Source: Aeromicrobium sp. Root495 (GTDB lineage Bacteria > Actinomycetota > Actinomycetes > Propionibacteriales > Nocardioidaceae). Taken from it: a DNA stretch of 64,000 bases. Every line of letters starts with the position of its first letter. Within the stretch, counting starts at the first letter, position 1. Below the pieces are notes generated by a model, which did not search any database, was not told where the DNA came from, and was given only the letters and a program-made list of their open reading frames with translations. Shown here piece by piece: positions 1 to 64,000 of the stretch. The position numbers and the translations under genes are program-made. Location of the stretch: contig NZ_LMFJ01000001.1 of assembly GCF_001426755.1 (NCBI RefSeq), positions 2,406,070 through 2,470,069 on the forward strand, written 5' to 3'.

Positions 1-1028
1 ACCGCGGCCAGCCGGACGTCGTCGAGCTCCTTGAACGTGGCGGCGCCGAGGTCGATGGGGGCCTCGGCACCGGTGGCCGCAGCCGCCCAGGACGCCTCGA
101 GGAACTCCTCGCTCGTGGCGTTGAGGTCGGCGCCGCGGGCACGCACCTTCTCGGGATCGTTGACCACGACGACGGCGTCGGCCGGGAGCAGGTCGACGAG
201 CAGCTCCATGTCATCGACCAGGACCGGTGCGAGCGACTCCATGCCCTCGACGACGTGGCCCTCGGAGAGCTTCGTGAAGATCTCGGCGAGCTGCGGGTGC
301 TCCTTGGCCAGGGCGGCGGCGCGGCCACGGACCTGGTCGGTGAGCAGGAGCTCGCGGCACGGCGGGGCCCAGAGCCGCTCCACGGCGTCGTCGGTGCGCT
401 GGTCGGCCACCGAGAAGCGGCGGATCTCCTCCACCTCGTCGCCCCAGAAGTCGACGCGGAGGGGGTGGTCCTCGGTGGGCGGGAAGACATCGATGATGCC
501 GCCGCGCACGGCGAACTCGCCGCGCCGCTCCACGAGGTCGACGCGGGCGTAGGCGGCACCGGCCAGGGCGCGCACGACGTCGTCGAGCGGAGCCTCCTGC
601 CCGGGGACGAGCTCGACGGGCTCGAGGTCGGCCAAGCCCTTGACCTGCGGCTGGAGCACCGAGCGCACCGGCGCCACGAGAACGCGGACGGCCGGGGCGC
701 CGGGCCCGGGGTTCACGAGCCGGCGCAGCACGGCGAGCCGGCGACCGACGGTGTCGGAGCGTGGCGAGAGCCGCTCGTGCGGGAGCGTCTCCCAGGCCGG
801 GTAGACCGCGACGGAGTCCGGATCGATGAGCGCCGAGAGGTCGGAGGCGAGGTCGTCGGCCTCACGCTGCGTGGACGTGACGGCCAGGACCGTGGACCCG
901 GCGGCGACGGCGCGCAGCAGGAACGGTCGCAGCGCGGCCGGACCCTGGAGGGTCAGGTCGCGCGGGCGCTCGGAGACGACCTTCGACAGGCGGTCGTCGA
1001 GGGCAGGCAGAAGCTCGTGAAGATCCAT
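1..1028 (-). CDS. mfd: Transcription-repair coupling factor Mfd, N-terminal part (runs off window)
   Basis: Mfd is an ATP-dependent translocase that displaces stalled RNA polymerase and recruits UvrA. Reading back from an ATG at 1028 gives an open frame of about 342 codons that leaves the window without a stop. It begins MDLHELLPALDDRL and contains the UvrB-like module of Mfd: an RPRDLTLQGPAALRPF segment, YPAWETLPHERLSP near residue 80, and the diagnostic ERRGEFAVRGGIIDVFPP followed by DFWGDEVEEIRRF near residue 170-200. The RNA-polymerase-interacting and helicase domains lie outside the window. The ATG directly follows the stop codon of pth with no gap, so the two are probably cotranscribed, as in other actinobacteria. 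Confidence 0.95.
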   Translation of the reverse strand, partial: MDLHELLPALDDRLSKVVSERPRDLTLQGPAALRPFLLRAVAAGSTVLAVTSTQREADDLASDLSALIDPDSVAVYPAWETLPHERLSPRSDTVGRRLAVLRRLVNPGPGAPAVRVLVAPVRSVLQPQVKGLADLEPVELVPGQEAPLDDVVRALAGAAYARVDLVERRGEFAVRGGIIDVFPPTEDHPLRVDFWGDEVEEIRRFSVADQRTDDAVERLWAPPCRELLLTDQVRGRAAALAKEHPQLAEIFTKLSEGHVVEGMESLAPVLVDDMELLVDLLPADAVVVVNDPEKVRARGADLNATSEEFLEASWAAAATGAEAPIDLGAATFKELDDVRLAA

Positions 1029-1595
1029 CTACCGGTTGAACACGCTCTGGGTCTCGGAAAGTCCCCGGGTCATGAGGCTCTCGACGGCGTCGGCGGCTTC
1101 CTCGAGGTAGACCGGCAGGTCCTTGCGCTCGACGGAGGAGTACGGCTTGAGCACGAAGTCGTGCACCGACTGCCTCCCCGGCGGACGACCGATGCCCACG
1201 CGCACGCGGTGGAAGTCGCCCGTGCCGATGGACCCCCGGATGGACTTCAGCCCGTTGTGCCCGTTGTCGCCGCCGCCCAGCTTGACGCGCAGCGCACCGA
1301 AGTCGATGTCGAGCTCGTCGTGGATCACGACGAGGTGGTCGGCCTCCACGTCGAAGTACTTCACGAGCGACGACACGGGGCCGCCGCTCTCGTTCATGTA
1401 CCCCCGGGAACGGCCGAGGACGGCCCGCTCGCCGGCGAGCCGCCCCTCGACGACGTCAGCGCCACCGGACGAGTGCTTCTTGAACGTCCCGCCCATGCGG
1501 GCGGCGAGCACGTCGGCGACGAGGTACCCGACGTTGTGCCGGGTGGAGGCGTACGTCGAGCCCGGGTTCCCGAGCCCGACGACGAGCCAGGTCAC
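1029..1595 (-). CDS. pth: Peptidyl-tRNA hydrolase
   Basis: Releases tRNA from peptidyl-tRNAs that drop off the ribosome. The 188-aa protein has normal length and all family landmarks at canonical positions: VGLGNPG with Asn10, catalytic His20 in RHNVGY, Asn68 in GYMNESG, Asp93 in IHDELD, and the GGGDNGHNGLKSI loop. The start is a GTG whose last two bases overlap the TGA of rplY (GTGA), indicating translational coupling. The stop abuts the mfd ATG. The rplY-pth-mfd order is the conserved actinobacterial arrangement. Confidence 0.97.
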   Translation of the reverse strand: MTWLVVGLGNPGSTYASTRHNVGYLVADVLAARMGGTFKKHSSGGADVVEGRLAGERAVLGRSRGYMNESGGPVSSLVKYFDVEADHLVVIHDELDIDFGALRVKLGGGDNGHNGLKSIRGSIGTGDFHRVRVGIGRPPGRQSVHDFVLKPYSSVERKDLPVYLEEAADAVESLMTRGLSETQSVFNR

Positions 1596-2269
1596 TCGGA
1601 CTCGGACTCCGCAGCCTCGCCCTCGCCGGCCTCGGCGGACGCGTCGGCCTCGCCGTTCTCGGACTCGGGCTCGTCGCGCTCGATGCCGGCCTCGGCCTCG
1701 GCGTCGGCCAGCTCGGCCTCGACGTCAGCAGCGGTGGGAGCAGCGGTGATGTTGACGATGAGGAGCTCCTCGTCGACGGCCAGCGTGGAGCCGGACGGCA
1801 GCGTGAGGTCCTTGGCGTGGATCTGCGAGCCGACCTCGAGTCCCTCGACGGAGACCTCGATGCCGGTGGGGATGTGCGTGGCCTCGGCCTCGAGCGAGAC
1901 GGTGGCGTTCTCGAGCACGAGCAGCGTCTCGGGAGCGGCCTCGCCGACGACGGTGAGCGGGACGTCGACGACGACCTTCTCACCCTTCTTCACGATGAGG
2001 AGGTCGGCGTGCTCGATGAAGCCCTTGAGCGGGTCGCGCTGGACCTGCTTGGGGATGGCGAGGTGCGTCGTGCCGTCGAGCTCGATGGAGAGCAGCGCGT
2101 TGGAGTTCTTCAGCGCGAGCATGAGCGCGTGGCCCGGGAGGGTCAGGTGGAGCGGGTCCGAGCCGTGTCCGTAGAGGACGGCGGGGACCTGGTCGGCGCG
2201 ACGGATGCGGCGGGCCGCGCCCTTGCCGAACTCGGTACGGGACTCGGCTGCGATCTTGATCTCGGCCAC
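1592..2269 (-). CDS. rplY: 50S ribosomal protein L25 (CTC family)
   Basis: Long-form bL25/CTC protein that binds 5S rRNA. The 225-aa product starts VAEIKIAAESRTEFGKG, the usual CTC N-terminus, followed by RADQVPAVLYGHG and a C-terminal beta domain. The last 40 or so residues are an acidic Glu/Ala/Ser tail, common in actinobacterial L25. I place the start at the GTG at 2269, not at upstream in-frame codons, because a GAGGAG Shine-Dalgarno lies about 9 nt upstream and homology begins exactly there. The untranslated leader carries a strong hairpin (2357-2389). The gene overlaps pth by 4 nt. Confidence 0.95.
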   Translation of the reverse strand: MAEIKIAAESRTEFGKGAARRIRRADQVPAVLYGHGSDPLHLTLPGHALMLALKNSNALLSIELDGTTHLAIPKQVQRDPLKGFIEHADLLIVKKGEKVVVDVPLTVVGEAAPETLLVLENATVSLEAEATHIPTGIEVSVEGLEVGSQIHAKDLTLPSGSTLAVDEELLIVNITAAPTAADVEAELADAEAEAGIERDEPESENGEADASAEAGEGEAAESESE

Positions 2270-2356
2270 GGGGAACTGCTCCTCAAGAAGATGGTGCTGG
2301 TGAAAGGCTGGTGGGGCGTGCGGGGATGACGTCTGGCGTGCTCGGCTCACCGGGAC

Positions 2357-2389
2357 GGGCGCTCGACACAGCACTCCTGTGGAGCGCCC
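2357..2389 (-). promoter_or_regulatory. Strong hairpin in the rplY leader
   Basis: Perfect arms GGGCGCTC (2357-2364) and GAGCGCCC (2382-2389) enclose a second stem CACAG (2367-2371)/CTGTG (2377-2381), with a 5-nt loop and a 2-nt bulge on one side. It lies 88-120 nt upstream of the rplY start. No gene on the same strand lies upstream that it could terminate, so a regulatory leader structure of the L25 mRNA is the best inference. No T-run follows on the minus strand. Confidence 0.5.
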
Positions 2390-2546
2390 TGTCGATCACG
2401 GCGGACCGAGGTCCGCCCTCGCCGAGGCAACCCCACGAGTCTATCCCAGGGGCACGGCGAGAGGAAAATCGCGCCGCGGAGGGGCGCTCCGAGGGTGATT
2501 TCGGCCGCATCCCGGACAATCCGCCGCCTCTGACCCCCGCGTTTCC

Positions 2547-2552
2547 TATATT
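2547..2552 (+). promoter_or_regulatory. Candidate -10 box TATATT of a leaderless promoter
   Basis: TATATT ends 7 nt before the ATG at 2560 of the sensor kinase gene and no Shine-Dalgarno is visible, so transcription would begin at or next to the start codon. Confidence 0.5.
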
Positions 2553-2559
2553 TTCCGTC

Positions 2560-4236
2560 ATGACGGTCCCCCCCGACGACGGAATCGCGCACGCGGGCGT
2601 GGCTCCCCGGGACGACGTCTTCCGTCAGCAGGCGAGCCTCGTCGCCTCCGTCGGTGCGGTCCTGCTGCTCGTCTTCGCGCTGGCACCGCCTACCGCCGAC
2701 GAGGTCAAGGTGGAGTTCCTCACCTACGGAGTCATCTTCGTCCTGGTCGTCTCGGTCGGCGCGGCCGTCCTGCCCTGGGAGCGGCTCGACCGTCGCTGGC
2801 AGCTCGTGGTCCCGGCCCTCGACGCCGTGGCCATCTGCCTGCTCCGCATCGCCCAGCCCGACGCCGGCTTCGGCATCATCATGGTCATCCCCGTCCTGTG
2901 GCTCGCCTCGGCCCGCGGACGGCTCGGCATCGTCCTGGGCTCGAGCGTCCCGGCCGTCGTGCTGCTGAGCCAGGTCGCGCTCGAGCGCAACGGCATCATC
3001 GACCCGGTCCGACCCGCGAGCCTGCCTGCCACCGGCTCCATCATCCTGACCCTGGCCCTCATGTCAGGCGTGCTGGCGGCGTCGTACGAGCGGCTTCGGG
3101 CGCAGCGTTCGCTGCTCTTCCAGCAGAGCGCCATGCTGGAGGACGCGCTGGACTCCACCCGGGTCGAGGAGTCGGCCCTGCGCTCGATCATGAACGTCGT
3201 GCCCTTCGCCGTGGTCACCTTCGACGCGGAAGGGCAGGTGACGCACTCCAACCAGACCGCCCGCGACCTCTTCGCGCGGTTCGGGGTGGGGGCCGGCACA
3301 CCGTGGGAGGACGTGCCGCTCTTCGGCCCCGACGGCTCGACCCGGATCGACCCCCAGGACTTCCCGCTGCTGCGGGCCCTCCACGGCGAGGAGGTCATCA
3401 ACGAGGTGCTCTGGCTGGGTCTCCGTGACGGAGGGCGGGTGGCCGTTGACGTCAGCGCGCAGCTCATCATGCGTCCCGACGGCTCCATCGACCGTGTCGT
3501 CCTCGTGATGCGGGACCTCACCGAGCAGCTCGCCGCCGAGCGTCGACGAGACGAGATGGTGACGAGCCTCTCCCACGAGTTCCGGACCCCGCTCAGCTCG
3601 ATCCTCGGCTACCTCGACCTGGCGCTCGAGGACGACCAGATCGTCGACGGGACCCGTGAGCGGATCGAGGTCGCGCGTCGCAACTCAGAGCGCCTCCAGG
3701 CGCTGGTCGGCGACCTCCTCGTGACGAGGGCCGGCGACGCACGGGCGGCGGCCATGCAGCGCGAGCAGGTCGACCTCGCCGCGATCGCCCGCGAAGCCGC
3801 TCGGGCACTGGAGCCCGTGGCCGCGGACCGCGGTGTGCGACTCGTGCTGAGCGTCCCGGCCTCCGCCCTCGTCGAGGGCGACTCGTTCCGCCTGCGCCAG
3901 GTGCTCGACAACCTCGTGTCCAACGCCATCAAGTACAACCGCCCCGACGGTCTCGTCGAGATGGCCATCGAGCGCGACCTCGAGCGCGGCGAGCAGGTCC
4001 TCAAGATCCGCGACACCGGCCCCGGCATGTCGGCCTACGACCTCGACCACCTCTTCGAGCCCTTCTACCGCTCGGAGTCCGCCCGCGGCTCGGCCACCGT
4101 GGGCACGGGCCTGGGGCTCACCATCTGCCGCGAGATCGTCGACCAGCACGGTGGGTCCATCGACGTCGCCAGCGTCGTCGGCGAGGGCACCACCGTGACC
4201 ATCCGCCTCACCCTCCTGGCGGGAGACCGCGCGTGA
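2560..4236 (+). CDS. Membrane sensor histidine kinase with PAS domain
   Basis: A 558-aa kinase. Residues 25-180 hold about six hydrophobic segments (for example VASVGAVLLLVFALA and VLVVSVGAAV). A PAS-like region follows at about 205-325. The HisKA motif SLSHEFRTPLSSILGYL has phospho-accepting His339. The ATPase domain shows the N-box NLVSNAIKYN, RDTGPGMS, LFEPFYRS and GTGLGLTICREIVDQHGG. The ATG at 2560 is chosen because the membrane domain starts soon after it and a TATATT box sits 7 nt upstream. Its stop overlaps the next gene (GTGA). No adjacent response regulator exists; the orphan OmpR regulator at 7645-8613 in the same locus is a plausible partner. The ligand is unknown. Confidence 0.88.
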   Translation: MTVPPDDGIAHAGVAPRDDVFRQQASLVASVGAVLLLVFALAPPTADEVKVEFLTYGVIFVLVVSVGAAVLPWERLDRRWQLVVPALDAVAICLLRIAQPDAGFGIIMVIPVLWLASARGRLGIVLGSSVPAVVLLSQVALERNGIIDPVRPASLPATGSIILTLALMSGVLAASYERLRAQRSLLFQQSAMLEDALDSTRVEESALRSIMNVVPFAVVTFDAEGQVTHSNQTARDLFARFGVGAGTPWEDVPLFGPDGSTRIDPQDFPLLRALHGEEVINEVLWLGLRDGGRVAVDVSAQLIMRPDGSIDRVVLVMRDLTEQLAAERRRDEMVTSLSHEFRTPLSSILGYLDLALEDDQIVDGTRERIEVARRNSERLQALVGDLLVTRAGDARAAAMQREQVDLAAIAREAARALEPVAADRGVRLVLSVPASALVEGDSFRLRQVLDNLVSNAIKYNRPDGLVEMAIERDLERGEQVLKIRDTGPGMSAYDLDHLFEPFYRSESARGSATVGTGLGLTICREIVDQHGGSIDVASVVGEGTTVTIRLTLLAGDRA

Positions 4237-5294
4237 ACCTGGATCCCCAGACCGTCCGTGTCGTCGCGACCCTCACGCTCATCGGTCCCACCGCGCTGTT
4301 CGCGGCAGCGACGGCGCAGCGTCACAACGAGCCCGCCAGTCGCATGTGGTCCGTGGGCTTCCTCGCCACGACGGTCGCCCTCGGCGCGGCCTCCGTGCTG
4401 GGCGACACCGCCCCCGACCCCGGCCTGACGTTCTTCCTCGCGGCTCTCCCGGTCCTCGGGCTGTCCGCGCTCTGGATGGGCACCCGGCTCATCAACCGTC
4501 GCCGGGCGGGCTGGGCGGTCACCGCGGCCGCCCTCCTCGTCGTGGGCATCGCCACCGCGGCCGACCCGGAGGTCGCCCGAGGGGTGCAGCTCCTCGTGAT
4601 GGCGGCCCTCGGCGTGCTCACCGTCCTGGAGCTCGGAAGCGGGTCGACCCGCGACTACGTGGAGGCCCGCTTCCTGCGGATCGTCCTGGGGTTCCTCGTG
4701 CTGGTCTCCCTCGCGGCGGTCGTCCGTCAGAGCGTGGGCTCGGTGCCCGAGGCGGCACCGTCGGACTGGCGCGTGCTGGGCGTGGCCGCCATGTTCAGCG
4801 TGACCATCGCGGTCGCGCTCAACGCGATGCGCGAGGGCCAGGCCGAGCGTCGCCTCGGTGCTCGCGTGGGACGCGCCACGGTGGCGGGCCTGCTCAACCC
4901 CGCAGACTTCCGCAGCCGCGCGGTCGACCAGCTCTCCCGCGCCGGCCTCACCGGCCAGAGCACCGAGCTCCTGGTGGTCGCTGTCCACGACCTCGACGCG
5001 CTCGTCCATGCGTACGGCGAGCAGGCCCGTCAGACCGTCATCGTGCACGTGGCCGAGGTGCTCCGTCACGAGCTCTCGGCCGATCGGCTCCTCGGCTACA
5101 TCGGCCGAGGTCGGTTCGCGGTGCTGCTCGTGGACCCTGGCCCCTCGTCCGCGGCCGAGACCCTGCGCCACGCGCTCGCCGTCACGCCCCCTCCGGCAGG
5201 CCTGCCCCTGCGCGTGGAGTGCGACGTGACACGGATCGGGCCGCCGGCTGCGGTCGGGGACATCGACCGTCTGGTCGACCACTCCGGTCGGTGA
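4233..5294 (+). CDS. Membrane protein with degenerate GGDEF domain
   Basis: A 353-aa protein translationally coupled to the sensor kinase (GTG start in a GTGA overlap). Residues 1-200 form about six to seven hydrophobic helices. The C-terminal 150 residues follow the diguanylate cyclase fold (LLVVAVHDLDALVHAYGEQARQTVIVHVAEVL), but the signature position reads GYIGRGRFAVLL in place of GGDEF. The acidic metal-binding residues are missing, so the domain is probably catalytically dead and may sense c-di-GMP or GTP. It sits between a kinase and a BcsA-like glycan synthase, so a role in controlling polysaccharide output is a reasonable inference. Confidence 0.7.
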   Translation: MNLDPQTVRVVATLTLIGPTALFAAATAQRHNEPASRMWSVGFLATTVALGAASVLGDTAPDPGLTFFLAALPVLGLSALWMGTRLINRRRAGWAVTAAALLVVGIATAADPEVARGVQLLVMAALGVLTVLELGSGSTRDYVEARFLRIVLGFLVLVSLAAVVRQSVGSVPEAAPSDWRVLGVAAMFSVTIAVALNAMREGQAERRLGARVGRATVAGLLNPADFRSRAVDQLSRAGLTGQSTELLVVAVHDLDALVHAYGEQARQTVIVHVAEVLRHELSADRLLGYIGRGRFAVLLVDPGPSSAAETLRHALAVTPPPAGLPLRVECDVTRIGPPAAVGDIDRLVDHSGR

Positions 5295-5386
5295 GCGAAC
5301 CTTGACGGAATCTTGAGCAGAACCTGCGGGCCACCTGAGGTCGGTGCACGAGGATCGGACGAGCGCCACCTGACCTGAGGACGAGG

Positions 5387-6814
5387 ATGAGCACCCAGTT
5401 CCCCCCTGACCAGTGGACCCCGACCCCGGAGCCCGCCGTCGAGAGCTTCGCGTCCCGTCCGCGACCCACCGTGGGCTGCGTGGTCCCGGCCTACAACGAG
5501 GGCGAGACGATCGCGAGCGTCCTCGACTCGCTGCTCGCCCAGACGCGTCTGCCCGACGTCGTGCACGTCGTGGTGAACAACACCACCGACGACACGGCCG
5601 AGGTGGCCTCGCACTACGCCGGCCCCCACGTGCGTGGCCACTCCGACGACCAGCAGCTCACCTCCATCTACGTGCACGACATCGGCGAGAACCCCGACAA
5701 GAAGGTGGGCGCCCTCAACTACGGCTTCTCCCTCGTCGAGGGCATGGACTACATGCTGGGCGTCGACGGCGACACGACCGCCGACCCCCGGGCCATCGAG
5801 TTCCTCGTCGAGGAGATGGCCAGCGACGACCGCATCGGCGGCATCTCGGCCATCTACAGCATCGACGACACCGGGCTCGACGGCGTGCTGGCCAAGTTCC
5901 TCATCGCAGGACAGCGGGCCCAGTTCGCGGCCTTCAACCTGCAGAACCTCCTGCGCGGTCGGAACATGGCGGTGCTCGGGGGCCAGTACTCGATCTTCTC
6001 CGTCGCGGCCCTCCACGAGGTCGTCCGCGACACCCACCAGCGCAGCCCCTGGGTCCGCGACAGCGAGATCGAGGACTCGCTCCTGTCGCTGCAGATCAAG
6101 TCCGCCGGCTACCTCACCAAGATCAGCGCCCGGGCCCGCGCCAACGTGGGCGGCATGACCACCCTGCGCGCTCTCGATGCCCAGCAGGTGAAGTGGAACA
6201 ACGGTGCGATCGACCTGATGTGGCCCGGTCAACGCGGCGACACCAAGGGCCAGCCGTTCCACCCCAACCTGCGGCTGCGCTGGTTCGAGAACATCTCGAT
6301 GGCCATCAACGGCTTCACCCGCCTCGCGTTCTTCTTCCTCCTGAGCGCCTCGCTGCTGTTCCACGCGTTCCTGTTCAGCCCGCTGTGGCTCCTCCCGCCC
6401 CTCGCGGCCGTCCTGCTCAACGCCCGCGTGGCCCACCAGATGGCGTCCCGGACCCGGCGGGACTACTGGTTCGCGCTCATGATCGTCCCGGCCGAGCTCT
6501 ACATGTGGATCCGGCTCGGTCACTTCGCCCGCTCGTGGGCCAAGTTCTTCGGTCGGTCCCAGACGGACAACTGGGCGCTCCAGGCCAGGGCCGAGAGCGG
6601 CGGCGAGACCTCGCTGCTGCCCGCGCACGTCCTGCCCGTGCTCCTGCTCGCCCTCACCGTGGCGGGCGCCGTGGCCGGCTGGTCCCAGCTCGACTCCTCC
6701 ATGAAGTCCGACTCCCTCGTGGTGGGCTGGACGACGCTCGGCGTGGTCACGCTCCTGCAGACCGCCTGGATGTCCTTGAAGGTCTTCCGTCCCTACCGCG
6801 GGTTCCGCGTGTGA
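5387..6814 (+). CDS. Processive-type family 2 glycosyltransferase (BcsA/HasA-like)
   Basis: A 475-aa membrane glycosyltransferase expected to polymerise a beta-linked glycan from a UDP-sugar. A GT-A fold occupies residues 28-280: VVPAYNEGETI near 33, DGD at 127-129 (metal/UDP binding), SEIED with acidic residues 229-230 (catalytic-base position), and QQVKW at 266-270 in place of the QxxRW motif. Hydrophobic segments follow at about 305-350, 365-385 and 405-470. There is no N-terminal membrane pair and no PilZ domain. The start ATG has a purine-rich GAGGACGAGG just upstream. The GH6 glucanase nearby supports a cellulose-like product, but the sugar cannot be read from sequence. Confidence 0.82.
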   Translation: MSTQFPPDQWTPTPEPAVESFASRPRPTVGCVVPAYNEGETIASVLDSLLAQTRLPDVVHVVVNNTTDDTAEVASHYAGPHVRGHSDDQQLTSIYVHDIGENPDKKVGALNYGFSLVEGMDYMLGVDGDTTADPRAIEFLVEEMASDDRIGGISAIYSIDDTGLDGVLAKFLIAGQRAQFAAFNLQNLLRGRNMAVLGGQYSIFSVAALHEVVRDTHQRSPWVRDSEIEDSLLSLQIKSAGYLTKISARARANVGGMTTLRALDAQQVKWNNGAIDLMWPGQRGDTKGQPFHPNLRLRWFENISMAINGFTRLAFFFLLSASLLFHAFLFSPLWLLPPLAAVLLNARVAHQMASRTRRDYWFALMIVPAELYMWIRLGHFARSWAKFFGRSQTDNWALQARAESGGETSLLPAHVLPVLLLALTVAGAVAGWSQLDSSMKSDSLVVGWTTLGVVTLLQTAWMSLKVFRPYRGFRV

Positions 6815-6855
6815 ACGCCGTCCGCCCTCTGTCTCGCACCCATCCTGGAGCCCGC

Positions 6856-7617
6856 ATGAACCCCGCCCGCACGCCCACCCGTCGTCGCATCGCCACCGGC
6901 GTCGGCGCGGCCCTCGCGCTGACGCTCACGCTGAGCGGCTGCTCGTCGCTGAGCCCCGAGTCCGACCCGACCCCCACGCCGTCGGCCAGCTCCAGCCCGG
7001 TGCCCGTGGAGGAGACGCAGTTCACGCGCGACGGCACGTTCCAGTCGCACATCAACGTCGACGGGATCGACTTCGTCTACACGCTCTACCCCACCAAGTC
7101 CACGCCGCGCACGCACGAGTGGTTCCCGCGGGGCAACAAGTTCTTCACCATCACGATGACGGCCTACGACCTCGACCGCAAGATCCGCGACGACTTCAAG
7201 ACCAAGCGGAAGGTCTACCTCGACCGCATCAGCATCGCCTCCACCACGGCCACGGCCGACCAGGTCAGCGGCAAGGACGACTCCGACGACACCGATCTCT
7301 CGACGGCGGTCCAGCCCTACGAGCTCAACGCTCAGGCCAAGCGCATCACGTGGGACCCCGAGCCGTTGAGCAAGAAGAAGTACGGCATGCTCATCACCTC
7401 GCCCAAGGGATCCTTCGAGCTGCGCAACCAGAAGATCGGCCCGATGGACCTCGACGTCCGTCGCGTGACCCTGAGGATCGCAGCCCGGGTCTACGTGCAG
7501 CGGGAGGCCGGCTCGTCGTCGTACGACCGGCACACGATCCGCCAGGACGTGCCCATCACGGTCTTCGCGTCGGCCAAGGCCACCTCGGTGGCCAAGATCC
7601 CCGTCGACGCCAACTGA
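6856..7617 (+). CDS. Secreted lipoprotein of unknown function
   Basis: A 253-aa protein with a twin-basic signal region (TRRRIATGVGAALALTLTLSGC); the lipobox LSGC ends at about Cys29. A short Pro/Thr/Ser linker follows (DPTPTPSASSSPVPV), then a roughly 190-residue extracytoplasmic domain rich in Lys and Asp that I do not recognise. It begins 41 nt after the glycosyltransferase and has a GGAG Shine-Dalgarno, so it is probably in the same operon. A role in assembling or tethering the glycan is inferred from position only. Confidence 0.7.
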   Translation: MNPARTPTRRRIATGVGAALALTLTLSGCSSLSPESDPTPTPSASSSPVPVEETQFTRDGTFQSHINVDGIDFVYTLYPTKSTPRTHEWFPRGNKFFTITMTAYDLDRKIRDDFKTKRKVYLDRISIASTTATADQVSGKDDSDDTDLSTAVQPYELNAQAKRITWDPEPLSKKKYGMLITSPKGSFELRNQKIGPMDLDVRRVTLRIAARVYVQREAGSSSYDRHTIRQDVPITVFASAKATSVAKIPVDAN

Positions 7618-7644
7618 CGACGGGTGGGTCGACGCGTGGGTGCC

Positions 7645-8613
7645 TCAGTCCCCGGCGAGGCGGTAGCCGACGCCGCGCACGGTCTCGATCCAGCGAGGCG
7701 TGGCGCTGGAGTCACCGAGCTTGCGGCGCAGGTTGGCCATGTGCACCTCGATGCCCCGCTTGTCGGCGTCGGTGACGTAGTAGGTGGTGACGTAGCTCTC
7801 GCCGCGCAGGGTGAGCACGAGGTCGGCCTTGCTGCGCACCCGACGACCCGTCTGGAGCAGCGTGACGAGCAGGTCGAACTCGGTGCGGGTCAGGTCGACG
7901 GGACGTCCGTCGACGACCGCCACGCGGGTGCCCACGTCGGCGGCGAGACCGCGCCACTGCACGGCGTCCGGCCCCCCGGGCGTGCCCACGACGGCCTGCT
8001 GGGCCTGCACGGGCTCGACCGGCTGCTGGGCCTGGACCGGCTCCGGGGCCTGCACCGGCTGGACGGGCTGCTGGGTCTGGACGGGCGCGGGAGCGGGCTC
8101 GGCGCCCGGCTGCGGGATGAGGGGCGCAGCGCCCGGAACCAGGAAGTCGGTCGACGGCGCGGACCTCGCGGCGGCCGGCGTCGTGGTGGTCCTCTCGGCG
8201 TCCTCGCCCTCCGCGCCGGCCTCGGCCTCGGCGGCGAGACCGCGCGGACGTCGCAGCATGGCCTCGATCCGCACCCGCAGCTCACGCGGGCGGAAGGGCT
8301 TGAGGAGGTAGTCGTCGGCACCGGACTGAAGGCCCTGGATCACGTCGATCTCGTCGGCCTGCCCGGTCAGCATGATGATGTACGTGCTGCTGAACTCGCG
8401 CAGCCGCGCGGCCACGGCGAAGCCGTCCATGCCGGGCATGGAGACGTCGAGGGTCGTGAGCACGGGATCGTGGGCACGGACCGCCTCGATCCCCTGGGGC
8501 CCGTCAGGCGCCGCGACGGTGTCGAACCCGCTCTGGACGAGGACCATCTTCAGGAGGTCTCGGATGTCGGGATCGTCCTCGATGACGACGGCACGGCGCT
8601 CCGCTGCTGGCAT
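7645..8613 (-). CDS. OmpR-family response regulator with long Pro/Gln linker
   Basis: A 322-aa two-domain regulator. The receiver domain (residues 7-118) has the acidic pocket EDD at 12-14, phospho-acceptor Asp56 (LDVSMPG), Thr83 and Lys105 (LLKPF). The winged-helix DNA-binding domain occupies about 225-320 (RTEFDLLVTLLQ, RRKLGD, IETVRGVGYRL). Between them lies an unusual linker of roughly 100 residues of Ala/Pro/Gln/Val repeats (QQPVQPVQAPEPVQAQQPV), far longer than usual. The ATG at 8613 is preferred over an in-frame ATG 10 codons upstream because TACGCT lies exactly 6 nt upstream. It is likely the partner of the kinase at 2560-4236. Confidence 0.88.
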   Translation of the reverse strand: MPAAERRAVVIEDDPDIRDLLKMVLVQSGFDTVAAPDGPQGIEAVRAHDPVLTTLDVSMPGMDGFAVAARLREFSSTYIIMLTGQADEIDVIQGLQSGADDYLLKPFRPRELRVRIEAMLRRPRGLAAEAEAGAEGEDAERTTTTPAAARSAPSTDFLVPGAAPLIPQPGAEPAPAPVQTQQPVQPVQAPEPVQAQQPVEPVQAQQAVVGTPGGPDAVQWRGLAADVGTRVAVVDGRPVDLTRTEFDLLVTLLQTGRRVRSKADLVLTLRGESYVTTYYVTDADKRGIEVHMANLRRKLGDSSATPRWIETVRGVGYRLAGD

Positions 8614-8619
8614 GACGCC

Positions 8620-8625
8620 AGCGTA
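8620..8625 (-). promoter_or_regulatory. Candidate -10 box TACGCT, leaderless
   Basis: TACGCT, then six bases, then the ATG of the OmpR regulator on the minus strand. No Shine-Dalgarno is present. Confidence 0.5.
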
Positions 8626-8697
8626 TCCGGGCCAGCGGGTCATCCTGACCGCATTGCCAAGAAATTCGGGGCCTGCGGACCGCTCGCGACGAAGGGT

Positions 8698-9660
8698 CTA
8701 CTGCGTCTCGGACCAGCCGGCCGCCGCGGCCAGGGAGAGCGCCCCCTCCACCCAGAACTGGCCGGCGTCGGGGCCGCCGTTGCAGGCGCCGTCGCTCTCA
8801 CCGGGTGGCTTGATCCAGAGACGGGCGTCGAGGCCGCCGGTCCCGGTGGCCGGCTGCCGGCCCAGGGCCCGTCCGGGCGGGTTGCAGAAGTCGCCCGGGG
8901 CGCCCGGGCCCACGCCGTTGCGCCCGGAGTCGATGACGTAGTGCAGGGACGGCACCTCGGCGCGCACGGCGCGGGCGTAGGCCAGCTCGTCGGCGTCCGT
9001 CTCGTAGCCGGCCACGTTGGTGGCGAACCCGCGCAGGTGCTCCGCCCCGACGGCCTCGATGAGCTGCGCCATGCGACGGGGCTCCACCCAGTGCGAGTGC
9101 CCTGCGTCCACGTAGGTCCAGATGCCGTGCTCGTCGAGGGTCTTCGCAGCCTCGCGGAGCAGGGCCGTGCGCTGGTCCGCGAGCCCGCACTCGTCGGCCG
9201 TGGCCAGCGCATCGGGCTCGAGCACCGCCACGACGCCCTCGCCCGCCTCGGCGATGGCCTGCACCCAGGCCTGGTAGCCGTCGGCGTCGAGTCCGCCGGC
9301 GGACTCCTGGCCGCTGCAGTCACGCTGGGGGATGCCGTACACGACCACCACGGCCACCCTGCGCTCGGCGCGGGCACGCTGGGCGAGGGTCGTGACCCGG
9401 TCCGCCACCTGAGCACGATCCAGGGCCTCCGGCACGAGCCACACCGCGGTCGGGACGTCGGCGATGCGCGCCAGCACGGCCTGGTCGGCGCCGTCGGCCG
9501 AGGCCGCGGCGGCCGCAGCGGCGGACTGAGGGTCCACGAGCGGACGAGCACGGGCGAACGGGTTCGCGTCCGGGGCCGACGAACCTCGGAGCACCACCAC
9601 CATCACCAGGACCGCCAGGACCGCCACCACCACCGCCGATCCTGCCAGCTTCCTGCTCAC
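8698..9660 (-). CDS. Membrane-anchored or secreted GH6 beta-1,4-glucanase
   Basis: A 320-aa glycoside hydrolase family 6 protein, an inverting endoglucanase or cellobiohydrolase type. Residues 7-25 are a hydrophobic signal or anchor. Family motifs are intact: YGIPQRDCSG with Asp114 (equivalent to T. reesei Cel6A D175), VLEPDALA with proton donor Asp150 (D221), YVDAGHSHW, and LWIKPPGESDG with Asp290 (D401). No carbohydrate-binding module is visible. The GTG at 9660 is chosen because AGGAGG lies 8-9 nt upstream. Its proximity to a BcsA-like synthase suggests it trims the glycan made by that enzyme, as cellulases do in bacterial cellulose operons; nutritional cellulose use is the alternative. 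Confidence 0.87.
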   Translation of the reverse strand: MSRKLAGSAVVVAVLAVLVMVVVLRGSSAPDANPFARARPLVDPQSAAAAAAASADGADQAVLARIADVPTAVWLVPEALDRAQVADRVTTLAQRARAERRVAVVVVYGIPQRDCSGQESAGGLDADGYQAWVQAIAEAGEGVVAVLEPDALATADECGLADQRTALLREAAKTLDEHGIWTYVDAGHSHWVEPRRMAQLIEAVGAEHLRGFATNVAGYETDADELAYARAVRAEVPSLHYVIDSGRNGVGPGAPGDFCNPPGRALGRQPATGTGGLDARLWIKPPGESDGACNGGPDAGQFWVEGALSLAAAAGWSETQ

Positions 9661-9722
9661 GCTGTCGGCCTCCTGCCGTCGTGGGACCACGTCACCCCGG
9701 CTACAACTCACCTGGAGAATGC

Positions 9723-11009
9723 ATGAACGTGCAGAGCTCACGCGCCCTGATCGCACTCGGGGTGACCAGCCTACTGGCGCTCCTCCTCGCCGGTCCGGCG
9801 AGCACGTCGGCCGACGCCGCGGCTGCCCAGGGCACCATCCACGGCACCGCGGTCGACACCCACGGCAAGCGGCTCGACCGGATCCGGGTGCGCATCTTCC
9901 TCGTGCAGAAGGACGGCGGCTGGGCCTACCTCAGGACGGCGTCCGCGAACGCCGACGGCGACTACCGGACCGCTGACCTCGCAGCGGGTTCCTACGTCCT
10001 GCAGTTCGTGGACGTGCGGCCCAGCTACGACAAGACCAAGCACCTCACGAAGGACGTGAAGGTGAGTCTGGCCCCGGGCGCCACGGTCAAGCAGAACGTC
10101 CACCTGAAGGTCGGCGCATCGCTGTGGGGCAGGACCTTCAGGAACGGACGGACCGCACCCCTCACCACGATCAAGGCGGTCCGCGACGGCGACACCACGG
10201 GCACGGTCTACACCTCCCGCGCCGACCGAGGCGGTGGCTACCTCCTCGGCGGGCTGCCGCTGGGCACGTACACCGTGTTCTCCTACGACCACGCCGGGGC
10301 CTACACGGCAGCGCCCCGACGCGTGACGCTCAAGCGGCTCGCCGTCTCCACGAAGCTCACCGTCCGGATGAGCACCAGGGCGGGACGCTACACGGGGCTC
10401 GTCCTCGCCGGGGGCATCTCGCTCAAGGACTCCCCCTACGTCACGGCGGTCAACCGGACCACCGGCCAGTTCTGGGTCGTGAAGGCCTCGAAGGGCAGCC
10501 TGACGTCGCTCCGTGGCCTGAGCCCGGGTCGGTACACGCTCAAGGTGCCCGGCGCCGACCGCTACCTGGGGCGAACCTTCTCCCTGCCGTCCGTGAGGAG
10601 CGGCCGTGTCACCGATGCGGGGAGCCTCGACCTGCGGTACCAGGGCGGCATCCTCGCCGGCACCCTGGTGGACGCGACCACCGGCAAGCGCCTGGGCGGC
10701 GTCGAGGTGACGATCAACGACAAGTACGGGCACCCGTACGAGACCGTGCGCACCTCGAGCCAGGGGTACTTCGAGGTGGGTGGGTCGGTCCCCGACGGTG
10801 ACAACCCGGTCACCCTGACCATCCGTCCACGCAACCCCATCGACGAGGTGCGCTACCAGGAGGCCACGAAGGGGCCGTACACCGTGACTCAGGGGACGAC
10901 GGCGGACCTCGGGACGATCAAGGTCGTCCGCGTGCCCACTCCGACTCCGACACCGACTCCGACACCGACAGCGTCCCCGACCGCCACGCCCACGACGAAG
11001 GCGCCGTGA
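9723..11009 (+). CDS. Secreted multi-domain beta-sandwich protein (CarboxypepD_reg/Cna-B-like repeats)
   Basis: A 428-aa exported protein. Residues 1-34 form a signal peptide ending near ADAAAA. The body holds four to five imperfect repeats of about 85 residues with the pattern GTxxDxxGKxLxxxxVxxxxxxG followed by GYLLGGLPLGTYTV-like beta strands, typical of carboxypeptidase-regulatory or Cna-B-like sandwich domains. The C-terminus is a low-complexity Pro-Thr stretch encoded by an ACTCCGACACCG-type DNA repeat (about 10938-10970). No LPXTG or terminal anchor helix is seen. It is divergent from the GH6 gene across 62 bp. A surface or matrix role is inferred. Confidence 0.72.
   Translation: MNVQSSRALIALGVTSLLALLLAGPASTSADAAAAQGTIHGTAVDTHGKRLDRIRVRIFLVQKDGGWAYLRTASANADGDYRTADLAAGSYVLQFVDVRPSYDKTKHLTKDVKVSLAPGATVKQNVHLKVGASLWGRTFRNGRTAPLTTIKAVRDGDTTGTVYTSRADRGGGYLLGGLPLGTYTVFSYDHAGAYTAAPRRVTLKRLAVSTKLTVRMSTRAGRYTGLVLAGGISLKDSPYVTAVNRTTGQFWVVKASKGSLTSLRGLSPGRYTLKVPGADRYLGRTFSLPSVRSGRVTDAGSLDLRYQGGILAGTLVDATTGKRLGGVEVTINDKYGHPYETVRTSSQGYFEVGGSVPDGDNPVTLTIRPRNPIDEVRYQEATKGPYTVTQGTTADLGTIKVVRVPTPTPTPTPTPTASPTATPTTKAP
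10938..10970 (+). repeat. Short tandem hexamer repeat coding Pro-Thr
   Basis: In-frame tandem CCGACT/CCGACA-type hexamers encode alternating Pro-Thr in the C-terminal tail of the secreted protein. Such tracts are prone to length variation by slippage. Confidence 0.6.
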
Positions 11010-11012
11010 GGA

Positions 11013-11987
11013 TCAGCGGAACAGGCTGGTGACCGAGCCGTCCTCGAACACCGCGGCCGTGGCCTGGGCCAGCAGCGGGGCGATGGAGAGGACCGTGAGC
11101 TTCTCGAAGTACTTGTCCTCGGCGATGGGGAGCGTGTTGGTCACGATGACCTCGACGGCCGAGGAGTCCCGGAGGCGCTCGACGGCCGGACCGGAGAACA
11201 CGGCATGCGTGGCGGCGATGACGACCGCCTCCGCACCGTCGGCCATGAGGGCCTCGGCGGCCTGGACGATCGTGCCGCCGGTGTCGATGAGGTCGTCGAC
11301 CAGGATGCACACGCGGCCCTCGACCTCACCGACGACGCGGTTGGCCTTGGACTCGTTGGGCTTGCGGGGGTCGCGCGTCTTGTGGATGAACGCCAGCGGC
11401 GCACCACCCAGGGCGTTGGCCCACGACTCCGCGACCTTGATGCGGCCGGCGTCGGGCGAGACCACGGCGAGCGGCTTCTTGCCGTACTTCTTCTTCACGT
11501 GGCGCGTGAGGACCGGCATGGCCAGGAGGTGGTCGACGGGACCGTCGAAGAAGCCCTGGATCTGCGCGGTGTGGAGGTCGACCGTCATGAGGCGGTCGGC
11601 CCCGGCGGTGAGGAAGAGGTCGGCCATGAGGCGGGCCGAGATGGGCTCGCGGCCGAGGTGCTTCTTGTCCTGACGGGCGTAGCCGTAGAACGGGAGGATG
11701 ACCGTGATGCGCTTGGCCGACGCACGCTTGAGCGCGTCGATCATGATGAGCTGCTCCATGATCGCCTCGTTGATGGGCGCGGCATGGCTCTGGATCACGA
11801 AGGCGTCGCAGCCACGGACCGACTCGTCGAACCGCACGTAGATCTCACCGTTGGCGAAGTCGTACGCGGTGGTGGGGACGAGCTCCACCTCGAGGAGGTC
11901 GGCCACCTCCTGCGCGAGCGTGGGGTGCGCTCGGCCGGAGAAGAGCATGATCTTCTTCGTGGGCGTCTGCTTGAGCAGGCTACTCAC
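11013..11987 (-). CDS. prs: Ribose-phosphate pyrophosphokinase
   Basis: Makes PRPP from ribose 5-phosphate and ATP. The 324-aa protein has normal length with FSGRAHPTLAQEVADLLE at the N-terminus, the regulatory FANGEIYVRFDESVRG, the ATP loop YGYARQDKKH, and the PRPP-binding ILVDDLIDTGGTI. The start is GTG in a GTGA overlap with the glmU stop. Only 3 nt separate its stop from the convergent secreted-protein gene. The glmU-prs pair is conserved; the usual next gene, rplY, is 8.7 kb away here. Confidence 0.96.
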   Translation of the reverse strand: MSSLLKQTPTKKIMLFSGRAHPTLAQEVADLLEVELVPTTAYDFANGEIYVRFDESVRGCDAFVIQSHAAPINEAIMEQLIMIDALKRASAKRITVILPFYGYARQDKKHLGREPISARLMADLFLTAGADRLMTVDLHTAQIQGFFDGPVDHLLAMPVLTRHVKKKYGKKPLAVVSPDAGRIKVAESWANALGGAPLAFIHKTRDPRKPNESKANRVVGEVEGRVCILVDDLIDTGGTIVQAAEALMADGAEAVVIAATHAVFSGPAVERLRDSSAVEVIVTNTLPIAEDKYFEKLTVLSIAPLLAQATAAVFEDGSVTSLFR

Positions 11988-13420
11988 CTGGGGGGCTCCT
12001 CATCGTTCGCCTCGGCAGCGGCCCGCGCCGATGCCGTGTCGGGCCGCTTGCGCTGCACCCACCCCTCGATGATCCTCTGCTCCCCTGCCGACACCGCAAG
12101 CGCCCCCGGCGGGACGTCGTCGCGGACCGTGGTACCGGCGCCGGTGAAGGCGCCGTCGCCGATGGTCACGGGGGCGACGAAGACGTTGTCGGAGCCGGTG
12201 CGGGCGTGCTTGCCGACCACCGTGCGGTGCTTGTGGACGCCGTCGTAGTTGGCCACGATCGTGCCCGCCCCGATGTTGCTGCCCTCGCCCACCTCGGCGT
12301 CGCCGACGTAGGACAGGTGGGGCACCTTGGCCCCGTCGCCGATGTGCGCGTTCTTGGTCTCGACGAACGTGCCGATCTTGCCTCCGGCGCCCAGCTCCGT
12401 GCCGGGGCGCAGGTACGCGAACGGGCCCACGGTGGCGTCGGGACCGACGACGGCGTCGGAGCCGTGCGTACGGACGACGGTGGCGCCTGCGCCGACCTCG
12501 ACGTTGCGCAGCGTGGTGTCGGGACCGATCGTCGCGCCGCTCGCGACCGAGGTGGCGCCCAGCAGCTGGGTCCCGGGCAGGACGGTCGCATCGGCCTCGA
12601 GGCTCACGGCGGAGTCGATCCAGGTGGTGGCGGGGTCGATGATCGTGACGCCCTCACGCATCCAGTGCTCGAGCGTGCGGCGGTTGAGCTCGGCACCGAG
12701 CCTGGCCAGCTGCAGGCGGTCGTTCACCCCCTCGGTCTGCCAGACGTCCTCCAGCACGTGCGCGCCGACCGGACGCCCCTCCGCCACGGCCTTGGCCACG
12801 ACGTCGGTGAGGTACAGCTCCCCCTGGGCGTTGGAGGTCTCGAGCGCCCCGACGGCCCGCGCCAGGAACGCGGCGTCGACCGCGAGGACGCCGGAGTTGA
12901 TCTCGCGCAGCGCCCGCTCGGCGTCGCTCGCGTCCTTGTGCTCGCGAATGGCCTGGACCGCGCCGGACTCGTCGCGGACGATGCGGCCGTAGCCGGTGGG
13001 ATCGGTGACCTCGGCGCTGAGGATCGTGACGGCGTTCTGGGCGTGGCGGTGCGTGAGGACCAGCTCGCTGAGCGTCTGGCCGGTGAGCAGGGGGACGTCG
13101 GCATACGTGACGAGCACGGTGCCCTCGGGCTCCTCGGCGAGGGCGTCGAGCGCGACCTGGACGGCGTGCCCCGTGCCGCGCTGCTCCTCCTGCACCACCT
13201 GGACGATCGTGGGGTCGAGGTCGGTGACCGCGGCCGAGACCTGCTCGCGGTCGTGCCCCACCACCGTGACGGTGGTGGCGGCCCCGACGTCGCGGACCGC
13301 CGTGAGGGCGTGGGCCACGAGGCTCCGCCCGCCGATCTCGTGGAGGACCTTGGCCCTCGACGACTTCATCCGTGTGCCCGCCCCCGCGGCGAGGACGACG
13401 GCCGTGACGCGTGCGCTCAC
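11984..13420 (-). CDS. glmU: Bifunctional GlmU: GlcN-1-P acetyltransferase and GlcNAc-1-P uridyltransferase
   Basis: Makes UDP-GlcNAc for peptidoglycan in two steps. In the 478-aa protein the N-terminal pyrophosphorylase domain shows LAAGAGTRMKSSRAKVLHEI (residues 10-29) and EEQRGTGHAVQVAL. The C-terminal left-handed beta helix has hexapeptide repeats (IGPDTTLRNVEVG, PFAYLRPGTELG, FVETKNAHIGDGAKV, NYDGVHKHRTVVG). The start GTG at 13420 has AGGAGGG about 7 nt upstream. It is followed by prs in a 4-nt overlap and preceded by tRNA-Gln, the same neighbourhood as in mycobacteria. Confidence 0.97.
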   Translation of the reverse strand: MSARVTAVVLAAGAGTRMKSSRAKVLHEIGGRSLVAHALTAVRDVGAATTVTVVGHDREQVSAAVTDLDPTIVQVVQEEQRGTGHAVQVALDALAEEPEGTVLVTYADVPLLTGQTLSELVLTHRHAQNAVTILSAEVTDPTGYGRIVRDESGAVQAIREHKDASDAERALREINSGVLAVDAAFLARAVGALETSNAQGELYLTDVVAKAVAEGRPVGAHVLEDVWQTEGVNDRLQLARLGAELNRRTLEHWMREGVTIIDPATTWIDSAVSLEADATVLPGTQLLGATSVASGATIGPDTTLRNVEVGAGATVVRTHGSDAVVGPDATVGPFAYLRPGTELGAGGKIGTFVETKNAHIGDGAKVPHLSYVGDAEVGEGSNIGAGTIVANYDGVHKHRTVVGKHARTGSDNVFVAPVTIGDGAFTGAGTTVRDDVPPGALAVSAGEQRIIEGWVQRKRPDTASARAAAEANDEEPPR

Positions 13421-13445
13421 GTCTGCCCTCCTGGTGTGGTTGTCC

Positions 13446-13527
13446 TGGCTCCCCGAGTAGGAGTCGAACCTACGTCGCTAGTCCTGATTCAAAGTCAGGC
13501 GGGCCCTGCCGGCAGACCAATCGGGGA
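13446..13527 (-). tRNA. tRNA-Gln (anticodon UUG) with encoded CCA
   Basis: On the minus strand the acceptor stem TCCCCGA pairs with TCGGGGA, followed by discriminator G and CCA. The anticodon stem CCTGA/TCAGG encloses the loop CTTTGAA, giving anticodon TTG (Gln, CAA codons). The T-arm is GTAGGTTCGACTCCTAC. A tRNA-Gln next to glmU is also found in Mycobacterium. Confidence 0.93.
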
Positions 13528-13614
13528 TCGCCCGAACAGGCTATCGCGACCCCACCCAGGCTCCGCGATTTGTGACGTTGTTGGCGTCAAACACGCACGA
13601 TGACGACAGCAAGG

Positions 13615-14394
13615 TCACACATCGGGGGTGGGGGCGTGGGCGACGGCGAAGGTGCGGCGGAAGGGGAGGACGGTGCCGAGCGGCTTCCTCGGGTAGGCCG
13701 TTCGCAACGCGGTCTTGTACTCCTCGGTGAACTGCTCGCGGAGGTCGTCGGGGAGGGCCTGGAGCACGGGGCGCGCCCCGGTGCCGCTGATCCACTCGAA
13801 GACCGCGTCGTCCCCCGGCAGCACGTGGAGGTACGTGGTGGACCAGGCGTCGACCGACCAGCCGAGGTCGGAGAAGAGCTCGAGGTACACCTCGGGCCCG
13901 CTCCCCCGCACCTCGAGCAGCCCCTGCGTGTGGGCCGCGTACGGCTCACGTGCAGCGATCTCGCGGAGCAGCGCGTGGCTGGGCGACGTGCCGTTGTCCG
14001 GGACCTGGACCGCGACGGCGCCTCCGGGCCGCACGTGCCCGGCGAGCGCGGTGAGGACCTCGAGCTCCTCCGGGACCCACTGGAACAGCGCGTTGGACAC
14101 GATCACGTCGACCTCGCCCGACGGCCGGTACCCGACGACGTCGGCCAGCTCGTAGGCGATCCGCGGGTCCTGCTCGTCGGCGCGCGCCCGCTCGATCATC
14201 TCGGCCGAGGAGTCGACGCCCACGATGTCGGCGTCGGGCCAGCGCTCACGCAGCACCGGCATGAGCTGGCCCGGTCCGCAGCCCAGGTCCACCACCGTCG
14301 CGGCGTGGGACCGCACCCTCGCGACGAGGTCGACGAACGGGCGACCCCGCTCGTCGGCGAAACGTAGGTACTGGGTGGGATCCCACTGCGGCAT
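13615..14394 (-). CDS. tam: Class I SAM methyltransferase, trans-aconitate 2-methyltransferase type
   Basis: A 259-aa protein beginning MPQWDPTQYLRFADERGRPF, the characteristic Tam N-terminus (WdpxxYLkFaderxRPa). SAM-binding motifs are VVDLGCGPGQLM, VGVDSSAEMI and IVSNALFQWVPE. Tam methylates trans-aconitate, a spontaneous by-product that inhibits aconitase. The ATG overlaps the amidase stop by one base (TGATG), so the two are coupled. Tam is clearly the closest family, but some relatives act on other small acids, so the substrate is inferred. Confidence 0.82.
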   Translation of the reverse strand: MPQWDPTQYLRFADERGRPFVDLVARVRSHAATVVDLGCGPGQLMPVLRERWPDADIVGVDSSAEMIERARADEQDPRIAYELADVVGYRPSGEVDVIVSNALFQWVPEELEVLTALAGHVRPGGAVAVQVPDNGTSPSHALLREIAAREPYAAHTQGLLEVRGSGPEVYLELFSDLGWSVDAWSTTYLHVLPGDDAVFEWISGTGARPVLQALPDDLREQFTEEYKTALRTAYPRKPLGTVLPFRRTFAVAHAPTPDV

Positions 14395-15740
14395 CAGACG
14401 CCTCCGAGCCCGGCCTCGACCTGTGCCGCCACGGACATCAGCAGCGCGTCCTCGCCGATCCGGGCGACGAGCTGCACCGCGAGCGGCAGGCCGTCGTCGG
14501 CCGTGCCGGCCGGGAGCGAGACGGCGGGCGTCCCCGCGTGGTTCCACTGCGCGGTGTAGGGGTAGAAGGCGTTCATGCCGAGCACGGTCCGCAGGCCGCC
14601 CTTGCCCCGGAAACGGCCCACGGGCAGCGCGGTGCTGCTCATGACAGGGGTCAGGAGCACGTCGACGCCGAGGTCGTCGTGGATGCGCGCCCCGAAGGCA
14701 GCACCCTGGGCGCCGGCCCACGCGACGGCGCGCTCGCCGAACGGGGCGCCGAGCCGCGCGACCTGGCGCGTGCGCTTCTCCAGCAGGGCGGGGTCGGACG
14801 CGGTGAGCGCCTTCTCCCGGATCCCCGCGAGGTAGCGCACCGTGAGGGCCTTCGCGTCGAGGCCGTAGGGGATGGTCACCTCGCGGACCTCGTGGCCGGC
14901 GGCGCCCAGCACCTCGGCCGCCCGGTCCATCGCCTCGCGGACCTCGGGGTCGAGGCGCTCCGGGCGCGTGGCGGCCGACGCGCTGGTGCTCACACCGATG
15001 CGGAGCCTCTGCGGGGTGGCGGACACCGCGTCCACCAGGGATCCGGTGAAGAGCCCGAGCGTGTCGAGGAACAGGGCCGCGTCGGCCACCGTGGGGACCA
15101 CGCAGCCCTGGGTCGACAGTCCGTGCCACCCGCCCGAGGACGCGAGGGTGCCGTGCGTGGGCTTGAACCCGACCAGGCCGCAGGAAGCCGCCGGGATGCG
15201 GATGGACCCTGCCCCGTCGGACGCCGTGGCGAGACCGATCGCCCCGGCCGCGACCAAGGCGGCGGAACCGCCCGAGGACCCGCCACTCGTGCGGTCCAGG
15301 TCGTGGGGGTTGCGGGTGATGCCGGTGGCGACGGACTCGGTGAAGCCGTAGATCGCCAGCTCGGGCAAGGTCGTGGAGGCGACGGGCACGAGACCCGCCC
15401 GACGCAGGTCGAGCACGAGGTCGCTGTCGCGGACGGCAGGCTCGACGAAGGCCCGGCTGCCGAGGCGCGTGACGCGGCCCTCGACGTCGAGGTCGTTCTT
15501 CACGGCGATCGGGACGCCGAGCAGCGGCGAGTCCTCGCCGTTGCCACGGCGTCGGTCGGCCTCGTCGGCAGCGTCGAAGGCCTCGTCGGTGAGCAGCTCG
15601 ACCACCGCGTTGAGCCGCGCGTTCTCGCGCTCGACGGCCGACAGGGTGGCGACGGTGAGGTCGCGGGACGTGATGGCGCCGGACCGCAGCGCCTCGGACT
15701 GGGCGACCGGACCGGCGCCCACGAGCTGGGATGCGTGCAC
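14394..15740 (-). CDS. Amidase-signature family hydrolase
   Basis: A 448-aa amidase with the Ser-cisSer-Lys triad: Lys in LGVPIAVKNDLDVEG, and the glycine/serine-rich signature GGSSGGSAALVAAG followed by GLATASDGAGSIRIPAA, including the nucleophile serine. Family members hydrolyse amides of many small molecules and the substrate cannot be told from sequence. The start is GTG at 15740, preceded by TAGGTT with a 6-nt spacer (leaderless). The downstream methyltransferase overlaps its stop by one base. Confidence 0.85.
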   Translation of the reverse strand: MHASQLVGAGPVAQSEALRSGAITSRDLTVATLSAVERENARLNAVVELLTDEAFDAADEADRRRGNGEDSPLLGVPIAVKNDLDVEGRVTRLGSRAFVEPAVRDSDLVLDLRRAGLVPVASTTLPELAIYGFTESVATGITRNPHDLDRTSGGSSGGSAALVAAGAIGLATASDGAGSIRIPAASCGLVGFKPTHGTLASSGGWHGLSTQGCVVPTVADAALFLDTLGLFTGSLVDAVSATPQRLRIGVSTSASAATRPERLDPEVREAMDRAAEVLGAAGHEVREVTIPYGLDAKALTVRYLAGIREKALTASDPALLEKRTRQVARLGAPFGERAVAWAGAQGAAFGARIHDDLGVDVLLTPVMSSTALPVGRFRGKGGLRTVLGMNAFYPYTAQWNHAGTPAVSLPAGTADDGLPLAVQLVARIGEDALLMSVAAQVEAGLGGV

Positions 15741-15746
15741 GAGGCA

Positions 15747-15752
15747 AACCTA
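15747..15752 (-). promoter_or_regulatory. Candidate -10 box TAGGTT, leaderless
   Basis: TAGGTT lies exactly 6 nt before the GTG of the amidase on the minus strand, with no Shine-Dalgarno. Confidence 0.5.
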
Positions 15753-15778
15753 CGCCCGAACGGGCGGTCGCCGCCGCC

Positions 15779-16306
15779 TCAGGCTGCGCGGGTGACGTCC
15801 CACGTGCGGCGCGCGTCGCCGTCCCAGCGGCGCGCGGCCATGATCGTGCCGTCCAGCTCACGCGGCCGGCCGGCCAGCACCTCGAGCGCCGCCGCCAGCT
15901 GTGCCGCGTCGAGTCGGCGGGCCAGCGTGACGTGCGGCGTCCAGGCACCAGGAGCCGTCGTGTCCGGTCGACCGGACACATGGGCGAGAGCGTCGTGCAC
16001 ACCGCGGTGGGCGGCGAGCAGCGTCTCGGTGGGCACGACCACGCGGGACAGCACGAAGGTCCGACCCGTGAAGACGAGCAGCCCGCCGAGCCGCACCGGA
16101 CCTCCCACGCCGTACCGGACGGAGCGCAGCGCGGCCTCGGCTGCGTCGTCCACCGTGTCCGCCACCCCGAGGGTCACGTGCGGCGCGTTGGACTCACCCG
16201 TGTGCCGCGCCTGGCTGGGGAGGTCTGCGTCGAGGAGCAGCGCCCACTCACCCCGGACCGCGGCATCGAGATCCGGGTCCAGCACGAGCTCCACGGACTG
16301 CACCAT
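15779..16306 (-). CDS. 2H phosphoesterase (2'-5' RNA ligase-like)
   Basis: A small protein with the two HxTx motifs that define 2H phosphoesterases: APHVTLGV in the first half and TPHVTLAR in the second half, in the usual two-lobed arrangement. Relatives open 2',3'-cyclic phosphates or act on 2'-5' linkages; the substrate here is unknown. I place the start at ATG 16306 (175 aa), with GAGG upstream; an in-frame GTG at 16324 is the alternative. It diverges from a MarR gene across an operator (16365-16380), so MarR may also control it. Confidence 0.75.
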   Translation of the reverse strand: MVQSVELVLDPDLDAAVRGEWALLLDADLPSQARHTGESNAPHVTLGVADTVDDAAEAALRSVRYGVGGPVRLGGLLVFTGRTFVLSRVVVPTETLLAAHRGVHDALAHVSGRPDTTAPGAWTPHVTLARRLDAAQLAAALEVLAGRPRELDGTIMAARRWDGDARRTWDVTRAA

Positions 16307-16364
16307 GAGAGGAGCCTCGCGCACCCTCCGACGGGACGCGAGGCGGGCGACGTCACCCTGGAGT

Positions 16365-16396
16365 ATCTCGACGTCGAGATTCTTGACCGATACTGT
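16365..16396 (+). promoter_or_regulatory. marR promoter with embedded 16-bp operator palindrome
   Basis: Perfect palindrome ATCTCGACGTCGAGAT at 16365-16380. Inside it, TCGACG (16368-16373) is a -35-like hexamer, and after a 17-bp spacer TACTGT (16391-16396) is a good -10. A MarR dimer on the palindrome would block the -35. The geometry predicts autorepression, and possibly repression of the divergent phosphoesterase. Confidence 0.72.
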
Positions 16397-16419
16397 GAGC
16401 GCGGACCGGAGGAGCAGCC

Positions 16420-16914
16420 ATGGCGCACGAGGACGACGTCGACCGCATCGTCGCGGCGTGGGAGCGCGAGCGTCCCGACCTCGACGTGACGCCCATGCAG
16501 GTCCTGAGCCGGGTGAGCCGTCTCGCGCGGCACCTGGACCAGGCTCGCAAGACCGCCTTCGCGGCGCACGAGCTGGAGTCCTGGGAGTTCGACGTGCTGT
16601 CCGCGCTGCGTCGGTCTGGTCACCCGTACGAGCTGTCCCCCGGCCGCCTCGTGGCCGAGACCTTCGTGACGAGCGGGACCATGACCAACCGCATCGACCG
16701 ACTCACCGGACGGGGTCTCGTGCAGCGCCGCCCCGACCCCGAGGACCGGCGGGGCGTGCTCGTGCAGCTCACCGACGACGGCCGGGCCCGGGTGGACGCC
16801 GCCGTGGCCGAGCTCCTGGGTCATGAGTCGGCCATCCTCGCGGGGCTCCCCGCTCCGGCCCGCGAGCGACTGACGGGCGACCTCCGACACCTGCTGCGTC
16901 CCTTCGACGACTGA
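16420..16914 (+). CDS. MarR-family transcriptional regulator
   Basis: A 164-aa winged-helix regulator. The DNA-binding part runs from about residue 50 (LESWEFDVLSALRRSG) through the recognition region TSGTMTNRIDRLTGRGLVQR to the wing RRPDPEDRRGVLVQLTDDGR, an almost consensus MarR wing. The flanking helices form the dimer interface. GGAGGAG lies 7 nt before the ATG. A perfect palindrome overlaps its promoter, so it very likely represses itself. The ligand is unknown. Confidence 0.9.
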   Translation: MAHEDDVDRIVAAWERERPDLDVTPMQVLSRVSRLARHLDQARKTAFAAHELESWEFDVLSALRRSGHPYELSPGRLVAETFVTSGTMTNRIDRLTGRGLVQRRPDPEDRRGVLVQLTDDGRARVDAAVAELLGHESAILAGLPAPARERLTGDLRHLLRPFDD

Positions 16915-16970
16915 GCCTGGCCGGCGCCGACCGGGCTAGGCTCGGGACACCACGACCTCAGGGGGAAGTC

Positions 16971-17447
16971 ATGCGTCTCGTCCTACGCTCTGCCGTGCTG
17001 GCGCTCGTCGCGGGCGTCGCGCTGGCCGGCTGCTCGTCCGACTCGGGCTCCGAGCCGGCGGATCGACCCAGCGCCTCGACCACGACACCCGTCCCGGTCA
17101 CGGAGGAGACGTCGGAGGTGCCCGAGGGCTCGGGCACGGGCGACGTCATCGGCACGATCGGCGACATCTCGCCCGACGACGACTGGAAGGTCTCGTGCAG
17201 CGACACCGGCGGCGGTGGCGTCCTCGTGAACGCCGTCGGGTCGGCGCCCAACACGATCCAGGCCACCGTCGTGAAGGGTGAGGTCACCAGGATGACCATC
17301 TCCTACGACGAGCTCCTCGTGACGGTTCCCGACGGCTCCGGCCTCTCGGTGCGGACCGTCGCCGACGGCTACGCGTTCTCCGGCTCCGTCGACGTGCCGG
17401 GGTCAGGACCGCAGAAGGTCACGCTCGAGCTGGACTGCGGCGCCTGA
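16971..17447 (+). CDS. LpqH-like (19-kDa antigen family) lipoprotein
   Basis: A 158-aa lipoprotein. The signal RLVLRSAVLALVAGVALAGC has lipobox LAGC with lipidated Cys at residue 20. A Ser/Thr/Pro linker follows, then a compact domain with two cysteines about 80 residues apart (VSCSDTG and LELDCGA) and a YAFSGSV strand motif. That layout resembles mycobacterial LpqH. The similarity was judged by eye, so the family call is moderate. AGGGGGAAG precedes the ATG. Its TGA abuts, with no gap, the stop codon of the convergent ABC-F gene. Confidence 0.65.
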   Translation: MRLVLRSAVLALVAGVALAGCSSDSGSEPADRPSASTTTPVPVTEETSEVPEGSGTGDVIGTIGDISPDDDWKVSCSDTGGGGVLVNAVGSAPNTIQATVVKGEVTRMTISYDELLVTVPDGSGLSVRTVADGYAFSGSVDVPGSGPQKVTLELDCGA

Positions 17448-19223
17448 CTAGTCGCTGACCTCGAGCCAGCGGTCCTCGAGCTCCTGCCGCCGACCCACGA
17501 CCTCGTCGTGCTCGGCCGCCAGGGCGACGAGGCGGGGCGGGTCGGTGGCGTGCTCGACCATGTCGGCCTCGAGGGCCGCCTCGCGCGCCGAGAGCTTCTC
17601 GATCTGCCGCTCGAGCCGCGCCACCTCCTTGCGCCGCTCCTGACGCTCCTTCTGCGACACGGGCTCGACCGGGACGGACGCCGGGCTGGAGGCCGACCGG
17701 TCGGCCGGCGTGCCACCGCTCGTGGCCGGCTCGCGCGAGCGCAGCCGCAGGTACTCGTCGACGCCGCCGGGGAGGTGACGCAGGTGGCCACCCAGCACGG
17801 CGTACTGGTGGTCCGTCACGCGCTCCAGGAGGTACCGGTCGTGCGAGACGACGAGGAGGGTCCCCGGCCACGAGTCGAGCAGGTCCTCCATGGCCGCGAG
17901 CATGTCGGTGTCGAGGTCGTTGGTGGGCTCGTCGAGGATCAGGACGTTGGGCTCGTCGAGCAGGATCATGAGGAGCTGGAGCCGGCGCTTCTGCCCACCG
18001 GAGAGGTCGGAGATCCTGGTGGAGAGCTGTCCGGAGGAGAAGCCGAGCCGCTCGAGCAGCTGGCCCGGCGACATCTCCTTGCCGGCCGCCTCGTAGGAGG
18101 TCCGCTGCTGCGCGACGAGGTCGCGGACCCGGTCGTCTCCCAGGCCGTCGAGCTCGCTGAGCGACTGCGACAGGGCCGCCACGCGGATGGTCTTGCCGCG
18201 CTTGACCCGTCCGGCCGTGGGCTCCACCTCACCGGTGACGAGACCCAGCAACGTGCTCTTGCCGGCGCCGTTGACGCCGAGGATCCCCGCGCGCTCGCCG
18301 GGCTTGATGCGCCACTCGACGTGGTCGAGCACCCGGTGGTCGCCGTAGGACACCGAGACGTCGAGGATGTCGACGACGTCCTTGCCGAGGCGCGCCGTGG
18401 CGAGCTGCATGAGCTCCACGGTGTCGCGCACCGGCGGCTCGCGCTCGATGAGGGCGTTGGCGGCGTCGATGCGGAACTTGGGCTTGGCCGTGCGGGCGGG
18501 GGCGCCGCGGCGCAGCCAGGCGAGCTCCTTGCGCATGAGGTTCTGGCGCTTCTCCTCCGACGCCGCGGACTGGCGGTCGCGCTCCACGCGCTGCAGCACG
18601 TAGGCGGCGTAGCCACCCTCGAAGGAGTCGACCACGCCGTCGTGGACCTCCCACGTGACGGTGCAGATCTCGTCGAGGAACCAGCGGTCGTGGGTGACGA
18701 CGGCCCAGGCCGAGACGGGCGAGGACTTGACGTGCTGGGCCAGCCACGTGACGCCCTCGATGTCGAGGTGGTTGGTGGGCTCGTCGAGGAACACGACGTC
18801 GTGCTCGCCCACCAGCACCTGTGCGAGCGCCGTGCGCCGACGCTGGCCTCCGCTGAGGTCTCCCACGCGGGCGTCCCAGGGCAGGTCGCTCAGCAGGCCG
18901 GACACGACGTCGCGGATGCGTGCGTCGCCGGCCCACTCGTGCTCGGGGCGGTCGCCCACCACGACCTCGGCCACGGTGAGGTCGGGGTCGAGGACGTCGG
19001 CCTGGTCGAGCACGCCGATGCGCAGGTCGCGGCGCCACGTGACGCGACCGTCGTCGGGCTCCTGCCGCCGGGCCAGCACCCGCAGCAGGGTGGACTTGCC
19101 GTCGCCGTTGCGACCGACGACGCCGATCCGGTCGCCGTCGGCGAGCCCGAGGGACACGCCGTCGAGGATCGTGCGGTCGGGATAGGCCAGTGCGAGGGTC
19201 TCCCCGCCGATGAGCGGCGGCAC
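17448..19223 (-). CDS. uup: ABC-F ATPase of the Uup type
   Basis: A 591-aa soluble protein with two ABC cassettes and no membrane domain. The first has Walker A GRNGDGKST (residues 38-46), signature LSGGQRRR and Walker B VVFLDEPTNHLD. The second has GVNGAGKST, LSGGQKRR and VLILDEPTNDLD. The interdomain linker lies between, and the last 75 residues are a charged coiled coil (RKEVARLERQIEKLSARE), the DNA/ribosome-binding tail typical of Uup. ABC-F proteins act at the ribosome or in DNA transactions, not in transport. The GTG start at 19223 is one base after the ispE stop, and homology begins there; codons further upstream lie inside ispE in another frame. Confidence 0.88.
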   Translation of the reverse strand: MPPLIGGETLALAYPDRTILDGVSLGLADGDRIGVVGRNGDGKSTLLRVLARRQEPDDGRVTWRRDLRIGVLDQADVLDPDLTVAEVVVGDRPEHEWAGDARIRDVVSGLLSDLPWDARVGDLSGGQRRRTALAQVLVGEHDVVFLDEPTNHLDIEGVTWLAQHVKSSPVSAWAVVTHDRWFLDEICTVTWEVHDGVVDSFEGGYAAYVLQRVERDRQSAASEEKRQNLMRKELAWLRRGAPARTAKPKFRIDAANALIEREPPVRDTVELMQLATARLGKDVVDILDVSVSYGDHRVLDHVEWRIKPGERAGILGVNGAGKSTLLGLVTGEVEPTAGRVKRGKTIRVAALSQSLSELDGLGDDRVRDLVAQQRTSYEAAGKEMSPGQLLERLGFSSGQLSTRISDLSGGQKRRLQLLMILLDEPNVLILDEPTNDLDTDMLAAMEDLLDSWPGTLLVVSHDRYLLERVTDHQYAVLGGHLRHLPGGVDEYLRLRSREPATSGGTPADRSASSPASVPVEPVSQKERQERRKEVARLERQIEKLSAREAALEADMVEHATDPPRLVALAAEHDEVVGRRQELEDRWLEVSD

Positions 19224-19224
19224 G

Positions 19225-20142
19225 TCAGACGAGCCGTGCGCCGGGCACGGGGCCGCGCGTCTGGATGACGTCGGCACAACCGCTGGCGCCGGCCAGGGCG
19301 AACGAGACGTCGAGCCTGTGGGTCTCGTCGTCGACCAGGAACAGGCACGTGGGCCCCGAGCCGGAGATGAGCGCGCCGAGCGCGCCGGCCTCCATGCCGA
19401 TCTCGAGGGTGTCGCGCAGCTCAGGTCGCAGGGAGATGGCCGCGTCGGAGAGGTCGTTGGACAGGGCGGCGCCGAGCAGCGCGGCGTCGCCGGCACGAAG
19501 CGCCGCCAGGAGCTCGTCGGCGATCTGGGGCTCGTCGACCGTCCTGCCCTCGTTGAGCCGGTCGAACTCGGCGTACACGGCGGGCGTGGAGAGTCCTTGC
19601 GAGGCCACGGCGAGCACCCAGTGGTACGAGCCGCGGGCCAGGACGGGGCTCACCGTCTCGCCCCGGCCGCCGCCGATGGCGTTGCCACCGTGGAGCAGGA
19701 AGGGGACGTCGCTGCCGAGCTGCGCCGCGTAGGGCTCGAGCTCGGCCTTGGACAGGCCGAGGCCCCACACCTCGTTGCAGGCCACGAGGGCGGCCGCCGC
19801 GTCGGCGGAACCTCCCGCGAGGCCGCCGGCGACCGGGATGACCTTGCGGATGGCGAGGTCGACACCGAGGTCGGTGCCGGAGTCGTCGGCGAGCAGCCGG
19901 GCCGCCTTGACCGCGATGTTGTCGTCGCCCAGCGGGACGTCGGCCACCTCGGCGGACGGGTCGGCCTCGGAGTGGACCGTGACCGCGATGACGCCGTCGT
20001 CGGTGGCCGTGGCCCGCAGCTCGTCGTGCAGGTCGAGCGCCTGGTACACCGTGGCCAGCGGGTGGAAGCCGTCGTCACGCACGGGGCCGACGCCGAGGCT
20101 GAGGTTGATCTTGGCGGGAACCCGCACCGAGGCTGACGTCAC
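19225..20142 (-). CDS. ispE: 4-diphosphocytidyl-2-C-methyl-D-erythritol kinase
   Basis: GHMP kinase that phosphorylates CDP-ME in the MEP isoprenoid pathway. The 305-aa protein shows VRVPAKINLSLGVG at the N-terminus (conserved Lys11), the ATP loop PVAGGLAGGSADAAAAL, and LGSDVPFLLHGG plus LISGSGPTCLF further on. The start is GTG at 20142 with TAGGTT 6 nt upstream and no Shine-Dalgarno. In most actinobacteria rsmA precedes ispE; here a divergent DUF1275 gene lies upstream and the ABC-F gene follows. Confidence 0.95.
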   Translation of the reverse strand: MTSASVRVPAKINLSLGVGPVRDDGFHPLATVYQALDLHDELRATATDDGVIAVTVHSEADPSAEVADVPLGDDNIAVKAARLLADDSGTDLGVDLAIRKVIPVAGGLAGGSADAAAALVACNEVWGLGLSKAELEPYAAQLGSDVPFLLHGGNAIGGGRGETVSPVLARGSYHWVLAVASQGLSTPAVYAEFDRLNEGRTVDEPQIADELLAALRAGDAALLGAALSNDLSDAAISLRPELRDTLEIGMEAGALGALISGSGPTCLFLVDDETHRLDVSFALAGASGCADVIQTRGPVPGARLV

Positions 20143-20148
20143 CCGACC

Positions 20149-20154
20149 AACCTA
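20149..20154 (-). promoter_or_regulatory. Candidate -10 box TAGGTT, leaderless (ispE)
   Basis: TAGGTT, then GGTCGG, then the GTG of ispE on the minus strand. It is identical in box and spacing to the amidase promoter. Confidence 0.55.
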
Positions 20155-20158
20155 GGGG

Positions 20159-20875
20159 ATGCCTCCACCCGTCACACTCGTTGCCGTGACCACCCGGCTC
20201 TCCGAGCGACGCACCCTGGTCCTCCTGCTCGCGCTGACGTCCGGGACGGGCATCGTCGACGCCGCGTGCTACCTGGGCCTGGGCCGCGTCTTCACCGGGA
20301 ACATGACCGGCAACGTCGTCATCCTGGGCATGGGCCTGGCCGGTGCCGAGGACCTCCCCGTCGCGGGGCCGCTCGTGGCGCTCGCCGGGTTCTTCGCGGG
20401 TGCTGCGCTGGCCGGACGGTTCGTGCGCGGCCGCCGGGGCTGGGGTCCGTGGACGTCGACGGTGCTCGGCGCCGTCGCCGTCGCGCTGGGCGGCGTGGCC
20501 GTCGCGCTGCTGGTCGTCGACGAGTCACCCCACCAGTCCTTCGCCCTGGTCCTCACCGCGGTGCTGGCCACCGCCATGGGCGGGCAGGCCGCCGCCGCGC
20601 GCGCCGTGGGCTTCCGTGAGCTGACGACGGTCGCCGTGACCGCCAACCTCGTGGGCCTCGCGTCGGACACGTGGCCGGGCCGCGACTCCCGCCAGGTGGG
20701 GGTGGCGCGCGGCCTCGCCGTCGTGGCCATCGTCCTCGGGGCCGCCGTCGGCGCCCTCGTCGTGCAGTGGCACCTCGCTGCCGCGGTGGCTGCGGCCACC
20801 GCCGTCGTGGCCACCGTCACCGTGGCGGCCTGGGCACCCACGTCGCCCGGTGCCGGACCGGTCACGCCGGGCTGA
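20159..20875 (+). CDS. DUF1275 (YoaK) family membrane protein
   Basis: A 238-aa integral membrane protein with about six helices. Family landmarks are GIVDAACYLGLGRVFTGNMTGN near residues 35-56 and a second TTVAVTANLVGLASD in the C-terminal half. The molecular function of the family is not established. The ATG at 20159 is used; an in-frame GTG at 20186 (VTTRLSERRT) is an alternative closer to the first helix. It faces the large BTAD regulator gene, with an inverted-repeat element between their 3' ends. Confidence 0.8.
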   Translation: MPPPVTLVAVTTRLSERRTLVLLLALTSGTGIVDAACYLGLGRVFTGNMTGNVVILGMGLAGAEDLPVAGPLVALAGFFAGAALAGRFVRGRRGWGPWTSTVLGAVAVALGGVAVALLVVDESPHQSFALVLTAVLATAMGGQAAAARAVGFRELTTVAVTANLVGLASDTWPGRDSRQVGVARGLAVVAIVLGAAVGALVVQWHLAAAVAAATAVVATVTVAAWAPTSPGAGPVTPG

Positions 20876-20880
20876 TCTGG

Positions 20881-20960
20881 GCGGTGAGCCTGTCACCCGT
20901 CCCTGCTGAGGCGGTGAGTGTGTCACCCCTCGACGGCCTGGACGGGTGACACACTCACCG
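20881..20960. repeat. REP-like inverted repeat element, GGTGA-N5-TCACC units
   Basis: Three copies of a 15-bp unit GGTGA-N5-TCACC occur: GGTGAGCCTGTCACC (from 20883), GGTGAGTGTGTCACC (from 20913), and the same inverted at 20945-20959. The last two form a perfect 17-bp inverted repeat, 20912-20928 against 20944-20960, with a 15-nt loop. The element fills the 86-bp gap between two convergent genes and could act as a bidirectional terminator. A second, sequence-variant element lies at 26024-26077. Confidence 0.75.
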
Positions 20961-20961
20961 A

Positions 20962-23900
20962 TCAGGCGGGACGCACGAGGGCGAGGGCCTCGTCGCGGGG
21001 CAGGCTGCGGCCGGCCTCCAGCTCGCGCTCGAAGCGGTCGAGGCCCAGCTCCTCGCGCAGCCCCGCAGCCAGGTCGAGCCCGTCGCGTACCGACAGGTCC
21101 TGACGCCCCCGGAGCTGGTCCGACGCACCGAGCTGCCGAGCGGCCAGCGCGGCATCACCCCGGGCGCGCGTGAGGTGCGCGACCGCGCGGGCGACCCCGG
21201 CCAGGATGGGCATGTCCTCCACGCGCTCCCCCTGCTCGAAGCCCTCGCGGATCGCCTCCTGGGCGTCGTCGAGCCGGCCCGCAGCCACCCGGGCGCGGGC
21301 GAGGAACCCGAGGAGGGCCGCCCGGGCCTGCGAGCTGCCGAGCGCGGCCCCGCCGTCCTCCGCCGCCTGCTCCTCGAGCATGCGCACCGCTTCCTCGGGC
21401 CGACCCGCCAGTACCTCGATCTCCGCCAGGGTGGCCCGCAGGATCCACCGGCCCCGTTCGTGGGAGACCCTCGCCTCCTCGCGGAGCAGCTCCTCGCGCA
21501 GCGCCTGCAGGTCGTCACGGCCGGCCGTGACGAGCCGGACGCCCACGATGCGGGACCGCACGAACGACAGGTCCTCCCCCGCTCCCAGCTGCTCGAGCAG
21601 GCCCTGCGCCTCGCGCCACGTCGCCACCGCCTCGTCGAGATGGCCGTCGAGGGCGTGCTCGGTGCCGAGCGACGTGAGCGCGCTCGCGAGACCGGAGCGG
21701 TCGCCGACCTCGCGGAAGCCCTCGACCGCCGCCAGGAGCCGCTCCCGGTCCGCCGGCCCCGTGCCGGCGTTGTCGCTCAGCACGACGCCCATGATCGCGA
21801 TGACGGACCGGGTCCACAGGTCGGTGGGCTCGGGCAGCATCCGGTCGCCCGACCGGCCGAACCAGGCGAGGACGTGGATCACGATGTCGGCCCAGTGGCC
21901 GTGGGCTCGTCCGGTGTCGTAGGCGGCCAGGATGGCTGCCACGTGCTCGTCGGCCGACGTCGACCGCCCGGTCCGGCTCATCTCCCCGACGATGGCGAGG
22001 CCGTGCAGCAGCATCTCGGAGACGGGGTCGTCGCTCGGCGGGAGCGCCATGACCTCGCCGATCCAGGCGCCGAACTCGTCCTCCTGGCCACGCATGGCCC
22101 AGTACCAGGCCGCCACCTGCAGGATCTGGCCCGCGCCGGCGCGGTCGTGCACGTCGATCGCGAAGCGCAGCGCGGCTGCCACGTTGCCCCACTCCACGTC
22201 GATGACCTCGAGCGAGCGCAGCTGTTCTGGCCCCCGCAGGAGAGGACCGTGGTGCTGGAGCATCGCGACGACGTGGGCGAGGTGCGCGCGCCGGACGCTC
22301 GTGACCGTGCCTGCCTCGACGAGCCGCTCGGTCCCGAACTCGCGCAGGGTCTCCAGCATCCGGAACCGCGGCTCACCCTCGCCCCGGACCGGGGTCAGGA
22401 GCGACTTGTCCGCCAGGGAGGCGAGCAGGTCGGCGGCGTCGACCTCGTCGATGCCGCCCACCGCGGCGGCGCCCGCAGCCGTGACACCGGCCGGGAACAC
22501 CGCAAGCCTCTCGGCGAGGTCGCGCTCCTCGGGCTCCAGGAGGTCCCAGCTCCACTCCACGACGGCCCGCAGGGTGCGGTGGCGCGGCAGCGCGGTCCGG
22601 CTGCCTCCGGTCAGGAGCCGGAACCGGTCACCGAGACGCGCCGCCACCTGCTGGACGCTCGACGTCCTGAGCCGGGCGGCGGCGAGCTCAAGGGCGAGCG
22701 GCTGGCCGTCGAGCCGACGGCCGACGTCGAGCACTGCGGGCAGCGTGTCGGCATCGAGGACGAAGGACGGGTCGGCCGCCTGCGCGCGCTCGACGAACAG
22801 CCGCACGGCACTGAACTCGAGCGCGTCCTCGACCGGGACGCCCTGCTCGGGCACCGCGAGCGGCTCGATGGGGTGGACCAGCTCGCCGATCAGCCGGAGC
22901 GGCTCACGGCTCGTCGCCAGGACGCGGAGACCGGGGGCCCGCGACAGCAGGTCGTCGACGAGTCTCGCGGCGGCGTCGATCACGTGCTCGCAGTTGTCGA
23001 GGACGACGAGGCCGTGCAGGTCGGCCGCACCCTCGAGCAGCCGCGAGCGGTCGTCCGTCGCGCCTCGACGCCGGCCGTCGAGCGTGGCCACCTCCACGAG
23101 GTCGAGTGCTCCGAGGGTCGTCCGCACGACGTCGGCCTCGGAGGCCACCGACGCCAGCTCGACGAGCCACACGTCGCCCGAGCCCCGGGCCGACTCGATG
23201 GAGAGGCGCGTCTTGCCCGCTCCTCCCGGCCCGAGGATCGTGACGAGCCGGTGCGAGCGGAGCGCTGCGCGAAGGTCGTGGACGGCCTGGTCGCGTCCCA
23301 CGAACGACGTGAGGGCGACAGGCAGCCGGGCTGCGTGGTGGCGGACCTGCCCGACCTCGCCGCGCAGCAGGCGGGTGTGCATGTCCTGCAGGGCAGGCGA
23401 CGGGTCGGTGCCGAGGTCGTCGGCGAGCCGGCGGCGCAGCTCGTCGTACGCGTCGAGCGCCTCGGCGGGCCGGCCGCTCGCCGCGAGGGCCTCGAGCCGC
23501 AGGCGCCAGAGGTCCTCGCGGTAGGGATGGTCCTGCGTGAGGACGGCGAGCTCGGTCACCAGGGCCGAGGTGGGGCCGGACCTGAGGCGCTCGGCGACGT
23601 CGAGCTCGACCGCCAGCAGGCGCGACTCCGCAAGGCTGCTCAGCACGTCGTCCACGAACGGCGGCCCCCCGGCGTCGGCGAAGGGCTCGCCCCGCCACAA
23701 CGCCGCCGCGGCGCCGTCGCCCTCGGCGATCCCACGGCGCAGGTCGCCCACGTCGGTCGAGCTCGTGCTCAGCACGTAGCCGGACGCGGTGGAGACGAGT
23801 GCGCCGTCGGGGAGGCGTCGGCGGGTCCGGGACACCACCGACTGGAGCGCGTTGGCGGCGTCGGCAGGGAGGTCGTCGCCCCAGAGGTCGTCGATCAGCG

Positions 23901-24030
23901 TCGACGCCGGCACGGCGCGGCCGTCCGCGAGGGCGAGCCGACCGACGAGGGCACGGTTGCGCGCGCCGCCGAGGTCGATCTCACGACCGTCGGCGAGCAC
24001 CCTCACCGGACCCAGGACCTCGACACGCAC
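20962..24030 (-). CDS. BTAD/SARP-type regulator with NB-ARC ATPase and TPR region
   Basis: A 1022-aa AfsR-like regulator. Residues 1-90 form an OmpR-like winged helix (VEVLGPVRV, ALVGRLALADG). A bacterial transcriptional activation domain follows to about 235 (HPYREDLWRLRLEALAASGRPAEALDAY has its helices). The NB-ARC core has Walker A GPGGAGKT, Walker B GLVVLDNCEH, sensor RVLATSREPL and QPLALELAAARL. The remainder is helical TPR-like repeats. I start at GTG 24030, because it gives the family N-terminus MRVEVLGPVRV and CATGAT lies 6 nt upstream; a GTG at 24063 is the alternative. Such proteins activate adjacent or pathway genes; the target is unknown. Confidence 0.85.
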   Translation of the reverse strand: MRVEVLGPVRVLADGREIDLGGARNRALVGRLALADGRAVPASTLIDDLWGDDLPADAANALQSVVSRTRRRLPDGALVSTASGYVLSTSSTDVGDLRRGIAEGDGAAAALWRGEPFADAGGPPFVDDVLSSLAESRLLAVELDVAERLRSGPTSALVTELAVLTQDHPYREDLWRLRLEALAASGRPAEALDAYDELRRRLADDLGTDPSPALQDMHTRLLRGEVGQVRHHAARLPVALTSFVGRDQAVHDLRAALRSHRLVTILGPGGAGKTRLSIESARGSGDVWLVELASVASEADVVRTTLGALDLVEVATLDGRRRGATDDRSRLLEGAADLHGLVVLDNCEHVIDAAARLVDDLLSRAPGLRVLATSREPLRLIGELVHPIEPLAVPEQGVPVEDALEFSAVRLFVERAQAADPSFVLDADTLPAVLDVGRRLDGQPLALELAAARLRTSSVQQVAARLGDRFRLLTGGSRTALPRHRTLRAVVEWSWDLLEPEERDLAERLAVFPAGVTAAGAAAVGGIDEVDAADLLASLADKSLLTPVRGEGEPRFRMLETLREFGTERLVEAGTVTSVRRAHLAHVVAMLQHHGPLLRGPEQLRSLEVIDVEWGNVAAALRFAIDVHDRAGAGQILQVAAWYWAMRGQEDEFGAWIGEVMALPPSDDPVSEMLLHGLAIVGEMSRTGRSTSADEHVAAILAAYDTGRAHGHWADIVIHVLAWFGRSGDRMLPEPTDLWTRSVIAIMGVVLSDNAGTGPADRERLLAAVEGFREVGDRSGLASALTSLGTEHALDGHLDEAVATWREAQGLLEQLGAGEDLSFVRSRIVGVRLVTAGRDDLQALREELLREEARVSHERGRWILRATLAEIEVLAGRPEEAVRMLEEQAAEDGGAALGSSQARAALLGFLARARVAAGRLDDAQEAIREGFEQGERVEDMPILAGVARAVAHLTRARGDAALAARQLGASDQLRGRQDLSVRDGLDLAAGLREELGLDRFERELEAGRSLPRDEALALVRPA

Positions 24031-24093
24031 CCGCCCATCATGACGGACGGGAGGTGCCGTCACACGGCCCCGGCGCTCCCGTCCGTCCCGAGC

Positions 24094-24615
24094 TCAGGCG
24101 AGGTTCACCTCGACCGGGACGGCCGTGCGGAGCGTGTGACCGACGGGCGAGGTGGCCAGCACCTTGGCGTGCAGCGCGTCGACCTCCTCGCGCGGTGCGG
24201 ACGTCTCCAGCGTCACGTCGGCGCTGATGCCGGAGAATCCCGCGTGGCCCTCCTTGAGCCCGAGGAACACGTGGAGGTCCACGTCGCCCTTGACGTCGAT
24301 CCGCAGGGCGTCGATCTCGATCCCGGCCAGCGTCGCGTTGGCCGCGTAGCCCACCGCGAGGCAGTTGCCCAGGGCGCCGAGGAGCTGCTCCACGGGGTTG
24401 GCGGCGGTGTCGTCGCCGCCCAGGCCGGCCGGCTCGTCGGAGGACACGGGCGAGAACGTGCGGACGCGCGAGGACGACTGGAAGGCGCGGTCCCACGTGA
24501 CGTGCGCGGCCCACGTGGTCTGCGCCGCGCTGGGGTCGGCCTGGATCGACCCGACGAGCGCGCCGACCGCGGCGAGGTCGACGTCGTTGAGCTGCTGGGT
24601 GGTGGTCTGCGACAT
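24094..24615 (-). CDS. OsmC-family protein
   Basis: A 173-aa OsmC/Ohr-fold protein. It has the conserved helix NPVEQLLGALGNCLAVGYAANA with a reactive-position cysteine near residue 84, and the C-terminal ATSPVGHTLRTAVPVEVNL. In peroxidase OsmC/Ohr proteins the second motif carries a cysteine just before PV; here it is Ser. A two-cysteine thiol peroxidase cycle is therefore unlikely. It lies between two regulators and has a separate start (ATG at 24615, with AGGAGCC upstream). Confidence 0.82.
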   Translation of the reverse strand: MSQTTTQQLNDVDLAAVGALVGSIQADPSAAQTTWAAHVTWDRAFQSSSRVRTFSPVSSDEPAGLGGDDTAANPVEQLLGALGNCLAVGYAANATLAGIEIDALRIDVKGDVDLHVFLGLKEGHAGFSGISADVTLETSAPREEVDALHAKVLATSPVGHTLRTAVPVEVNLA

Positions 24616-24744
24616 GGTGGCTCCTGAGGTGGGTGGACCTCCAGCCTGACCGCGGACCGAGCGGTGCGGCCGTCCTCTCGCTCCGTGAGACGTGGTCGGG
24701 ACGGACGCCTCGACAGCCCATCATGGCCGGCGCCGTCCGGGACG

Positions 24745-25530
24745 TCAGGCGCTGCGCAGGTAGGCGCGCGGCGTCACGCCGAGGACCCGTCGGAAGTGCC
24801 GGATGAGGTGAGACTGGTCGTGGAACCCCACCTCCACCGCGACGTCGGCGGCGGCCTCGCCGGCCAGCAGGAGCCGCCGGGCGCGATCGACCCGCCGGCC
24901 CGTCAGGTACTGGTGCGGCGGGATGCCGTACTCGCGGCGGAACGCCCGGACGACGTGGGTGGGATCGACGCCCAGCTGGGCCGCCATCTCCACGAGCGTC
25001 GGTGCCTCGGCGCCGCAGGCGTCCAGGCGGTCGCGCACCTCGCGCGCCACTCCTCGGCCCTGACGCCGCGACACCGGCGGCCGCCAGAGGTCGAGCCGGC
25101 CACCGATCTCCTCCGACACGAGCGCGAGCCGCGACTCCGCCTCGAGGCTGTCGCCCAGCTCGAGCGCGTCGTGCAGCCGGGACACCGACCGTGCGAGGTC
25201 GGCTCCGACGAGGGGAGCCGAGACGGCCGGACCGACCAGGCCCGCGTCGAGCCAGGTCTGCTCGAGGTAGAGGACACGCTTGTCGAAGCCATCGACGTGG
25301 ATGGCCCGGCCGTCGTGGGGGACGTCGGGAGGCAGGACCGTGACAGACCCCGGAGCGGCCCGGTGCGGGCGGCCGTCGAGCGCGTAGTCCACGCCGCCGG
25401 TGTCGACGAGCAGGAGCGTCCACGTGCCGTGGACGTGCGCCGGGTAGGCGTGCTCGGTGAAGTGGGCGTGCAGCACCTCGGTGACTCCTGGCACCTCCGG
25501 ACGCCAGGCCCTCGCCTGCTCGCGCGCCAT
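24745..25530 (-). CDS. AraC-family transcriptional regulator
   Basis: A 261-aa regulator with an N-terminal AraC cupin (HAHFTEHAYPAHVHGTWTLLLVDTGG, PPDVPHDGRA) and a C-terminal double HTH: APTLVEMAAQLGVDPTHVVRAFRREYGIPPHQYL and AAADVAVEVGFHDQSHLIRHFRRVLGVTPRAYL. The ATG at 25530 is chosen because TACGTT sits 6 nt upstream; the longer frame upstream lacks family homology. It diverges from a DUF2000 gene 49 bp away, a likely target. The effector is unknown. Confidence 0.87.
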   Translation of the reverse strand: MAREQARAWRPEVPGVTEVLHAHFTEHAYPAHVHGTWTLLLVDTGGVDYALDGRPHRAAPGSVTVLPPDVPHDGRAIHVDGFDKRVLYLEQTWLDAGLVGPAVSAPLVGADLARSVSRLHDALELGDSLEAESRLALVSEEIGGRLDLWRPPVSRRQGRGVAREVRDRLDACGAEAPTLVEMAAQLGVDPTHVVRAFRREYGIPPHQYLTGRRVDRARRLLLAGEAAADVAVEVGFHDQSHLIRHFRRVLGVTPRAYLRSA

Positions 25531-25536
25531 GTCAGG

Positions 25537-25542
25537 AACGTA
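25537..25542 (-). promoter_or_regulatory. Candidate -10 box TACGTT, leaderless
   Basis: TACGTT, CCTGAC, then the ATG of the AraC gene on the minus strand. The divergent gene has GATCGT with the same 6-nt spacing (25568-25573). Confidence 0.5.
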
Positions 25543-25579
25543 CAAGACCGGGCCCGCCGCCACGGACGATCGTGATGGC

Positions 25580-26017
25580 ATGACCGAGCCCCATCCCGAC
25601 GCCCCCGTCCGCTTCGACACCAAGATCGTCGTCCTGCTCCGCACCGACCTCGCACCGTGGCAGGCGCTCAACGTGACGGCGTTCCTCGTCAGCGGCATCA
25701 CCGCGGCCCATCCCGAGGCTGTCGGCGAGCCCTACGCCGACGCCGACGGGACCCCCTACCTCGCGCTCCTGGGCCAGCCGGTCGTCGTGCTGGGCGGGAC
25801 CGCGGAGCAGCTGACCGCCTCCCACGCGAAGGCCGTCGGCCGCGGTCTCGACCAGGCCGTCTACACCCGCGAGATGTTCTCGACCGGCCACGACGCCGCC
25901 AACCGGGCGGCCGTCCGCGCGGTGGGACGTGACGACCTCGACCTCGTGGGCATCGCGCTCCACGGACCCAAGAACGCCGTCGACAAGACCGTCAAGGGCA
26001 TCCCGCTCCACTCTTGA
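25580..26017 (+). CDS. DUF2000 family protein
   Basis: A 145-aa protein matching the DUF2000 pattern along its length: KIVVLLRTDLAPWQALNVTAFLVSGI, a central YLALLGQPVVVLGG, YTREMFSTGHDAANRAAV, and the C-terminal DLVGIALHGPKNAVDKTVKGI. The fold is predicted globular and cytosolic. No enzymatic function is established for the family. It is divergently arranged with the AraC gene, so AraC control is inferred. The start is ATG at 25580, near the AraC promoter. Confidence 0.8.
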   Translation: MTEPHPDAPVRFDTKIVVLLRTDLAPWQALNVTAFLVSGITAAHPEAVGEPYADADGTPYLALLGQPVVVLGGTAEQLTASHAKAVGRGLDQAVYTREMFSTGHDAANRAAVRAVGRDDLDLVGIALHGPKNAVDKTVKGIPLHS

Positions 26018-26023
26018 CCCGCC

Positions 26024-26077
26024 GGGCGGTGGATGTGCCACCGGATGGACCCTCATACGGTGGAGGATCCACCGCCC
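26024..26077. repeat. REP-like inverted repeat element, GGTGG-N5-CCACC units
   Basis: Perfect 11-bp outer arms GGGCGGTGGAT (26024-26034) and ATCCACCGCCC (26067-26077) enclose inner arms CCACCG (26038-26043) and CGGTGG (26058-26063). Seen as units it is two copies of GGTGG-N5-CCACC, the same design as 20881-20960 with G/C in place of A/T at one position. It also lies between convergent genes. Confidence 0.7.
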
Positions 26078-26092
26078 ACCACGGTCCCGGGG

Positions 26093-26767
26093 CTAGATGA
26101 GGCGGCGGTCGCTGGCCCACTTGGTGAGCTCGTGGCGGCTCGAGAGCTGGAGCTTGCGCAGGACGCTGGAGACGTGGGTCTCGACGGTCTTGATGGAGAT
26201 GAACAGCTCCTTGGCCACCTCCTTGTAGGCGTAGCCGCGGGCGATGAGCCGCATGACCTCGCGCTCTCGCTCCGTGAGCCGGTCGAGGTCCTCGTCGACC
26301 TGGGCCACCTCGATCGTGCCGGCGAACGCGTCGAGCACGAATCCGGCGAGGCGCGGGCTGAAGACGGCGTCGCCGCCGGCCACGCGGGTGAGCGCGTCGA
26401 CGAGCTCGGGACCGGAGATGTTCTTGGTGACGTAGCCGCGGGCACCGGCCCGGATGATGCCGATGACGTCCTCGGCGGCGTCGCTCACCGACAGCGCCAG
26501 GAACGTCGTGCTGCTCAGGTGGCCCACGCGGCGCAGCACCTCGGCGCCGCCTCCGCCGGGCATGTGGACGTCGAGCAGCACGACGTCGGGACGCGTGGCC
26601 TCCACGAGCGCGACCGCCGTGTCGACGTCCTCGGCCTCCCCCACGACGTCGACCACGCCCGACAGCTCCGTCCGCACCCCGGTGCGGAACATGGCGTGGT
26701 CGTCGACGATGGCGACGCGGAGCGTGCCCGGGTCGATCTCGGTCCGGTCGCTGCTGGGCTCGGTCAT
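26093..26767 (-). CDS. LuxR/NarL-family response regulator
   Basis: A 224-aa regulator. The receiver domain has acidic VDD at 21-23, phospho-acceptor Asp66 in LLDVHMPG, and a Lys in GYVTKNIS. The C-terminal LuxR HTH reads LTEREREVMRLIARGYAYKEVAKELFISIKTVETHVSSVLRKLQ. Its ATG overlaps the stop of the upstream sensor kinase gene (ATGA), so the pair forms a two-component system. The PspC domain in the kinase suggests envelope-stress control of the divergent PspC/LiaF-like genes at 28175-29831. Confidence 0.92.
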   Translation of the reverse strand: MTEPSSDRTEIDPGTLRVAIVDDHAMFRTGVRTELSGVVDVVGEAEDVDTAVALVEATRPDVVLLDVHMPGGGGAEVLRRVGHLSSTTFLALSVSDAAEDVIGIIRAGARGYVTKNISGPELVDALTRVAGGDAVFSPRLAGFVLDAFAGTIEVAQVDEDLDRLTEREREVMRLIARGYAYKEVAKELFISIKTVETHVSSVLRKLQLSSRHELTKWASDRRLI

Positions 26768-28029
26768 GCGTTCTCCTCGTCGGGGTGGCGTACAGGCATG
26801 CGCAGGACGACCTCGGTGCCCTCGCCGAGCGCGCTGCGGACCTCGGCGGTCCCGCCGTGCCGCTCGACGCGACCGACGATCGAGCCCCGCACGCCCATGC
26901 GGTCCTCGGCCACCGCGGCGGGGTCGAACCCGACGCCCCGGTCGCGCACGAACACCTCGAACCGTCGGCCGTCGCACTCGCCGTAGACGTCGACACGGTC
27001 GACGCCGGAGTGCTTGGCCGCGTTCACGACCGCCTCACGGGTGGCCCGCACGAGCGCGCTCACGTCGGCGTCGAGCGGTGCGTCTCCGACGACGATGAGC
27101 TCGACGGGGACCTGGTGGAGGTCCTCGACCTCGGTGACCACCGAGCGCAGCGCCGCCGCGAAGGAGTCGCCCTCGGCCTGCTCGTCGCCGTAGAGCCAGG
27201 CCCGCAGCTCGCGCTCCTGGCGCCGGGCGAGCGTGGCCACGGTGGCCTGGTCCCCCGCGTTCTTCTGCAGCAGGGCGAGCGTCTGGAGCACGGAGTCGTG
27301 CAGGTGCGCCGCGACGTCGGCCCGCTCCTGCGACCGGATGCGCTCGCGCCGCTCCGCGGTGAGGTCGGAGAGGAGCCGGGTGATCCACGGCCCAATGAGC
27401 AGGGCGAGGCCGACGAGCGCGATGACGGTCGCGGACAGCAGGTCGACGAGGGCGTTCCACCCGCGCTCCCGGGTGACGACGTAGAGCATGGCCGCGGCCA
27501 GCATCGCCACGCCGGCTGCGACGCGGACGGCGAACGCCCAACCGTCGGTCTGGCGGATGAAGCGGCTCAGGGCGGCGTCGTCCAGCTGTCGCCAGACGAG
27601 CGCGATGCCCACGATGGCCAGGAGCGCCGGGAGGAGCAAGGAGTCGTTGACGCCGCGGCCCAGGACCTGCATGAGGACCAGGACACCGACCCCCAGGGCG
27701 GCCACCGCGACGGTCTGCACGATCTCGCGCCGGCCCGGTCCCGACCGCGAGCGCAGTCCTCGGCGCGTGGCCGACTCCAGGCCCGGGCTCGAGGCCGGCT
27801 CCGCGAGCGGCAGCAGACGCCAGAGGACGAGGTACACGAGGACCCCGACGCCGTTGAACCAGGTGGCCACGACGAGCGCGACGCGCACCCAGACCGGCGG
27901 GAGGCCCAGGTGCTCGGCCAGCCCCGCGGCCACGCCCCCGACGATGCGGCTCTCGACCGGACGCACGGCACGCCGGGGCGTGTACGTCGTCGAGGCCGGT
28001 CGCCCGGGCGCCTGGGGGGTGGAGGTCAC
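26764..28029 (-). CDS. PspC-domain sensor histidine kinase (HisKA_3, NarL partner)
   Basis: A 421-aa kinase. Residues 20-75 are a PspC domain (RIVGGVAAGLAEHLGLPPVWVRVALVVATW), followed by about four hydrophobic helices to residue 215. The dimerisation/phosphoacceptor helix AHLHDSVLQTLALLQ has His244. The ATPase domain shows REAVVNAAKHSG, RDRGVGFDP and MGVRGSIVGRVERHGG. I start at GTG 28029, which gives 20 residues before PspC; GAGGCT upstream is a weak leaderless -10. It is coupled to the LuxR regulator and divergent from more PspC genes. A LiaS-like role in sensing envelope stress is inferred. Confidence 0.9.
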   Translation of the reverse strand: MTSTPQAPGRPASTTYTPRRAVRPVESRIVGGVAAGLAEHLGLPPVWVRVALVVATWFNGVGVLVYLVLWRLLPLAEPASSPGLESATRRGLRSRSGPGRREIVQTVAVAALGVGVLVLMQVLGRGVNDSLLLPALLAIVGIALVWRQLDDAALSRFIRQTDGWAFAVRVAAGVAMLAAAMLYVVTRERGWNALVDLLSATVIALVGLALLIGPWITRLLSDLTAERRERIRSQERADVAAHLHDSVLQTLALLQKNAGDQATVATLARRQERELRAWLYGDEQAEGDSFAAALRSVVTEVEDLHQVPVELIVVGDAPLDADVSALVRATREAVVNAAKHSGVDRVDVYGECDGRRFEVFVRDRGVGFDPAAVAEDRMGVRGSIVGRVERHGGTAEVRSALGEGTEVVLRMPVRHPDEENA

Positions 28030-28174
28030 GAGGTCAAGCCTCACACGCGCGTGAGCACGGACGCCACACCCGACGCCCCTGCCCCGCCCCTGGACCACCG
28101 ACCCCGGGAGCCCCGGGGTCGGACCAGGGTCGTACCCGATGGTCCTGGGGCGCCCGCCCGGCGAGGCTGGAGCC

Positions 28175-29368
28175 ATGAACGACACCACCACGGCCTCCGA
28201 GGCCCCCGAGGACCGCGGCTTCGACCCGCAGCGCGTCCGCACCCTGACCGACATGCGACGCAGCCGGGACGACCGCATGGTCGCCGGCGTCTGCACCGGC
28301 GTCGCCCGTCACCTCGACATCGACCCCGTCATCGTCCGGGTCGTCATCGCCGCCCTGACCTTCGTGGGCCTGGCCGGACCGATCCTCTACCTCGCCGCCT
28401 GGTTCCTCGTCCCCTCCGACGACGCCGAGCGCAGCATCGCGGCCGACTGGTTCAACCTCGACGAGCAGGAGGAGCGGGTCCGCACCGTGGGGCTCATCGG
28501 CGCCGCCGCCGTTGCCGCGATCAGCGTCGTGAGCGACGGCAGCTGGGGCGGGGGGCCTCCGGGAGAAGTTCTCTTCTGGGTGGTCGTCCCGACGGCGATC
28601 CTCTACTGGTTCTTCGCCGTGCTGCCCCGGCGCCGTCGCGAGGCCAGGGGGCTCGCCACGACGGCGAGCTCGCCCACCACGGCCACGACGGCTGCCACGG
28701 CCGTCGACGGGGCGCCGCCGTCGGGCATCGAGTCCACCGCCGTCATCCCGACCGGTTCCCCGCGGCCCCGTCGTCCCCGGCGCTCGCCGGCCCTGGCGTG
28801 GCTCACGCTGTCGGTCGTGGCCGTCGTGCTGGGCGCCCTCGGCATGTGGGACGCGGCGCACGCCTCGGCCGACGTCACCTGGCTGACCTACATCGCGACC
28901 GCGCTCGGCATCGTCGGCCTGGGGCTCGTGGTCGGGTCCGTCGTCGGCCACGGCCTCTGGCTCGTCCCCCTCGGCATCCTGCTCGCCGTCGTCCTGGCCA
29001 TCGGCTCGGTGGTGCCCAGCGGGAAGATCGGCGAGGACCATCACGCGCCGCTCACCGCGTCGCAGGTGCGTTCTGAGTACCGGCTCGGCATCGGCGACTT
29101 CCGGCTCGACCTGCGCGACGTCGCCGACCCCGACCAGCTCGTGGGACGCACCATCTCGGTGGACCAGGGCATCGGGTCCCTCGAGGTCATCGTCCCCGAG
29201 GGAACGCCCGTCACCGTCAGGAGCCATGTCCGGGGCGGCGACATCGAGGTCTTCGGCCGGCAGGAGAGCGGAACCGACCGTCGGCTCGACACCGTGGGCA
29301 TCCGCTCCCGGTCCCTCACCATCGAGGCCGACATGGGCCTCGGCCAGATCAAGGTGGTCGACCAGTGA
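28175..29368 (+). CDS. PspC-domain membrane protein with LiaF-like C-terminus
   Basis: A 397-aa protein. Its PspC domain is at about residues 28-85 (MRRSRDDRMVAGVCTGVARHLDIDPVIVRVVIA). It has about six membrane helices with an Ala/Thr-rich cytosolic linker at about 170-205. The C-terminal 100 residues (EYRLGIGDFRLDLRDV, IGSLEVIVPEGTPVTVRSHV) match the beta-solenoid 'toastrack' of LiaF/DUF4097 proteins. In Firmicutes LiaF inhibits the LiaRS system. The divergent PspC kinase and LuxR regulator make the same relationship likely here. The ATG has GGAG upstream. Confidence 0.82.
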   Translation: MNDTTTASEAPEDRGFDPQRVRTLTDMRRSRDDRMVAGVCTGVARHLDIDPVIVRVVIAALTFVGLAGPILYLAAWFLVPSDDAERSIAADWFNLDEQEERVRTVGLIGAAAVAAISVVSDGSWGGGPPGEVLFWVVVPTAILYWFFAVLPRRRREARGLATTASSPTTATTAATAVDGAPPSGIESTAVIPTGSPRPRRPRRSPALAWLTLSVVAVVLGALGMWDAAHASADVTWLTYIATALGIVGLGLVVGSVVGHGLWLVPLGILLAVVLAIGSVVPSGKIGEDHHAPLTASQVRSEYRLGIGDFRLDLRDVADPDQLVGRTISVDQGIGSLEVIVPEGTPVTVRSHVRGGDIEVFGRQESGTDRRLDTVGIRSRSLTIEADMGLGQIKVVDQ

Positions 29369-29550
29369 CCCGTCATCCGTTCAACATCGCCAGCTTCGTC
29401 GCAGGAGTCATCATGCTCGGTCTCAGCCTGCAGTGGTTCGTCCGCCGGCACGACCTCGTCGACACGACCCAGACAGCCCTCATCGGGGCAGCCGTCCTCA
29501 TCGCCGCCGGCCTGGCCGGCATCACCGCAACCCTCAGGAGCAAGCCATGA
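29365..29550 (+). CDS. Small two-helix membrane protein
   Basis: A 61-aa protein with GTG start inside the previous stop (GTGA) and its own TGA overlapping the next ATG, so it is tightly coupled on both sides. Two hydrophobic segments (FVAGVIMLGLSLQWFV and ALIGAAVLIAAGLAGITA) flank an RRHD turn. I do not recognise the family; a role in the PspC membrane complex is inferred from coupling only. Confidence 0.75.
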   Translation: MTRHPFNIASFVAGVIMLGLSLQWFVRRHDLVDTTQTALIGAAVLIAAGLAGITATLRSKP

Positions 29551-29831
29551 GCAGCACACCGGGAACACCCAAGAAGCTCGTCCGCAGCCGCGACGACAAG
29601 TGGCTGAGCGGCGTCTGCGGCGGCCTCGCCGAGTACACCGGCGTCGACGTCACCCTCATCCGCATCGTGGTCCTCGTGGGCACCGTCATCGGGTTCGGCT
29701 CGCTGCTCGTGGCCTACGTGGTGGCCTGGATCCTGATGCCGGCCGTGGAGCGTCCGCAGCCCCCGGTGGTCATCCAGCAGCCGGCACCGCAGCCCGGAAC
29801 GCCTCCCGAGCCGCCCACGCCGTCTGCGTGA
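29547..29831 (+). CDS. Stand-alone PspC-domain protein
   Basis: A 94-aa protein consisting of a PspC domain (KKLVRSRDDKWLSGVCGGLAEYTGVDVTLIRIVVL) with one membrane hairpin and a Pro-rich tail. The ATG overlaps the preceding stop (ATGA). Its last 62 bp overlap, tail to tail, the 3' end of the convergent phosphodiesterase gene. It is the third PspC domain in a 3.1-kb cluster. Confidence 0.87.
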   Translation: MSSTPGTPKKLVRSRDDKWLSGVCGGLAEYTGVDVTLIRIVVLVGTVIGFGSLLVAYVVAWILMPAVERPQPPVVIQQPAPQPGTPPEPPTPSA

Positions 29832-30819
29832 AGTCCGAGAAGACGCCGTCGACGCCTGCCTCGAAGAACCGCAGGTACTCGGCCGCAGCGTCACCGTGCG
29901 CCGAGCGCGCGGTGCCGACGCGGTAGTCGAGCGGCAGGAAGTTGTTCTCGTCGCGCATCGTCCAGATGTGCACCCAGAGACCGGCCTCGTGGGCCCTGCC
30001 CACGAGGCCGGTCTCGTCCGTGAGGCGGTGGTCCGGGGCACGCTCGATCACGAGGCTCTTGTTGGGTCCGATCCCGTCGGCGTAGGCCGCCACGAACTCC
30101 AGGCCGTCGGCGGTCGTGAGGTCCGCGTAGGTGCGGGGGTCGCCGGAGGCCACGAAGTCGAACGGGGCCCCGGCACGATCCATGAGCTGCACGAGCGGCG
30201 CGGGCGTGCGCGGCCGGAGCTCCTGGAGGTTGGCCGACTCCATCGACTGGATCACCACCGGGACGTCGGCGTCGTCGTCGTTGATGCCGAGCCTTTCCAT
30301 CTCGGCCACGAGGAGGTCGTTGAGGTCGAGGTCGAGGTCGTGGAAGTACGTGGGGTGCTTGGTCTCGACGTAGACGCCGACCCGGCGGCCGATCTCGGCC
30401 TCGTTGGCGTCGCGGGCGATCTGGACCACCTCGGCGAACGTCAGGATGGGTTCCCGGCCCGCCAGCACCAGGTTCTGCGGCCGGAGCTGCGGCAGCCGCT
30501 CCCGCGTCCGCAGCCTCTTGAGCTCGGCGAGGGTGAAGTCCTCCGTGAACCAGCCGCTGAACGGGACGCCGTCGACGACCTTGGTGGTGCGGCGCTCGGT
30601 GAACTCGGGGTGCTCGGCGACGTCGGTCGTGTGGCCGATCTCGTTCTCGTGCCGGACCACGAGATGGCCGTCACGGGTGGCCACGACGTCGGGCTCGATG
30701 AAGTCGGTGCCGAGCTCAATGGCCAGCTCGTACGACGGGCGGGTGTGCTCGAGCCGGTGGCCCGGCACGCCGCGGTGCGCGATGAGGACCGGAGCGCCCT
30801 CCTGGACCGAGCCGGTCAT
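29770..30819 (-). CDS. Glycerophosphodiester phosphodiesterase family protein
   Basis: A 349-aa GDPD-type hydrolase that would cleave glycerophosphodiesters to glycerol 3-phosphate and an alcohol. It shows LIAHRGVPGHRLEHTRPSY (catalytic His, Arg), GTDFIEPDVVATRDGHLVVRHE (metal ligands Glu, Asp; second His) and, late, LWVHIWTMRDENNFL and GVDGVFSDF. There is no signal peptide, so it is probably cytosolic. Its ATG overlaps the stop of the upstream gamma-glutamyltransferase (ATGA). Its C-terminus overlaps the PspC gene by 62 bp. Confidence 0.88.
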   Translation of the reverse strand: MTGSVQEGAPVLIAHRGVPGHRLEHTRPSYELAIELGTDFIEPDVVATRDGHLVVRHENEIGHTTDVAEHPEFTERRTTKVVDGVPFSGWFTEDFTLAELKRLRTRERLPQLRPQNLVLAGREPILTFAEVVQIARDANEAEIGRRVGVYVETKHPTYFHDLDLDLNDLLVAEMERLGINDDDADVPVVIQSMESANLQELRPRTPAPLVQLMDRAGAPFDFVASGDPRTYADLTTADGLEFVAAYADGIGPNKSLVIERAPDHRLTDETGLVGRAHEAGLWVHIWTMRDENNFLPLDYRVGTARSAHGDAAAEYLRFFEAGVDGVFSDFTQTAWAAREAFRAAVPAAG

Positions 30820-32342
30820 GGCACCGCCCGAACCAGCCGGACCGCGCCGTCGCGCCGCGGGTCCGCCGCGGCCTCCAGGTGGACGGTGCCGTCGGGCAGG
30901 GGGCGGCGGACCGTGGCACCCACCCCGCCGAAGTACATCGTCAGGTCGGTCTCGCGCTTCACGACCTCGTCGGGTCGGCCGGCGCGGTGCACGTGCACAC
31001 GCGGGTGGTTGACCGCCTGCTGAAGGGTGAGCCCTCCCGTGCAGTAGCCCGCGAGGACCTGCGCCAGGGCCGTGGAGATCCGATCGGCACCCGGGGAGCC
31101 GATGGCCAGCGAGGCACCGTCGTCGTGCTGCGCCACGGTGGGCGCCATGTTGGAGAGCAGCCGCGTGCCGGGGGCGAGGCCGTGAAGACCCCTCGGGTTG
31201 AGCTCCTGCTCACCGAGGCAGTTGTTGAGCCAGATCCCGGTGCCGCGCGCGATCATGCCCGATCCGTAGCCCGACGACACGGTCACGGCGCAGGAGCTGC
31301 CCTCGCTGTCGGAGGCGGACACATGGGCCGTCGAGGCCGGGCGGTCGGCGTTGCGCGCGGTGGGTGGGAGGCCGTCGAGCATCGCGAGGTAGGCCTGCGC
31401 ATCGCGCTCGAGGTCGTCGCTGGGGTCGAGCACGTCGAGACGATGACCCAGCACGAGTCGCTCCACCTCGACCATGCGCTCGACGTCGGCGTCGCTCCAG
31501 GATCCGCCGCTGGTCGCCTCGGGCCTTCCGTCGAGCAGGCGCAGCATGGCCGCGACGCACACGCCCCCGACCGAGGGCACCGGGTTGGTGCCGAGCCGCC
31601 ACGGCCCCACCTGCGCGACGAGCGACGGGCGGACCACCGGCCGGTAGGCGGCGAGGTCGCGGGCCGACAGGATCCCGCCGCGCTCCACGACGTCGGCGCT
31701 GATGAGCCGCGCGAGGTCGCCGGTGTGGAGCGCGGATGCGCCCTCGTCGGCGATGAGCTGGAGCGACGCCGCCAGGTCGGGGACCACGATCGGCTCGCTC
31801 GTGAGCTCGCCCTCGAAGCCCGGCCTGAGGTCGTGCACCGCAGAACGGCTCTGGTCGTCCCAGCCGAAGATGTCGTCGTGGACGTACTCGAGGTAGTACC
31901 GCGAGGCAGACCCGAGCCGGAAGCCCTCGCGGGCCACCTCGATGGCCGGTGCCACCACCTCGTGCCACGGGGCGACGCCCCAGCGTCGGTGGGCCTCCTC
32001 GAACGCCGCCACGGCTCCGTGCGCAGCGACGGACCCGGCGCCGATGGTGATGTCGACGCCGCCGCCGTAGGCCGTGCTGACGTCCCAGGTCCCGGACTGC
32101 TTCACCCCGACGTCCCGGCCGGGCATGTCCATCCAGCCGTCGACGGTCACGGGCGCCGAGCCGTCGGCGGGCTGCACCGTGACGAACCCGCCGGAGCTCA
32201 ACGAGACGATGCCCACCTCGTTGACCATCGTCACGAGCGCGGCGGCCAGGGCGGCGTCCACGGCGTTGCCGCCGAGGAGCGCGAGACGCTCACCCGCGGC
32301 GGCCGCGGCCTCGTTCGGCGCGGCGACCGCGACATCGGGCAT
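30816..32342 (-). CDS. Gamma-glutamyltransferase family protein
   Basis: A 508-aa Ntn-hydrolase. The large-subunit part begins [33 protein letters not shown]. The autoprocessing nucleophile is the Thr in [22 protein letters not shown], followed by the small-subunit motif NNCLGEQ and [14 protein letters not shown]. It lacks an export signal, so it may be cytosolic. The substrate could be glutathione-like, poly-gamma-glutamate or another amide. TAGGGT is 6 nt before the ATG (leaderless). It is cotranscribed with the GDPD gene. Confidence 0.85.
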
Positions 32343-32348
32343 GACTCG

Positions 32349-32354
32349 ACCCTA
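32349..32354 (-). promoter_or_regulatory. Candidate -10 box TAGGGT, leaderless
   Basis: TAGGGT, CGAGTC, then the ATG of the gamma-glutamyltransferase gene on the minus strand. Confidence 0.5.
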
Positions 32355-32466
32355 TCCACGCGGAGGCCTCCCGGCGGGGACCGACGGCCACCGGGCGACC
32401 GATAGAGTGGGGGACGGTGAGCCGGGAAGTCTGGTCGGCATCGTGTCGTCGACCCCGAAGGATCCC

Positions 32467-33738
32467 ATGAAGCACTCCAACGACCGCCTGTTCTCCCGCG
32501 GTTCGTGGCCCGAGGCGAGCCGCGTGGCCGACGTCCTGCGCACCGAGACCGTCGGCGGTGTCCTTCTCGTCGCCGCTGCGATCGTCGGCATCGTGGCCGC
32601 CAACACCGGCGACTGGTACGCCGACCTGCGGGACACCGTGGTGGGGCCCTCGGCGCTGCACCTCGACCTGAGCCTGGGCACCTGGGCCGCAGACGGCCTG
32701 CTCGCGATCTTCTTCTTCGTGGTCGGCCTCGAGCTCAAGCGCGAGTTCGTGGCCGGCGACCTTCGCGACCCGCGTCGCGCCGCGGTCCCGATGGTGGCGG
32801 CGCTCGGCGGCATGGTCGTCCCGGCGCTCATCTTCACCGCCATCAACCTCGATGGCGCCGTCCGCGGCTGGGCCATCCCCACCGCCACCGACATCGCCTT
32901 CGCCGTCGCGGTGCTCGCCCTGCTCGGCAGCCACCTGCCGACAGCGCTCCGCACGTTCCTGCTCACCCTGGCGATCGTCGACGACCTGCTCGCCATCACG
33001 GTGATCGCCATCTTCTACACCGACAGCCTCCACCTGCAGTGGCTCGCTCTGGCCGTGCTGCCGATCGGCGCGTTCGCCGTGCTCGTGCAACGGCGCATCC
33101 GCTCGCCGTGGCTGCTCGTCCCGCTCGCCCTGACGGCCTGGGCGCTGGTGCACGCCTCCGGGGTCCACGCCACGGTGGCCGGTGTCCTGCTCGGTTTCAC
33201 GGTGCCGGTCCTGCGGCGCGACGGCGCGGACGCGCCCGGCCTCGCCGACCACCTCGAGCACGTCGTCCGGCCGCTCTCGGCCGGGTTCGCGGTCCCCGTC
33301 TTCGCCTTCTTCTCCGCCGGGGTGGTCGTGAGCAGCGACGCCCTGGGCGAGGCGGTGTCGTCGCCCATCACGATCGGTGTCGTGCTCGGCCTCGTCGTCG
33401 GCAAGACCATCGGCATCCTGGGCGCCACGTGGCTCATGTCGCGGTTCACGGGTGCCGAGCTCGACGACGAGCTGTCGTGGTGGGACCTGCTGGGGATGTC
33501 GATCCTCGCCGGCATCGGATTCACGGTCTCGCTGCTCATCGCCGAGCTGGCCTTCGGAGCCGGCAGCCCGGAGGCCGAGCACGCCAAGCTGGGCGTGCTC
33601 GTGGGCACGCTCCTCGCCACGGTCCTGGCCGCCGTGGTGCTGCGGACCCGCGAGCACGTGTACCGCGCCATCTCCGAGCAGGAGACGAGGGACGACGACG
33701 CCGACGGCGTGCCCGACGTCTACCAGCGCGACGAGTGA
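32467..33738 (+). CDS. nhaA: Na+/H+ antiporter NhaA
   Basis: A 423-aa electrogenic antiporter that expels Na+ in exchange for protons. Family motifs are present: the [24 protein letters not shown] loop, [18 protein letters not shown], and the paired aspartates in [17 protein letters not shown] that carry ions. There are about 12 hydrophobic segments. The C-terminal tail is acidic ([16 protein letters not shown]). The ATG at 32467 is chosen over upstream in-frame codons because AAGGA precedes it and homology starts there. TAGAGT at about 32403 may be the -10. Confidence 0.95.
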
Positions 33739-33741
33739 CGA

Positions 33742-34398
33742 CTAGTCGGCGTCGTCCTCGTTGTCGAGCGTCATCCAGTCCGACGCCTTGTAGCTCTTCA
33801 TGGTGCCGCTCGGGGCGGTGACCACGAGGGTGCCGTCGTAGCCGAGGATGCCGTACTCGGTGCCCTCGTCCTCGCCGATGAAGGCGTCGAGGTCGGAGAC
33901 GTAGCGAGCGGCCATGTCGACCGGCTTGCCGTCCTTGGGCTTGAAGGCGATCCGGAACTTGGCGCCCGAGGCGTCGACGCCGCAGACCGAGGCCTGGCCG
34001 CGCTGGGTGTACGTCTTGTAGAGGATCACGGGGTAGCGGCCGCCGCACGCGACGGTGAGCCCGCTCTTCTTCTCCTGCTCGACCGAGACCGGCGTGAGGC
34101 CGCAGTCGACCGGGAGGGTGTCCTCGTCGACGCCGGTGGGGTCGATGTCGCGCTTGCCGTCGTCGCACGGCTGGCCCGACGGCGAGGTGGCGCTCGCGCT
34201 CGGCGTGGCCGAGGGGCTCTTCGAGGGGGTGGCGCTGGGCGTGGCCTCGGCCGACGGCGCGCTCGAGGGTCCGGCGTTCGCGACACTGGCGTCGTCGCCC
34301 CCGCCCCGGAGGGCGATGACGGCGATGACGCCGGCCACGGCGATCAGGACGACCACCAAGATGGCCGTCCGGACACGTGCGAGTTGAGCTGAGCTCAC
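33742..34398 (-). CDS. Membrane-anchored extracytoplasmic protein, Ser/Pro/Thr stalk
   Basis: A 218-aa hypothetical. One N-terminal helix (residues 11-30, TAILVVVLIAVAGVIAVIAL) is followed by a Ser/Ala/Thr/Pro-rich stalk to about residue 75, then a C-terminal domain with cysteines in QPCDDGKRD, PVDCGLTP, TVACGGRYP and SVCGVDA that could form two disulfides. No family is recognised. The start is GTG at 34398 with an AGG-rich upstream region. Its stop lies 3 nt from the nhaA stop. Confidence 0.72.
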   Translation of the reverse strand: MSSAQLARVRTAILVVVLIAVAGVIAVIALRGGGDDASVANAGPSSAPSAEATPSATPSKSPSATPSASATSPSGQPCDDGKRDIDPTGVDEDTLPVDCGLTPVSVEQEKKSGLTVACGGRYPVILYKTYTQRGQASVCGVDASGAKFRIAFKPKDGKPVDMAARYVSDLDAFIGEDEGTEYGILGYDGTLVVTAPSGTMKSYKASDWMTLDNEDDAD

Positions 34399-34580
34399 GA
34401 ACCTTGCCTCCCGATGGACTCCCGCGACCCTAACAAAGTCCGCTCGGGACCTGCCCGGCCGTCACGGGAGGTCAGCGGCACGGTGGGCGCGTTCCCCGGT
34501 TCGGCGGCCGAGTACGCCGGGGCCCCGGAGCCCCTTGCCGGAGCGGCTCCAGGCGGGGCAGGTCTGGTCTGGACTCGCGG

Positions 34581-34739
34581 TCACTTGCCCCGGCGCCGGT
34601 TGTAGGCCGGGACCGAGAACGAGAGCAGGCCCGCTGCCAGGAGCAGCAGGGGGATGGCCTTGTTGTCGCTGCTGGCGGAGACCGCAGCGGCGACGAAGAA
34701 GAGGAGAGCGGCGGCGTACCAGAGCTTCGCGTCGTTCAT
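34581..34739 (-). CDS. Small two-helix membrane protein
   Basis: A 52-aa protein starting MNDAKLWYAAALLFFVAAAV, a second helix AIPLLLLAAGLLSFSV and a basic end AYNRRRGK. TACGGT lies exactly 6 nt before the ATG, supporting this start over a longer frame upstream. No family is recognised. Confidence 0.65.
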   Translation of the reverse strand: MNDAKLWYAAALLFFVAAAVSASSDNKAIPLLLLAAGLLSFSVPAYNRRRGK

Positions 34740-34745
34740 GCCGTC

Positions 34746-34751
34746 ACCGTA
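34746..34751 (-). promoter_or_regulatory. Candidate -10 box TACGGT, leaderless
   Basis: TACGGT, GACGGC, then the ATG of the 52-aa membrane protein on the minus strand. Confidence 0.45.
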
Positions 34752-34848
34752 GACGCGACTCCAGCCGCCCGCACGACGAGCCGATGCGGGCCGTCGGACG
34801 GCCAGGCGCCTAGGGTTCGGGCAGGAACCTCCGACCGACAGGACCACC

Positions 34849-35181
34849 ATGACGCCGAGCGAAGACCAGCCGCAGCTCCCCGAGCCGCCTGCCTACTCGC
34901 CCTACATGAGCCGCGACGAGGCCCACGCCGTGCTGCAGGAGCACCTCGACCTGGTCAAGCCGTGGGAGGAGGACCCGAACCCCGACGTGCGGGCGTTCGT
35001 CGCACAGCAGCGGCGCGACGCCGAGGCCGCCTTCAAGCGGCTCGAAGGCTTCTACGAGATCGGAGCCCTTCCCCGGCACCGAGACCTCCCCGACAACGCG
35101 CTGGAGGAGATCCGGGCCCGCAACCTGGGCCTCCCCTGGCCCAAGCCCTCCCTGTGGGCCCGCCTCACCGGCAAGGCCTGA
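34849..35181 (+). CDS. Hypothetical protein, Pro/charged, about 110 aa
   Basis: A 110-aa soluble protein with no signal or membrane segment. It is rich in Pro, Glu and Arg (YMSRDEAHAVLQEHLDLVKPWEEDPNPDVRAFVAQQRRDAEAAFKRLEG), probably helical. I do not recognise a family. The ATG has an AGGA motif about 6 nt upstream, and codon third positions are strongly GC-biased as in neighbours, so the gene is likely real. Confidence 0.65.
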   Translation: MTPSEDQPQLPEPPAYSPYMSRDEAHAVLQEHLDLVKPWEEDPNPDVRAFVAQQRRDAEAAFKRLEGFYEIGALPRHRDLPDNALEEIRARNLGLPWPKPSLWARLTGKA

Positions 35182-35215
35182 CCCAGGGGGTGGGAGTGGG
35201 AGGCGGGGCCGACCG

Positions 35216-35404
35216 CTACTCGGCCGAGCTCCCCCGCGCCGCCTCGAGTCGCCCGACAGCAGAGGGCCCCACACCGTGCAGGGCCAGGAGCTCGGACAGG
35301 TCCCGCGGGAGATCGGCCACCGTGCTGTAACCGGCGTCGATCAGCGCGCCCGTCGCCGGGCGACCGATGCGCACTCCGTCGAACACGGGACCTCGGTCTG
35401 ACAT
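35216..35404 (-). CDS. Small helix-hairpin-helix protein
   Basis: A 62-aa protein whose centre (IGRPATGALIDAGYSTVADL, then LSELLALHGVGPSAVGRL) is a paired helix-hairpin-helix, the fold that binds DNA backbone non-specifically in many repair proteins. It is too short to carry a catalytic domain. TACCGT sits 6 nt upstream of the ATG (leaderless). Confidence 0.75.
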   Translation of the reverse strand: MSDRGPVFDGVRIGRPATGALIDAGYSTVADLPRDLSELLALHGVGPSAVGRLEAARGSSAE

Positions 35405-35410
35405 GCGACC

Positions 35411-35416
35411 ACGGTA
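35411..35416 (-). promoter_or_regulatory. Candidate -10 box TACCGT, leaderless
   Basis: TACCGT, GGTCGC, then the ATG of the helix-hairpin-helix gene on the minus strand. Confidence 0.45.
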
Positions 35417-35529
35417 GTCCGCCGACGCCCCACAAGAACACGGCCCATGCCGGGTCAGCGGCCGGCCATGGCTTCACGATCGAGGTGCTCACGACGCGCC
35501 ACCGACCGACCGGGGCCGTCTGCGCACGC

Positions 35530-36069
35530 TCATCGGACCTCGTCCAGACGCTCCCGAAGACCGGCAGCGAGCCCGAGGATCGTGAGCCAGTCGAAGAACC
35601 CTCCGCCCAGCGCGGCCAGTCGCTCTCGCCTCACACCGCCGAGGCGCAGTCGCAGGTGGATCCGGGTCGAGCCACCCACCTCGGTGAGCGCGATCGCCCA
35701 GGAGAGGCTGACGTGGCCTCGGGTGCTCACGTGGACCAGCGCTCGAGGCGGGTCGAGGACCGCCACCTCGAAGGTGGAGCCCGCACCGCCCCAGTCGGGG
35801 ATCACGTCGCCGACGGCGAGGTGCAGCAGCGACGGCTCGAGGTGGCGGATGGCACGTCGTCGGCGTGGCACGACACGCTCGACCGACCGTGGCAGGTACC
35901 ACCCCGCCCGATCCTTGCCGAGCTGGACGATCCACGGCCACACGACCGGCGGGGCCGCCCGGAGCGTGAACGCACGGTCCATCACGACGGACGCGGCCGG
36001 GACGACGTCATCCCCGGGCAGGGACGCCTCGACCTCCCGGCGGGTCGGCCGGATCGAGCGGGACGTCAT
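35530..36069 (-). CDS. SRPBCC (START-like) domain protein, separated from guaA by the island
   Basis: A 179-aa protein of the SRPBCC/polyketide-cyclase-like fold: TLRAAPPVVWPWIVQLGKDRAGWYLPRSVERV, then a VHVSTRGHVSLSWAIALTEVGGSTRIHLRLRL strand pair and a C-terminal helix. Ligand and role are unknown. Its ATG is flush with the left island repeat. Joining the two repeats would place this ATG 7 nt after the guaA stop on the same strand, using GGGAG from the guaA end as Shine-Dalgarno. The island has therefore cut it from its presumed guaA operon. Confidence 0.78.
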   Translation of the reverse strand: MTSRSIRPTRREVEASLPGDDVVPAASVVMDRAFTLRAAPPVVWPWIVQLGKDRAGWYLPRSVERVVPRRRRAIRHLEPSLLHLAVGDVIPDWGGAGSTFEVAVLDPPRALVHVSTRGHVSLSWAIALTEVGGSTRIHLRLRLGGVRRERLAALGGGFFDWLTILGLAAGLRERLDEVR

Positions 36070-36092
36070 GCCCGGCTCACTCCCACTCGATG
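36070..36092. repeat. Left attachment site (attL) of the island
   Basis: 23-bp sequence containing GGCTCACTCCCACTCGATG, identical to 62024-62046. The bases on either side differ (t/c before, t/g after), fixing the repeat length. It is the displaced 3' end of guaA (last four codons and stop) and carries the ribosome-binding purines of the SRPBCC gene. Confidence 0.93.
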
Positions 36093-36225
36093 TTTGGCGT
36101 TACGGCATAAATTGCTGCCCTTTGAGGAAATTATGAACTCACGTCGTCAACGCCTGCAACAATCGACGACATGAAATACGGCCGCGGGCTCACCTGTTGT
36201 GGTCACCAACACAGGAGGAACGCTC

Positions 36226-37266
36226 ATGCCCCGAAAGACATCGCCGACGGTGGAAGCCGCGATCAAGGACTTCCAAGACGTCCGCTCGACGCAGGTCGGT
36301 GAGCACGCCCTCTACAACGATGGTGTCATCCTGCAGCAACTTGCCAGAGCGGTAGGTCCTGCCAAACAGGTGCACCGGGCAATGGTTCCGAGCGTCGTCG
36401 AGCAATACATGGTGAATGAGAAACAACGTCTGAACGGCGCGTCATATAACAAGGTGCGCTCGCGGCTCAGCGGCTTCTTCCTCTTCTGTCGTCGCCGAGG
36501 GTGGCTCGACGACGACCCGCTGGCGTTTGTCGGTAAAGCACGCACCGTCCGAGCGGAGCGCTTGCGGCTCTCTCCTGCTGAACTGCTTGCCTTGCCCGGC
36601 TACGCGAAGATCCCGCGGGACAAAGCGCTGATCGTCGCAGCGTGCAACACAGCCATGAGGAGCGGAGAGCTTTGCAGTCTGCGCATCTCAGACGTCGACC
36701 TCGACCAGGGCTACATCCGCGCCGATATCACCAAGAGTGGCGTGCAGGATCAGATGCCTATACCGGATGAATTAGACACTGCGCTCCGCGAGTGGCTAAT
36801 CGTCTACGCAGCGGACGCCGGACCGCTGCAGCCCGAATGGTTGCTTTTCCCTCGCTTCAAGATCGGCGGAGGTCGCAGGATCTCAACTGGCCAGTTCGCA
36901 TCTGGCGCGCCCTTCGATCGAGTTGGGTCTTACTTGCCGACCGAGCCGATCAGGCACACTGCTCGCATTATTCAGACGGCGATGACAGACGCTGGCTTGA
37001 CGTTCGAGAAGGGTGAAGGAATGCACACCCTCCGTCGCAGCGCTGCCCGGGCGTACTTCGACTGGAGAGTGCAGAGCGGATACGACGGCGCCCTGAGGGA
37101 GTGCGCTGCCTGGCTTCACCACAAGAATGTGTCAACCACGGAGATCTACTTGGGAATCACGACTGAGAAGCTCCACCGAGACAAGGCCCTCAAGGGGAAG
37201 TCTTTTCTCAGTTCGATGATCGAGTCCGACAAGGTCATTCCGCTACGGTCGGCCGAAGGGACCTGA
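36226..37266 (+). CDS. int: Tyrosine recombinase (island integrase)
   Basis: A 346-aa integrase. A SAM-like core-binding domain occupies residues 10-100. The catalytic domain shows Arg145 in NTAMRSGELCSLR, Lys170 in ITKSG, His267 and Arg270 in HTLRR, a His in WLHHKN, and the nucleophile Tyr308 in TTEIYLG, so all catalytic residues are present. I start at ATG 36226, which has a perfect AGGAGG 7 nt upstream; GTG 36199 lies before that site. It lies 133 bp from attL and presumably recombines the 23-bp guaA core. Confidence 0.94.
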   Translation: MPRKTSPTVEAAIKDFQDVRSTQVGEHALYNDGVILQQLARAVGPAKQVHRAMVPSVVEQYMVNEKQRLNGASYNKVRSRLSGFFLFCRRRGWLDDDPLAFVGKARTVRAERLRLSPAELLALPGYAKIPRDKALIVAACNTAMRSGELCSLRISDVDLDQGYIRADITKSGVQDQMPIPDELDTALREWLIVYAADAGPLQPEWLLFPRFKIGGGRRISTGQFASGAPFDRVGSYLPTEPIRHTARIIQTAMTDAGLTFEKGEGMHTLRRSAARAYFDWRVQSGYDGALRECAAWLHHKNVSTTEIYLGITTEKLHRDKALKGKSFLSSMIESDKVIPLRSAEGT

Positions 37267-37412
37267 CCGCGTCCGCGCGCCCTCCGTGCCGACCTCTGCG
37301 TTATCGGCTCGACCCCTGTAGCTCAACGTCTGACGTTCCCCAGAACGAGCAACAAACTGCCCAGCTGGCGATTAGCCTTGGGCGCACCGTCGCGAAGGTC
37401 GAGCGGTAAAGA

Positions 37413-37940
37413 ATGAGGTCAGTCGTGCTTGGATTCGCCACCGTCGACAATCAAACCGAGAGCAGCGTCGTTGCCATCTGGTTGACAAGTCAGACGTCCC
37501 CAACCGCAGCAACCCACACCAACGCGGTGCGAGTCGAACTCCGCGAGGACCCGGACGCGTTTGAGAAGGTTCATGCTTTGACTCGCGATCGGATTCTCCT
37601 GCTAACCGATGGATCGGCCATCGACGGTCTTCCGTTGGAGGGCTATGCACTGAAGATCGACGACCTCGAACACCTAGCAGCAGCTACTGAATCGCTCAGG
37701 CTCGAAGTTGGCGTGAGCGTCCGGCCTGCGCGTGAAATGAACCGACCGGCGGAGGACACCCCAACTTTGCGCGCGTTGGAGTCGGCGAACTACCTTGCCG
37801 GCCTCTGGTCTGACTGGCTTGAGGCAGACAACGCGCGCAGAAAGCGCTGGGCTAAGCACGAGCCTCGTGAGCCCGAGGCGTTTCCGGCCGAATTCATCAA
37901 GGGCCTGGACCCCCAGCCAGTGCGGGCGTTCAATGCTTGA
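37413..37940 (+). CDS. Hypothetical protein coupled to the island exonuclease
   Basis: A 175-aa protein with no recognised family. It has alternating beta-rich and helical parts (SVVLGFATVDNQTESSVVA, then DLEHLAAATESLRLEV) and a charged C-terminus with RRKRWAKHEPREPEAF. Its last 8 bp overlap the start of the exonuclease gene, so both are translated from one message. The Shine-Dalgarno is weak. Codon use is less GC-biased than in the chromosome. Confidence 0.6.
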   Translation: MRSVVLGFATVDNQTESSVVAIWLTSQTSPTAATHTNAVRVELREDPDAFEKVHALTRDRILLLTDGSAIDGLPLEGYALKIDDLEHLAAATESLRLEVGVSVRPAREMNRPAEDTPTLRALESANYLAGLWSDWLEADNARRKRWAKHEPREPEAFPAEFIKGLDPQPVRAFNA

Positions 37941-38928
37941 CTTCACAGCGATCGATTTCGAGACGGCCAACTCGTACCGCGGGTCACCATGCTCGGTCGG
38001 GTTGATCAAGGTGCGAAATGGCTTGATCGTCGACGAGCAGCACTGGCTGATCCGCCCGCCCGAGGCCGCGGACTGGTTCGATCCGTTCAATATCAGCATC
38101 CACGGGATCACGCCGGTAATGGTGTCCGATGCTCCCCGGTGGCGCGAGGTGCTGCCGGATATTGTCGCATTCATCGGCGACGACGTGGTGATCGCGCACA
38201 ATGCAGGCTTCGATATTGGGGTCATTCGCTATGCCTGCGCCGTGGACAACATCGAGTGGCCAGCCATTGATTTCCTCTGCACTCTCGTCCTGGCTCGTCG
38301 AGCGTTCTCGCTGCCGTCCTATCGCCTTCCCTTTGTGACGGAGGCCTGCGGCGCAACCCTCGAACAGCACCACGACGCGCTGGCAGACGCGCGCGCTGTA
38401 GTTCACATCGTGCGCGGCTTGGCAGTTCTCGCGGGCACGTTGGACCTCAGGGAGTTGGCTTCGCTTCACCTAGTCCGGGTGGGCAGGATGGAGTCCGGGA
38501 TCTACTCCGGCTCAGTGAGCACCGCGAGTGGATCAGGTTCTCTTGTCGCAACCGAAGCAAACGCCGACGCAGACCCCGAAGGCCACCTGTTCGGTCGGGT
38601 GGTTGTGTTCACCGGTGCATTGATGTCGATGACCCGTCAGCTTGCGTGGGACGAGGTGGCACGCTCCGGTGGCACGCCGGAGTTGAACACTACGAAGCGC
38701 ACGAACGTGCTGGTGCTGGGCGACTTTAACCCCGCGAACTTGCGCCCCGGAGCGACGTACTCGGGCAAGGCCCGCAAGGCGTTCGAACTCCAAGACAAGG
38801 GTCAGGACATCGAACTGATGACTGAAGAGGACTTCCTACGAGTCCTCGATGGCCGCGACCTTGAAGTGCCCGACTTGGGTCTCCTCTTGGACGAGCCGAC
38901 CGACGAGCGCCCGCTCGACCTGATCTAG
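37933..38928 (+). CDS. DEDDh 3'-5' exonuclease with C-terminal BRCT domain
   Basis: A 331-aa protein. The DnaQ-like domain (1-180) carries Asp8 and Glu10 in AIDFET, His89-Asn90 and Asp94 in IAHNAGFD, and His147/Asp152 in HHDALADAR, the complete DEDDh active site. A BRCT domain follows at about 215-305 (GRVVVFTGALMSMTRQLAWDEV, then TNVLVLGDF). Exonuclease-BRCT fusions resemble the polymerase III epsilon-like proteins of actinobacteria. Within the island a role in element replication, repair or recombination is inferred. Confidence 0.87.
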   Translation: MLDFTAIDFETANSYRGSPCSVGLIKVRNGLIVDEQHWLIRPPEAADWFDPFNISIHGITPVMVSDAPRWREVLPDIVAFIGDDVVIAHNAGFDIGVIRYACAVDNIEWPAIDFLCTLVLARRAFSLPSYRLPFVTEACGATLEQHHDALADARAVVHIVRGLAVLAGTLDLRELASLHLVRVGRMESGIYSGSVSTASGSGSLVATEANADADPEGHLFGRVVVFTGALMSMTRQLAWDEVARSGGTPELNTTKRTNVLVLGDFNPANLRPGATYSGKARKAFELQDKGQDIELMTEEDFLRVLDGRDLEVPDLGLLLDEPTDERPLDLI

Positions 38929-39269
38929 TCAACGGAGTCGAGTGCCGCACCCTCACTGCCGTTGGTCCCGATTGGCCCGCACTAGCTTTTCGTCTCGAAG
39001 GTTGTCGACCCGAAAGGCTGGCTCCGTCTCGCGAACGAGCCTTGCGAGCTATCGAACCGCTCCAAGTGGTCGATTAACGTAACTTGCTTCTTTGGGTCTC
39101 GGCTCGCCTCGTAACGAGCGACATCCGTGATCGACGGCTGATTCCCGCGAAGGTCCACTGAGTGCAGCAAGTCCCGTCGAGGCGTCCCGGTTGCGCGTCG
39201 TCGAGGCTCGGCCCAAAAAGTGCCTCGCGAGAGAGAACTTGCCGCCGCCGAAAGTGTTCAGCCAGTACT
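38929..39269. other. Intergenic stretch, no supported gene
   Basis: About 340 bp between the exonuclease and the HTH gene. Only short minus-strand frames (for example 38982-39170) are present, without a recognisable ribosome-binding site or family. I see no RNA gene here. The promoter/operator of the next operon begins at its right edge. Confidence 0.4.
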
Positions 39270-39289
39270 ATGTTACTAGTGAGTAACAT
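39266..39289 (+). promoter_or_regulatory. Promoter/operator of the Xis-like operon
   Basis: A -10-like TACTAT (39266-39271) runs into a perfect inverted repeat ATGTTACT (39270-39277), AGTG, AGTAACAT (39282-39289), 12 bp before the GTG of the HTH gene. A dimeric repressor bound here would occlude the -10. Confidence 0.6.
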
Positions 39290-39300
39290 GTAGAGGTTGG

Positions 39301-39489
39301 GTGAACAGAATGGTGACCTTGAAGGTCGAGACAGAGTTTCTGCGGGTCAACGACGTCAGCGAGATGCTCGGCTTGAATCGACGCACGGTCTATTCGATCA
39401 TTGCGCGCGACGAACTAAAGGCAACGAAGCTAGGTGGACAGTGGTTCATCCGAAGCTCTGACGTGACGGCATTGATGGGCGGCGCGTGA
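39301..39489 (+). CDS. Excisionase-type helix-turn-helix protein
   Basis: A 62-aa protein that is essentially one MerR/Xis-like HTH: LRVNDVSEMLGLNRRTVYSIIARDELKATKLGGQWFIRSSDV. Such proteins bend DNA at att sites to direct excision, or act as small repressors. The start is GTG 39301 with AGAGG upstream; ATG 39310 is possible. Its TGA overlaps the next ATG. As the only Xis-like protein in the island it is the best candidate recombination directionality factor. Confidence 0.8.
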   Translation: MNRMVTLKVETEFLRVNDVSEMLGLNRRTVYSIIARDELKATKLGGQWFIRSSDVTALMGGA

Positions 39490-39683
39490 TGAGCGGCCAG
39501 AGCGAGATCAGCCTCATCGACGGTGGCCGGATCGTTGGGACGATTACCGAGTTTGACGACAACGCCTACTACGTCGAACAAGTCACTCGGATCCATCGGG
39601 GCCGCCGACTCTTCAAGTTTCATCCAAGCGGCACGACTGCGGTCCCCCACGAGGTCATCGTGGCGGTGATGCCCAGTGACTGA
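39489..39683 (+). CDS. Small hypothetical protein of the island
   Basis: A 64-aa protein, ATG overlapping the HTH gene stop by one base (TGATG). It looks beta-rich (ISLIDGGRIVGTITEFDDNAYYVEQV, RRLFKFHPSGTTAVPHEVIVAV). No family is recognised; the coupling suggests one operon with the HTH protein. Confidence 0.6.
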   Translation: MSGQSEISLIDGGRIVGTITEFDDNAYYVEQVTRIHRGRRLFKFHPSGTTAVPHEVIVAVMPSD

Positions 39684-39984
39684 GCACTCGAAGTGCGCAG
39701 CCTGTGGATCAAGTCTTCCTGCGGTGGGCGCTGCAGTGCCGTCCCACCTGCCGGAGTTCGATCTTCGCCACGCGATCTGTTCGGATGCCTACTGGGCCAT
39801 GGTCAAGGCCTCCGAAGATCCTGAGACCGTTGAACGCTTCCTAGACTCGCGTCCACATCGCGCTGGACAACTATCGCGCGCCCGCGCGTGGAGTGAGCTC
39901 GAACCTCGTTCTCGGATCGAGTTTGAGGCCTGGCTTATTGAGATTCTGAGGGCACGAGAGTCCTGCAGCGAGCTAGCCGCATGA
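39676..39984 (+). CDS. Small hypothetical protein with CxxC motif
   Basis: A 102-aa protein starting at GTG 39676, overlapping the previous gene by 8 bp. The N-terminal KCAACGSS is a single zinc-ribbon half, and a later Cys occurs in ESCSELAA. The rest is helical and charged. No family is recognised. Confidence 0.55.
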   Translation: MTEHSKCAACGSSLPAVGAAVPSHLPEFDLRHAICSDAYWAMVKASEDPETVERFLDSRPHRAGQLSRARAWSELEPRSRIEFEAWLIEILRARESCSELAA

Positions 39985-40025
39985 CCCCATCGCTCTCCCA
40001 TACCCATGCGAATTGTCTTCGAACG

Positions 40026-40529
40026 TCACCGCGTGCCGCGCGACCCTCTCGGCCGACCGGTGACGGAGGGAGCGATCAGACCCAGGTCTCGTGCCCTCTT
40101 GATCCAGACGTCAGCCGTTTTCGGGCTGACCTGAAACCGCTCCGCGAGTTCTCGCCGTCCCATCCCCTGCCGGTTGAGTTCCGCGAGCTCCTCAGAGGAT
40201 GGTCGATCCATCTTCCGCGGCGTATCCATAGTCACCGGGGCCCCCGGTCGATTCCTCAGTTCGCCCGCTCGAAAATCCTGAGCCTGCCGTGCGAGCTGCC
40301 GCAGCGGAACGCGATCCAGGATCGCCTGCGTCATTACGCCGCCCTCATCGAGCGGCTCAATAACCAGCCTCTTGACCGCCGGCTTTCCCGCCTCGGCACC
40401 CAACACCACTTCGTACCGCACACCCCTCGCCGGATCCTCGATCGTCACGACATCGATGTCAGGGTCGACACCGCTTCCCACCCCGGTCGTACCCAGGCTG
40501 AGGATCCACTTTCTGTCCATCTCGCTCAT
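40026..40529 (-). CDS. HTH-domain regulator divergent from the ADP-ribosyltransferase-like gene
   Basis: A 167-aa protein. The N-terminal half is a beta-rich domain (WILSLGTTGVG, VVTIEDPARGVRYEVVL). The C-terminal part carries a helix-turn-helix, ELNRQGMGRRELAERFQVSPKTADVWIKRARDLGLI, and a basic tail. The ATG at 40529 faces an inverted repeat GAAACT-N11-AGTTTC (40535-40557) shared with the divergent gene at 40583. The arrangement suggests it represses itself and its neighbour. Confidence 0.68.
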   Translation of the reverse strand: MSEMDRKWILSLGTTGVGSGVDPDIDVVTIEDPARGVRYEVVLGAEAGKPAVKRLVIEPLDEGGVMTQAILDRVPLRQLARQAQDFRAGELRNRPGAPVTMDTPRKMDRPSSEELAELNRQGMGRRELAERFQVSPKTADVWIKRARDLGLIAPSVTGRPRGSRGTR

Positions 40530-40534
40530 CTACC

Positions 40535-40557
40535 GAAACTCTCACACTTGAAGTTTC
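40535..40557. promoter_or_regulatory. Shared operator between HTH and ART-like genes
   Basis: Inverted repeat GAAACT (40535-40540) and AGTTTC (40552-40557) with 11-bp spacing, one helical turn between half-site centres plus about half, within the 53-bp divergent intergenic region. Confidence 0.5.
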
Positions 40558-40582
40558 TGTGTCAACTCGGCAGGCTGTTTAC

Positions 40583-41371
40583 ATGAATAGTTTCCAGGGA
40601 GGCGCAGAGCTCCGGCTCCTGCCAAGCCTCAAGAAGTCCGAAGGCCAGATCCTGCCCACACCCTTCACGACGAGCGCCTCAGGGCTCCAACAGTCATCCG
40701 TCTCCCCCGACAGTGAGGTCACTGGCAACCAAGCGGGCGACTCTGTCGACGTCTGGGCGGCGCTGGGTTCGAGCCGACCAGGTGAGGGGAGAGTCATTGA
40801 CGCAGATGCGTTCCTCGCGTTGCAGAAGCAGAGCGTCGAACAGGCCCTCGCCGAAGCCTGGGACTTCTTGATGGACGAAGGCCACACTGTCGAAGATCTG
40901 CGAAATGCGTGCTCACGAGTCGGTCGCAATAACGAGCCGGCGCTAATCTGGGATCTCTGGTGCGAGGACGGGTGGCACGACGGGATCGCTCAAATCGTTG
41001 GCGACGTCTGGTCGGCAGCCGAGTACCCGGAACGAGCTCTCGATCAGTCAATGTGGCTGGAGATCTTCGGCTATGCCGGCTTTCGAAGAGACGGAGAGGT
41101 TGCTCCTCCCCCGGCCGAGTCGTTGACTCTGTATCGCGGTGCAACCGCGGAGGGCCGCTTCGGCATGTCGTGGACTAACGACCTGGAAGTCGCGGAGAAA
41201 TTTGCGCGCGCTGGAATCCGCGGGCGAGCAGTCGGCACCGTCTGGACCGCAGAAGTAGAACCGCGCTATCTGTTGGCGTACGTAGGCAGGGAAGGTACCC
41301 GCGGTGAATCTGAGTACGTGGTGGACCCCGCGGGCTTGATTGACGTCCGCGAGTTTGGGGGGTCCCGATGA
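40583..41371 (+). CDS. Putative R-S-ExE ADP-ribosyltransferase
   Basis: A 262-aa protein. The C-terminal half resembles mono-ADP-ribosyltransferases of the R-S-E type: LTLYRGAT with Arg185, FGMSWTND with Ser196 in the place of the STS motif, a helix LEVAEKFARAGIRG, and GESEYVVDPA carrying E242-x-E244, the ExE motif that directs arginine modification. The N-terminal half (VEQALAEAWDFLMDEGHTVEDLRNAC) is helical and unassigned. There is no signal peptide, so it should act inside the cell, as a toxin, defence effector or regulator. It is coupled to the 92-aa gene (ATGA). Start ATG 40583; GTG 40559 is possible. The family was assigned by motif reading only. Confidence 0.6.
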   Translation: MNSFQGGAELRLLPSLKKSEGQILPTPFTTSASGLQQSSVSPDSEVTGNQAGDSVDVWAALGSSRPGEGRVIDADAFLALQKQSVEQALAEAWDFLMDEGHTVEDLRNACSRVGRNNEPALIWDLWCEDGWHDGIAQIVGDVWSAAEYPERALDQSMWLEIFGYAGFRRDGEVAPPPAESLTLYRGATAEGRFGMSWTNDLEVAEKFARAGIRGRAVGTVWTAEVEPRYLLAYVGREGTRGESEYVVDPAGLIDVREFGGSR

Positions 41372-41646
41372 ACTGCGAAAACTCGCTGCCCACCACACCG
41401 ACGGGTTGGGGAGTCTGCCGATCACCTGAAGTTCTATTCATCACGACAACGTGCTGCGGAGAGCCGCTAGAGGACGGGACCTCCTGCTTCGGTTGTGGCG
41501 AGTATGTCCTCGACCGGTTCCCTCGAGGCGACTTGATCACTGATTGCGGCGAGCTCGAGTACAGCGACCTGTCGACATTGTCCCCGACAGTTGCAATGTG
41601 GACCGGCTACCCCGTGGGATGCATCCACGTCGAGGTGAAGCCGTGA
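41368..41646 (+). CDS. Small Cys-rich protein coupled to the ART-like gene
   Basis: A 92-aa protein, ATG overlapping the ART-like stop (ATGA). It contains TTCCGEPLEDGTSCFGCGEYVL, with Cys pairs spaced like a small zinc ribbon. Immunity protein or antitoxin for the ART-like protein is one possibility from coupling; no family is recognised. Confidence 0.55.
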   Translation: MNCENSLPTTPTGWGVCRSPEVLFITTTCCGEPLEDGTSCFGCGEYVLDRFPRGDLITDCGELEYSDLSTLSPTVAMWTGYPVGCIHVEVKP

Positions 41647-41750
41647 TGAACAACGAATGCCTAGCGGTACGCCGGCTCTACAGTTTCGCCTGCGTCAAGA
41701 CGGACCCGAACTCGATCAATGTCGAGTTGCTCAGTCGTGATGCAGCATGA
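41646..41750 (+). CDS. Very small ORF between coupled genes
   Basis: A 34-aa frame whose ATG follows the previous stop within TGATGA and whose stop overlaps the Prim-Pol ATG. It may be a real micro-protein, or a translational bridge that keeps ribosomes moving into the Prim-Pol gene. Confidence 0.4.
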   Translation: MNNECLAVRRLYSFACVKTDPNSINVELLSRDAA

Positions 41751-42601
41751 TCAACGATCTGGTGAAGTTCAACGACATGTCGCTCGCAGATGCGGCGCTG
41801 GCGTTCCTTGACATCGGACTCAGTGTCTTCCCCTGCCAACCCGCAGATAAGAGGCCCGCGACCACACACGGCTTCAAGCAGGCCGTCTCCTTGGACAGAT
41901 TGGCGGGGAAGGACGCCGAGGCCGTCGAGAAGTTCCGTCACGACACGATTGAGTTCTTCTCCGCTGGGGGTTACAACATTGGCCTTCCGACAGGACTGCA
42001 AGTCGATGTTCTAGACGTAGACGTCAAGGGCGGCAAGCCAGGACTTCGAGCTCTGAGGACTCTACGGGACGCGGGACTACTCGACGGTGCCGTAGCTACT
42101 GCCGAAACCCCCTCTGGGGGATATCACGTTTACTACCCAGTCTCCGGCGAGAAGAGTAAGTCAATCGGCTCACTAGGGCTCGACTGGAAGGCTCAGGGCG
42201 GCTACGTCCTCGCGGGGCCGTCCGCCGTGATGCAGGCGGAGCCTTTCGGCTTTCGACCGTATAAGTGGCTTTGGAGTAGGCCTCTGGACGCGGGCAGTTG
42301 CCTGACCTGGCAGCAGGTCATGGACTGCCTTGGCGTCAAGAAGCCCGAACCTCGCGTGTACGACCCTGACCCTTTCCAGAAGCCCGAAGACGTTGTGGAT
42401 GCCATGAGCAGGTGGCTGTCATCTGCGAATGAGGGCGACAGAAACAAGCGGCTCTTCTGGGCAGCAACCCGGTGCGCCGAGGCGGGCGCTAGAGAGGGTC
42501 AATTGCAGCCCCTCTACGACACAGCGGCTCGAATCGGTCTCACTGATGGCGAGATCCAAGCGACCGTACGAAGTGGTTACAGGACAGGGACACAGCAATG
42601 A
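41747..42601 (+). CDS. Bifunctional DNA primase/polymerase (Prim-Pol) protein
   Basis: A 284-aa archaeo-eukaryotic-type primase domain. It shows the VFPCQPADKRPATTHGFKQA N-terminal motif, the metal-binding DVD at residues 90-92 (VLDVDVKGG), SGGYHVYY with His127, and the GGYVLAGPS strand. The helical tail from about 200 is probably the linker to the helicase. It is coupled to the next gene (ATGA). Prim-Pol plus a RepA-like helicase is a common replication module of plasmids, satellites and integrative elements. Confidence 0.88.
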   Translation: MINDLVKFNDMSLADAALAFLDIGLSVFPCQPADKRPATTHGFKQAVSLDRLAGKDAEAVEKFRHDTIEFFSAGGYNIGLPTGLQVDVLDVDVKGGKPGLRALRTLRDAGLLDGAVATAETPSGGYHVYYPVSGEKSKSIGSLGLDWKAQGGYVLAGPSAVMQAEPFGFRPYKWLWSRPLDAGSCLTWQQVMDCLGVKKPEPRVYDPDPFQKPEDVVDAMSRWLSSANEGDRNKRLFWAATRCAEAGAREGQLQPLYDTAARIGLTDGEIQATVRSGYRTGTQQ

Positions 42602-43770
42602 GCAATCTGGGTATTGAAGCGATCGAGACTGTCGAACCGCTGACCACCGCAGATGCAGCCGAGATCCAGCATGAGGCCGAACACACGCAGGACCTGGCCG
42701 TAGCTTTGCGGAAGAAGCGCGTGGACCGTGAAGCCAACCGCATCCTTGACGCAGAGGAGCGTGGGGGTGGTGGTCCAGCAAGTTGGCTACCCGTGGACAT
42801 GAAGGCCGTGTCCTGTGACCCGATCGTACCTACCGTTGGTCATCGGTCGGACGGCGCGCAGATCTTCTACCGTGGTGCGCTCAACACAGTCTTCGGTGAA
42901 TCCGAAGGGGGCAAGACGTGGTTCTGTCTACACCAAGCGGCGCAGATCATCATCAGCGGTAAACGCGTCGTGATGCTCGACTATGAGGACGGGGCGCAAG
43001 GTGCGAAGGTCCGCCTGATGCAGCTCGGCGTGCCTGAAGCCTTCATCAATAATCCGAACCTGTTCACTTACCTCAACCCGCAGGCTGTCTTTGATGATGA
43101 CGTTTTCGAGTCGCTCGCGGAGACATTCCAGAATGCCGAGATGGTACTCATCGATGCCTTCTCCGAGGCCGCTGCGCTGGAGGGCGTTGACGACTACCGT
43201 TCGGTTTCGGTCGCAGGTTGGTACACGCGCTTCCCGCGTCGAATCGCTGCCCTTGGACCTGCCGTCGTCCTGATCGACCACGTGAATAAGGCAGCCGATG
43301 CCAAAGGTCAGCAAACTGGCTCCCAGCACAAGAAGGCTGGCGTCGACGGCATCTCGCTCCGTGTGTCACCGATTCAGCAATTCGCTGAAGGTCACGGTGG
43401 CGCATCGATCGTCCACATCGGCAAGGACCGTCACTCAGGCGTCAAGAAGAACGCAGTCCGCGGTGAGAAGAACGAGCCGATGAGGTTCGCGATCCTCAAG
43501 GCCGATGAGTACGGCAACTGGACTCTCGATCCCGCCGCAGAGCCCGTAGACGCCGACAGCAAGGCGGCGGCGAAGGACTACATCCTTCGAGGTCACGTGG
43601 CGACCGTGATGGCTGATCCCGCAGCAGAGCGAACAAGGTCGGGAACGGTCAAGAAGGAATCCATGAGGAAGGCCGTCAGAGCACTCTATGGATCATGCGA
43701 TAACGGAGATATTGACCGAGCCTATGACGAGGTTCTCGCGTCTCGGAAGGCTGAAACTCCATCGTCGTAA
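42598..43770 (+). CDS. RepA-like RecA-fold helicase (AAA_25)
   Basis: A 390-aa RecA-fold ATPase. It has Walker A GESEGGKT at residues 100-107, RVVMLDYEDGAQGAKVRL after it, Walker B EMVLIDAFSEA and the sensor region VVLIDHVNKAADAKG. The C-terminal region is charged. Related proteins are hexameric replicative helicases of plasmids (RepA type). It overlaps the Prim-Pol gene by 4 nt and is followed directly by the repeat-rich candidate origin. Confidence 0.87.
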   Translation: MSNLGIEAIETVEPLTTADAAEIQHEAEHTQDLAVALRKKRVDREANRILDAEERGGGGPASWLPVDMKAVSCDPIVPTVGHRSDGAQIFYRGALNTVFGESEGGKTWFCLHQAAQIIISGKRVVMLDYEDGAQGAKVRLMQLGVPEAFINNPNLFTYLNPQAVFDDDVFESLAETFQNAEMVLIDAFSEAAALEGVDDYRSVSVAGWYTRFPRRIAALGPAVVLIDHVNKAADAKGQQTGSQHKKAGVDGISLRVSPIQQFAEGHGGASIVHIGKDRHSGVKKNAVRGEKNEPMRFAILKADEYGNWTLDPAAEPVDADSKAAAKDYILRGHVATVMADPAAERTRSGTVKKESMRKAVRALYGSCDNGDIDRAYDEVLASRKAETPSS

Positions 43771-43880
43771 ATCTGCTGGATTCAGCAGATTCTGCTAGCA
43801 CCTTCTGCTGACGTGCTGCTGCTATATAGCAGCACGGCACAGCATGGGGAATCAGCAGCAGAAGTTCAGCAGAGAAGACC
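43771..43880. repeat. CTGCTG/CAGCAG repeat cluster, candidate replication origin
   Basis: Directly after the helicase stop lie ATCTGCTG (43771-43778) and its inverse CAGCAGAT (43783-43790), further CTGCT copies near 43791 and 43805, the perfect 18-bp palindrome TGCTGCTATATAGCAGCA (43817-43834) with an AT centre, and CAGCAGCAG and CAGCAG near 43853 and 43867. About eight copies in both orientations within 110 bp suggest binding sites for the element's initiator. No coding frame crosses it convincingly. Confidence 0.55.
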
Positions 43881-43972
43881 TAATAGAAAGTTCTGCCTTT
43901 GCCTGCGCACAGCGAGACCGCGGTGCATTGTGAGACGGACGGCGCTTCCCTCATTTCTGTCGAACTCGGCGG

Positions 43973-44281
43973 TCAGACTGGGTTCTCCGCACCGGCATCG
44001 GCCAGCGACGCGTTAGTCGGGGCGTACAGAACCTTCTCGCCTGCTGGTCCGAAGCATCCCTCGAAGAAGAACATGTAGTAGCCGCCGACTGGCTCATCAC
44101 CTTCGCGAACGTACCGAGCGAACGGACTGGTCGCCGCCGGCTGCTTGAGGGGGATGGTCAGCGCGTGAGGCACCGTCTGGTCGGGCGGAACCGCTGGGAT
44201 CTTGAAGCGCTGCCCGTCAAGAGGTCCGCCAAGCAGACCCGCCGGAACGTGCACAACGCTGCATTCATCGAAGTTGTGCAT
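43973..44281 (-). CDS. Small phage-type hypothetical protein
   Basis: A 102-aa protein with the LGGPLDGQRFKIP motif near its N-terminus, a short signature common in actinophage and actinobacterial hypothetical proteins, followed by Tyr/Phe-rich VGGYYMFFFEGCFGPAGEKVLYAP. The ATG at 44281 is preferred because GGGGG lies 8 nt upstream. It overlaps the 3' end of the recombinase gene by 17 bp. Function is unknown. Confidence 0.6.
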   Translation of the reverse strand: MHNFDECSVVHVPAGLLGGPLDGQRFKIPAVPPDQTVPHALTIPLKQPAATSPFARYVREGDEPVGGYYMFFFEGCFGPAGEKVLYAPTNASLADAGAENPV

Positions 44282-44885
44282 GAGCATCCCCCGAACTGCT
44301 CGCGACGCTCGATTGAGCCGCGCTCTCAAGCACCCGGTAGATCGTCGGACGCGAGACCCCGAACATCTCAGCGATGCTCTTGATCTGCTTGCCCTCCCTA
44401 TGGAGGTGCTGAACGACCTCAATCTGGTCGGACGACAACGACGGCTTGCGACCAGGCTTCGCGCCACGTTCTCGAGCTGCAGCTAGGCCAGCCTTCGTGC
44501 GATCGATGATTAGGTCACGCTCAAACTCAGCCAAAGACGCGAAGATATGAAAGATGAGTTTGCCAGTCGAGCTCGTAGTGTCGATTGACTCGTGAATTGA
44601 CCTAAAGCCGACTCCTCGAGCTTCGAGCTCAGAGACGATGCGCACCAAGTCAGCCAACGAACGGCCAAGCCGATCCAGCCGCCAGACAACAAGCACGTCG
44701 CCCTTCCGGACATAGTCAAGCGCGGCCCCTAGTTGAGGGCGATCAGTCTTCGCGCCGCTCGCCTTCTCTTCGAAGATCTTGATCGAGCCGATCTCATTCA
44801 AGGCATCGAGCTGAAGCCCTAGATTCTGATCATGCGTCGAAACTCGCGCATACCCGACCATCGTTCCGGCCTGCGAATTGTCCAT
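44265..44885 (-). CDS. Serine recombinase (resolvase/invertase family)
   Basis: A 206-aa small serine recombinase. The nucleophile Ser16 lies in YARVSTHDQNL, catalytic arginines in WRLDRLGRSLADL (Arg69, Arg72, Arg75), the long E helix in ASLAEFERDLIIDRTKAGLAAARERG, and a C-terminal Hin-like HTH in KQIKSIAEMFGVSRPTIYRVL. The ATG at 44885 is chosen because GGAGGT lies 5 nt upstream; ATG 44861 is in frame. No transposase is adjacent. It may resolve element multimers or come from an older transposon. Confidence 0.9.
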   Translation of the reverse strand: MDNSQAGTMVGYARVSTHDQNLGLQLDALNEIGSIKIFEEKASGAKTDRPQLGAALDYVRKGDVLVVWRLDRLGRSLADLVRIVSELEARGVGFRSIHESIDTTSSTGKLIFHIFASLAEFERDLIIDRTKAGLAAARERGAKPGRKPSLSSDQIEVVQHLHREGKQIKSIAEMFGVSRPTIYRVLESAAQSSVASSSGDAHAQLR

Positions 44886-45158
44886 CAACCACCTCCGCTG
44901 TAACGCAATCCAATGCGTCCGCCCATTCTGAGACGAATAGGCAGGTTCTAAATCGTACACGGATTACGGACGCGAGTCAGCTGCCAAAACGGCTGAAATC
45001 GCGTTCACTGAGACCGCTGACGACCGTGTAACTAAAAGGACCGTTTACGGGCGCAGTCCCGCCGACGGCCCAATGGCCGCCGACCATCATTACCGACTCT
45101 CAGGTCGGTCGATTGTGCACGACTCGTCGCCATCACTGTTTCTGTCGTGACAATCCAC
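44886..45158. other. Junction between replication core and catabolic cargo, no gene
   Basis: About 270 bp with short inverted repeats only (for example CCGAC/GTCGG near 45090-45105). It divides the recombinase from the TetR gene and may contain the recombinase target site. I can define no feature with confidence. Confidence 0.3.
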
Positions 45159-45164
45159 TAATAT
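45159..45164 (+). promoter_or_regulatory. Candidate -10 box TAATAT, leaderless (TetR gene)
   Basis: TAATAT, TTGTCC, then the ATG at 45171. The best -10 match in the island, with the same 6-nt spacing seen in the chromosome. Confidence 0.5.
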
Positions 45165-45170
45165 TTGTCC

Positions 45171-45806
45171 ATGACGACACCGCTAAGGGAGTCCTACCGC
45201 GCTCACCTTCGGAAGCGAGCCCTGGAAGCCGCATACGGCGAAACCGTCGATAAGGGGTGGGACAAGGTGAGGGTCGGGCAGATCGCTGCCTTGATCGGTG
45301 CTCCCCGCGCGATGCTCTACAAGGAGTTCGGAGACAAGCAGGGGCTGGGCGAGGCACTCGTCCTTCACGAGGCCGACCGATTCCTCGCTGGCATCAAGGA
45401 GGTCCTTGAGAGGTTCTCGACCGATGCGGCAGGTGGGATTCAGGCATCAGTTCAGTTCACTCTGGCCGAATCTGAGAAGAGCCCCCTGCTGCGAGCCGTG
45501 CTGGTGTCCTATCGCGACCCGGTGCTCGATCCCGGAGCGCTAGACACGCGGAAAGGCATGCTGCCGCTGATCACGACGTCGGGACGACTGCTGGACGTAT
45601 CAAGCGAGACCCTTGCTGCGTGGCTCCACCACCAGTTTCCTCAGCTCAACGGGTCGGACGTCCAGGATGCGACAGACGCATTGGTGCGCCTCACGGTCAG
45701 CCACCTTGCACTCCCCGGGGCAGACGCTGTGGCCACCGGCCAGCAGATCTCGGAAGTGGCGTTGAGGTACCTGGGCCTGCAGCGGTCCGAAGCACCATCG
45801 CTGTGA
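45171..45806 (+). CDS. TetR-family transcriptional regulator
   Basis: A 211-aa regulator. The N-terminal HTH reads KVRVGQIAALIGAPRAMLYKEFGDKQGLGEAL, followed by a helical ligand domain. The C-terminal domain carries RKGMLPLITTSGRLLDVSSETLAAWL. It starts at ATG 45171 behind TAATAT. It opens the alkane cargo and converges with the AraC gene 47 bp away. It probably responds to a hydrophobic substrate or acyl-CoA; this is inference. Confidence 0.88.
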   Translation: MTTPLRESYRAHLRKRALEAAYGETVDKGWDKVRVGQIAALIGAPRAMLYKEFGDKQGLGEALVLHEADRFLAGIKEVLERFSTDAAGGIQASVQFTLAESEKSPLLRAVLVSYRDPVLDPGALDTRKGMLPLITTSGRLLDVSSETLAAWLHHQFPQLNGSDVQDATDALVRLTVSHLALPGADAVATGQQISEVALRYLGLQRSEAPSL

Positions 45807-45853
45807 GACTGCTCCCAGGACCGGGCCGGTCCTGCGTCATCGATCTTCTTCAT

Positions 45854-46850
45854 CGCGCCGAAATTCGCTCGGGGACTGGCCCGTCCATCGCTTGAAAGCG
45901 TGAGAGAAGTTGGCCACGTCGCCGTAACCGAGGTCAGTGGCTATCTCGCTCACCGATACCGATCGCTCGAGCAGCAGCAACGTTGCACGCTCCTTGAGCG
46001 AGGCTTCACGTATGTCGCGGAATGTCATCCCCTCACCTGCGAGACGCCGCTTGAGAGTGCTGACGGACATCGACAGCTCGGCCGCAACGGACTGGCCGCT
46101 TCTCAGCACCGCTCCTTCATCTATCAGACTCCTCACAGCTCGCGAGAACGTCCTGGCCCCCCGACGATGCTCGAGATCATCCTCGAGGTCGGATATAGCG
46201 TGTCGGTACGCGATCGGGTCAGAGAATCGGCACACCTCGGTGAGCGTCGCGGCCGGAACGCGAAGGAACGAGATCGGGGCGTCGAAAGTCAGCCGGCCGG
46301 CACGAACGTCCTCGTGATCACCCATCGACGATGGCATCCGCCAACTTAGGTGGAGCGTGACGGTGGACATGTCACCAACAAGCAGTTCAAGCAGGCGAAC
46401 GAGTGCAGATCCACAGTAGGTGACTGCCAAACGGTCCAGGTCTGGGTCGCCCGAGAGCCCGTTGAGTACCACAGTGAGACCACGCTCACTCGGATGCATC
46501 TGAGGGCTCAGGGCAGTCGTGATCAGCGGCAAGAAGGTCAGCAACTCGACGATCTCAGAGACCGAGCCGGCGCTGACGAGGGGGAGGCTCAACGGGCCGA
46601 AAGAGGTCAGTTGCGCTTGGTCCGCGCACGCCAGCCCAAGCCGTGTGGCCTCGTCTGAGTCAAGTTCTGGGTAAACCTCCCGGAACCATCGCAATGGCGC
46701 CTGCACATCGCGCTCGACGAGCGCTCGAGCATCCAGTCCCTCGCGAGCCATGATGCCGTCGAATCGTGCGACGGCCGCCGGGTCAAGAGCCTCGCTTGCC
46801 AGGAGTTGGGCAAACGCCAAGGGAGGCACGCCCACTTCGTCGCGATCCAC
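45854..46850 (-). CDS. AraC-family regulator of the CYP153 operon
   Basis: An AraC protein with an N-terminal 'arabinose-binding' ligand domain of the OruR type (DPAAVARFDGIMAREGLDARAL, LTFDAPISFLRVPAATLTEVC) and a C-terminal HTH pair (SVAAELSMSVSTLKRRLAGEGMTFRDI, VSVSEIATDLGYGDVANFSHAFKRWTGQSPSEFR). The reading frame runs to a stop near 45837, so the last few residues extend just below the left coordinate given. GTG 46850 has GGGGAG upstream; TTG 46856 is the other option. It is divergent from ferredoxin-CYP153-reductase. In Dietzia an AraC-type regulator (CypR) activates a CYP153 operon with n-alkanes, so the same role is likely. Confidence 0.85.
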
Positions 46851-46892
46851 GACCAACTCCCCACATGCTCAATGAGCCAAATTCACAACATC

Positions 46893-46915
46893 TTGACCCG
46901 GGTGACACTAGTCAC
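46893..46915 (+). promoter_or_regulatory. Putative regulatory site of the CYP153 operon
   Basis: TTGACC (46893-46898) followed by the inverted repeat GTGAC-ACTA-GTCAC (46902-46915) in the 132-bp divergent region between the AraC and ferredoxin genes. No convincing -10 follows at standard spacing, consistent with an activator-dependent promoter. Confidence 0.4.
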
Positions 46916-46982
46916 AGCCACCTGCCGTGGCAACACTGGGGTGAGGGTCTTTCCACGCTTCCGACCACATCAGGAGTTCTCC

Positions 46983-47303
46983 ATGGCAGTTGTCACCTTC
47001 GTGTCGTACGACGGCGAGAAGTTCGAGGCCACGCTCAAGGAGGGTCAGTCCTTGATGCAGGTCGCTGTCAACGACGCAATTCCCGGAATCGACGGGGACT
47101 GCGGAGGGGAAGCGGCGTGCGGCACCTGTCACGTGGTGGTTGACCCACAGTGGTCCGAGACGGTCGGCCTCTCGAGCCCAGAAGAAGAGGAGATGCTCTC
47201 GATGAACCCTGAGCGTCAACCGACTTCTCGCCTTTCGTGCCAGATGGCGGTATCCGCGGCATGGGACGGATTGACCGTCGAACTCCCCGAATTCCAGATG
47301 TGA
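46983..47303 (+). CDS. [2Fe-2S] ferredoxin for CYP153
   Basis: A 106-aa adrenodoxin/putidaredoxin-type ferredoxin. Cluster ligands are Cys40, Cys46 and Cys49 in CGGEAACGTC and Cys86 in LSCQM. It ends in LPEFQM, a typical Met-terminated tail of P450 ferredoxins. It passes electrons from the reductase at 48714 to the P450. AGGAG lies 7 nt before the ATG. It is the first gene of the ferredoxin-P450-reductase operon (25 nt before the P450). Confidence 0.94.
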   Translation: MAVVTFVSYDGEKFEATLKEGQSLMQVAVNDAIPGIDGDCGGEAACGTCHVVVDPQWSETVGLSSPEEEEMLSMNPERQPTSRLSCQMAVSAAWDGLTVELPEFQM

Positions 47304-47328
47304 CGACGAGAGACCAGGACACCTCACG

Positions 47329-48717
47329 ATGAAGATTTCCGATGCGATCACCAACAAAGCCCAGTCGGCCATTCCGGTCGACCGTCAGATCCAGGGCGCC
47401 CACCTCTACGACAAGACGCGTCGATGGGTGACGGGCACGAATGGTCAGAAGCTCTTCGTCGAGAAGCCGATCCCTCCCGTCGAGGATGTCGAGCTCACCG
47501 ACATCGACATGAGCAACCCGTTCATGTATCGGCAGGGACGCTGGCTCTCCTACTTCGAGCGGCTGCGTCAAGAGGCCCCGGTCCACTACCAGGCGAACAG
47601 CCCGTTCGGCCCGTTCTGGTCCGTCACGCGTCACGCCGACATCGTGGCCGTGGACAAGAACCACGATGCCTTCTCGGCCGAGCCATTCATCATCATCGGC
47701 ACTCCGCCCCGCTTCCTCGACGTTGCGATGTTCATCGCGATGGATCCGCCTCGGCACGACCTCCAGCGAGCTGCCGTCCAAGGTGTGGTCGCCCCCAAGA
47801 ACCTGCGTGAGATGGAGGGCCTGATCCGATCACGTGTCCGTGAGGTCCTGGACGACCTGCCGGTCGGCCAACCGTTCGACTGGGTCAGCAAGGTCTCGGT
47901 CGAGCTCACGGCCCGGATGCTCGCCACACTGCTGGACTTCCCGTACGAGCAGCGACACAAGCTTGTCGAGTGGTCGGACCTTGCTTCGTCGATGGAACAG
48001 GCCAACGGCGGACCGTCCGACAACGACGACGTGTTCCGTGGGATGCGCGACGCGGCGCTAGGCCTGAGCGCCCTCTGGCGCGACAAGGCGGCACGGACCG
48101 CGGCCGGCGAGGCGCCCGGCTTCGACCTGATCACCATGCTGCAGAGCAACGAGGACACCAAGGACCTGATCGACCGGCCCATGGAGTTCATCGGCAACCT
48201 GACCCTTCTGATCGTTGGTGGCAACGACACCACTCGGAACTCCATGAGCGGCGGCGTCCTGGCGCTCAATCGGTTCCCCGACCAGTTCGAGAAGCTGAAG
48301 GCAAATCCCGATCTGATCCCCAACATGGTCTCGGAGATCATCCGGTGGCAGACACCGCTTGCCTATATGCGCCGTATTGCCAAGAAGGACGTCGTCCTGA
48401 ACGGCCAGTTCATCCGCAAGGGTGACAAAGTCGTTATGTGGTACGCGTCAGGCAACCGCGACGAGGCACTCTTCGAACGGGCCGACGAGCTGATCATCGA
48501 TCGTTCCAACGCGCGCAACCACATCGCTTTCGGGTTCGGCGTCCACCGTTGCATGGGCAACCGTCTGGCAGAGCTTCAGCTGAAGATTCTCTGGGAGGAG
48601 CTGCTCCCGCGGTTCGAAAACATCGAGGTTGTTGGAGAGCCCGAGTACGTTCAGTCCAACTTTGTGCGCGGCATCAGCAAGCTGATGGTTCAACTCACCC
48701 CGAAGTCCGAGGGGTGA
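47329..48717 (+). CDS. CYP153-family cytochrome P450 alkane terminal hydroxylase
   Basis: A 462-aa P450. The I-helix LIVGGNDTTRNSMSGG (297-310), the ExxR SEIIRW (336-339) with an unusually conserved WQTPLAYMRR after it, WYASGNRDE and the heme loop FGFGVHRCMGNRLAE with Cys408 all match the CYP153 subfamily closely. CYP153 enzymes hydroxylate the terminal carbon of medium-chain alkanes, cycloalkanes or fatty acids. The class I redox partners flank it, so the system is self-sufficient. The reductase GTG overlaps its stop (GTGA). Subfamily assignment is by motif comparison; substrate range is open. Confidence 0.92.
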   Translation: MKISDAITNKAQSAIPVDRQIQGAHLYDKTRRWVTGTNGQKLFVEKPIPPVEDVELTDIDMSNPFMYRQGRWLSYFERLRQEAPVHYQANSPFGPFWSVTRHADIVAVDKNHDAFSAEPFIIIGTPPRFLDVAMFIAMDPPRHDLQRAAVQGVVAPKNLREMEGLIRSRVREVLDDLPVGQPFDWVSKVSVELTARMLATLLDFPYEQRHKLVEWSDLASSMEQANGGPSDNDDVFRGMRDAALGLSALWRDKAARTAAGEAPGFDLITMLQSNEDTKDLIDRPMEFIGNLTLLIVGGNDTTRNSMSGGVLALNRFPDQFEKLKANPDLIPNMVSEIIRWQTPLAYMRRIAKKDVVLNGQFIRKGDKVVMWYASGNRDEALFERADELIIDRSNARNHIAFGFGVHRCMGNRLAELQLKILWEELLPRFENIEVVGEPEYVQSNFVRGISKLMVQLTPKSEG

Positions 48718-49916
48718 CTGTCTCGCAGGCGGTCATCATTGGCGCAAGTCATGCTGGTGCGCAACTTGCGGCCAGTCTGCGGCAAGAGAAATGGGACGGG
48801 GATATTGTCCTCATCGGCAATGAGTCCGCGGTGCCATACCACCGCCCTCCGCTCTCCAAGGCCTATCTCGCCGGGAGAAGCACGCTGGAGGAGCTCGAGA
48901 TCCGCAACCTCGAGTTCTACGCGAAACAAAACATCCAGCTCCTCGACGCAACAGTGGAAGCGATCGATCGCTCTTCAGGACTTCTCACCCTGAGCAATGG
49001 GGAGACTGTGGCCTACGACGAGCTCGCGCTCTGCCTCGGGTCCCGAGCCCGAAGGCTCCCCACACCCGGCGCTGACCTGGCCGGAGTCTTCTATCTACGC
49101 ACGGCAGCGGACGTCGAGCTGATCCGCGAAGCCGCCACGACCGCATCCAACGCTGTGATCGTGGGTGGCGGCTACATCGGGCTGGAGACAGCGTCCTCGT
49201 TGCGCGCTCTCGGGTTGCACGTCACCGTGCTGGAAGCGACCGAGCGAGTCCTCGAGCGCGTCACCGCACCCGAAGTCTCGGCGTTCTTCCATCGCATCCA
49301 CCAAGAGGCGGGCGTCAGCATCAGGACGGGCGCTCTCGTCGAGGCAATCACGGGCGAGAACCGGGTTGAAGAAGTCGTCTTGGCCCACGGCGAGTCCATT
49401 CCCGCCGATATCGTCATCGTCGGCATCGGTGTCGAGCCGAACACGGAGCTGGCCGCTGCCGCAGGCCTCGTCGTCGACAACGGAGTGGTGATCGACTCCC
49501 ACGCACGCACGAGTGACCCACACATCGTCGCCGCCGGCGACTGCACCAGCCACGACTACGCGCGATACGGCCGTCGGATTCGCTTGGAGTCCGTGCCCAG
49601 CGCCGGCGAGCAGGCCAAGGTCGCCGCCGCAACGATCAGTGGGAAGTCGAAGGAAATTGCTGCGTTGCCATGGTTCTGGTCAGACCAGTACGACCTCAAG
49701 CTTCAGATTGCGGGCCTCAACACCGGCTACGACGAGGTCATCCTCAGCGGCGATCCCAGCCGTGACCGCGACTTTAGCTGCTTCTACCTGCGGCAAGGGC
49801 AGCTTATTGCGGCCGATTGCGTCAATCGTCCACGTGACTTCATGTTCAGCAAGAAGGTCATCACGCAGCGAACGCCGGTCGAGCGTTCCGACCTCATCCG
49901 TGTGCCTGCCAACTGA
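48714..49916 (+). CDS. FAD-dependent ferredoxin reductase for CYP153
   Basis: A 400-aa NADH:ferredoxin reductase of the putidaredoxin-reductase type. The FAD-binding motif is VIIGASHAGAQLAASLR, the NAD-binding motif AVIVGGGYIGLETASSL, and the second FAD motif DPHIVAAGDCTSHD. The C-terminal domain contains ALPWFWSDQYDLKLQIAGL, diagnostic of this family. The GTG overlaps the P450 stop (GTGA). It completes the electron chain NADH to reductase to ferredoxin to P450. Confidence 0.94.
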   Translation: MTVSQAVIIGASHAGAQLAASLRQEKWDGDIVLIGNESAVPYHRPPLSKAYLAGRSTLEELEIRNLEFYAKQNIQLLDATVEAIDRSSGLLTLSNGETVAYDELALCLGSRARRLPTPGADLAGVFYLRTAADVELIREAATTASNAVIVGGGYIGLETASSLRALGLHVTVLEATERVLERVTAPEVSAFFHRIHQEAGVSIRTGALVEAITGENRVEEVVLAHGESIPADIVIVGIGVEPNTELAAAAGLVVDNGVVIDSHARTSDPHIVAAGDCTSHDYARYGRRIRLESVPSAGEQAKVAAATISGKSKEIAALPWFWSDQYDLKLQIAGLNTGYDEVILSGDPSRDRDFSCFYLRQGQLIAADCVNRPRDFMFSKKVITQRTPVERSDLIRVPAN

Positions 49917-49967
49917 CCCGGTTCCAGCATCGATCTGCGCGCCTTGCGATCCCGCAGGCTGCTGCCG

Positions 49968-50645
49968 TCACTTGTGGATTCGCTCACGCGCCAACTCATC
50001 CACCATTCGCGTCAGGGTTTCGTGGAGTTGTCGCGTGCCTTCGCTGACAGCATCGGAAGTCGACAGGCCCTCACCTAGATCCGCCAGGCGGAGCGGAAGC
50101 CCGACGTCGATGCTGACTCGGGGCCGTCCCAGAAGGCTCGGACGACGGCTGTATGCCGGAAGAATCTCTTGCGCCCCCCACTGCGCCACCGGAATGAGTG
50201 GGGCCCCCGACTCGAGTGCTAGCCGGACCGCTCCTGTCTTCAGATTCATCGGACGCCCGCGCTGGTCTACCGTGATCGAGCCCTCGGGGTAGACCACGAG
50301 AAGCGCGCCTCCCTGTAGCGCCCTCAACGCTGCGCCGAAGCCATCACCGCCGTGATCGCGATCGACTTCGACATGTCCGGCCGCACGAAACCAGGTTCCC
50401 ACCAGGCCCCGACTGAAAAGACTGGTCTTGGCAAGGAATGCAGGGGTTCGCCCCCTCGCCAGCACCAGTTCGGCGATCAGCAACGGGTCGATCTCGGAGA
50501 CGTGGTTCACGGCGAGCACTGCACCACCCCGCGAAGGGATCCTGTCCACGTCACGCCAGTCGCGACGACGCACAGCAACCAGAACGGGCTTGCAGACTAT
50601 GTACGCAATCCACCACGCCACTCCCCGTCTCGGGATCGCGATCAC
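49968..50645 (-). CDS. PlsC-type 1-acyl-glycerol-3-phosphate acyltransferase family
   Basis: A 225-aa acyltransferase. The HxxxxD motif is NHVSEID near residue 47-53, and the glycerol-phosphate region is VVYPEGSITVDQRGRP. One N-terminal hydrophobic stretch is present (WWIAYIVCKPVLVAV). It probably esterifies acyl chains onto glycerol phosphate or another alcohol. It is the last gene of the seven-gene operon, start overlapping the thioesterase stop (GTGA). This suggests that hydrocarbon-derived acyl groups are incorporated into lipid or storage esters. Confidence 0.86.
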   Translation of the reverse strand: MIAIPRRGVAWWIAYIVCKPVLVAVRRRDWRDVDRIPSRGGAVLAVNHVSEIDPLLIAELVLARGRTPAFLAKTSLFSRGLVGTWFRAAGHVEVDRDHGGDGFGAALRALQGGALLVVYPEGSITVDQRGRPMNLKTGAVRLALESGAPLIPVAQWGAQEILPAYSRRPSLLGRPRVSIDVGLPLRLADLGEGLSTSDAVSEGTRQLHETLTRMVDELARERIHK

Positions 50646-51223
50646 AAACCGCCCACCTCATGATCCGGTGGGGCCGCCGCAAAGTGCGCCGACTCGACCA
50701 CCACGAAGGTGGCGTCGGCCGAGCCTGCCTTTCGACCTGCTGAGTCCCAAGCATCGGCGTGGAGCAGGAGCCGACGTCCTGTGCGCTCGACGACCTCTGC
50801 GTTGAACTTGTAGGGCTGGTACAGGCGGAACGGCGCTTGATACTCGACTGTCAAACTTCGTGTGACGGCGAGCGTGCCCACCGTGTAAAGCGCGAACCCG
50901 AAGAGGTCGTCGAACGCGAGCGCCACCGCTCCCCCGTGCGCGATACCTGGCGCACCGACCTGGCCGTCGCCGAAACTATGGGTCGACTCGACGCCGTTCG
51001 CTGTGCGAATGACCTGCATCCCCAGTCCAGACGGATTGTCCGGACCGCAGCCTGCGCAGTTCAGCGAGTGCGGAGGCAGCACCTGCCCTACCTCTACAGC
51101 GTCCAGCAAGACAAGGTGATTGGACCATCGGGAGATGACGTCCGCGCGCTCGCGGTTGTTCGCGTCGCCGGCGATATCTGCCTGGTCGTCGCCACGACCT
51201 TGCGGCTCGGTCTGGCCTGACAA
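50642..51223 (-). CDS. PaaI-type hotdog thioesterase
   Basis: A 193-aa hotdog-fold protein. HSLNCAGCGPDNPSGLGM is typical of this acyl-CoA thioesterase group, and GAPGIAHGGAVALAFDDLFGFAL holds the catalytic HGG and acidic residue. TRSLTVEYQAPFRLYQPYKFNAEV is the second strand set. The start is TTG at 51223, with GGAG 6 nt upstream. Position in the alkane operon suggests it trims acyl-CoA or releases fatty acid. Confidence 0.84.
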   Translation of the reverse strand: MSGQTEPQGRGDDQADIAGDANNRERADVISRWSNHLVLLDAVEVGQVLPPHSLNCAGCGPDNPSGLGMQVIRTANGVESTHSFGDGQVGAPGIAHGGAVALAFDDLFGFALYTVGTLAVTRSLTVEYQAPFRLYQPYKFNAEVVERTGRRLLLHADAWDSAGRKAGSADATFVVVESAHFAAAPPDHEVGGL

Positions 51224-51263
51224 TTTCCACTCCGTTCGATATGGGCCCAGCGAGGATGAGGTG

Positions 51264-52895
51264 CTAGATCTCGACGACGCTCAGCTCTCCGTCAGCGTGG
51301 AGGGCCCTCAAACGCTTCTTGTCAAACTTGCCGACCGAAGTCTTCGGCACCTCGGAGACGAAGCACCATCGTTCAGGCAGCCACCACTTCGCGACCTTAC
51401 CGTCGAGGAACCTCCGCAGGTCTTCAGGCGATGGCTCACGACCGTCCCGTACGACAATGGCTGCCAGGGGCCGTTCCTGCCACTTCTCGTCCGGCACACC
51501 GATCACCGAGGCCTCGAGCACGTCTGGGTGGCCGGCGAGCAGAAGCTCGAGCTCAACTGAGGAGATCCACTCTCCGCCGGACTTGATCACGTCCTTGGTC
51601 CGGTCGGTCAGCGTGACGAAGCTGTGTTCATCGATCCGACCGACGTCGCCCGTTCGCAACCAGCCCTCGTGGAACTTCTCGTCGTCCGCTTCCTCGCCGA
51701 CGTACGATCCAGTGATCCAAGGGCCGCGTACCTGTATCTCGCCGACCGACTTGTCGTCGTGCGGGAGATCGTGCCCCTCGTCGTCAACAATCCTCAGCTC
51801 CACCCCTGCGACCGGCCGACCCTGCGTGGCTCGAAGTCGCCACTGCTCGTCAGCGTCGAGTGATGTCGATGGCCGGGCAATGGACGCCAAAGGAGAAGTC
51901 TCGGTCATGCCCCACGCCTGCACCACGTTGATGCCGTACTTCTCCTCAAATTCCTGCATCAGGTGGAGAGGCACTGCGGAACCACCGCATGCAACCAGAT
52001 CGAGGGAGGTGACGTCGAAACTCGGGTGAGCCTCCAAGAAATGAAGGACGTCGTTCCAGATCGTCGGGACTGCGCCGGCAATGGTCGGCTTCTCGCTGTC
52101 GATGAGCCGAACCAGCGGCTCAGCCTGCAAGAAGCGCTCAGGCATGAGCAGGTCTGCACCAGCCATCAACGCGGCGTAGACCAGCCCCCACGCGTTGGCA
52201 TGGAACATCGGCACGATCGCGAGAACTCGGTCGTCACTGCTGACTCGCAGCCCGTCGGCAGCGCATGCTGCCATCGAGTGCAAGTATGTCGATCTGTGGC
52301 TGTAGGCGACGCCCTTCGGATTCCCAGTGGTGCCGGAGGTGTAACACATCGCCGCGGCTGAGCGTTCATCCAGATCGGGCCAGTCGAACGTCTCAGGCTG
52401 ACCTGCGATGAAATCCTCGTAGCCCACGACCGTCAGACCGTCGCGGCGGAGCGGAGTGAGGTCCACCCCACCTGTCACGACAACTGTGTGGACAGCAGCG
52501 AGTTGTGGCAACACCGGGGCGAGAAGGGGCACAACGCTCCCATCCACGATGACGACCTGGTCATCGGCGTGGTTCGCAATGTAGATGATCTGATCCGCTG
52601 TCAGGCGCAAGTTGAGGGTGTGCAGCACCGCACCCATCGACGGTACGGCGCAGTACGCTTCCACGTGCTCCTGGTTGTTCCACATAAACGTCGCCACACG
52701 ATCGTCCCCGGTGACCCCGCACTCTCGGAGGGCATTCGCGAGCTGGGCCGATCTCCGCCCGACCTCGGCAAACGTGCCAACCTTCACGCTCCCGTCGGGC
52801 TGCAGCGTCCGCACGGTAGCCGCGCCGTGCACGGTCGATCCATGGCGCAGTATGCCCGCTGTGGTGAGGGCGACGTCCATCATCGTGCTCCGCAT
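51264..52895 (-). CDS. Medium/long-chain fatty acyl-CoA synthetase
   Basis: A 543-aa ANL adenylating enzyme. The P-loop is CYTSGTTGNPKGVAYSH, followed by AWGMTETSPLAS, the adenylate motif GWLRTGDVGRIDEHSF, and the C-terminal KSGGEWISSVELE and PKTSVGKFDKKRL with its catalytic Lys. It activates the fatty acid that results from alkane oxidation for beta-oxidation. The ATG at 52895 has GAGGAG upstream. The operon spacing is 40 nt to the thioesterase. Confidence 0.93.
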   Translation of the reverse strand: MRSTMMDVALTTAGILRHGSTVHGAATVRTLQPDGSVKVGTFAEVGRRSAQLANALRECGVTGDDRVATFMWNNQEHVEAYCAVPSMGAVLHTLNLRLTADQIIYIANHADDQVVIVDGSVVPLLAPVLPQLAAVHTVVVTGGVDLTPLRRDGLTVVGYEDFIAGQPETFDWPDLDERSAAAMCYTSGTTGNPKGVAYSHRSTYLHSMAACAADGLRVSSDDRVLAIVPMFHANAWGLVYAALMAGADLLMPERFLQAEPLVRLIDSEKPTIAGAVPTIWNDVLHFLEAHPSFDVTSLDLVACGGSAVPLHLMQEFEEKYGINVVQAWGMTETSPLASIARPSTSLDADEQWRLRATQGRPVAGVELRIVDDEGHDLPHDDKSVGEIQVRGPWITGSYVGEEADDEKFHEGWLRTGDVGRIDEHSFVTLTDRTKDVIKSGGEWISSVELELLLAGHPDVLEASVIGVPDEKWQERPLAAIVVRDGREPSPEDLRRFLDGKVAKWWLPERWCFVSEVPKTSVGKFDKKRLRALHADGELSVVEI

Positions 52896-52953
52896 GAGAC
52901 TCCTCTGTTGGTGATGCCTTCAAAAGTCGCTGTCCCTGATATCAATTCCGCAA

Positions 52954-54021
52954 TCAGGCACGAGAGCGAGACAGCGACGTTGCTGCTGCCTCCAGGGCGC
53001 CGACCACGTCTTTCTCGAGCTGCGGCAGCAGGCTGACCGCCGCGACAACCGAGTTCACGCGAGTCCGCACGTCGACATCTCGCTGGATACCGGCACGTGC
53101 GGCCTTCGTCCACGCTTGGGCACATCGGCCGGCAACGTCGGCGAGTTCCTTGGTGGCGACGTCTCCGGTCAGCCGAGCGACGTCGTCAGAACCGTCCGCG
53201 AGCAGCTGGCGGAAGAGTCCTCCGCCGGTCCCTGCCTTTTCGATGAAGGCACTCAAACTGAACAGCAGAATCTCGAGCTCATCGAGCGGGAGCCCATCCC
53301 AGGTCTCGACATCGGACGCCAGGAGGGTGACGGCAGCCAGACCTTCGGCTCCGCTCGTTGCTCCCTTGAGGTTCACGATCCCCCCTCCTGAGGGGTGGCG
53401 CATGCTTTCCGCCGACTGCTGGAACGCGGTGGATGCGGCCACCGCGAGGTCCGGCAGTTCATCGGGCCACTCGATTCGATAGGTGCAGTGGCGGGTCGGC
53501 TCGGGGAACGACTTGGATGACCGCGCGCGCGCCAGTGCGTCAAGCGGGACCTCCTGCACCTCAGCCCGGTCGTTGTCCACGACGAAGGCCACACCCTGAT
53601 CTTCGTCGTAGCCGATCACGACGATGTCGTGGCGACTCATCTGCAGCTTGACCCTCAAGTACGGCAGTTCGGCAATGTCACCCCACACCAAGCTGGGTCG
53701 CCCCGCGTCGACCTCTTGGCGCACCCAGGACCACCCCTCGTCGGCGTCGTCGGTGGTGAGCATCTCAACGTCCCCGCCGAGGCGCGTGGGCAGATCTACT
53801 TCGAAGTCCGCACCACGCCCGACCAGGTAAATCGGGGGGATGAGACCGCTCGATCGGACATATGAGAGACCCAGTGCCCCTCCTAGGGCGAACACCAGAC
53901 CCTCACTGGGAGGTCCGTCCCATCCGAGACCATGCCAATGCAGCAGGTCGCGCATGGCGCCGGATCCACAGTGCCCTCCGATCTGATGCGGGTAGTCCTG
54001 CAGGCGGGTCGTGTGCGGCAT
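52954..54021 (-). CDS. BtrH N-terminal/DUF4872 protein
   Basis: A 355-aa protein. Residues 1-160 resemble the BtrH-type Cys acyltransferase/peptidase-like fold: HQIGGHCGSGAMRDLLHWHG supplies the Cys, and MSRHDIVVIGYDEDQGVAFVVDND supplies His and Asp. The C-terminal part is helical and matches DUF4872 in style (LPLDELEILLFSLSAFIEKAGTGGGLFRQLLADG). In butirosin synthesis BtrH transfers an acyl group from a carrier protein to an amine. Its presence in an alkane operon suggests an acyl-transfer step, but no carrier protein is nearby. AAGGA lies 7 nt before the ATG. Confidence 0.74.
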   Translation of the reverse strand: MPHTTRLQDYPHQIGGHCGSGAMRDLLHWHGLGWDGPPSEGLVFALGGALGLSYVRSSGLIPPIYLVGRGADFEVDLPTRLGGDVEMLTTDDADEGWSWVRQEVDAGRPSLVWGDIAELPYLRVKLQMSRHDIVVIGYDEDQGVAFVVDNDRAEVQEVPLDALARARSSKSFPEPTRHCTYRIEWPDELPDLAVAASTAFQQSAESMRHPSGGGIVNLKGATSGAEGLAAVTLLASDVETWDGLPLDELEILLFSLSAFIEKAGTGGGLFRQLLADGSDDVARLTGDVATKELADVAGRCAQAWTKAARAGIQRDVDVRTRVNSVVAAVSLLPQLEKDVVGALEAAATSLSRSRA

Positions 54022-54065
54022 GTGAATTCCTTCGAGTGGAGGCAGGGTCGGCGGAGATCCGGAGG

Positions 54066-54902
54066 TCAGTTGTCTCTGATTCGGTCCAAGTAGGTCTGGC
54101 GGGCGCCCATGTCGACATCCGTGAGAAACACTGAGTCAGCGCCAAGTGCCGAGCCGAGGCCCGTTGCGAGCCGGCCGGGAACGAACTTCATGGCCGCGAT
54201 CACGCCCCCAGCGAGCCGCGTGACGCGTACGAACGGTCGAGGGTTCTCGATCAGATCTGCCGTGGCTCGTCCGATCTCCTCCGGCTCTGCGTTCCGGAGC
54301 CCCTTCGCCCCAGCGGTGCCCGCGACGAGCTCGGTGTTGGTGAAGGTTGGCCGGACCGTGGAGAGCTGAACTCCCGACTTGCGGTACTCCTGGCGCGCTG
54401 CCTCCGTGAAACCGATCACCGCGAACTTGGTGGCGCAGTACGTCGCCAAGCCCGGGACGGCAAGCTCGCCAGCCAACGAGGCAGTGTTGATGATGTGACC
54501 TGTACGCCGCGGCAGCATCCGCTGGAGCGCAAGTTTGGTCCCAAAGATGACACCGAGGATGTTGATCTCGACCTGCCGGCGAGTGATTGCGTCTTCCTCT
54601 TCGTGCGCGTATCCGGTGGGCATGATGCCGGCGTTGTTGATCAGCACGTCGAGAGGCCCGAGCTCGGCCTCGACCAGGTCCAAGAAGGTCCGGAATGATT
54701 CGGGATCGGTCACGTCGAGGTGGGTGACCACTTTCACCCCGAGCTCGTCAGCGGCCTCCTTGGCCCGAGCTTCGTCGACATCACCGATGGCGACGCGGTG
54801 ACCACGGCCGATCAACTCCTTGGCGGTTTGATACCCGATCCCACGGGCCCCGCCAGTGATCGCCACTGTCTTGGGGATGGTTCGTGTGCTGCTGTTCGTC
54901 AT
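54066..54902 (-). CDS. Short-chain dehydrogenase/reductase, probable alcohol dehydrogenase of the pathway
   Basis: A 278-aa classical SDR. The NAD(P) motif is TGGARGIG (16-23), NNAG lies at 89-92, and the catalytic Ser142, Tyr155 and Lys159 lie in NTASLAG and YCATK. The aspartate after beta2 (GDVDEA) favours NAD(H). Between the P450 and the aldehyde dehydrogenase in the pathway, oxidation of an alkanol is the natural role. Its ATG overlaps the aldehyde dehydrogenase stop (ATGA). Confidence 0.88.
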   Translation of the reverse strand: MTNSSTRTIPKTVAITGGARGIGYQTAKELIGRGHRVAIGDVDEARAKEAADELGVKVVTHLDVTDPESFRTFLDLVEAELGPLDVLINNAGIMPTGYAHEEEDAITRRQVEINILGVIFGTKLALQRMLPRRTGHIINTASLAGELAVPGLATYCATKFAVIGFTEAARQEYRKSGVQLSTVRPTFTNTELVAGTAGAKGLRNAEPEEIGRATADLIENPRPFVRVTRLAGGVIAAMKFVPGRLATGLGSALGADSVFLTDVDMGARQTYLDRIRDN

Positions 54903-56428
54903 CTGCTCTGCTCCTTGTTCAGTCCGAGTCGTTGCTTCACACCGCGACCAGCTGCCACTCGCAACACCCGTCCAGCGATGGCTGTACGCCGGGAGGTGTA
55001 CGGGTACCAGTTGATCTCCTGCGTCAGCACAGGCAGGCGCGGCTCCGTCACGGCCTGGACCCGGCAGTACTTGCGCATCCCTTGCGCGCCACCTAGCCGC
55101 GCACCGATCCCTGACGACTTCCAACCGCTGTGGGGCAACGTGGTGGCGAAGAGGTTGCTGAAGACGTCGTTGATGTTGACCGCGCCCGCCTGCAGTCGCC
55201 GCGCGACACGTCGCGCTCGCGCGTGGTCGCGTGTCCACACCGTTGCAGACAGACCGTAGGTCGAGTCGTTGGCCAACCGGATGGCCTCATCTTCGTCGGC
55301 AACACGCATCACCGGAATGGTCGGGCCGAACGTCTCTTCGGTCATGCACGCCATCGTGTGATCGACATCGACGAGTACCGTCGGAGCGTAGTAGTTGCCC
55401 ACAGCACCGCGCGTTCCGCCAGCCGCGACGCGCGCTCCGGCGAGAACGGCCTCGCTGACATGACGATCTGCGATGTCGACCTGATTCTCGGTGACCATTG
55501 CCCCCACGTCACTGCCTAGCGCCGACCCCTGAGACAGGGACTGCACGCGCTGGGTGAGTCGAGCCACGAAATCGTCGTAGATCTCGGCGACGACGTACAC
55601 GCGTTCGACCGAGATACAGACCTGGCCGGCGTTGAAGAGGCCGCCCCACGCGATGCCCTCCACCGCCCGCGACAAGTCGGCGTCCTCGAGCACTATTGCC
55701 GGGTCTTTTCCGCCCAGTTCCAAGCTCAACGGTTTGAGCAGCTCAGCGCAACGTATTGCGACCGCGCGACCCGTAGCCGTCGAGCCCGTGAACTGCACAT
55801 AGTCGACGGCGTCGACCACAGCTGCTCCCGTGCTGCCGGCACCGACGACGTGGGCAAGAACCGGAGGTGCCCCGATCTCATTCCATCCCTCGACGACGCG
55901 CGCGCACGTCAAGGGGGTCTCCTCGGACGACTTGGCCAGGACTGCACACCCGGCGGCTAGAGCCGGGGCGGCGTCCATAAGGAAGAGGGTGATCGGGAAG
56001 TTCCACGGCGTGATCAGTCCCACCAATGGATAAGGGTGGTAGGACGTGGACAGTCGCTTCGGAAGGCTCAGGAGACCTGACGACCTCACTTTGTTGTCGG
56101 CGAGGAACTGCTCCGCGTGATCGGCGTAATAGGTGATGAACTCGCATGACGCTGTCGTCTCCACGAGCGCGTCGGGGCGGACCTTGCCGGTCTCGGCCTG
56201 CAACAAGTCAGTGAGCTCATCAGTGTGTGCCAGGATCCAATCGCGCCACTGACGCATCCATCTCGCTCTCTCGCGGGGGGCCGTCTCTGCCCACGCACCT
56301 TGCGCAACTCGGAGCCCATCCGCGATGGCGTTCACCGACTCGCGATCGTTCACTTCGACGGTCGCGACCGAACGTCCATCTGACGGGTTGCGCACGTCCA
56401 GGGCTGCCGCAGTGCTCGCTATGGTCAT
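54899..56428 (-). CDS. NAD(P)-dependent aldehyde dehydrogenase
   Basis: A 509-aa ALDH. LITPWNFPITLFL, the cofactor motif QFTGSTATGR, general base Glu237 in LELGGKDP and nucleophile Cys271 in NAGQVCIS are all in place, as is EETFGPTIPV. It would oxidise the alkanal to the fatty acid. The C-terminal extension (about 40 residues, SRRTAIAGRVLRVAAGRGVKQRLGL) is longer than usual and amphipathic, perhaps for membrane attachment. It is coupled to both neighbours by ATGA overlaps. Confidence 0.94.
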   Translation of the reverse strand: MTIASTAAALDVRNPSDGRSVATVEVNDRESVNAIADGLRVAQGAWAETAPRERARWMRQWRDWILAHTDELTDLLQAETGKVRPDALVETTASCEFITYYADHAEQFLADNKVRSSGLLSLPKRLSTSYHPYPLVGLITPWNFPITLFLMDAAPALAAGCAVLAKSSEETPLTCARVVEGWNEIGAPPVLAHVVGAGSTGAAVVDAVDYVQFTGSTATGRAVAIRCAELLKPLSLELGGKDPAIVLEDADLSRAVEGIAWGGLFNAGQVCISVERVYVVAEIYDDFVARLTQRVQSLSQGSALGSDVGAMVTENQVDIADRHVSEAVLAGARVAAGGTRGAVGNYYAPTVLVDVDHTMACMTEETFGPTIPVMRVADEDEAIRLANDSTYGLSATVWTRDHARARRVARRLQAGAVNINDVFSNLFATTLPHSGWKSSGIGARLGGAQGMRKYCRVQAVTEPRLPVLTQEINWYPYTSRRTAIAGRVLRVAAGRGVKQRLGLNKEQSR

Positions 56429-57144
56429 GGGATCTCCGACGTCGAGGGCGTTGTTCGAATGTTTACGGCATGGTCGGCGCTGGGCACCTCGGTGAAGGCA
56501 TCGGAGACCGCGGGTATCGAGGCCCCCATCAGCAGTCCGTAGTGAAGTTGGAGTTCCGTCAGGATCTCGGCCAATGGCAGGTCGTCGAAGACGCCACGGT
56601 CTCGTACGTACTCCATGTGTTGGGTGCCGTCAGCGGTAAATGCGTGCATCAGCGCGTCGTTCTCGCCGTCGAACTCAACGGGGGGGACCCCGAACCGAGC
56701 ACACAGCTCGCGGTTAAATGCCGGGGTGGCCTTGACCCATCGTCCATCGATGTGCAGGGAGCTATAACCGTGGAAGACGAAAAGATCTGACCCGCTCATC
56801 AACTCACGCAACGAATCGGTCTGAAGATGGTTGCGCACATCAGCGAAACCCAGGCGCGCCGGAATGCCGGCGGCGCGGCAGGCCGCAGTCAGCAGCACCG
56901 CCTTGGGAACGCAATAGGCACGCCCAGCCTCCAGGACGTGACTCGCTCGGTAGTGCGATGGGTCATCAGACACCTGATAGGGGTCGTACCAGATCTGGTC
57001 ACGGACGGCGACAAACAGTCGCATCGCCCTCTCCCTGTCGGTGAGCGCGCCAATGATCGAGTTCGCGGTGAATTCACGAACGGCCTCGTGCTCGATGTCG
57101 AGATACTCCGTTGCCTCAAGGAATGTGCGGGTCGGCTCGCTCAT
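56425..57144 (-). CDS. Transglutaminase-like cysteine protein, first gene of the alkane operon
   Basis: A 239-aa transglutaminase-fold protein. The catalytic Cys78 lies in GRAYCVPKAVLLTAACRAAGIPARLGF, with His125 in FHGYSSLHIDGRW and the third position in VKATPAFN, where the usual Asp of the DP(T) motif is not obvious. No signal peptide is present, so it is cytosolic. Members of this group are unassigned. It leads the operon with ALDH, SDR and FadD, so it may act in acyl or amide chemistry of the pathway. Its ATG has only GAGAAG upstream. Confidence 0.8.
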   Translation of the reverse strand: MSEPTRTFLEATEYLDIEHEAVREFTANSIIGALTDRERAMRLFVAVRDQIWYDPYQVSDDPSHYRASHVLEAGRAYCVPKAVLLTAACRAAGIPARLGFADVRNHLQTDSLRELMSGSDLFVFHGYSSLHIDGRWVKATPAFNRELCARFGVPPVEFDGENDALMHAFTADGTQHMEYVRDRGVFDDLPLAEILTELQLHYGLLMGASIPAVSDAFTEVPSADHAVNIRTTPSTSEIP

Positions 57145-57732
57145 CTTCTCGGCAAGCCGCTCGCCAACCAGGCGTTTCTTGCCACTGGACTCGATTTAGA
57201 AGACACAGGGATCGAGGCGGGCGAGGTTTCCCGAACTCCCCCCACAGCCGCAACACGCTCGACCGTTCTCATGCTGATCGGAGTCAGATGGGACTGAAAA
57301 AACTTGACCACCAAGGATCCCTTCGTGTCGCCTGAGTTGTCGATTTAACCGCCTGTTCTCCATCGTTGGACATTTCTTCGTTTTTGTCAACGAAAGAACA
57401 GAGTCGACAATCTGTGCGAGGTTGGTCTTCTCGCAGCTATGTCTTGTCCCGTCACTACTAGCGTCGGCAAGCCACAACTCGCAGGGCTCGGGAGTGAAAC
57501 AGCGAGGCCTTCCCGCACTCGCCATAGGGGCGGTGTGCGCTCCGATCTCGCGAACAGGATGAAGCGGTCACTACCCTGGACGAGCAGGGGCGTTCATTGC
57601 AGCGCGCCGATGAGCAGACGGGCATTGCTCGCCTCTCTCAGAAATCCCATCATCACGAGCCAAGGCCCCAACGCCTCGCCAGGCCTGCGCAGCCGCGCCA
57701 CCTGATTGCCGAGACGCCAACCCTCACTCCGG
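57145..57732. other. Long intergenic region with the operon promoter
   Basis: 588 bp without a convincing gene. A plus-strand frame at 57439-57705 (88 aa, Arg/Ser-rich) has no Shine-Dalgarno or family and looks spurious. The region contains the promoter and palindrome at 57362-57394, which drive transcription to the left. The rest shows nothing recognisable. Confidence 0.4.
57362..57394 (-). promoter_or_regulatory. Promoter with operator upstream of the transglutaminase/ALDH operon
   Basis: On the minus strand TTGACA (57385-57390) and AACGAT (57362-57367) are separated by exactly 17 bp. The -35 lies within the inverted repeat TTCGTT (57377-57382), TTTGTC, AACGAA (57389-57394). This predicts a repressible promoter about 215 bp upstream of the transglutaminase start. 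Confidence 0.55.
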
Positions 57733-59064
57733 TCACGCACTTCCCGGAGGAACTCGACGCTGAGCGTCCTCGAGCTGAATGGGTCGGAGACTGTACTGGC
57801 TGTGCGAGTTCTCACCATGAAAACTGACATGGGCAGTGCAGTGATCCAAGCTGACGTCGCTCGAACTGTCGATGACGTGAGCCCGACCCTCAAGGTCGTC
57901 CCACGCCACTAGGTCGCCAAATCGGCGCAACGAGTGCCCAATGAGCCAAGAATCGGCGTACTCAGCGACGAATGGCCCAGCTGCGAGCAGACCTGGCTCG
58001 AGCTCATCGAGCGTGCGGAACTCGATTGGGGCGCCGGACTCGAAGAGGTCGCCGCGGCCCGCTGGATCGTCCGTAACCGAAACGAACTCGATGATGTTGT
58101 AGTCGAGCTCTGGGAGCCGCTTCGAGACCTCGAACTCATCCCACACCGGAATCATGTCCTCGGATACGTCGGTCACAATTAGACCGTCCAGGATGGGTGA
58201 CCCGACGGGTAGGCGGAACCACCTCGACTCGCCTCGGATGTACGTGTCGTCGCGAACAGAGACCACGAGTGCTCGTGGTTCGTTTTCGTCGCTGATCGCC
58301 ATCCGGAGATCGAGAGCTCCAGGAGTGCCACCCGGCAGGCCGCCCCAGAACGGTTCCGTATGGGCCGCAGAAAGGCCTCGCCTTAACGGTCTCACCGCAA
58401 ACAGGTCGCATCCGTACTCGTCGAACACGGCCACAGCGGCGGGCTTCAACGGGTGCGCGAGCCCGGGGCGCAGGCCGCCCCCACCCTCCGGGACAACCCA
58501 CCAAGCCCCTTCGTCTCGTAGCAGTCGAGTCTTAATCGGCCCGTTGCTCTGCTCGTCTGGCCCGCACGTCAGCAGACCCAGACGCTCACCTGCGTCGTCG
58601 CTGGCAAGCAGGATTGTCTCGAGCTGATGGCGAGACGGGCGACGAGTCGTCTTCGTTCGATCAGGAAGCCGCACTCCCCTGGCCCAGCTCGTGTCGTCAC
58701 TGATCCAGGTCACCCAGCGTCGTGCAGCCTCGAGCTCGACTCCTGTCCCCTGAACCTCGCTCGAGAAGGCGACGCCTCGCGAGTCGGCGACGATCGAGGA
58801 GTAGGCGTCGAGACCATCGACAAGGCGCTCGTCGCACTCAGCCAGGTGATCCCACAACTCGCGAAGATGCTTCGTGGCATGCACCCAAGTGAGTCCAGCT
58901 CGACTGCTCGATTCATCGAGCTTATGTGAGCTCCAGATGATTCCTACGCACCAGCCACGCTCGTCGAGAACGAGGCGGAACCGAGCGAGATCCTCGAGTT
59001 CATAGGAGGGCCGGTCAGGCGGGAAGTACTTCAAGTGACGTGCGGGTCGAGCTGAATTCTCCAA
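57733..59064 (-). CDS. Hypothetical 443-aa protein beside the methyltransferase module
   Basis: A long acidic soluble protein of unknown family. It starts at TTG 59064, supported by a strong AGGAGG 8-9 nt upstream. Recognisable features are only compositional: many Trp and Asp/Glu residues (SSHKLDESSSRAGLTWVHATKHLRELWDHL, WWVVPEGGGGLRPGL), no membrane segment and no Walker motif. It is oriented away from the zinc-ribbon/Dam genes. It could be a component of a defence system with Dam and ParB-like protein, or unrelated. Confidence 0.62.
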   Translation of the reverse strand: MENSARPARHLKYFPPDRPSYELEDLARFRLVLDERGWCVGIIWSSHKLDESSSRAGLTWVHATKHLRELWDHLAECDERLVDGLDAYSSIVADSRGVAFSSEVQGTGVELEAARRWVTWISDDTSWARGVRLPDRTKTTRRPSRHQLETILLASDDAGERLGLLTCGPDEQSNGPIKTRLLRDEGAWWVVPEGGGGLRPGLAHPLKPAAVAVFDEYGCDLFAVRPLRRGLSAAHTEPFWGGLPGGTPGALDLRMAISDENEPRALVVSVRDDTYIRGESRWFRLPVGSPILDGLIVTDVSEDMIPVWDEFEVSKRLPELDYNIIEFVSVTDDPAGRGDLFESGAPIEFRTLDELEPGLLAAGPFVAEYADSWLIGHSLRRFGDLVAWDDLEGRAHVIDSSSDVSLDHCTAHVSFHGENSHSQYSLRPIQLEDAQRRVPPGSA

Positions 59065-59237
59065 GAGCTGGACCTCCTCGGGTCGCGGCTGAGCATGCCG
59101 ATGCGGGTTGTGCGACGAGCGCAGAAATCATTAGTGCAAGGCTCGCAGACGTGGCACTGCGCTCCCGCTGAGCCAGTGCCGTAATCGGCCAAGACTCAAT
59201 CTTCAGTTCCGATAGACCACGTCTTGCGGCATCTCAG

Positions 59238-59259
59238 TGTGACAGATATAAATGTCACA
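59238..59259 (+). promoter_or_regulatory. Leaderless promoter and operator of the zinc-ribbon/Dam operon
   Basis: Inverted repeat TGTGACA (59238-59244) and TGTCACA (59253-59259) with 8-bp spacer GATATAAA. TATAAA (59247-59252) is a -10 followed by 6 nt and the ATG at 59259. The operator straddles the -10 and start point, giving tight control of the methyltransferase operon. Confidence 0.6.
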
Positions 59260-59459
59260 TGGCAAGATCCTTCGCAGCTCTTGACGACCAGGCGCTCGAC
59301 GAATTGCGGGGTCGAGTCCGGGACGAACAACTACGCCGGAGAGATCAGTGGCAACGCTGTCAGAACTGCAGGATCGGCTTCTTGGCACGGCGAGGTGCTC
59401 GATACTGTTCAGGCCGCTGCCGCACCGCCGCCTACCGTGGAAGGAGGACCGAGGCATGA
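59259..59459 (+). CDS. Small zinc-ribbon protein preceding the methyltransferase
   Basis: A 66-aa protein. The N-terminal charged helix is FAALDDQALDELRGRVRDEQLRRRDQW; then a zinc ribbon RCQNCRIGFLARRGARYCSGRCRTAAYRGRR carries Cys34, Cys37, Cys50 and Cys54. The layout resembles small DNA-binding ribbon proteins found beside phage replication and methylase genes. Its TGA overlaps the Dam ATG (ATGA). It may repress its own promoter (59238-59259) or recruit the methyltransferase. Confidence 0.7.
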   Translation: MARSFAALDDQALDELRGRVRDEQLRRRDQWQRCQNCRIGFLARRGARYCSGRCRTAAYRGRRTEA

Positions 59460-60352
59460 GTTCTGATGTCCGAGTGGTCGCTTCCAAGCGCTACGGCACT
59501 CTCTCTCCGCTGCGATATCCAGGGGGTAAAGCCGCGCTCGCCGGCCTATTTGCTGACCTGATCCGCGAAGTCGGAATCGACGACTGCACTTACGTTGAGC
59601 CCTACGCCGGCGGCGCCGGGGCCGGGATAGCGCTGCTCCGTGAAGGACTCGTCAGCCGGCTGGTCATTAACGACATCGATCCTGCCGTCCACGCATTCTG
59701 GATGGTCGTCACCCAAGACAACGCAGCGTTCGTCGATTGGGTCCAGAACGTGCCACTCACGGTCGATGAGTGGCGTCGCCAGCGAGACGTCTACCGCGAC
59801 CCGCGGAACACCCCTGACCTGCTTGGGCGGGCGTTCTTCTTCTTGAATCGAACCAACCGATCAGGCGTGCTGCGTGCTGGCGTCATCGGCGGCCTGGCCC
59901 AGACCGGCAACTACAAGATCGATGCCCGCTTCAATCGCGAGACCCTGGCGGATCGGCTACTCGCAATCGGAGAGGTCGCTTCAGTCATCGAGGTCACCGC
60001 GCTCGATGGTCGGACCGTCATCGGCCAACACGCACACCGCACCAATTCGTTCCTCTACATCGATCCCCCCTACGTCAAAGCCGGCGGACGCCTCTACCTC
60101 AACGCATTCGAGATGCGTGACCATCAGGCCTTGGCGGCAGCCGTCGACGAGGTCAGCGGCGCCCACTGGCTCATGACCTATGACAGCTCCCCCTACATCG
60201 CCAAGCTCTACGCGCGACACGCCCAGGCACAGTTGGATCTCACCTACTCGGCGACTCACCCCGGAAAAGCGACCGAACTACTGGTGGCATCTAACAATGT
60301 TTTCACTGCTCTCGGAAAGCTCACGGCTGAAACCGCACCAACATCAGCCTGA
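59456..60352 (+). CDS. Dam-type (D12 class) N6-adenine DNA methyltransferase
   Basis: A 298-aa alpha-type amino-methyltransferase. PLRYPGGKAAL opens the SAM domain, motif I is YVEPYAGGAGAGIAL (about 47-60), and the catalytic motif IV is YIDPPYV (DPPY at 203-206). The FFFLNRTNRSGVLRAG region fits the target-recognition part of D12 enzymes. No cognate endonuclease is adjacent. AGGAGG lies 7 nt before the ATG. Its 3' end overlaps the convergent ParB-like gene by 32 bp. The recognition sequence is unknown. Confidence 0.92.
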   Translation: MSSDVRVVASKRYGTLSPLRYPGGKAALAGLFADLIREVGIDDCTYVEPYAGGAGAGIALLREGLVSRLVINDIDPAVHAFWMVVTQDNAAFVDWVQNVPLTVDEWRRQRDVYRDPRNTPDLLGRAFFFLNRTNRSGVLRAGVIGGLAQTGNYKIDARFNRETLADRLLAIGEVASVIEVTALDGRTVIGQHAHRTNSFLYIDPPYVKAGGRLYLNAFEMRDHQALAAAVDEVSGAHWLMTYDSSPYIAKLYARHAQAQLDLTYSATHPGKATELLVASNNVFTALGKLTAETAPTSA

Positions 60353-61829
60353 GAATTGACTCGCTCAGGCTGTACGCCTGTCTGACGTCAGCCTCCCTCA
60401 CCGTGTAGTCAGGGTTGTGCGCCGCCGCGTTGAACCAGTTCTGGCTACCGGGCGTGGTCACGGGTCCACTGCGAATAGCATTTATCACGTCGCGGTGAGC
60501 CGCCTTGCTGCCGTATACGGTGTGAAGCTCGTCGACCGCCTGCTTAAGCTGTCCACTCACAGCATGAGTCGTTCCTGAGAAGTGGTACTTAATCGACGAC
60601 TCGAGAACGAGTCGCAGGAGCATCGCGGTGGCCACGGGCGTCTTACGGACATTGATTGCTCTGAGCTCGATGATCCGTCGCGCCAAGTTCGTCGGTATCC
60701 CTGCGTCTGGCAGGCTGCTGATGTCGAATCCGCGCAGCGTGTCGGGGTTGTTCCGCCCCCTCTTCCCTCCCGCGCCATCGTCGGGTGGCGGCGGATCATC
60801 CCGCTCGGACCAGTTTCCGTTGTCCTCAACGTCTGCGTCGCCTCGGTCGTCGGGCTCTTCGTCCCCGGAACCACCCGGTCCGTCGAGGTCGGGCTCCTCC
60901 AGATCCCGACCATTCTGGGCATCCAGATCGTCCGGCGTTGGTGTCTGGCCGCCGGCAAGAAGAGTTTTGATTAGATCGTCTCGATGCTCGTGCCCCTTTT
61001 TGAACTCGCTCGACCGGGTATTCAATGTCTCGGCCCGGAAGCGCTGCATGAGGTACTCGACGGCGTCCCGCTCCCGCGTGCTCAAACCGGCGCCAATCGT
61101 CTTAGCCTTCCGACGAGCAGGCGAAATGCGATATCCGTCGAATACGACCCCGATGGCCGCCGCAACGTCGACGATTCGGTAGGCATACTCGAACGCCGAC
61201 ATCTTGAGGTCATCGCCGCGGGCGTAGTCATGGAGCGTCTTGTCCTTGAACTTGACGCCGTCGAGGAAATGTCGCATCTCAACCATGCGGAGGAATCGCA
61301 CGATATTGACGTCAGGGTACATCCCCTTAAGATCCTCGACGTCGACCTTGGGGCTGAGGATCGAGTGGTAATAATTCGCCTGCTGATCCCGGCTCCACCG
61401 CTTCTTCGGCACGCCCGTATGGAGGCGGGCGATATGCGGCCGTGCAGCTTCGCGGCTGGGCGCGACGATAACCCTGATCACGGTCGGCATGTTGGGCACT
61501 TCAGCGGCATACCGTGTCAGCAACGCCCGAACATCTGCCTCATGCTCCGGCACTAGCGTCGGATCTTGAACTGCCTTGAGAGCGCTGACCCGTCGGTTTC
61601 CCTCGAGAACTATGTTGGCGCCATCTTCTTCGACCACGATCGGCACCTCGTTGTCGAAGTATCCGTCGCGGAGGAAGAGCTTGACCTGAGATACAACCTC
61701 TTCGGCTGCGAAAAGGTACCGCAGGGCAGCGAGTTCGTCATTCGGGCGGATTGGAATTCGGTAGTTGTCGAGGTCGAGGCGAAGCGCGTCGACCGAGACG
61801 TCAATGATCGGCAGTTGCGTGTAGGCCAT
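60321..61829 (-). CDS. ParB/Srx-like domain protein
   Basis: A 502-aa protein. The N-terminal part is ParB-like: LDLDNYRIPIRPNDEL, then the signature IVLEGNRRVSALKAV near residue 73 and YYHSILSP helices. The middle holds an acidic, low-complexity linker (DLEEPDLDGPGGSGDEEPDDRGDADVEDNGNW, about 300-345), and the C-terminus is helical. Stand-alone proteins with this domain and an adenine methyltransferase often travel in phage and defence islands; the domain can act as a CTP/nuclease-type effector. GGAGG lies before the ATG. The partner relationship with Dam is inferred from adjacency and overlap. Confidence 0.72.
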   Translation of the reverse strand: MAYTQLPIIDVSVDALRLDLDNYRIPIRPNDELAALRYLFAAEEVVSQVKLFLRDGYFDNEVPIVVEEDGANIVLEGNRRVSALKAVQDPTLVPEHEADVRALLTRYAAEVPNMPTVIRVIVAPSREAARPHIARLHTGVPKKRWSRDQQANYYHSILSPKVDVEDLKGMYPDVNIVRFLRMVEMRHFLDGVKFKDKTLHDYARGDDLKMSAFEYAYRIVDVAAAIGVVFDGYRISPARRKAKTIGAGLSTRERDAVEYLMQRFRAETLNTRSSEFKKGHEHRDDLIKTLLAGGQTPTPDDLDAQNGRDLEEPDLDGPGGSGDEEPDDRGDADVEDNGNWSERDDPPPPDDGAGGKRGRNNPDTLRGFDISSLPDAGIPTNLARRIIELRAINVRKTPVATAMLLRLVLESSIKYHFSGTTHAVSGQLKQAVDELHTVYGSKAAHRDVINAIRSGPVTTPGSQNWFNAAAHNPDYTVREADVRQAYSLSESILRLMLVRFQP

Positions 61830-61968
61830 TCCGGTTCCTCCCTGAACGAATCAGCCTCAGGAGCATGACACGTGTTCTGAGACATATCTGCCACAATCGA
61901 CCCTTGTCACAGAGGTTCCTCGGCCACGACCCATCGTGTTGGTCGGCGTTCCGACATTCTGCGTCTTT

Positions 61969-62001
61969 CCCTGTTAGATTTTTCCACAGGTACGAACAGG
62001 G
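61969..62001. terminator. Inverted repeat just inside the right end of the island
   Basis: CCCTGTT (61969-61975) and AACAGGG (61995-62001) with a 19-nt spacer, followed by a second GGTACG copy (61989-61994 and 62001-62006). It could be a weak terminator or an integrase/Xis arm site near attR; the sequence does not decide. Confidence 0.35.
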
Positions 62002-62023
62002 GTACGTCTCCGCAGGTCAGACC

Positions 62024-62046
62024 GCCCGGCTCACTCCCACTCGATG
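62024..62046. repeat. Right attachment site (attR) inside the guaA 3' end
   Basis: Identical 23-bp copy of 36070-36092. Bases 62031-62046 encode the last residues (IEWE) and stop of guaA, so integration left guaA intact. It is the expected design for tyrosine-integrase islands that use a housekeeping gene terminus. Confidence 0.93.
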
Positions 62047-63638
62047 GTTCCCGGGGGCTTGCTGGTGACGTCGAGAACCACGCGGTTGACCTCGCGCACC
62101 TCGTTGGTGATGCGGGTGGAGATGCGCTCGAGCAGCTCGTAGGGCAGGCGGCTCCAGTCGGCCGTCATGGCGTCCTCGCTGGAGACGGGGCGCAGCACGA
62201 CGGGATGCCCGTAGGTGCGACCGTCGCCCTGCACGCCCACGGATCGGACGTCGGCGAGGAGCACGACCGGGAACTGCCAGATGCTGGCGTCGAGGCCCGC
62301 AGCGGTGGTCTCGTCGCGGACGATGGCGTCGGCCTCGCGCAGGATGCGCAGGCGGTCGACGTCGACAGCACCGATGATGCGGATGGCCAGGCCCGGGCCG
62401 GGGAACGGGTGGCGGGCCACGATGGCCTCGGGGATGCCGAGCTGGCGCCCGACGTCGCGGACCTCGTCCTTGAAGAGGGCGCGAAGCGGCTCGATGAGCG
62501 AGAACTCGAGGTCCTCGGGGAGGCCGCCCACGTTGTGGTGGCTCTTGATGTTGGCCGCGCCCTCACCACCGCCGGACTCGACGACGTCGGGGTAGAGCGT
62601 GCCCTGGACCAGGAACTTGACCGGCGTGCCGGGCGTGGCCAGGATCTCGCGCTCAGCCGCCTCGAAGACGCGGATGAACTCACGGCCGATGATCTTGCGC
62701 TTCTCCTCGGGGTCGGTGACGCCGGCGAGGTGGCCGAGGAACTGCTCGGCCGCGTCGACGACCTTGAGGTCGACGCCGGTGGCGGCCACGTAGTCGTGCT
62801 CCACCTGCTCGGCCTCGCCCTGACGCAGCAGGCCGTGGTCGACGAAGACGGCGGTGAGCTGGTCGCCGACCGCACGCTGGACGAGCGCGGTGGAGACGGC
62901 GGAGTCGACGCCGCCCGACAGTGCGGAGATGACGCGGGCGTCGCCGACCTGGGCCTTGATGAGGGCGACCTGCTCCTCCACGATGTTGGCGCTGGTCCAG
63001 GACTGGCTGCAGCCGGCGATGTCGACGAGGAAACGCTCGAGCACCTCCTGGCCGTGCTCGCTGTGGAGCACCTCGGGGTGCCACTGCACGCCGGCGAAGC
63101 GTCGGCCCACGTCCTCGAACGCTGCCACCGGGGCTCCGCCCGTGGTGGCGAGCACGTCGAACCCCTCGGGCGCCTCGGTGACGGCGTCGCCGTGGCTCAT
63201 CCAGATGCGGTGCGCCGAGGGGATGCCGTCGAGCAGGGTGCCGGGGCGCGAGATGGTGACGTCGGTCCGGCCGAACTCGGACAGCCCGGTCTGTGCCACG
63301 GTGCCGCCCAGGGCAGCGGCCATGGCCTGGAAGCCGTAGCAGATGCCGAAGACCGGGACGCCGCCCTCGAGCACGGTGGCGTCGAGCTGCGGGGCACCCG
63401 GCGCGTACACCGAGGAAGGGCCGCCGGACAGGATGATGGCGGCCGGCTTCTTGGCCAGCATCTCCTCGACCGGCATGCTGCTCGGCACGATCTCGGAGTA
63501 GATCCGCGCCTCCCGCACGCGCCGCGCGATGAGCTGGGCGTACTGGGCCCCGAAGTCCACCACCAGGACGGTGTCGTGGAGGGCCTCGGCGGCCTCTTCG
63601 GGAGTCGCCTCGGACAGGGTCTCGGGGGTGCTCGTCAC
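62031..63638 (-). CDS. guaA: GMP synthase (glutamine-hydrolysing)
   Basis: Converts XMP to GMP with ammonia from glutamine. In the 535-aa protein the class I GATase domain has the Cys of [10 protein letters not shown] and His-Glu in [11 protein letters not shown]. The ATP-PPase loop is [12 protein letters not shown], and the C-terminal domain contains [26 protein letters not shown] and ends KPPGTIEWE. The final codons are the island attachment core, and the gene is complete. GTG 63638 is preceded by TAGGAT with 6-nt spacing (leaderless). Confidence 0.97.
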
Positions 63639-63644
63639 GTGGCG

Positions 63645-63650
63645 ATCCTA
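63645..63650 (-). promoter_or_regulatory. Candidate -10 box TAGGAT, leaderless (guaA)
   Basis: TAGGAT, CGCCAC, then the GTG of guaA on the minus strand; no Shine-Dalgarno. Confidence 0.55.
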
Positions 63651-63775
63651 GCGTCACGAGATCTGCTCAAAACTTCTGGACGAACGTCGTAACCCCCATC
63701 CTCGGCCGTCGTTGAATCAGGCAGATCTAACTACACTCCCTCCCGTTAGATCACGTGCCCGCTCCTCGTGGCACG

Positions 63776-63816
63776 ACAGAACCCGGCCCGTGAGCTCCCT
63801 CCAGGTCGGGTTCTGT
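63776..63816. promoter_or_regulatory. Inverted repeat upstream of mdh
   Basis: ACAGAACCCG (63776-63785) and CGGGTTCTGT (63807-63816), perfect 10-bp arms with a 21-nt loop, in the guaA-mdh intergenic region. No T-run follows. A regulatory site or RNA hairpin is possible. Confidence 0.4.
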
Positions 63817-63902
63817 GCGTCTGGGGGCCTTCCGGCCGGGTGTCGAGGCCTTCGGCCTTGCGCTAGGTTCGTGACGCAGGCCACAGATCAAAGGAGATCT
63901 CC

Positions 63903-64000
63903 ATGACCACTCCCGTGAAGGTCGCCGTCACCGGCGCCGCCGGACAGATCGGCTACAGCCTCCTCTTCCGCCTCGCGAGCGGTGCGCTCCTCGGCCCCGA
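63903..64000 (+). CDS. mdh: Malate dehydrogenase, N-terminal part (runs off window)
   Basis: Reads [32 protein letters not shown], the NAD-binding N-terminus of actinobacterial malate dehydrogenase ([15 protein letters not shown]). AAAGGAGAT lies 7 nt before the ATG and TAGGTT at 63864-63869 is a likely -10. Only 32 codons are visible. Confidence 0.93.

Follow-up and report, generated by a model that had tools for sequence, protein, structure and literature searches.

Mobile islands that target the 3′ end of guaA have been published. Two guaA-associated genomic islands, GIsul2 (PMC9376610) and ICERspD18B (PMC7775301), are described in the accessible parts of their reports as using the guaA 3′ end as target, with GAGTGGGA in the site, and the accessible part of a third report gives guaA as the insertion site of a streptococcal ICE, ICE_SmiB6_guaA (PMC4701971). 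Here we analyze a window of 64,000 nucleotides from Aeromicrobium sp. Root495 (the whole stretch of DNA under study), in which an island of this kind separates guaA from a gene encoding an SRPBCC-fold protein. Titles and opening lines of abstracts retrieved for guaA operon, genomic island and polar effect, and for Aeromicrobium genomic islands, held no report of the present case.

An unbiased repeat search of the window identified a direct repeat at 36070-36095 and 62024-62049, with a spacing of 25,954 and 25 of 26 positions identical (96%). Read on the minus strand, it contains a 23-bp exact core, CATCGAGTGGGAGTGAGCCGGGC, at 36092..36070 and 62046..62024. The guaA-side core (62024..62046, minus strand) consists of the end of guaA plus 7 bases past its stop codon, and the final base of the SRPBCC-side core (36070..36092, minus strand) adjoins the ATG of the SRPBCC gene. 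Genome-wide, exact matches to the 17-mer ATCGAGTGGGAGTGAGC are confined to the two att copies; at 2 mismatches it has two more places, compared with one place at ≤2 mismatches for the backwards control pattern. The guaA gene itself (62031..63638, minus strand; a GMP synthase of 535 aa with a GTG start, assigned from its translation and the Pfam families GATase and GMP_synt_C) has a coding sequence complete to the stop, with the C-terminus TIEWE-stop. The repeat spacing and a step in composition (GC 0.616 in 36070-62049 versus 0.724 in the left flank, 1-36069) delimit an integrated island of ~25.95 kb at 36070..62046. Just inside its SRPBCC-side edge, and divergent from the SRPBCC gene, the ORF list shows a tyrosine recombinase gene (36226..37266, plus strand; 346 aa from its ATG, with an alternative GTG start at 36199 likewise open), which matches PF00589 at E 1.5e-15 and a PHROG integrase. 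The locus thus has what marks a guaA-associated island, namely direct repeats containing the guaA 3′ end and GAGTGGGA, and a tyrosine-type integrase gene inside. Because the guaA 3′ end with GAGTGGGA has already been published as an island target, this is a guaA-targeting mobile island of an already known type.

Like GIsul2 and ICERspD18B, as far as the available text of their reports goes, the present island targets the guaA 3′ end, has the 8-bp GAGTGGGA in its site and carries its own integrase gene; we also count as a likeness their att site or repeat of 19–20 bp. It differs from both in its host, an actinobacterium with ~72% GC, and in its cargo, which includes a PD-Lambda-5-like pair, a P450 and an aldehyde dehydrogenase and in which no relaxase or conjugation family had a Pfam match among the island ORFs scanned, several of which are without any match. 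ICE_SmiB6_guaA, in the part of its report available, shares the site-specific insertion at the guaA 3′ end and the tyrosine integrase, whereas its repeats are said there to hold the exact gene end only and it carries a Tn916-family conjugation module (PMC4701971); the present repeat extends 7 bases past the stop, and no such module was matched in the island. With this locus, the range of hosts of guaA-targeting islands extends to a high-GC actinobacterium. Its integrase is rare: among 391 sampled genomes of the order, matches at E 1e-40 were found in two, the first being its own genome and the second, at 38%, belonging to a different genus of the family. A search of five other genomes for related integrases at E 0.01 gave hits in G018 only (E 7.5e-4 and 4.5e-3), and G014, which is 58% complete, gave none.

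The SRPBCC-side repeat copy reads CATCGAGTGGGAGTGAGCCGGGCATG, that is, TGA, 7 nt and ATG. As the core ends directly before the SRPBCC ATG, joining the two att copies sets this ATG 7 nt behind the guaA stop on the same strand. The repeat cores and gene coordinates thus agree with the sequence-only reading on this geometry, and the spacing of 25,954 bears out its statement that the gene now lies ~26 kb from guaA. By the usual logic of att sites, this was most likely the arrangement just before integration, the empty site being deduced; the joined 22-base site had no match in public genome contigs, a set that may leave out genomes very near the window. The motif GGGAG, put forward as the ribosome-binding site of the SRPBCC gene, is indeed present in the guaA end and, because the SRPBCC-side repeat copy carries it, still stands 10 nt upstream of the ATG today, a spacing that is long for a ribosome-binding site. 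Since these 23 nt ahead of the ATG do not differ between the occupied and the deduced empty site, insertion can have altered only where the transcript comes from: the translation signals would be the same, and the one loss would be read-through from guaA. An island of this kind can therefore swap a gene's neighbor and leave the 23 nt before its start codon unchanged. The intergenic stretch 36093..36225, with the integrase gene on one side and the divergently oriented SRPBCC gene on the other, is by this position the likely place of any nearby SRPBCC promoter today. Scans of 35500-36400 for sigma-70-type promoters and terminators returned no sites, the sigma-70 null saying little for such a genus. 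Expression of the SRPBCC gene may possibly have changed with the insertion.

The SRPBCC gene (35530..36069, minus strand; 179 aa, ATG start) lies outside the island and has an intact reading frame. Searches with its protein drew no match from Pfam at 0.01 or from NCBIfam at 0.001. In an alignment of 27 members, comprising the window protein and 26 of the 35 homologues found in public genome contigs, Polyketide_cyc2 (PF10604) matches 14 members, with a best E of 4.4e-7, the window protein itself not being among them. The predicted model of the window protein, built on this alignment (pLDDT 89, pTM 0.85), has the element order of the helix-grip fold: a strand, helices, strands and a long C-terminal helix. 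At E ≤ 0.001, Foldseek matched it to 146 PDB chains. TM-scores in the best 50 of these are modest (~0.34–0.68), and many of the 50 are PYR/PYL receptors, Polyketide_cyc-like proteins or uncharacterized proteins. The SRPBCC label given from the letters alone is thus right at the level of the predicted fold.

Composition places the gene less clearly. Its overall GC of 0.724 equals that of the left host flank, and its GC3 of 0.861 compares with 0.931–0.963 in the three host genes measured (guaA, gene Y and a gamma-glutamyltranspeptidase gene) and lies above the 0.688–0.832 of the island genes (five genes plus the integrase). As this value falls between those of host and island genes, composition leaves a host origin of the SRPBCC gene unproved and gives room for its arrival with an earlier element.

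We then compared what follows guaA in relatives. Of 48 other Aeromicrobium genomes, 47 gave a guaA hit, the exception being G016; once G001 and G015, which have too little sequence behind guaA, were left out, 45 relatives remained in which 1 kb or more could be read. In these 45, the sequence following guaA (~1.5 kb each, 7.8 kb in G014) contained no SRPBCC match at E 1e-3, and the longer stretches available for 13 of them, 1.8–18 kb behind guaA, held none at E 1e-4. The direct follower of guaA is a gamma-glutamyltranspeptidase gene in 8 relatives (within 130 nt), a homologue of gene Y in 13 and something else in 24. The window holds both genes on the guaA strand: gene Y (33742..34398, minus strand; 218 aa, no Pfam match) and the gamma-glutamyltranspeptidase gene (30816..32342, minus strand; PF01019). 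To the left of the SRPBCC gene, the window thus reads gene Y, an in-between region and gamma-glutamyltranspeptidase, as does the sequence following guaA in G018, and the SRPBCC gene with a few small ORFs lies between these genes and the island. From this gene order, the SRPBCC gene appears to have been added in this lineage and not to be a long-standing partner of guaA.

Two further observations concern this region. In G021 (L062:5423-5872) and G027 (L047:3209-3649), a different same-strand gene, of 149 aa in G021, follows guaA; it is not significantly similar to the window SRPBCC gene, and its first 26 residues, the only ones scanned, match Polyketide_cyc2 at E 1.2e-4, below the curated cut-off, so it is probably of SRPBCC type. 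Between the SRPBCC gene and gene Y, on the opposite strand, lies a 110-aa ORF of coding-like composition (34849-35181, plus strand) with no relatives among the loci compared. We considered the small ORFs between these two genes as a conserved unit and rejected this, because outside their own genome the loci compared gave a single weak match, to one ORF (L120, E 5.7e-5).

Close homologues of the SRPBCC gene (E 1e-20) are present in six of the 48 other Aeromicrobium genomes, and all six lie away from guaA. In G067, G061 and G025, the gene stands divergent beside an aldo/keto reductase gene, which has matches at E 1e-60 in five of ten genomes searched, the window's own genome not among them. In G023, it is ~0.73 Mb from guaA, and in G021 and G015 it is on a contig other than that of guaA, with different upstream sequence. 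Weaker matches (36–40% identity) in G031, G009 and G014 are likewise on contigs other than guaA's. Combining the 35 homologues from public genome contigs with six further genome stretches gave 41 records, four places occurring twice and leaving 37 distinct; none has guaA in its available flanks, which reach at least 10 kb only where contigs allow.

The upstream neighbors of these homologues speak in part for the sequence-only reading. We applied a rough rule, without a control, that accepts an upstream ORF on the same strand with at least 60 codons and coding-like third-position GC; several of the starts are insecure, CTG having been used where no better codon offered itself, and the rule seems to miss L111 and L116, whose upstream sequence resembles that of L098. 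By this rule, such an ORF ends at most 80 nt ahead of the SRPBCC start or at most 20 nt past it at 22 of the 37 loci, and at 13 the gap is ≤20 nt or the two overlap, so a close upstream gene is common for the family. Judged by their printed ends, the 13 upstream ORFs are of nine different kinds. Among the six Aeromicrobium relatives, three (G021, G015 and G023) have a tight upstream gene and the other three are those beside the aldo/keto reductase. A position 7 nt behind guaA would fit this habit.

The sequence-only reading had gone further and taken guaA and the SRPBCC gene for an operon that the island split, proposing that the gene adjoining guaA in relatives be checked. That check has now been run with the outcome that speaks against the claim: the SRPBCC gene is elsewhere in all six close-homologue relatives, and adjacency is found in none of these six, none of the 45 guaA loci and none of the 41 homologue records. 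A conserved guaA-SRPBCC operon is not supported. Since the SRPBCC gene does not keep one position from species to species, adjacency in this one lineage is possible. Joining two att copies is by itself an unsafe basis for proposing an operon, and relatives are needed. With no conserved operon in the relatives, most of what the locus shows is usual for an island of this known type.

Taken together, these results make it probable that a guaA-targeting island inserted beside an accessory host gene that stood behind guaA in this lineage only. The SRPBCC gene would have come to lie 7 nt behind guaA before the island arrived. The island, using its own tyrosine recombinase, would then have inserted site-specifically in the guaA 3′ end, leaving guaA complete including its stop, and would have put 26 kb between guaA and the SRPBCC gene while rebuilding the identical 23 nt upstream of the SRPBCC ATG. 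Any read-through from guaA would have been cut, and the source of the SRPBCC transcript would probably have shifted to the short stretch at the island end.

An alternative we consider unlikely is that an earlier element, inserted at this site, brought in the SRPBCC gene, in which case today's edge would mark the boundary between two stacked insertions and not the host's original flank. In the loci compared from relatives, the interval from guaA to gene Y showed no match to the SRPBCC gene or its adjoining small ORFs, the GC3 of the gene is intermediate, and 7 bases after the guaA stop, GCCGGGC, are common to the guaA-side island end, G014, G018 and G033, as the scar of an older element would be; but at up to 2 mismatches the 16-base inner core has only its two copies in the window, and the overall GC of the gene is that of the host flank. 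We give still less credence to guaA and the SRPBCC gene having formed a functional operon that the island broke with a polar effect on the host: the TGA, 7 nt and ATG on one strand of the deduced joined site and the 13 of 37 homologue loci with a tight upstream ORF, which make use of an upstream gene's transcript plausible for this family, are set against the missing adjacency in relatives, the differing upstream neighbors of the SRPBCC gene between genomes and the unchanged 23 nt before its ATG. Most speculative is the broader idea, which we regard as a long shot, that SRPBCC genes of this family are wandering tail genes: they would move in again and again directly behind the stop codons of unrelated host genes, or across them, and depend on the transcripts of those genes. 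Here one would have settled behind guaA, until an island with the same stop-codon target took the promoter position.

The single-insertion history that we favor is complicated by sequence shared at the guaA-side island end. The 22 bases GCCGGGCGGTCTGACCTGCGGA that follow the guaA stop (62009-62030) recur exactly behind guaA of G014 (L070:904-925) and, with 3 mismatches (19 of 22), directly behind guaA of G018 (L068). Among 49 genomes, GCCGGGCGGTCTGACCTGCGGA has two exact places, its own and that in G014, and 13 places at 3 mismatches compared with 7 control places, so matches at 3 mismatches elsewhere are near background. The ORF beside the shared bases in G014 looks like a fragment of what we take to be an IS3-type transposase. 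We rejected native host sequence as the main reading of this island end, because after a single crossover the guaA side belongs to the element. The simplest account would be that the shared 22 bases are scars of older islands of the same family.

Further island genes were noted in three stretches. At 37795-44960 are replication-type genes (an exonuclease, a Prim-Pol and an AAA ATPase) together with a resolvase/invertase-like serine recombinase, perhaps derived from a phage satellite or plasmid-like element. The PD-Lambda-5-like pair at the guaA end of the island (59348-60352, plus strand, and 60321-61829, minus strand) is convergent with a slight overlap, and both parts match PADLOC models: part B, a methyltransferase, at E 2.4e-95 and part A at E 1.1e-24, its best stretch covering residues 9–154 of 502. 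Eight further island ORFs in the same PADLOC scan were without a match. Between these stretches, at 45165-57144, lies metabolic cargo with TetR and AraC-type regulators and genes for a cytochrome P450, a ferredoxin reductase-like protein, an acyl-CoA ligase, a short-chain dehydrogenase and an aldehyde dehydrogenase, along with a BtrH-like and a transglutaminase-like gene.
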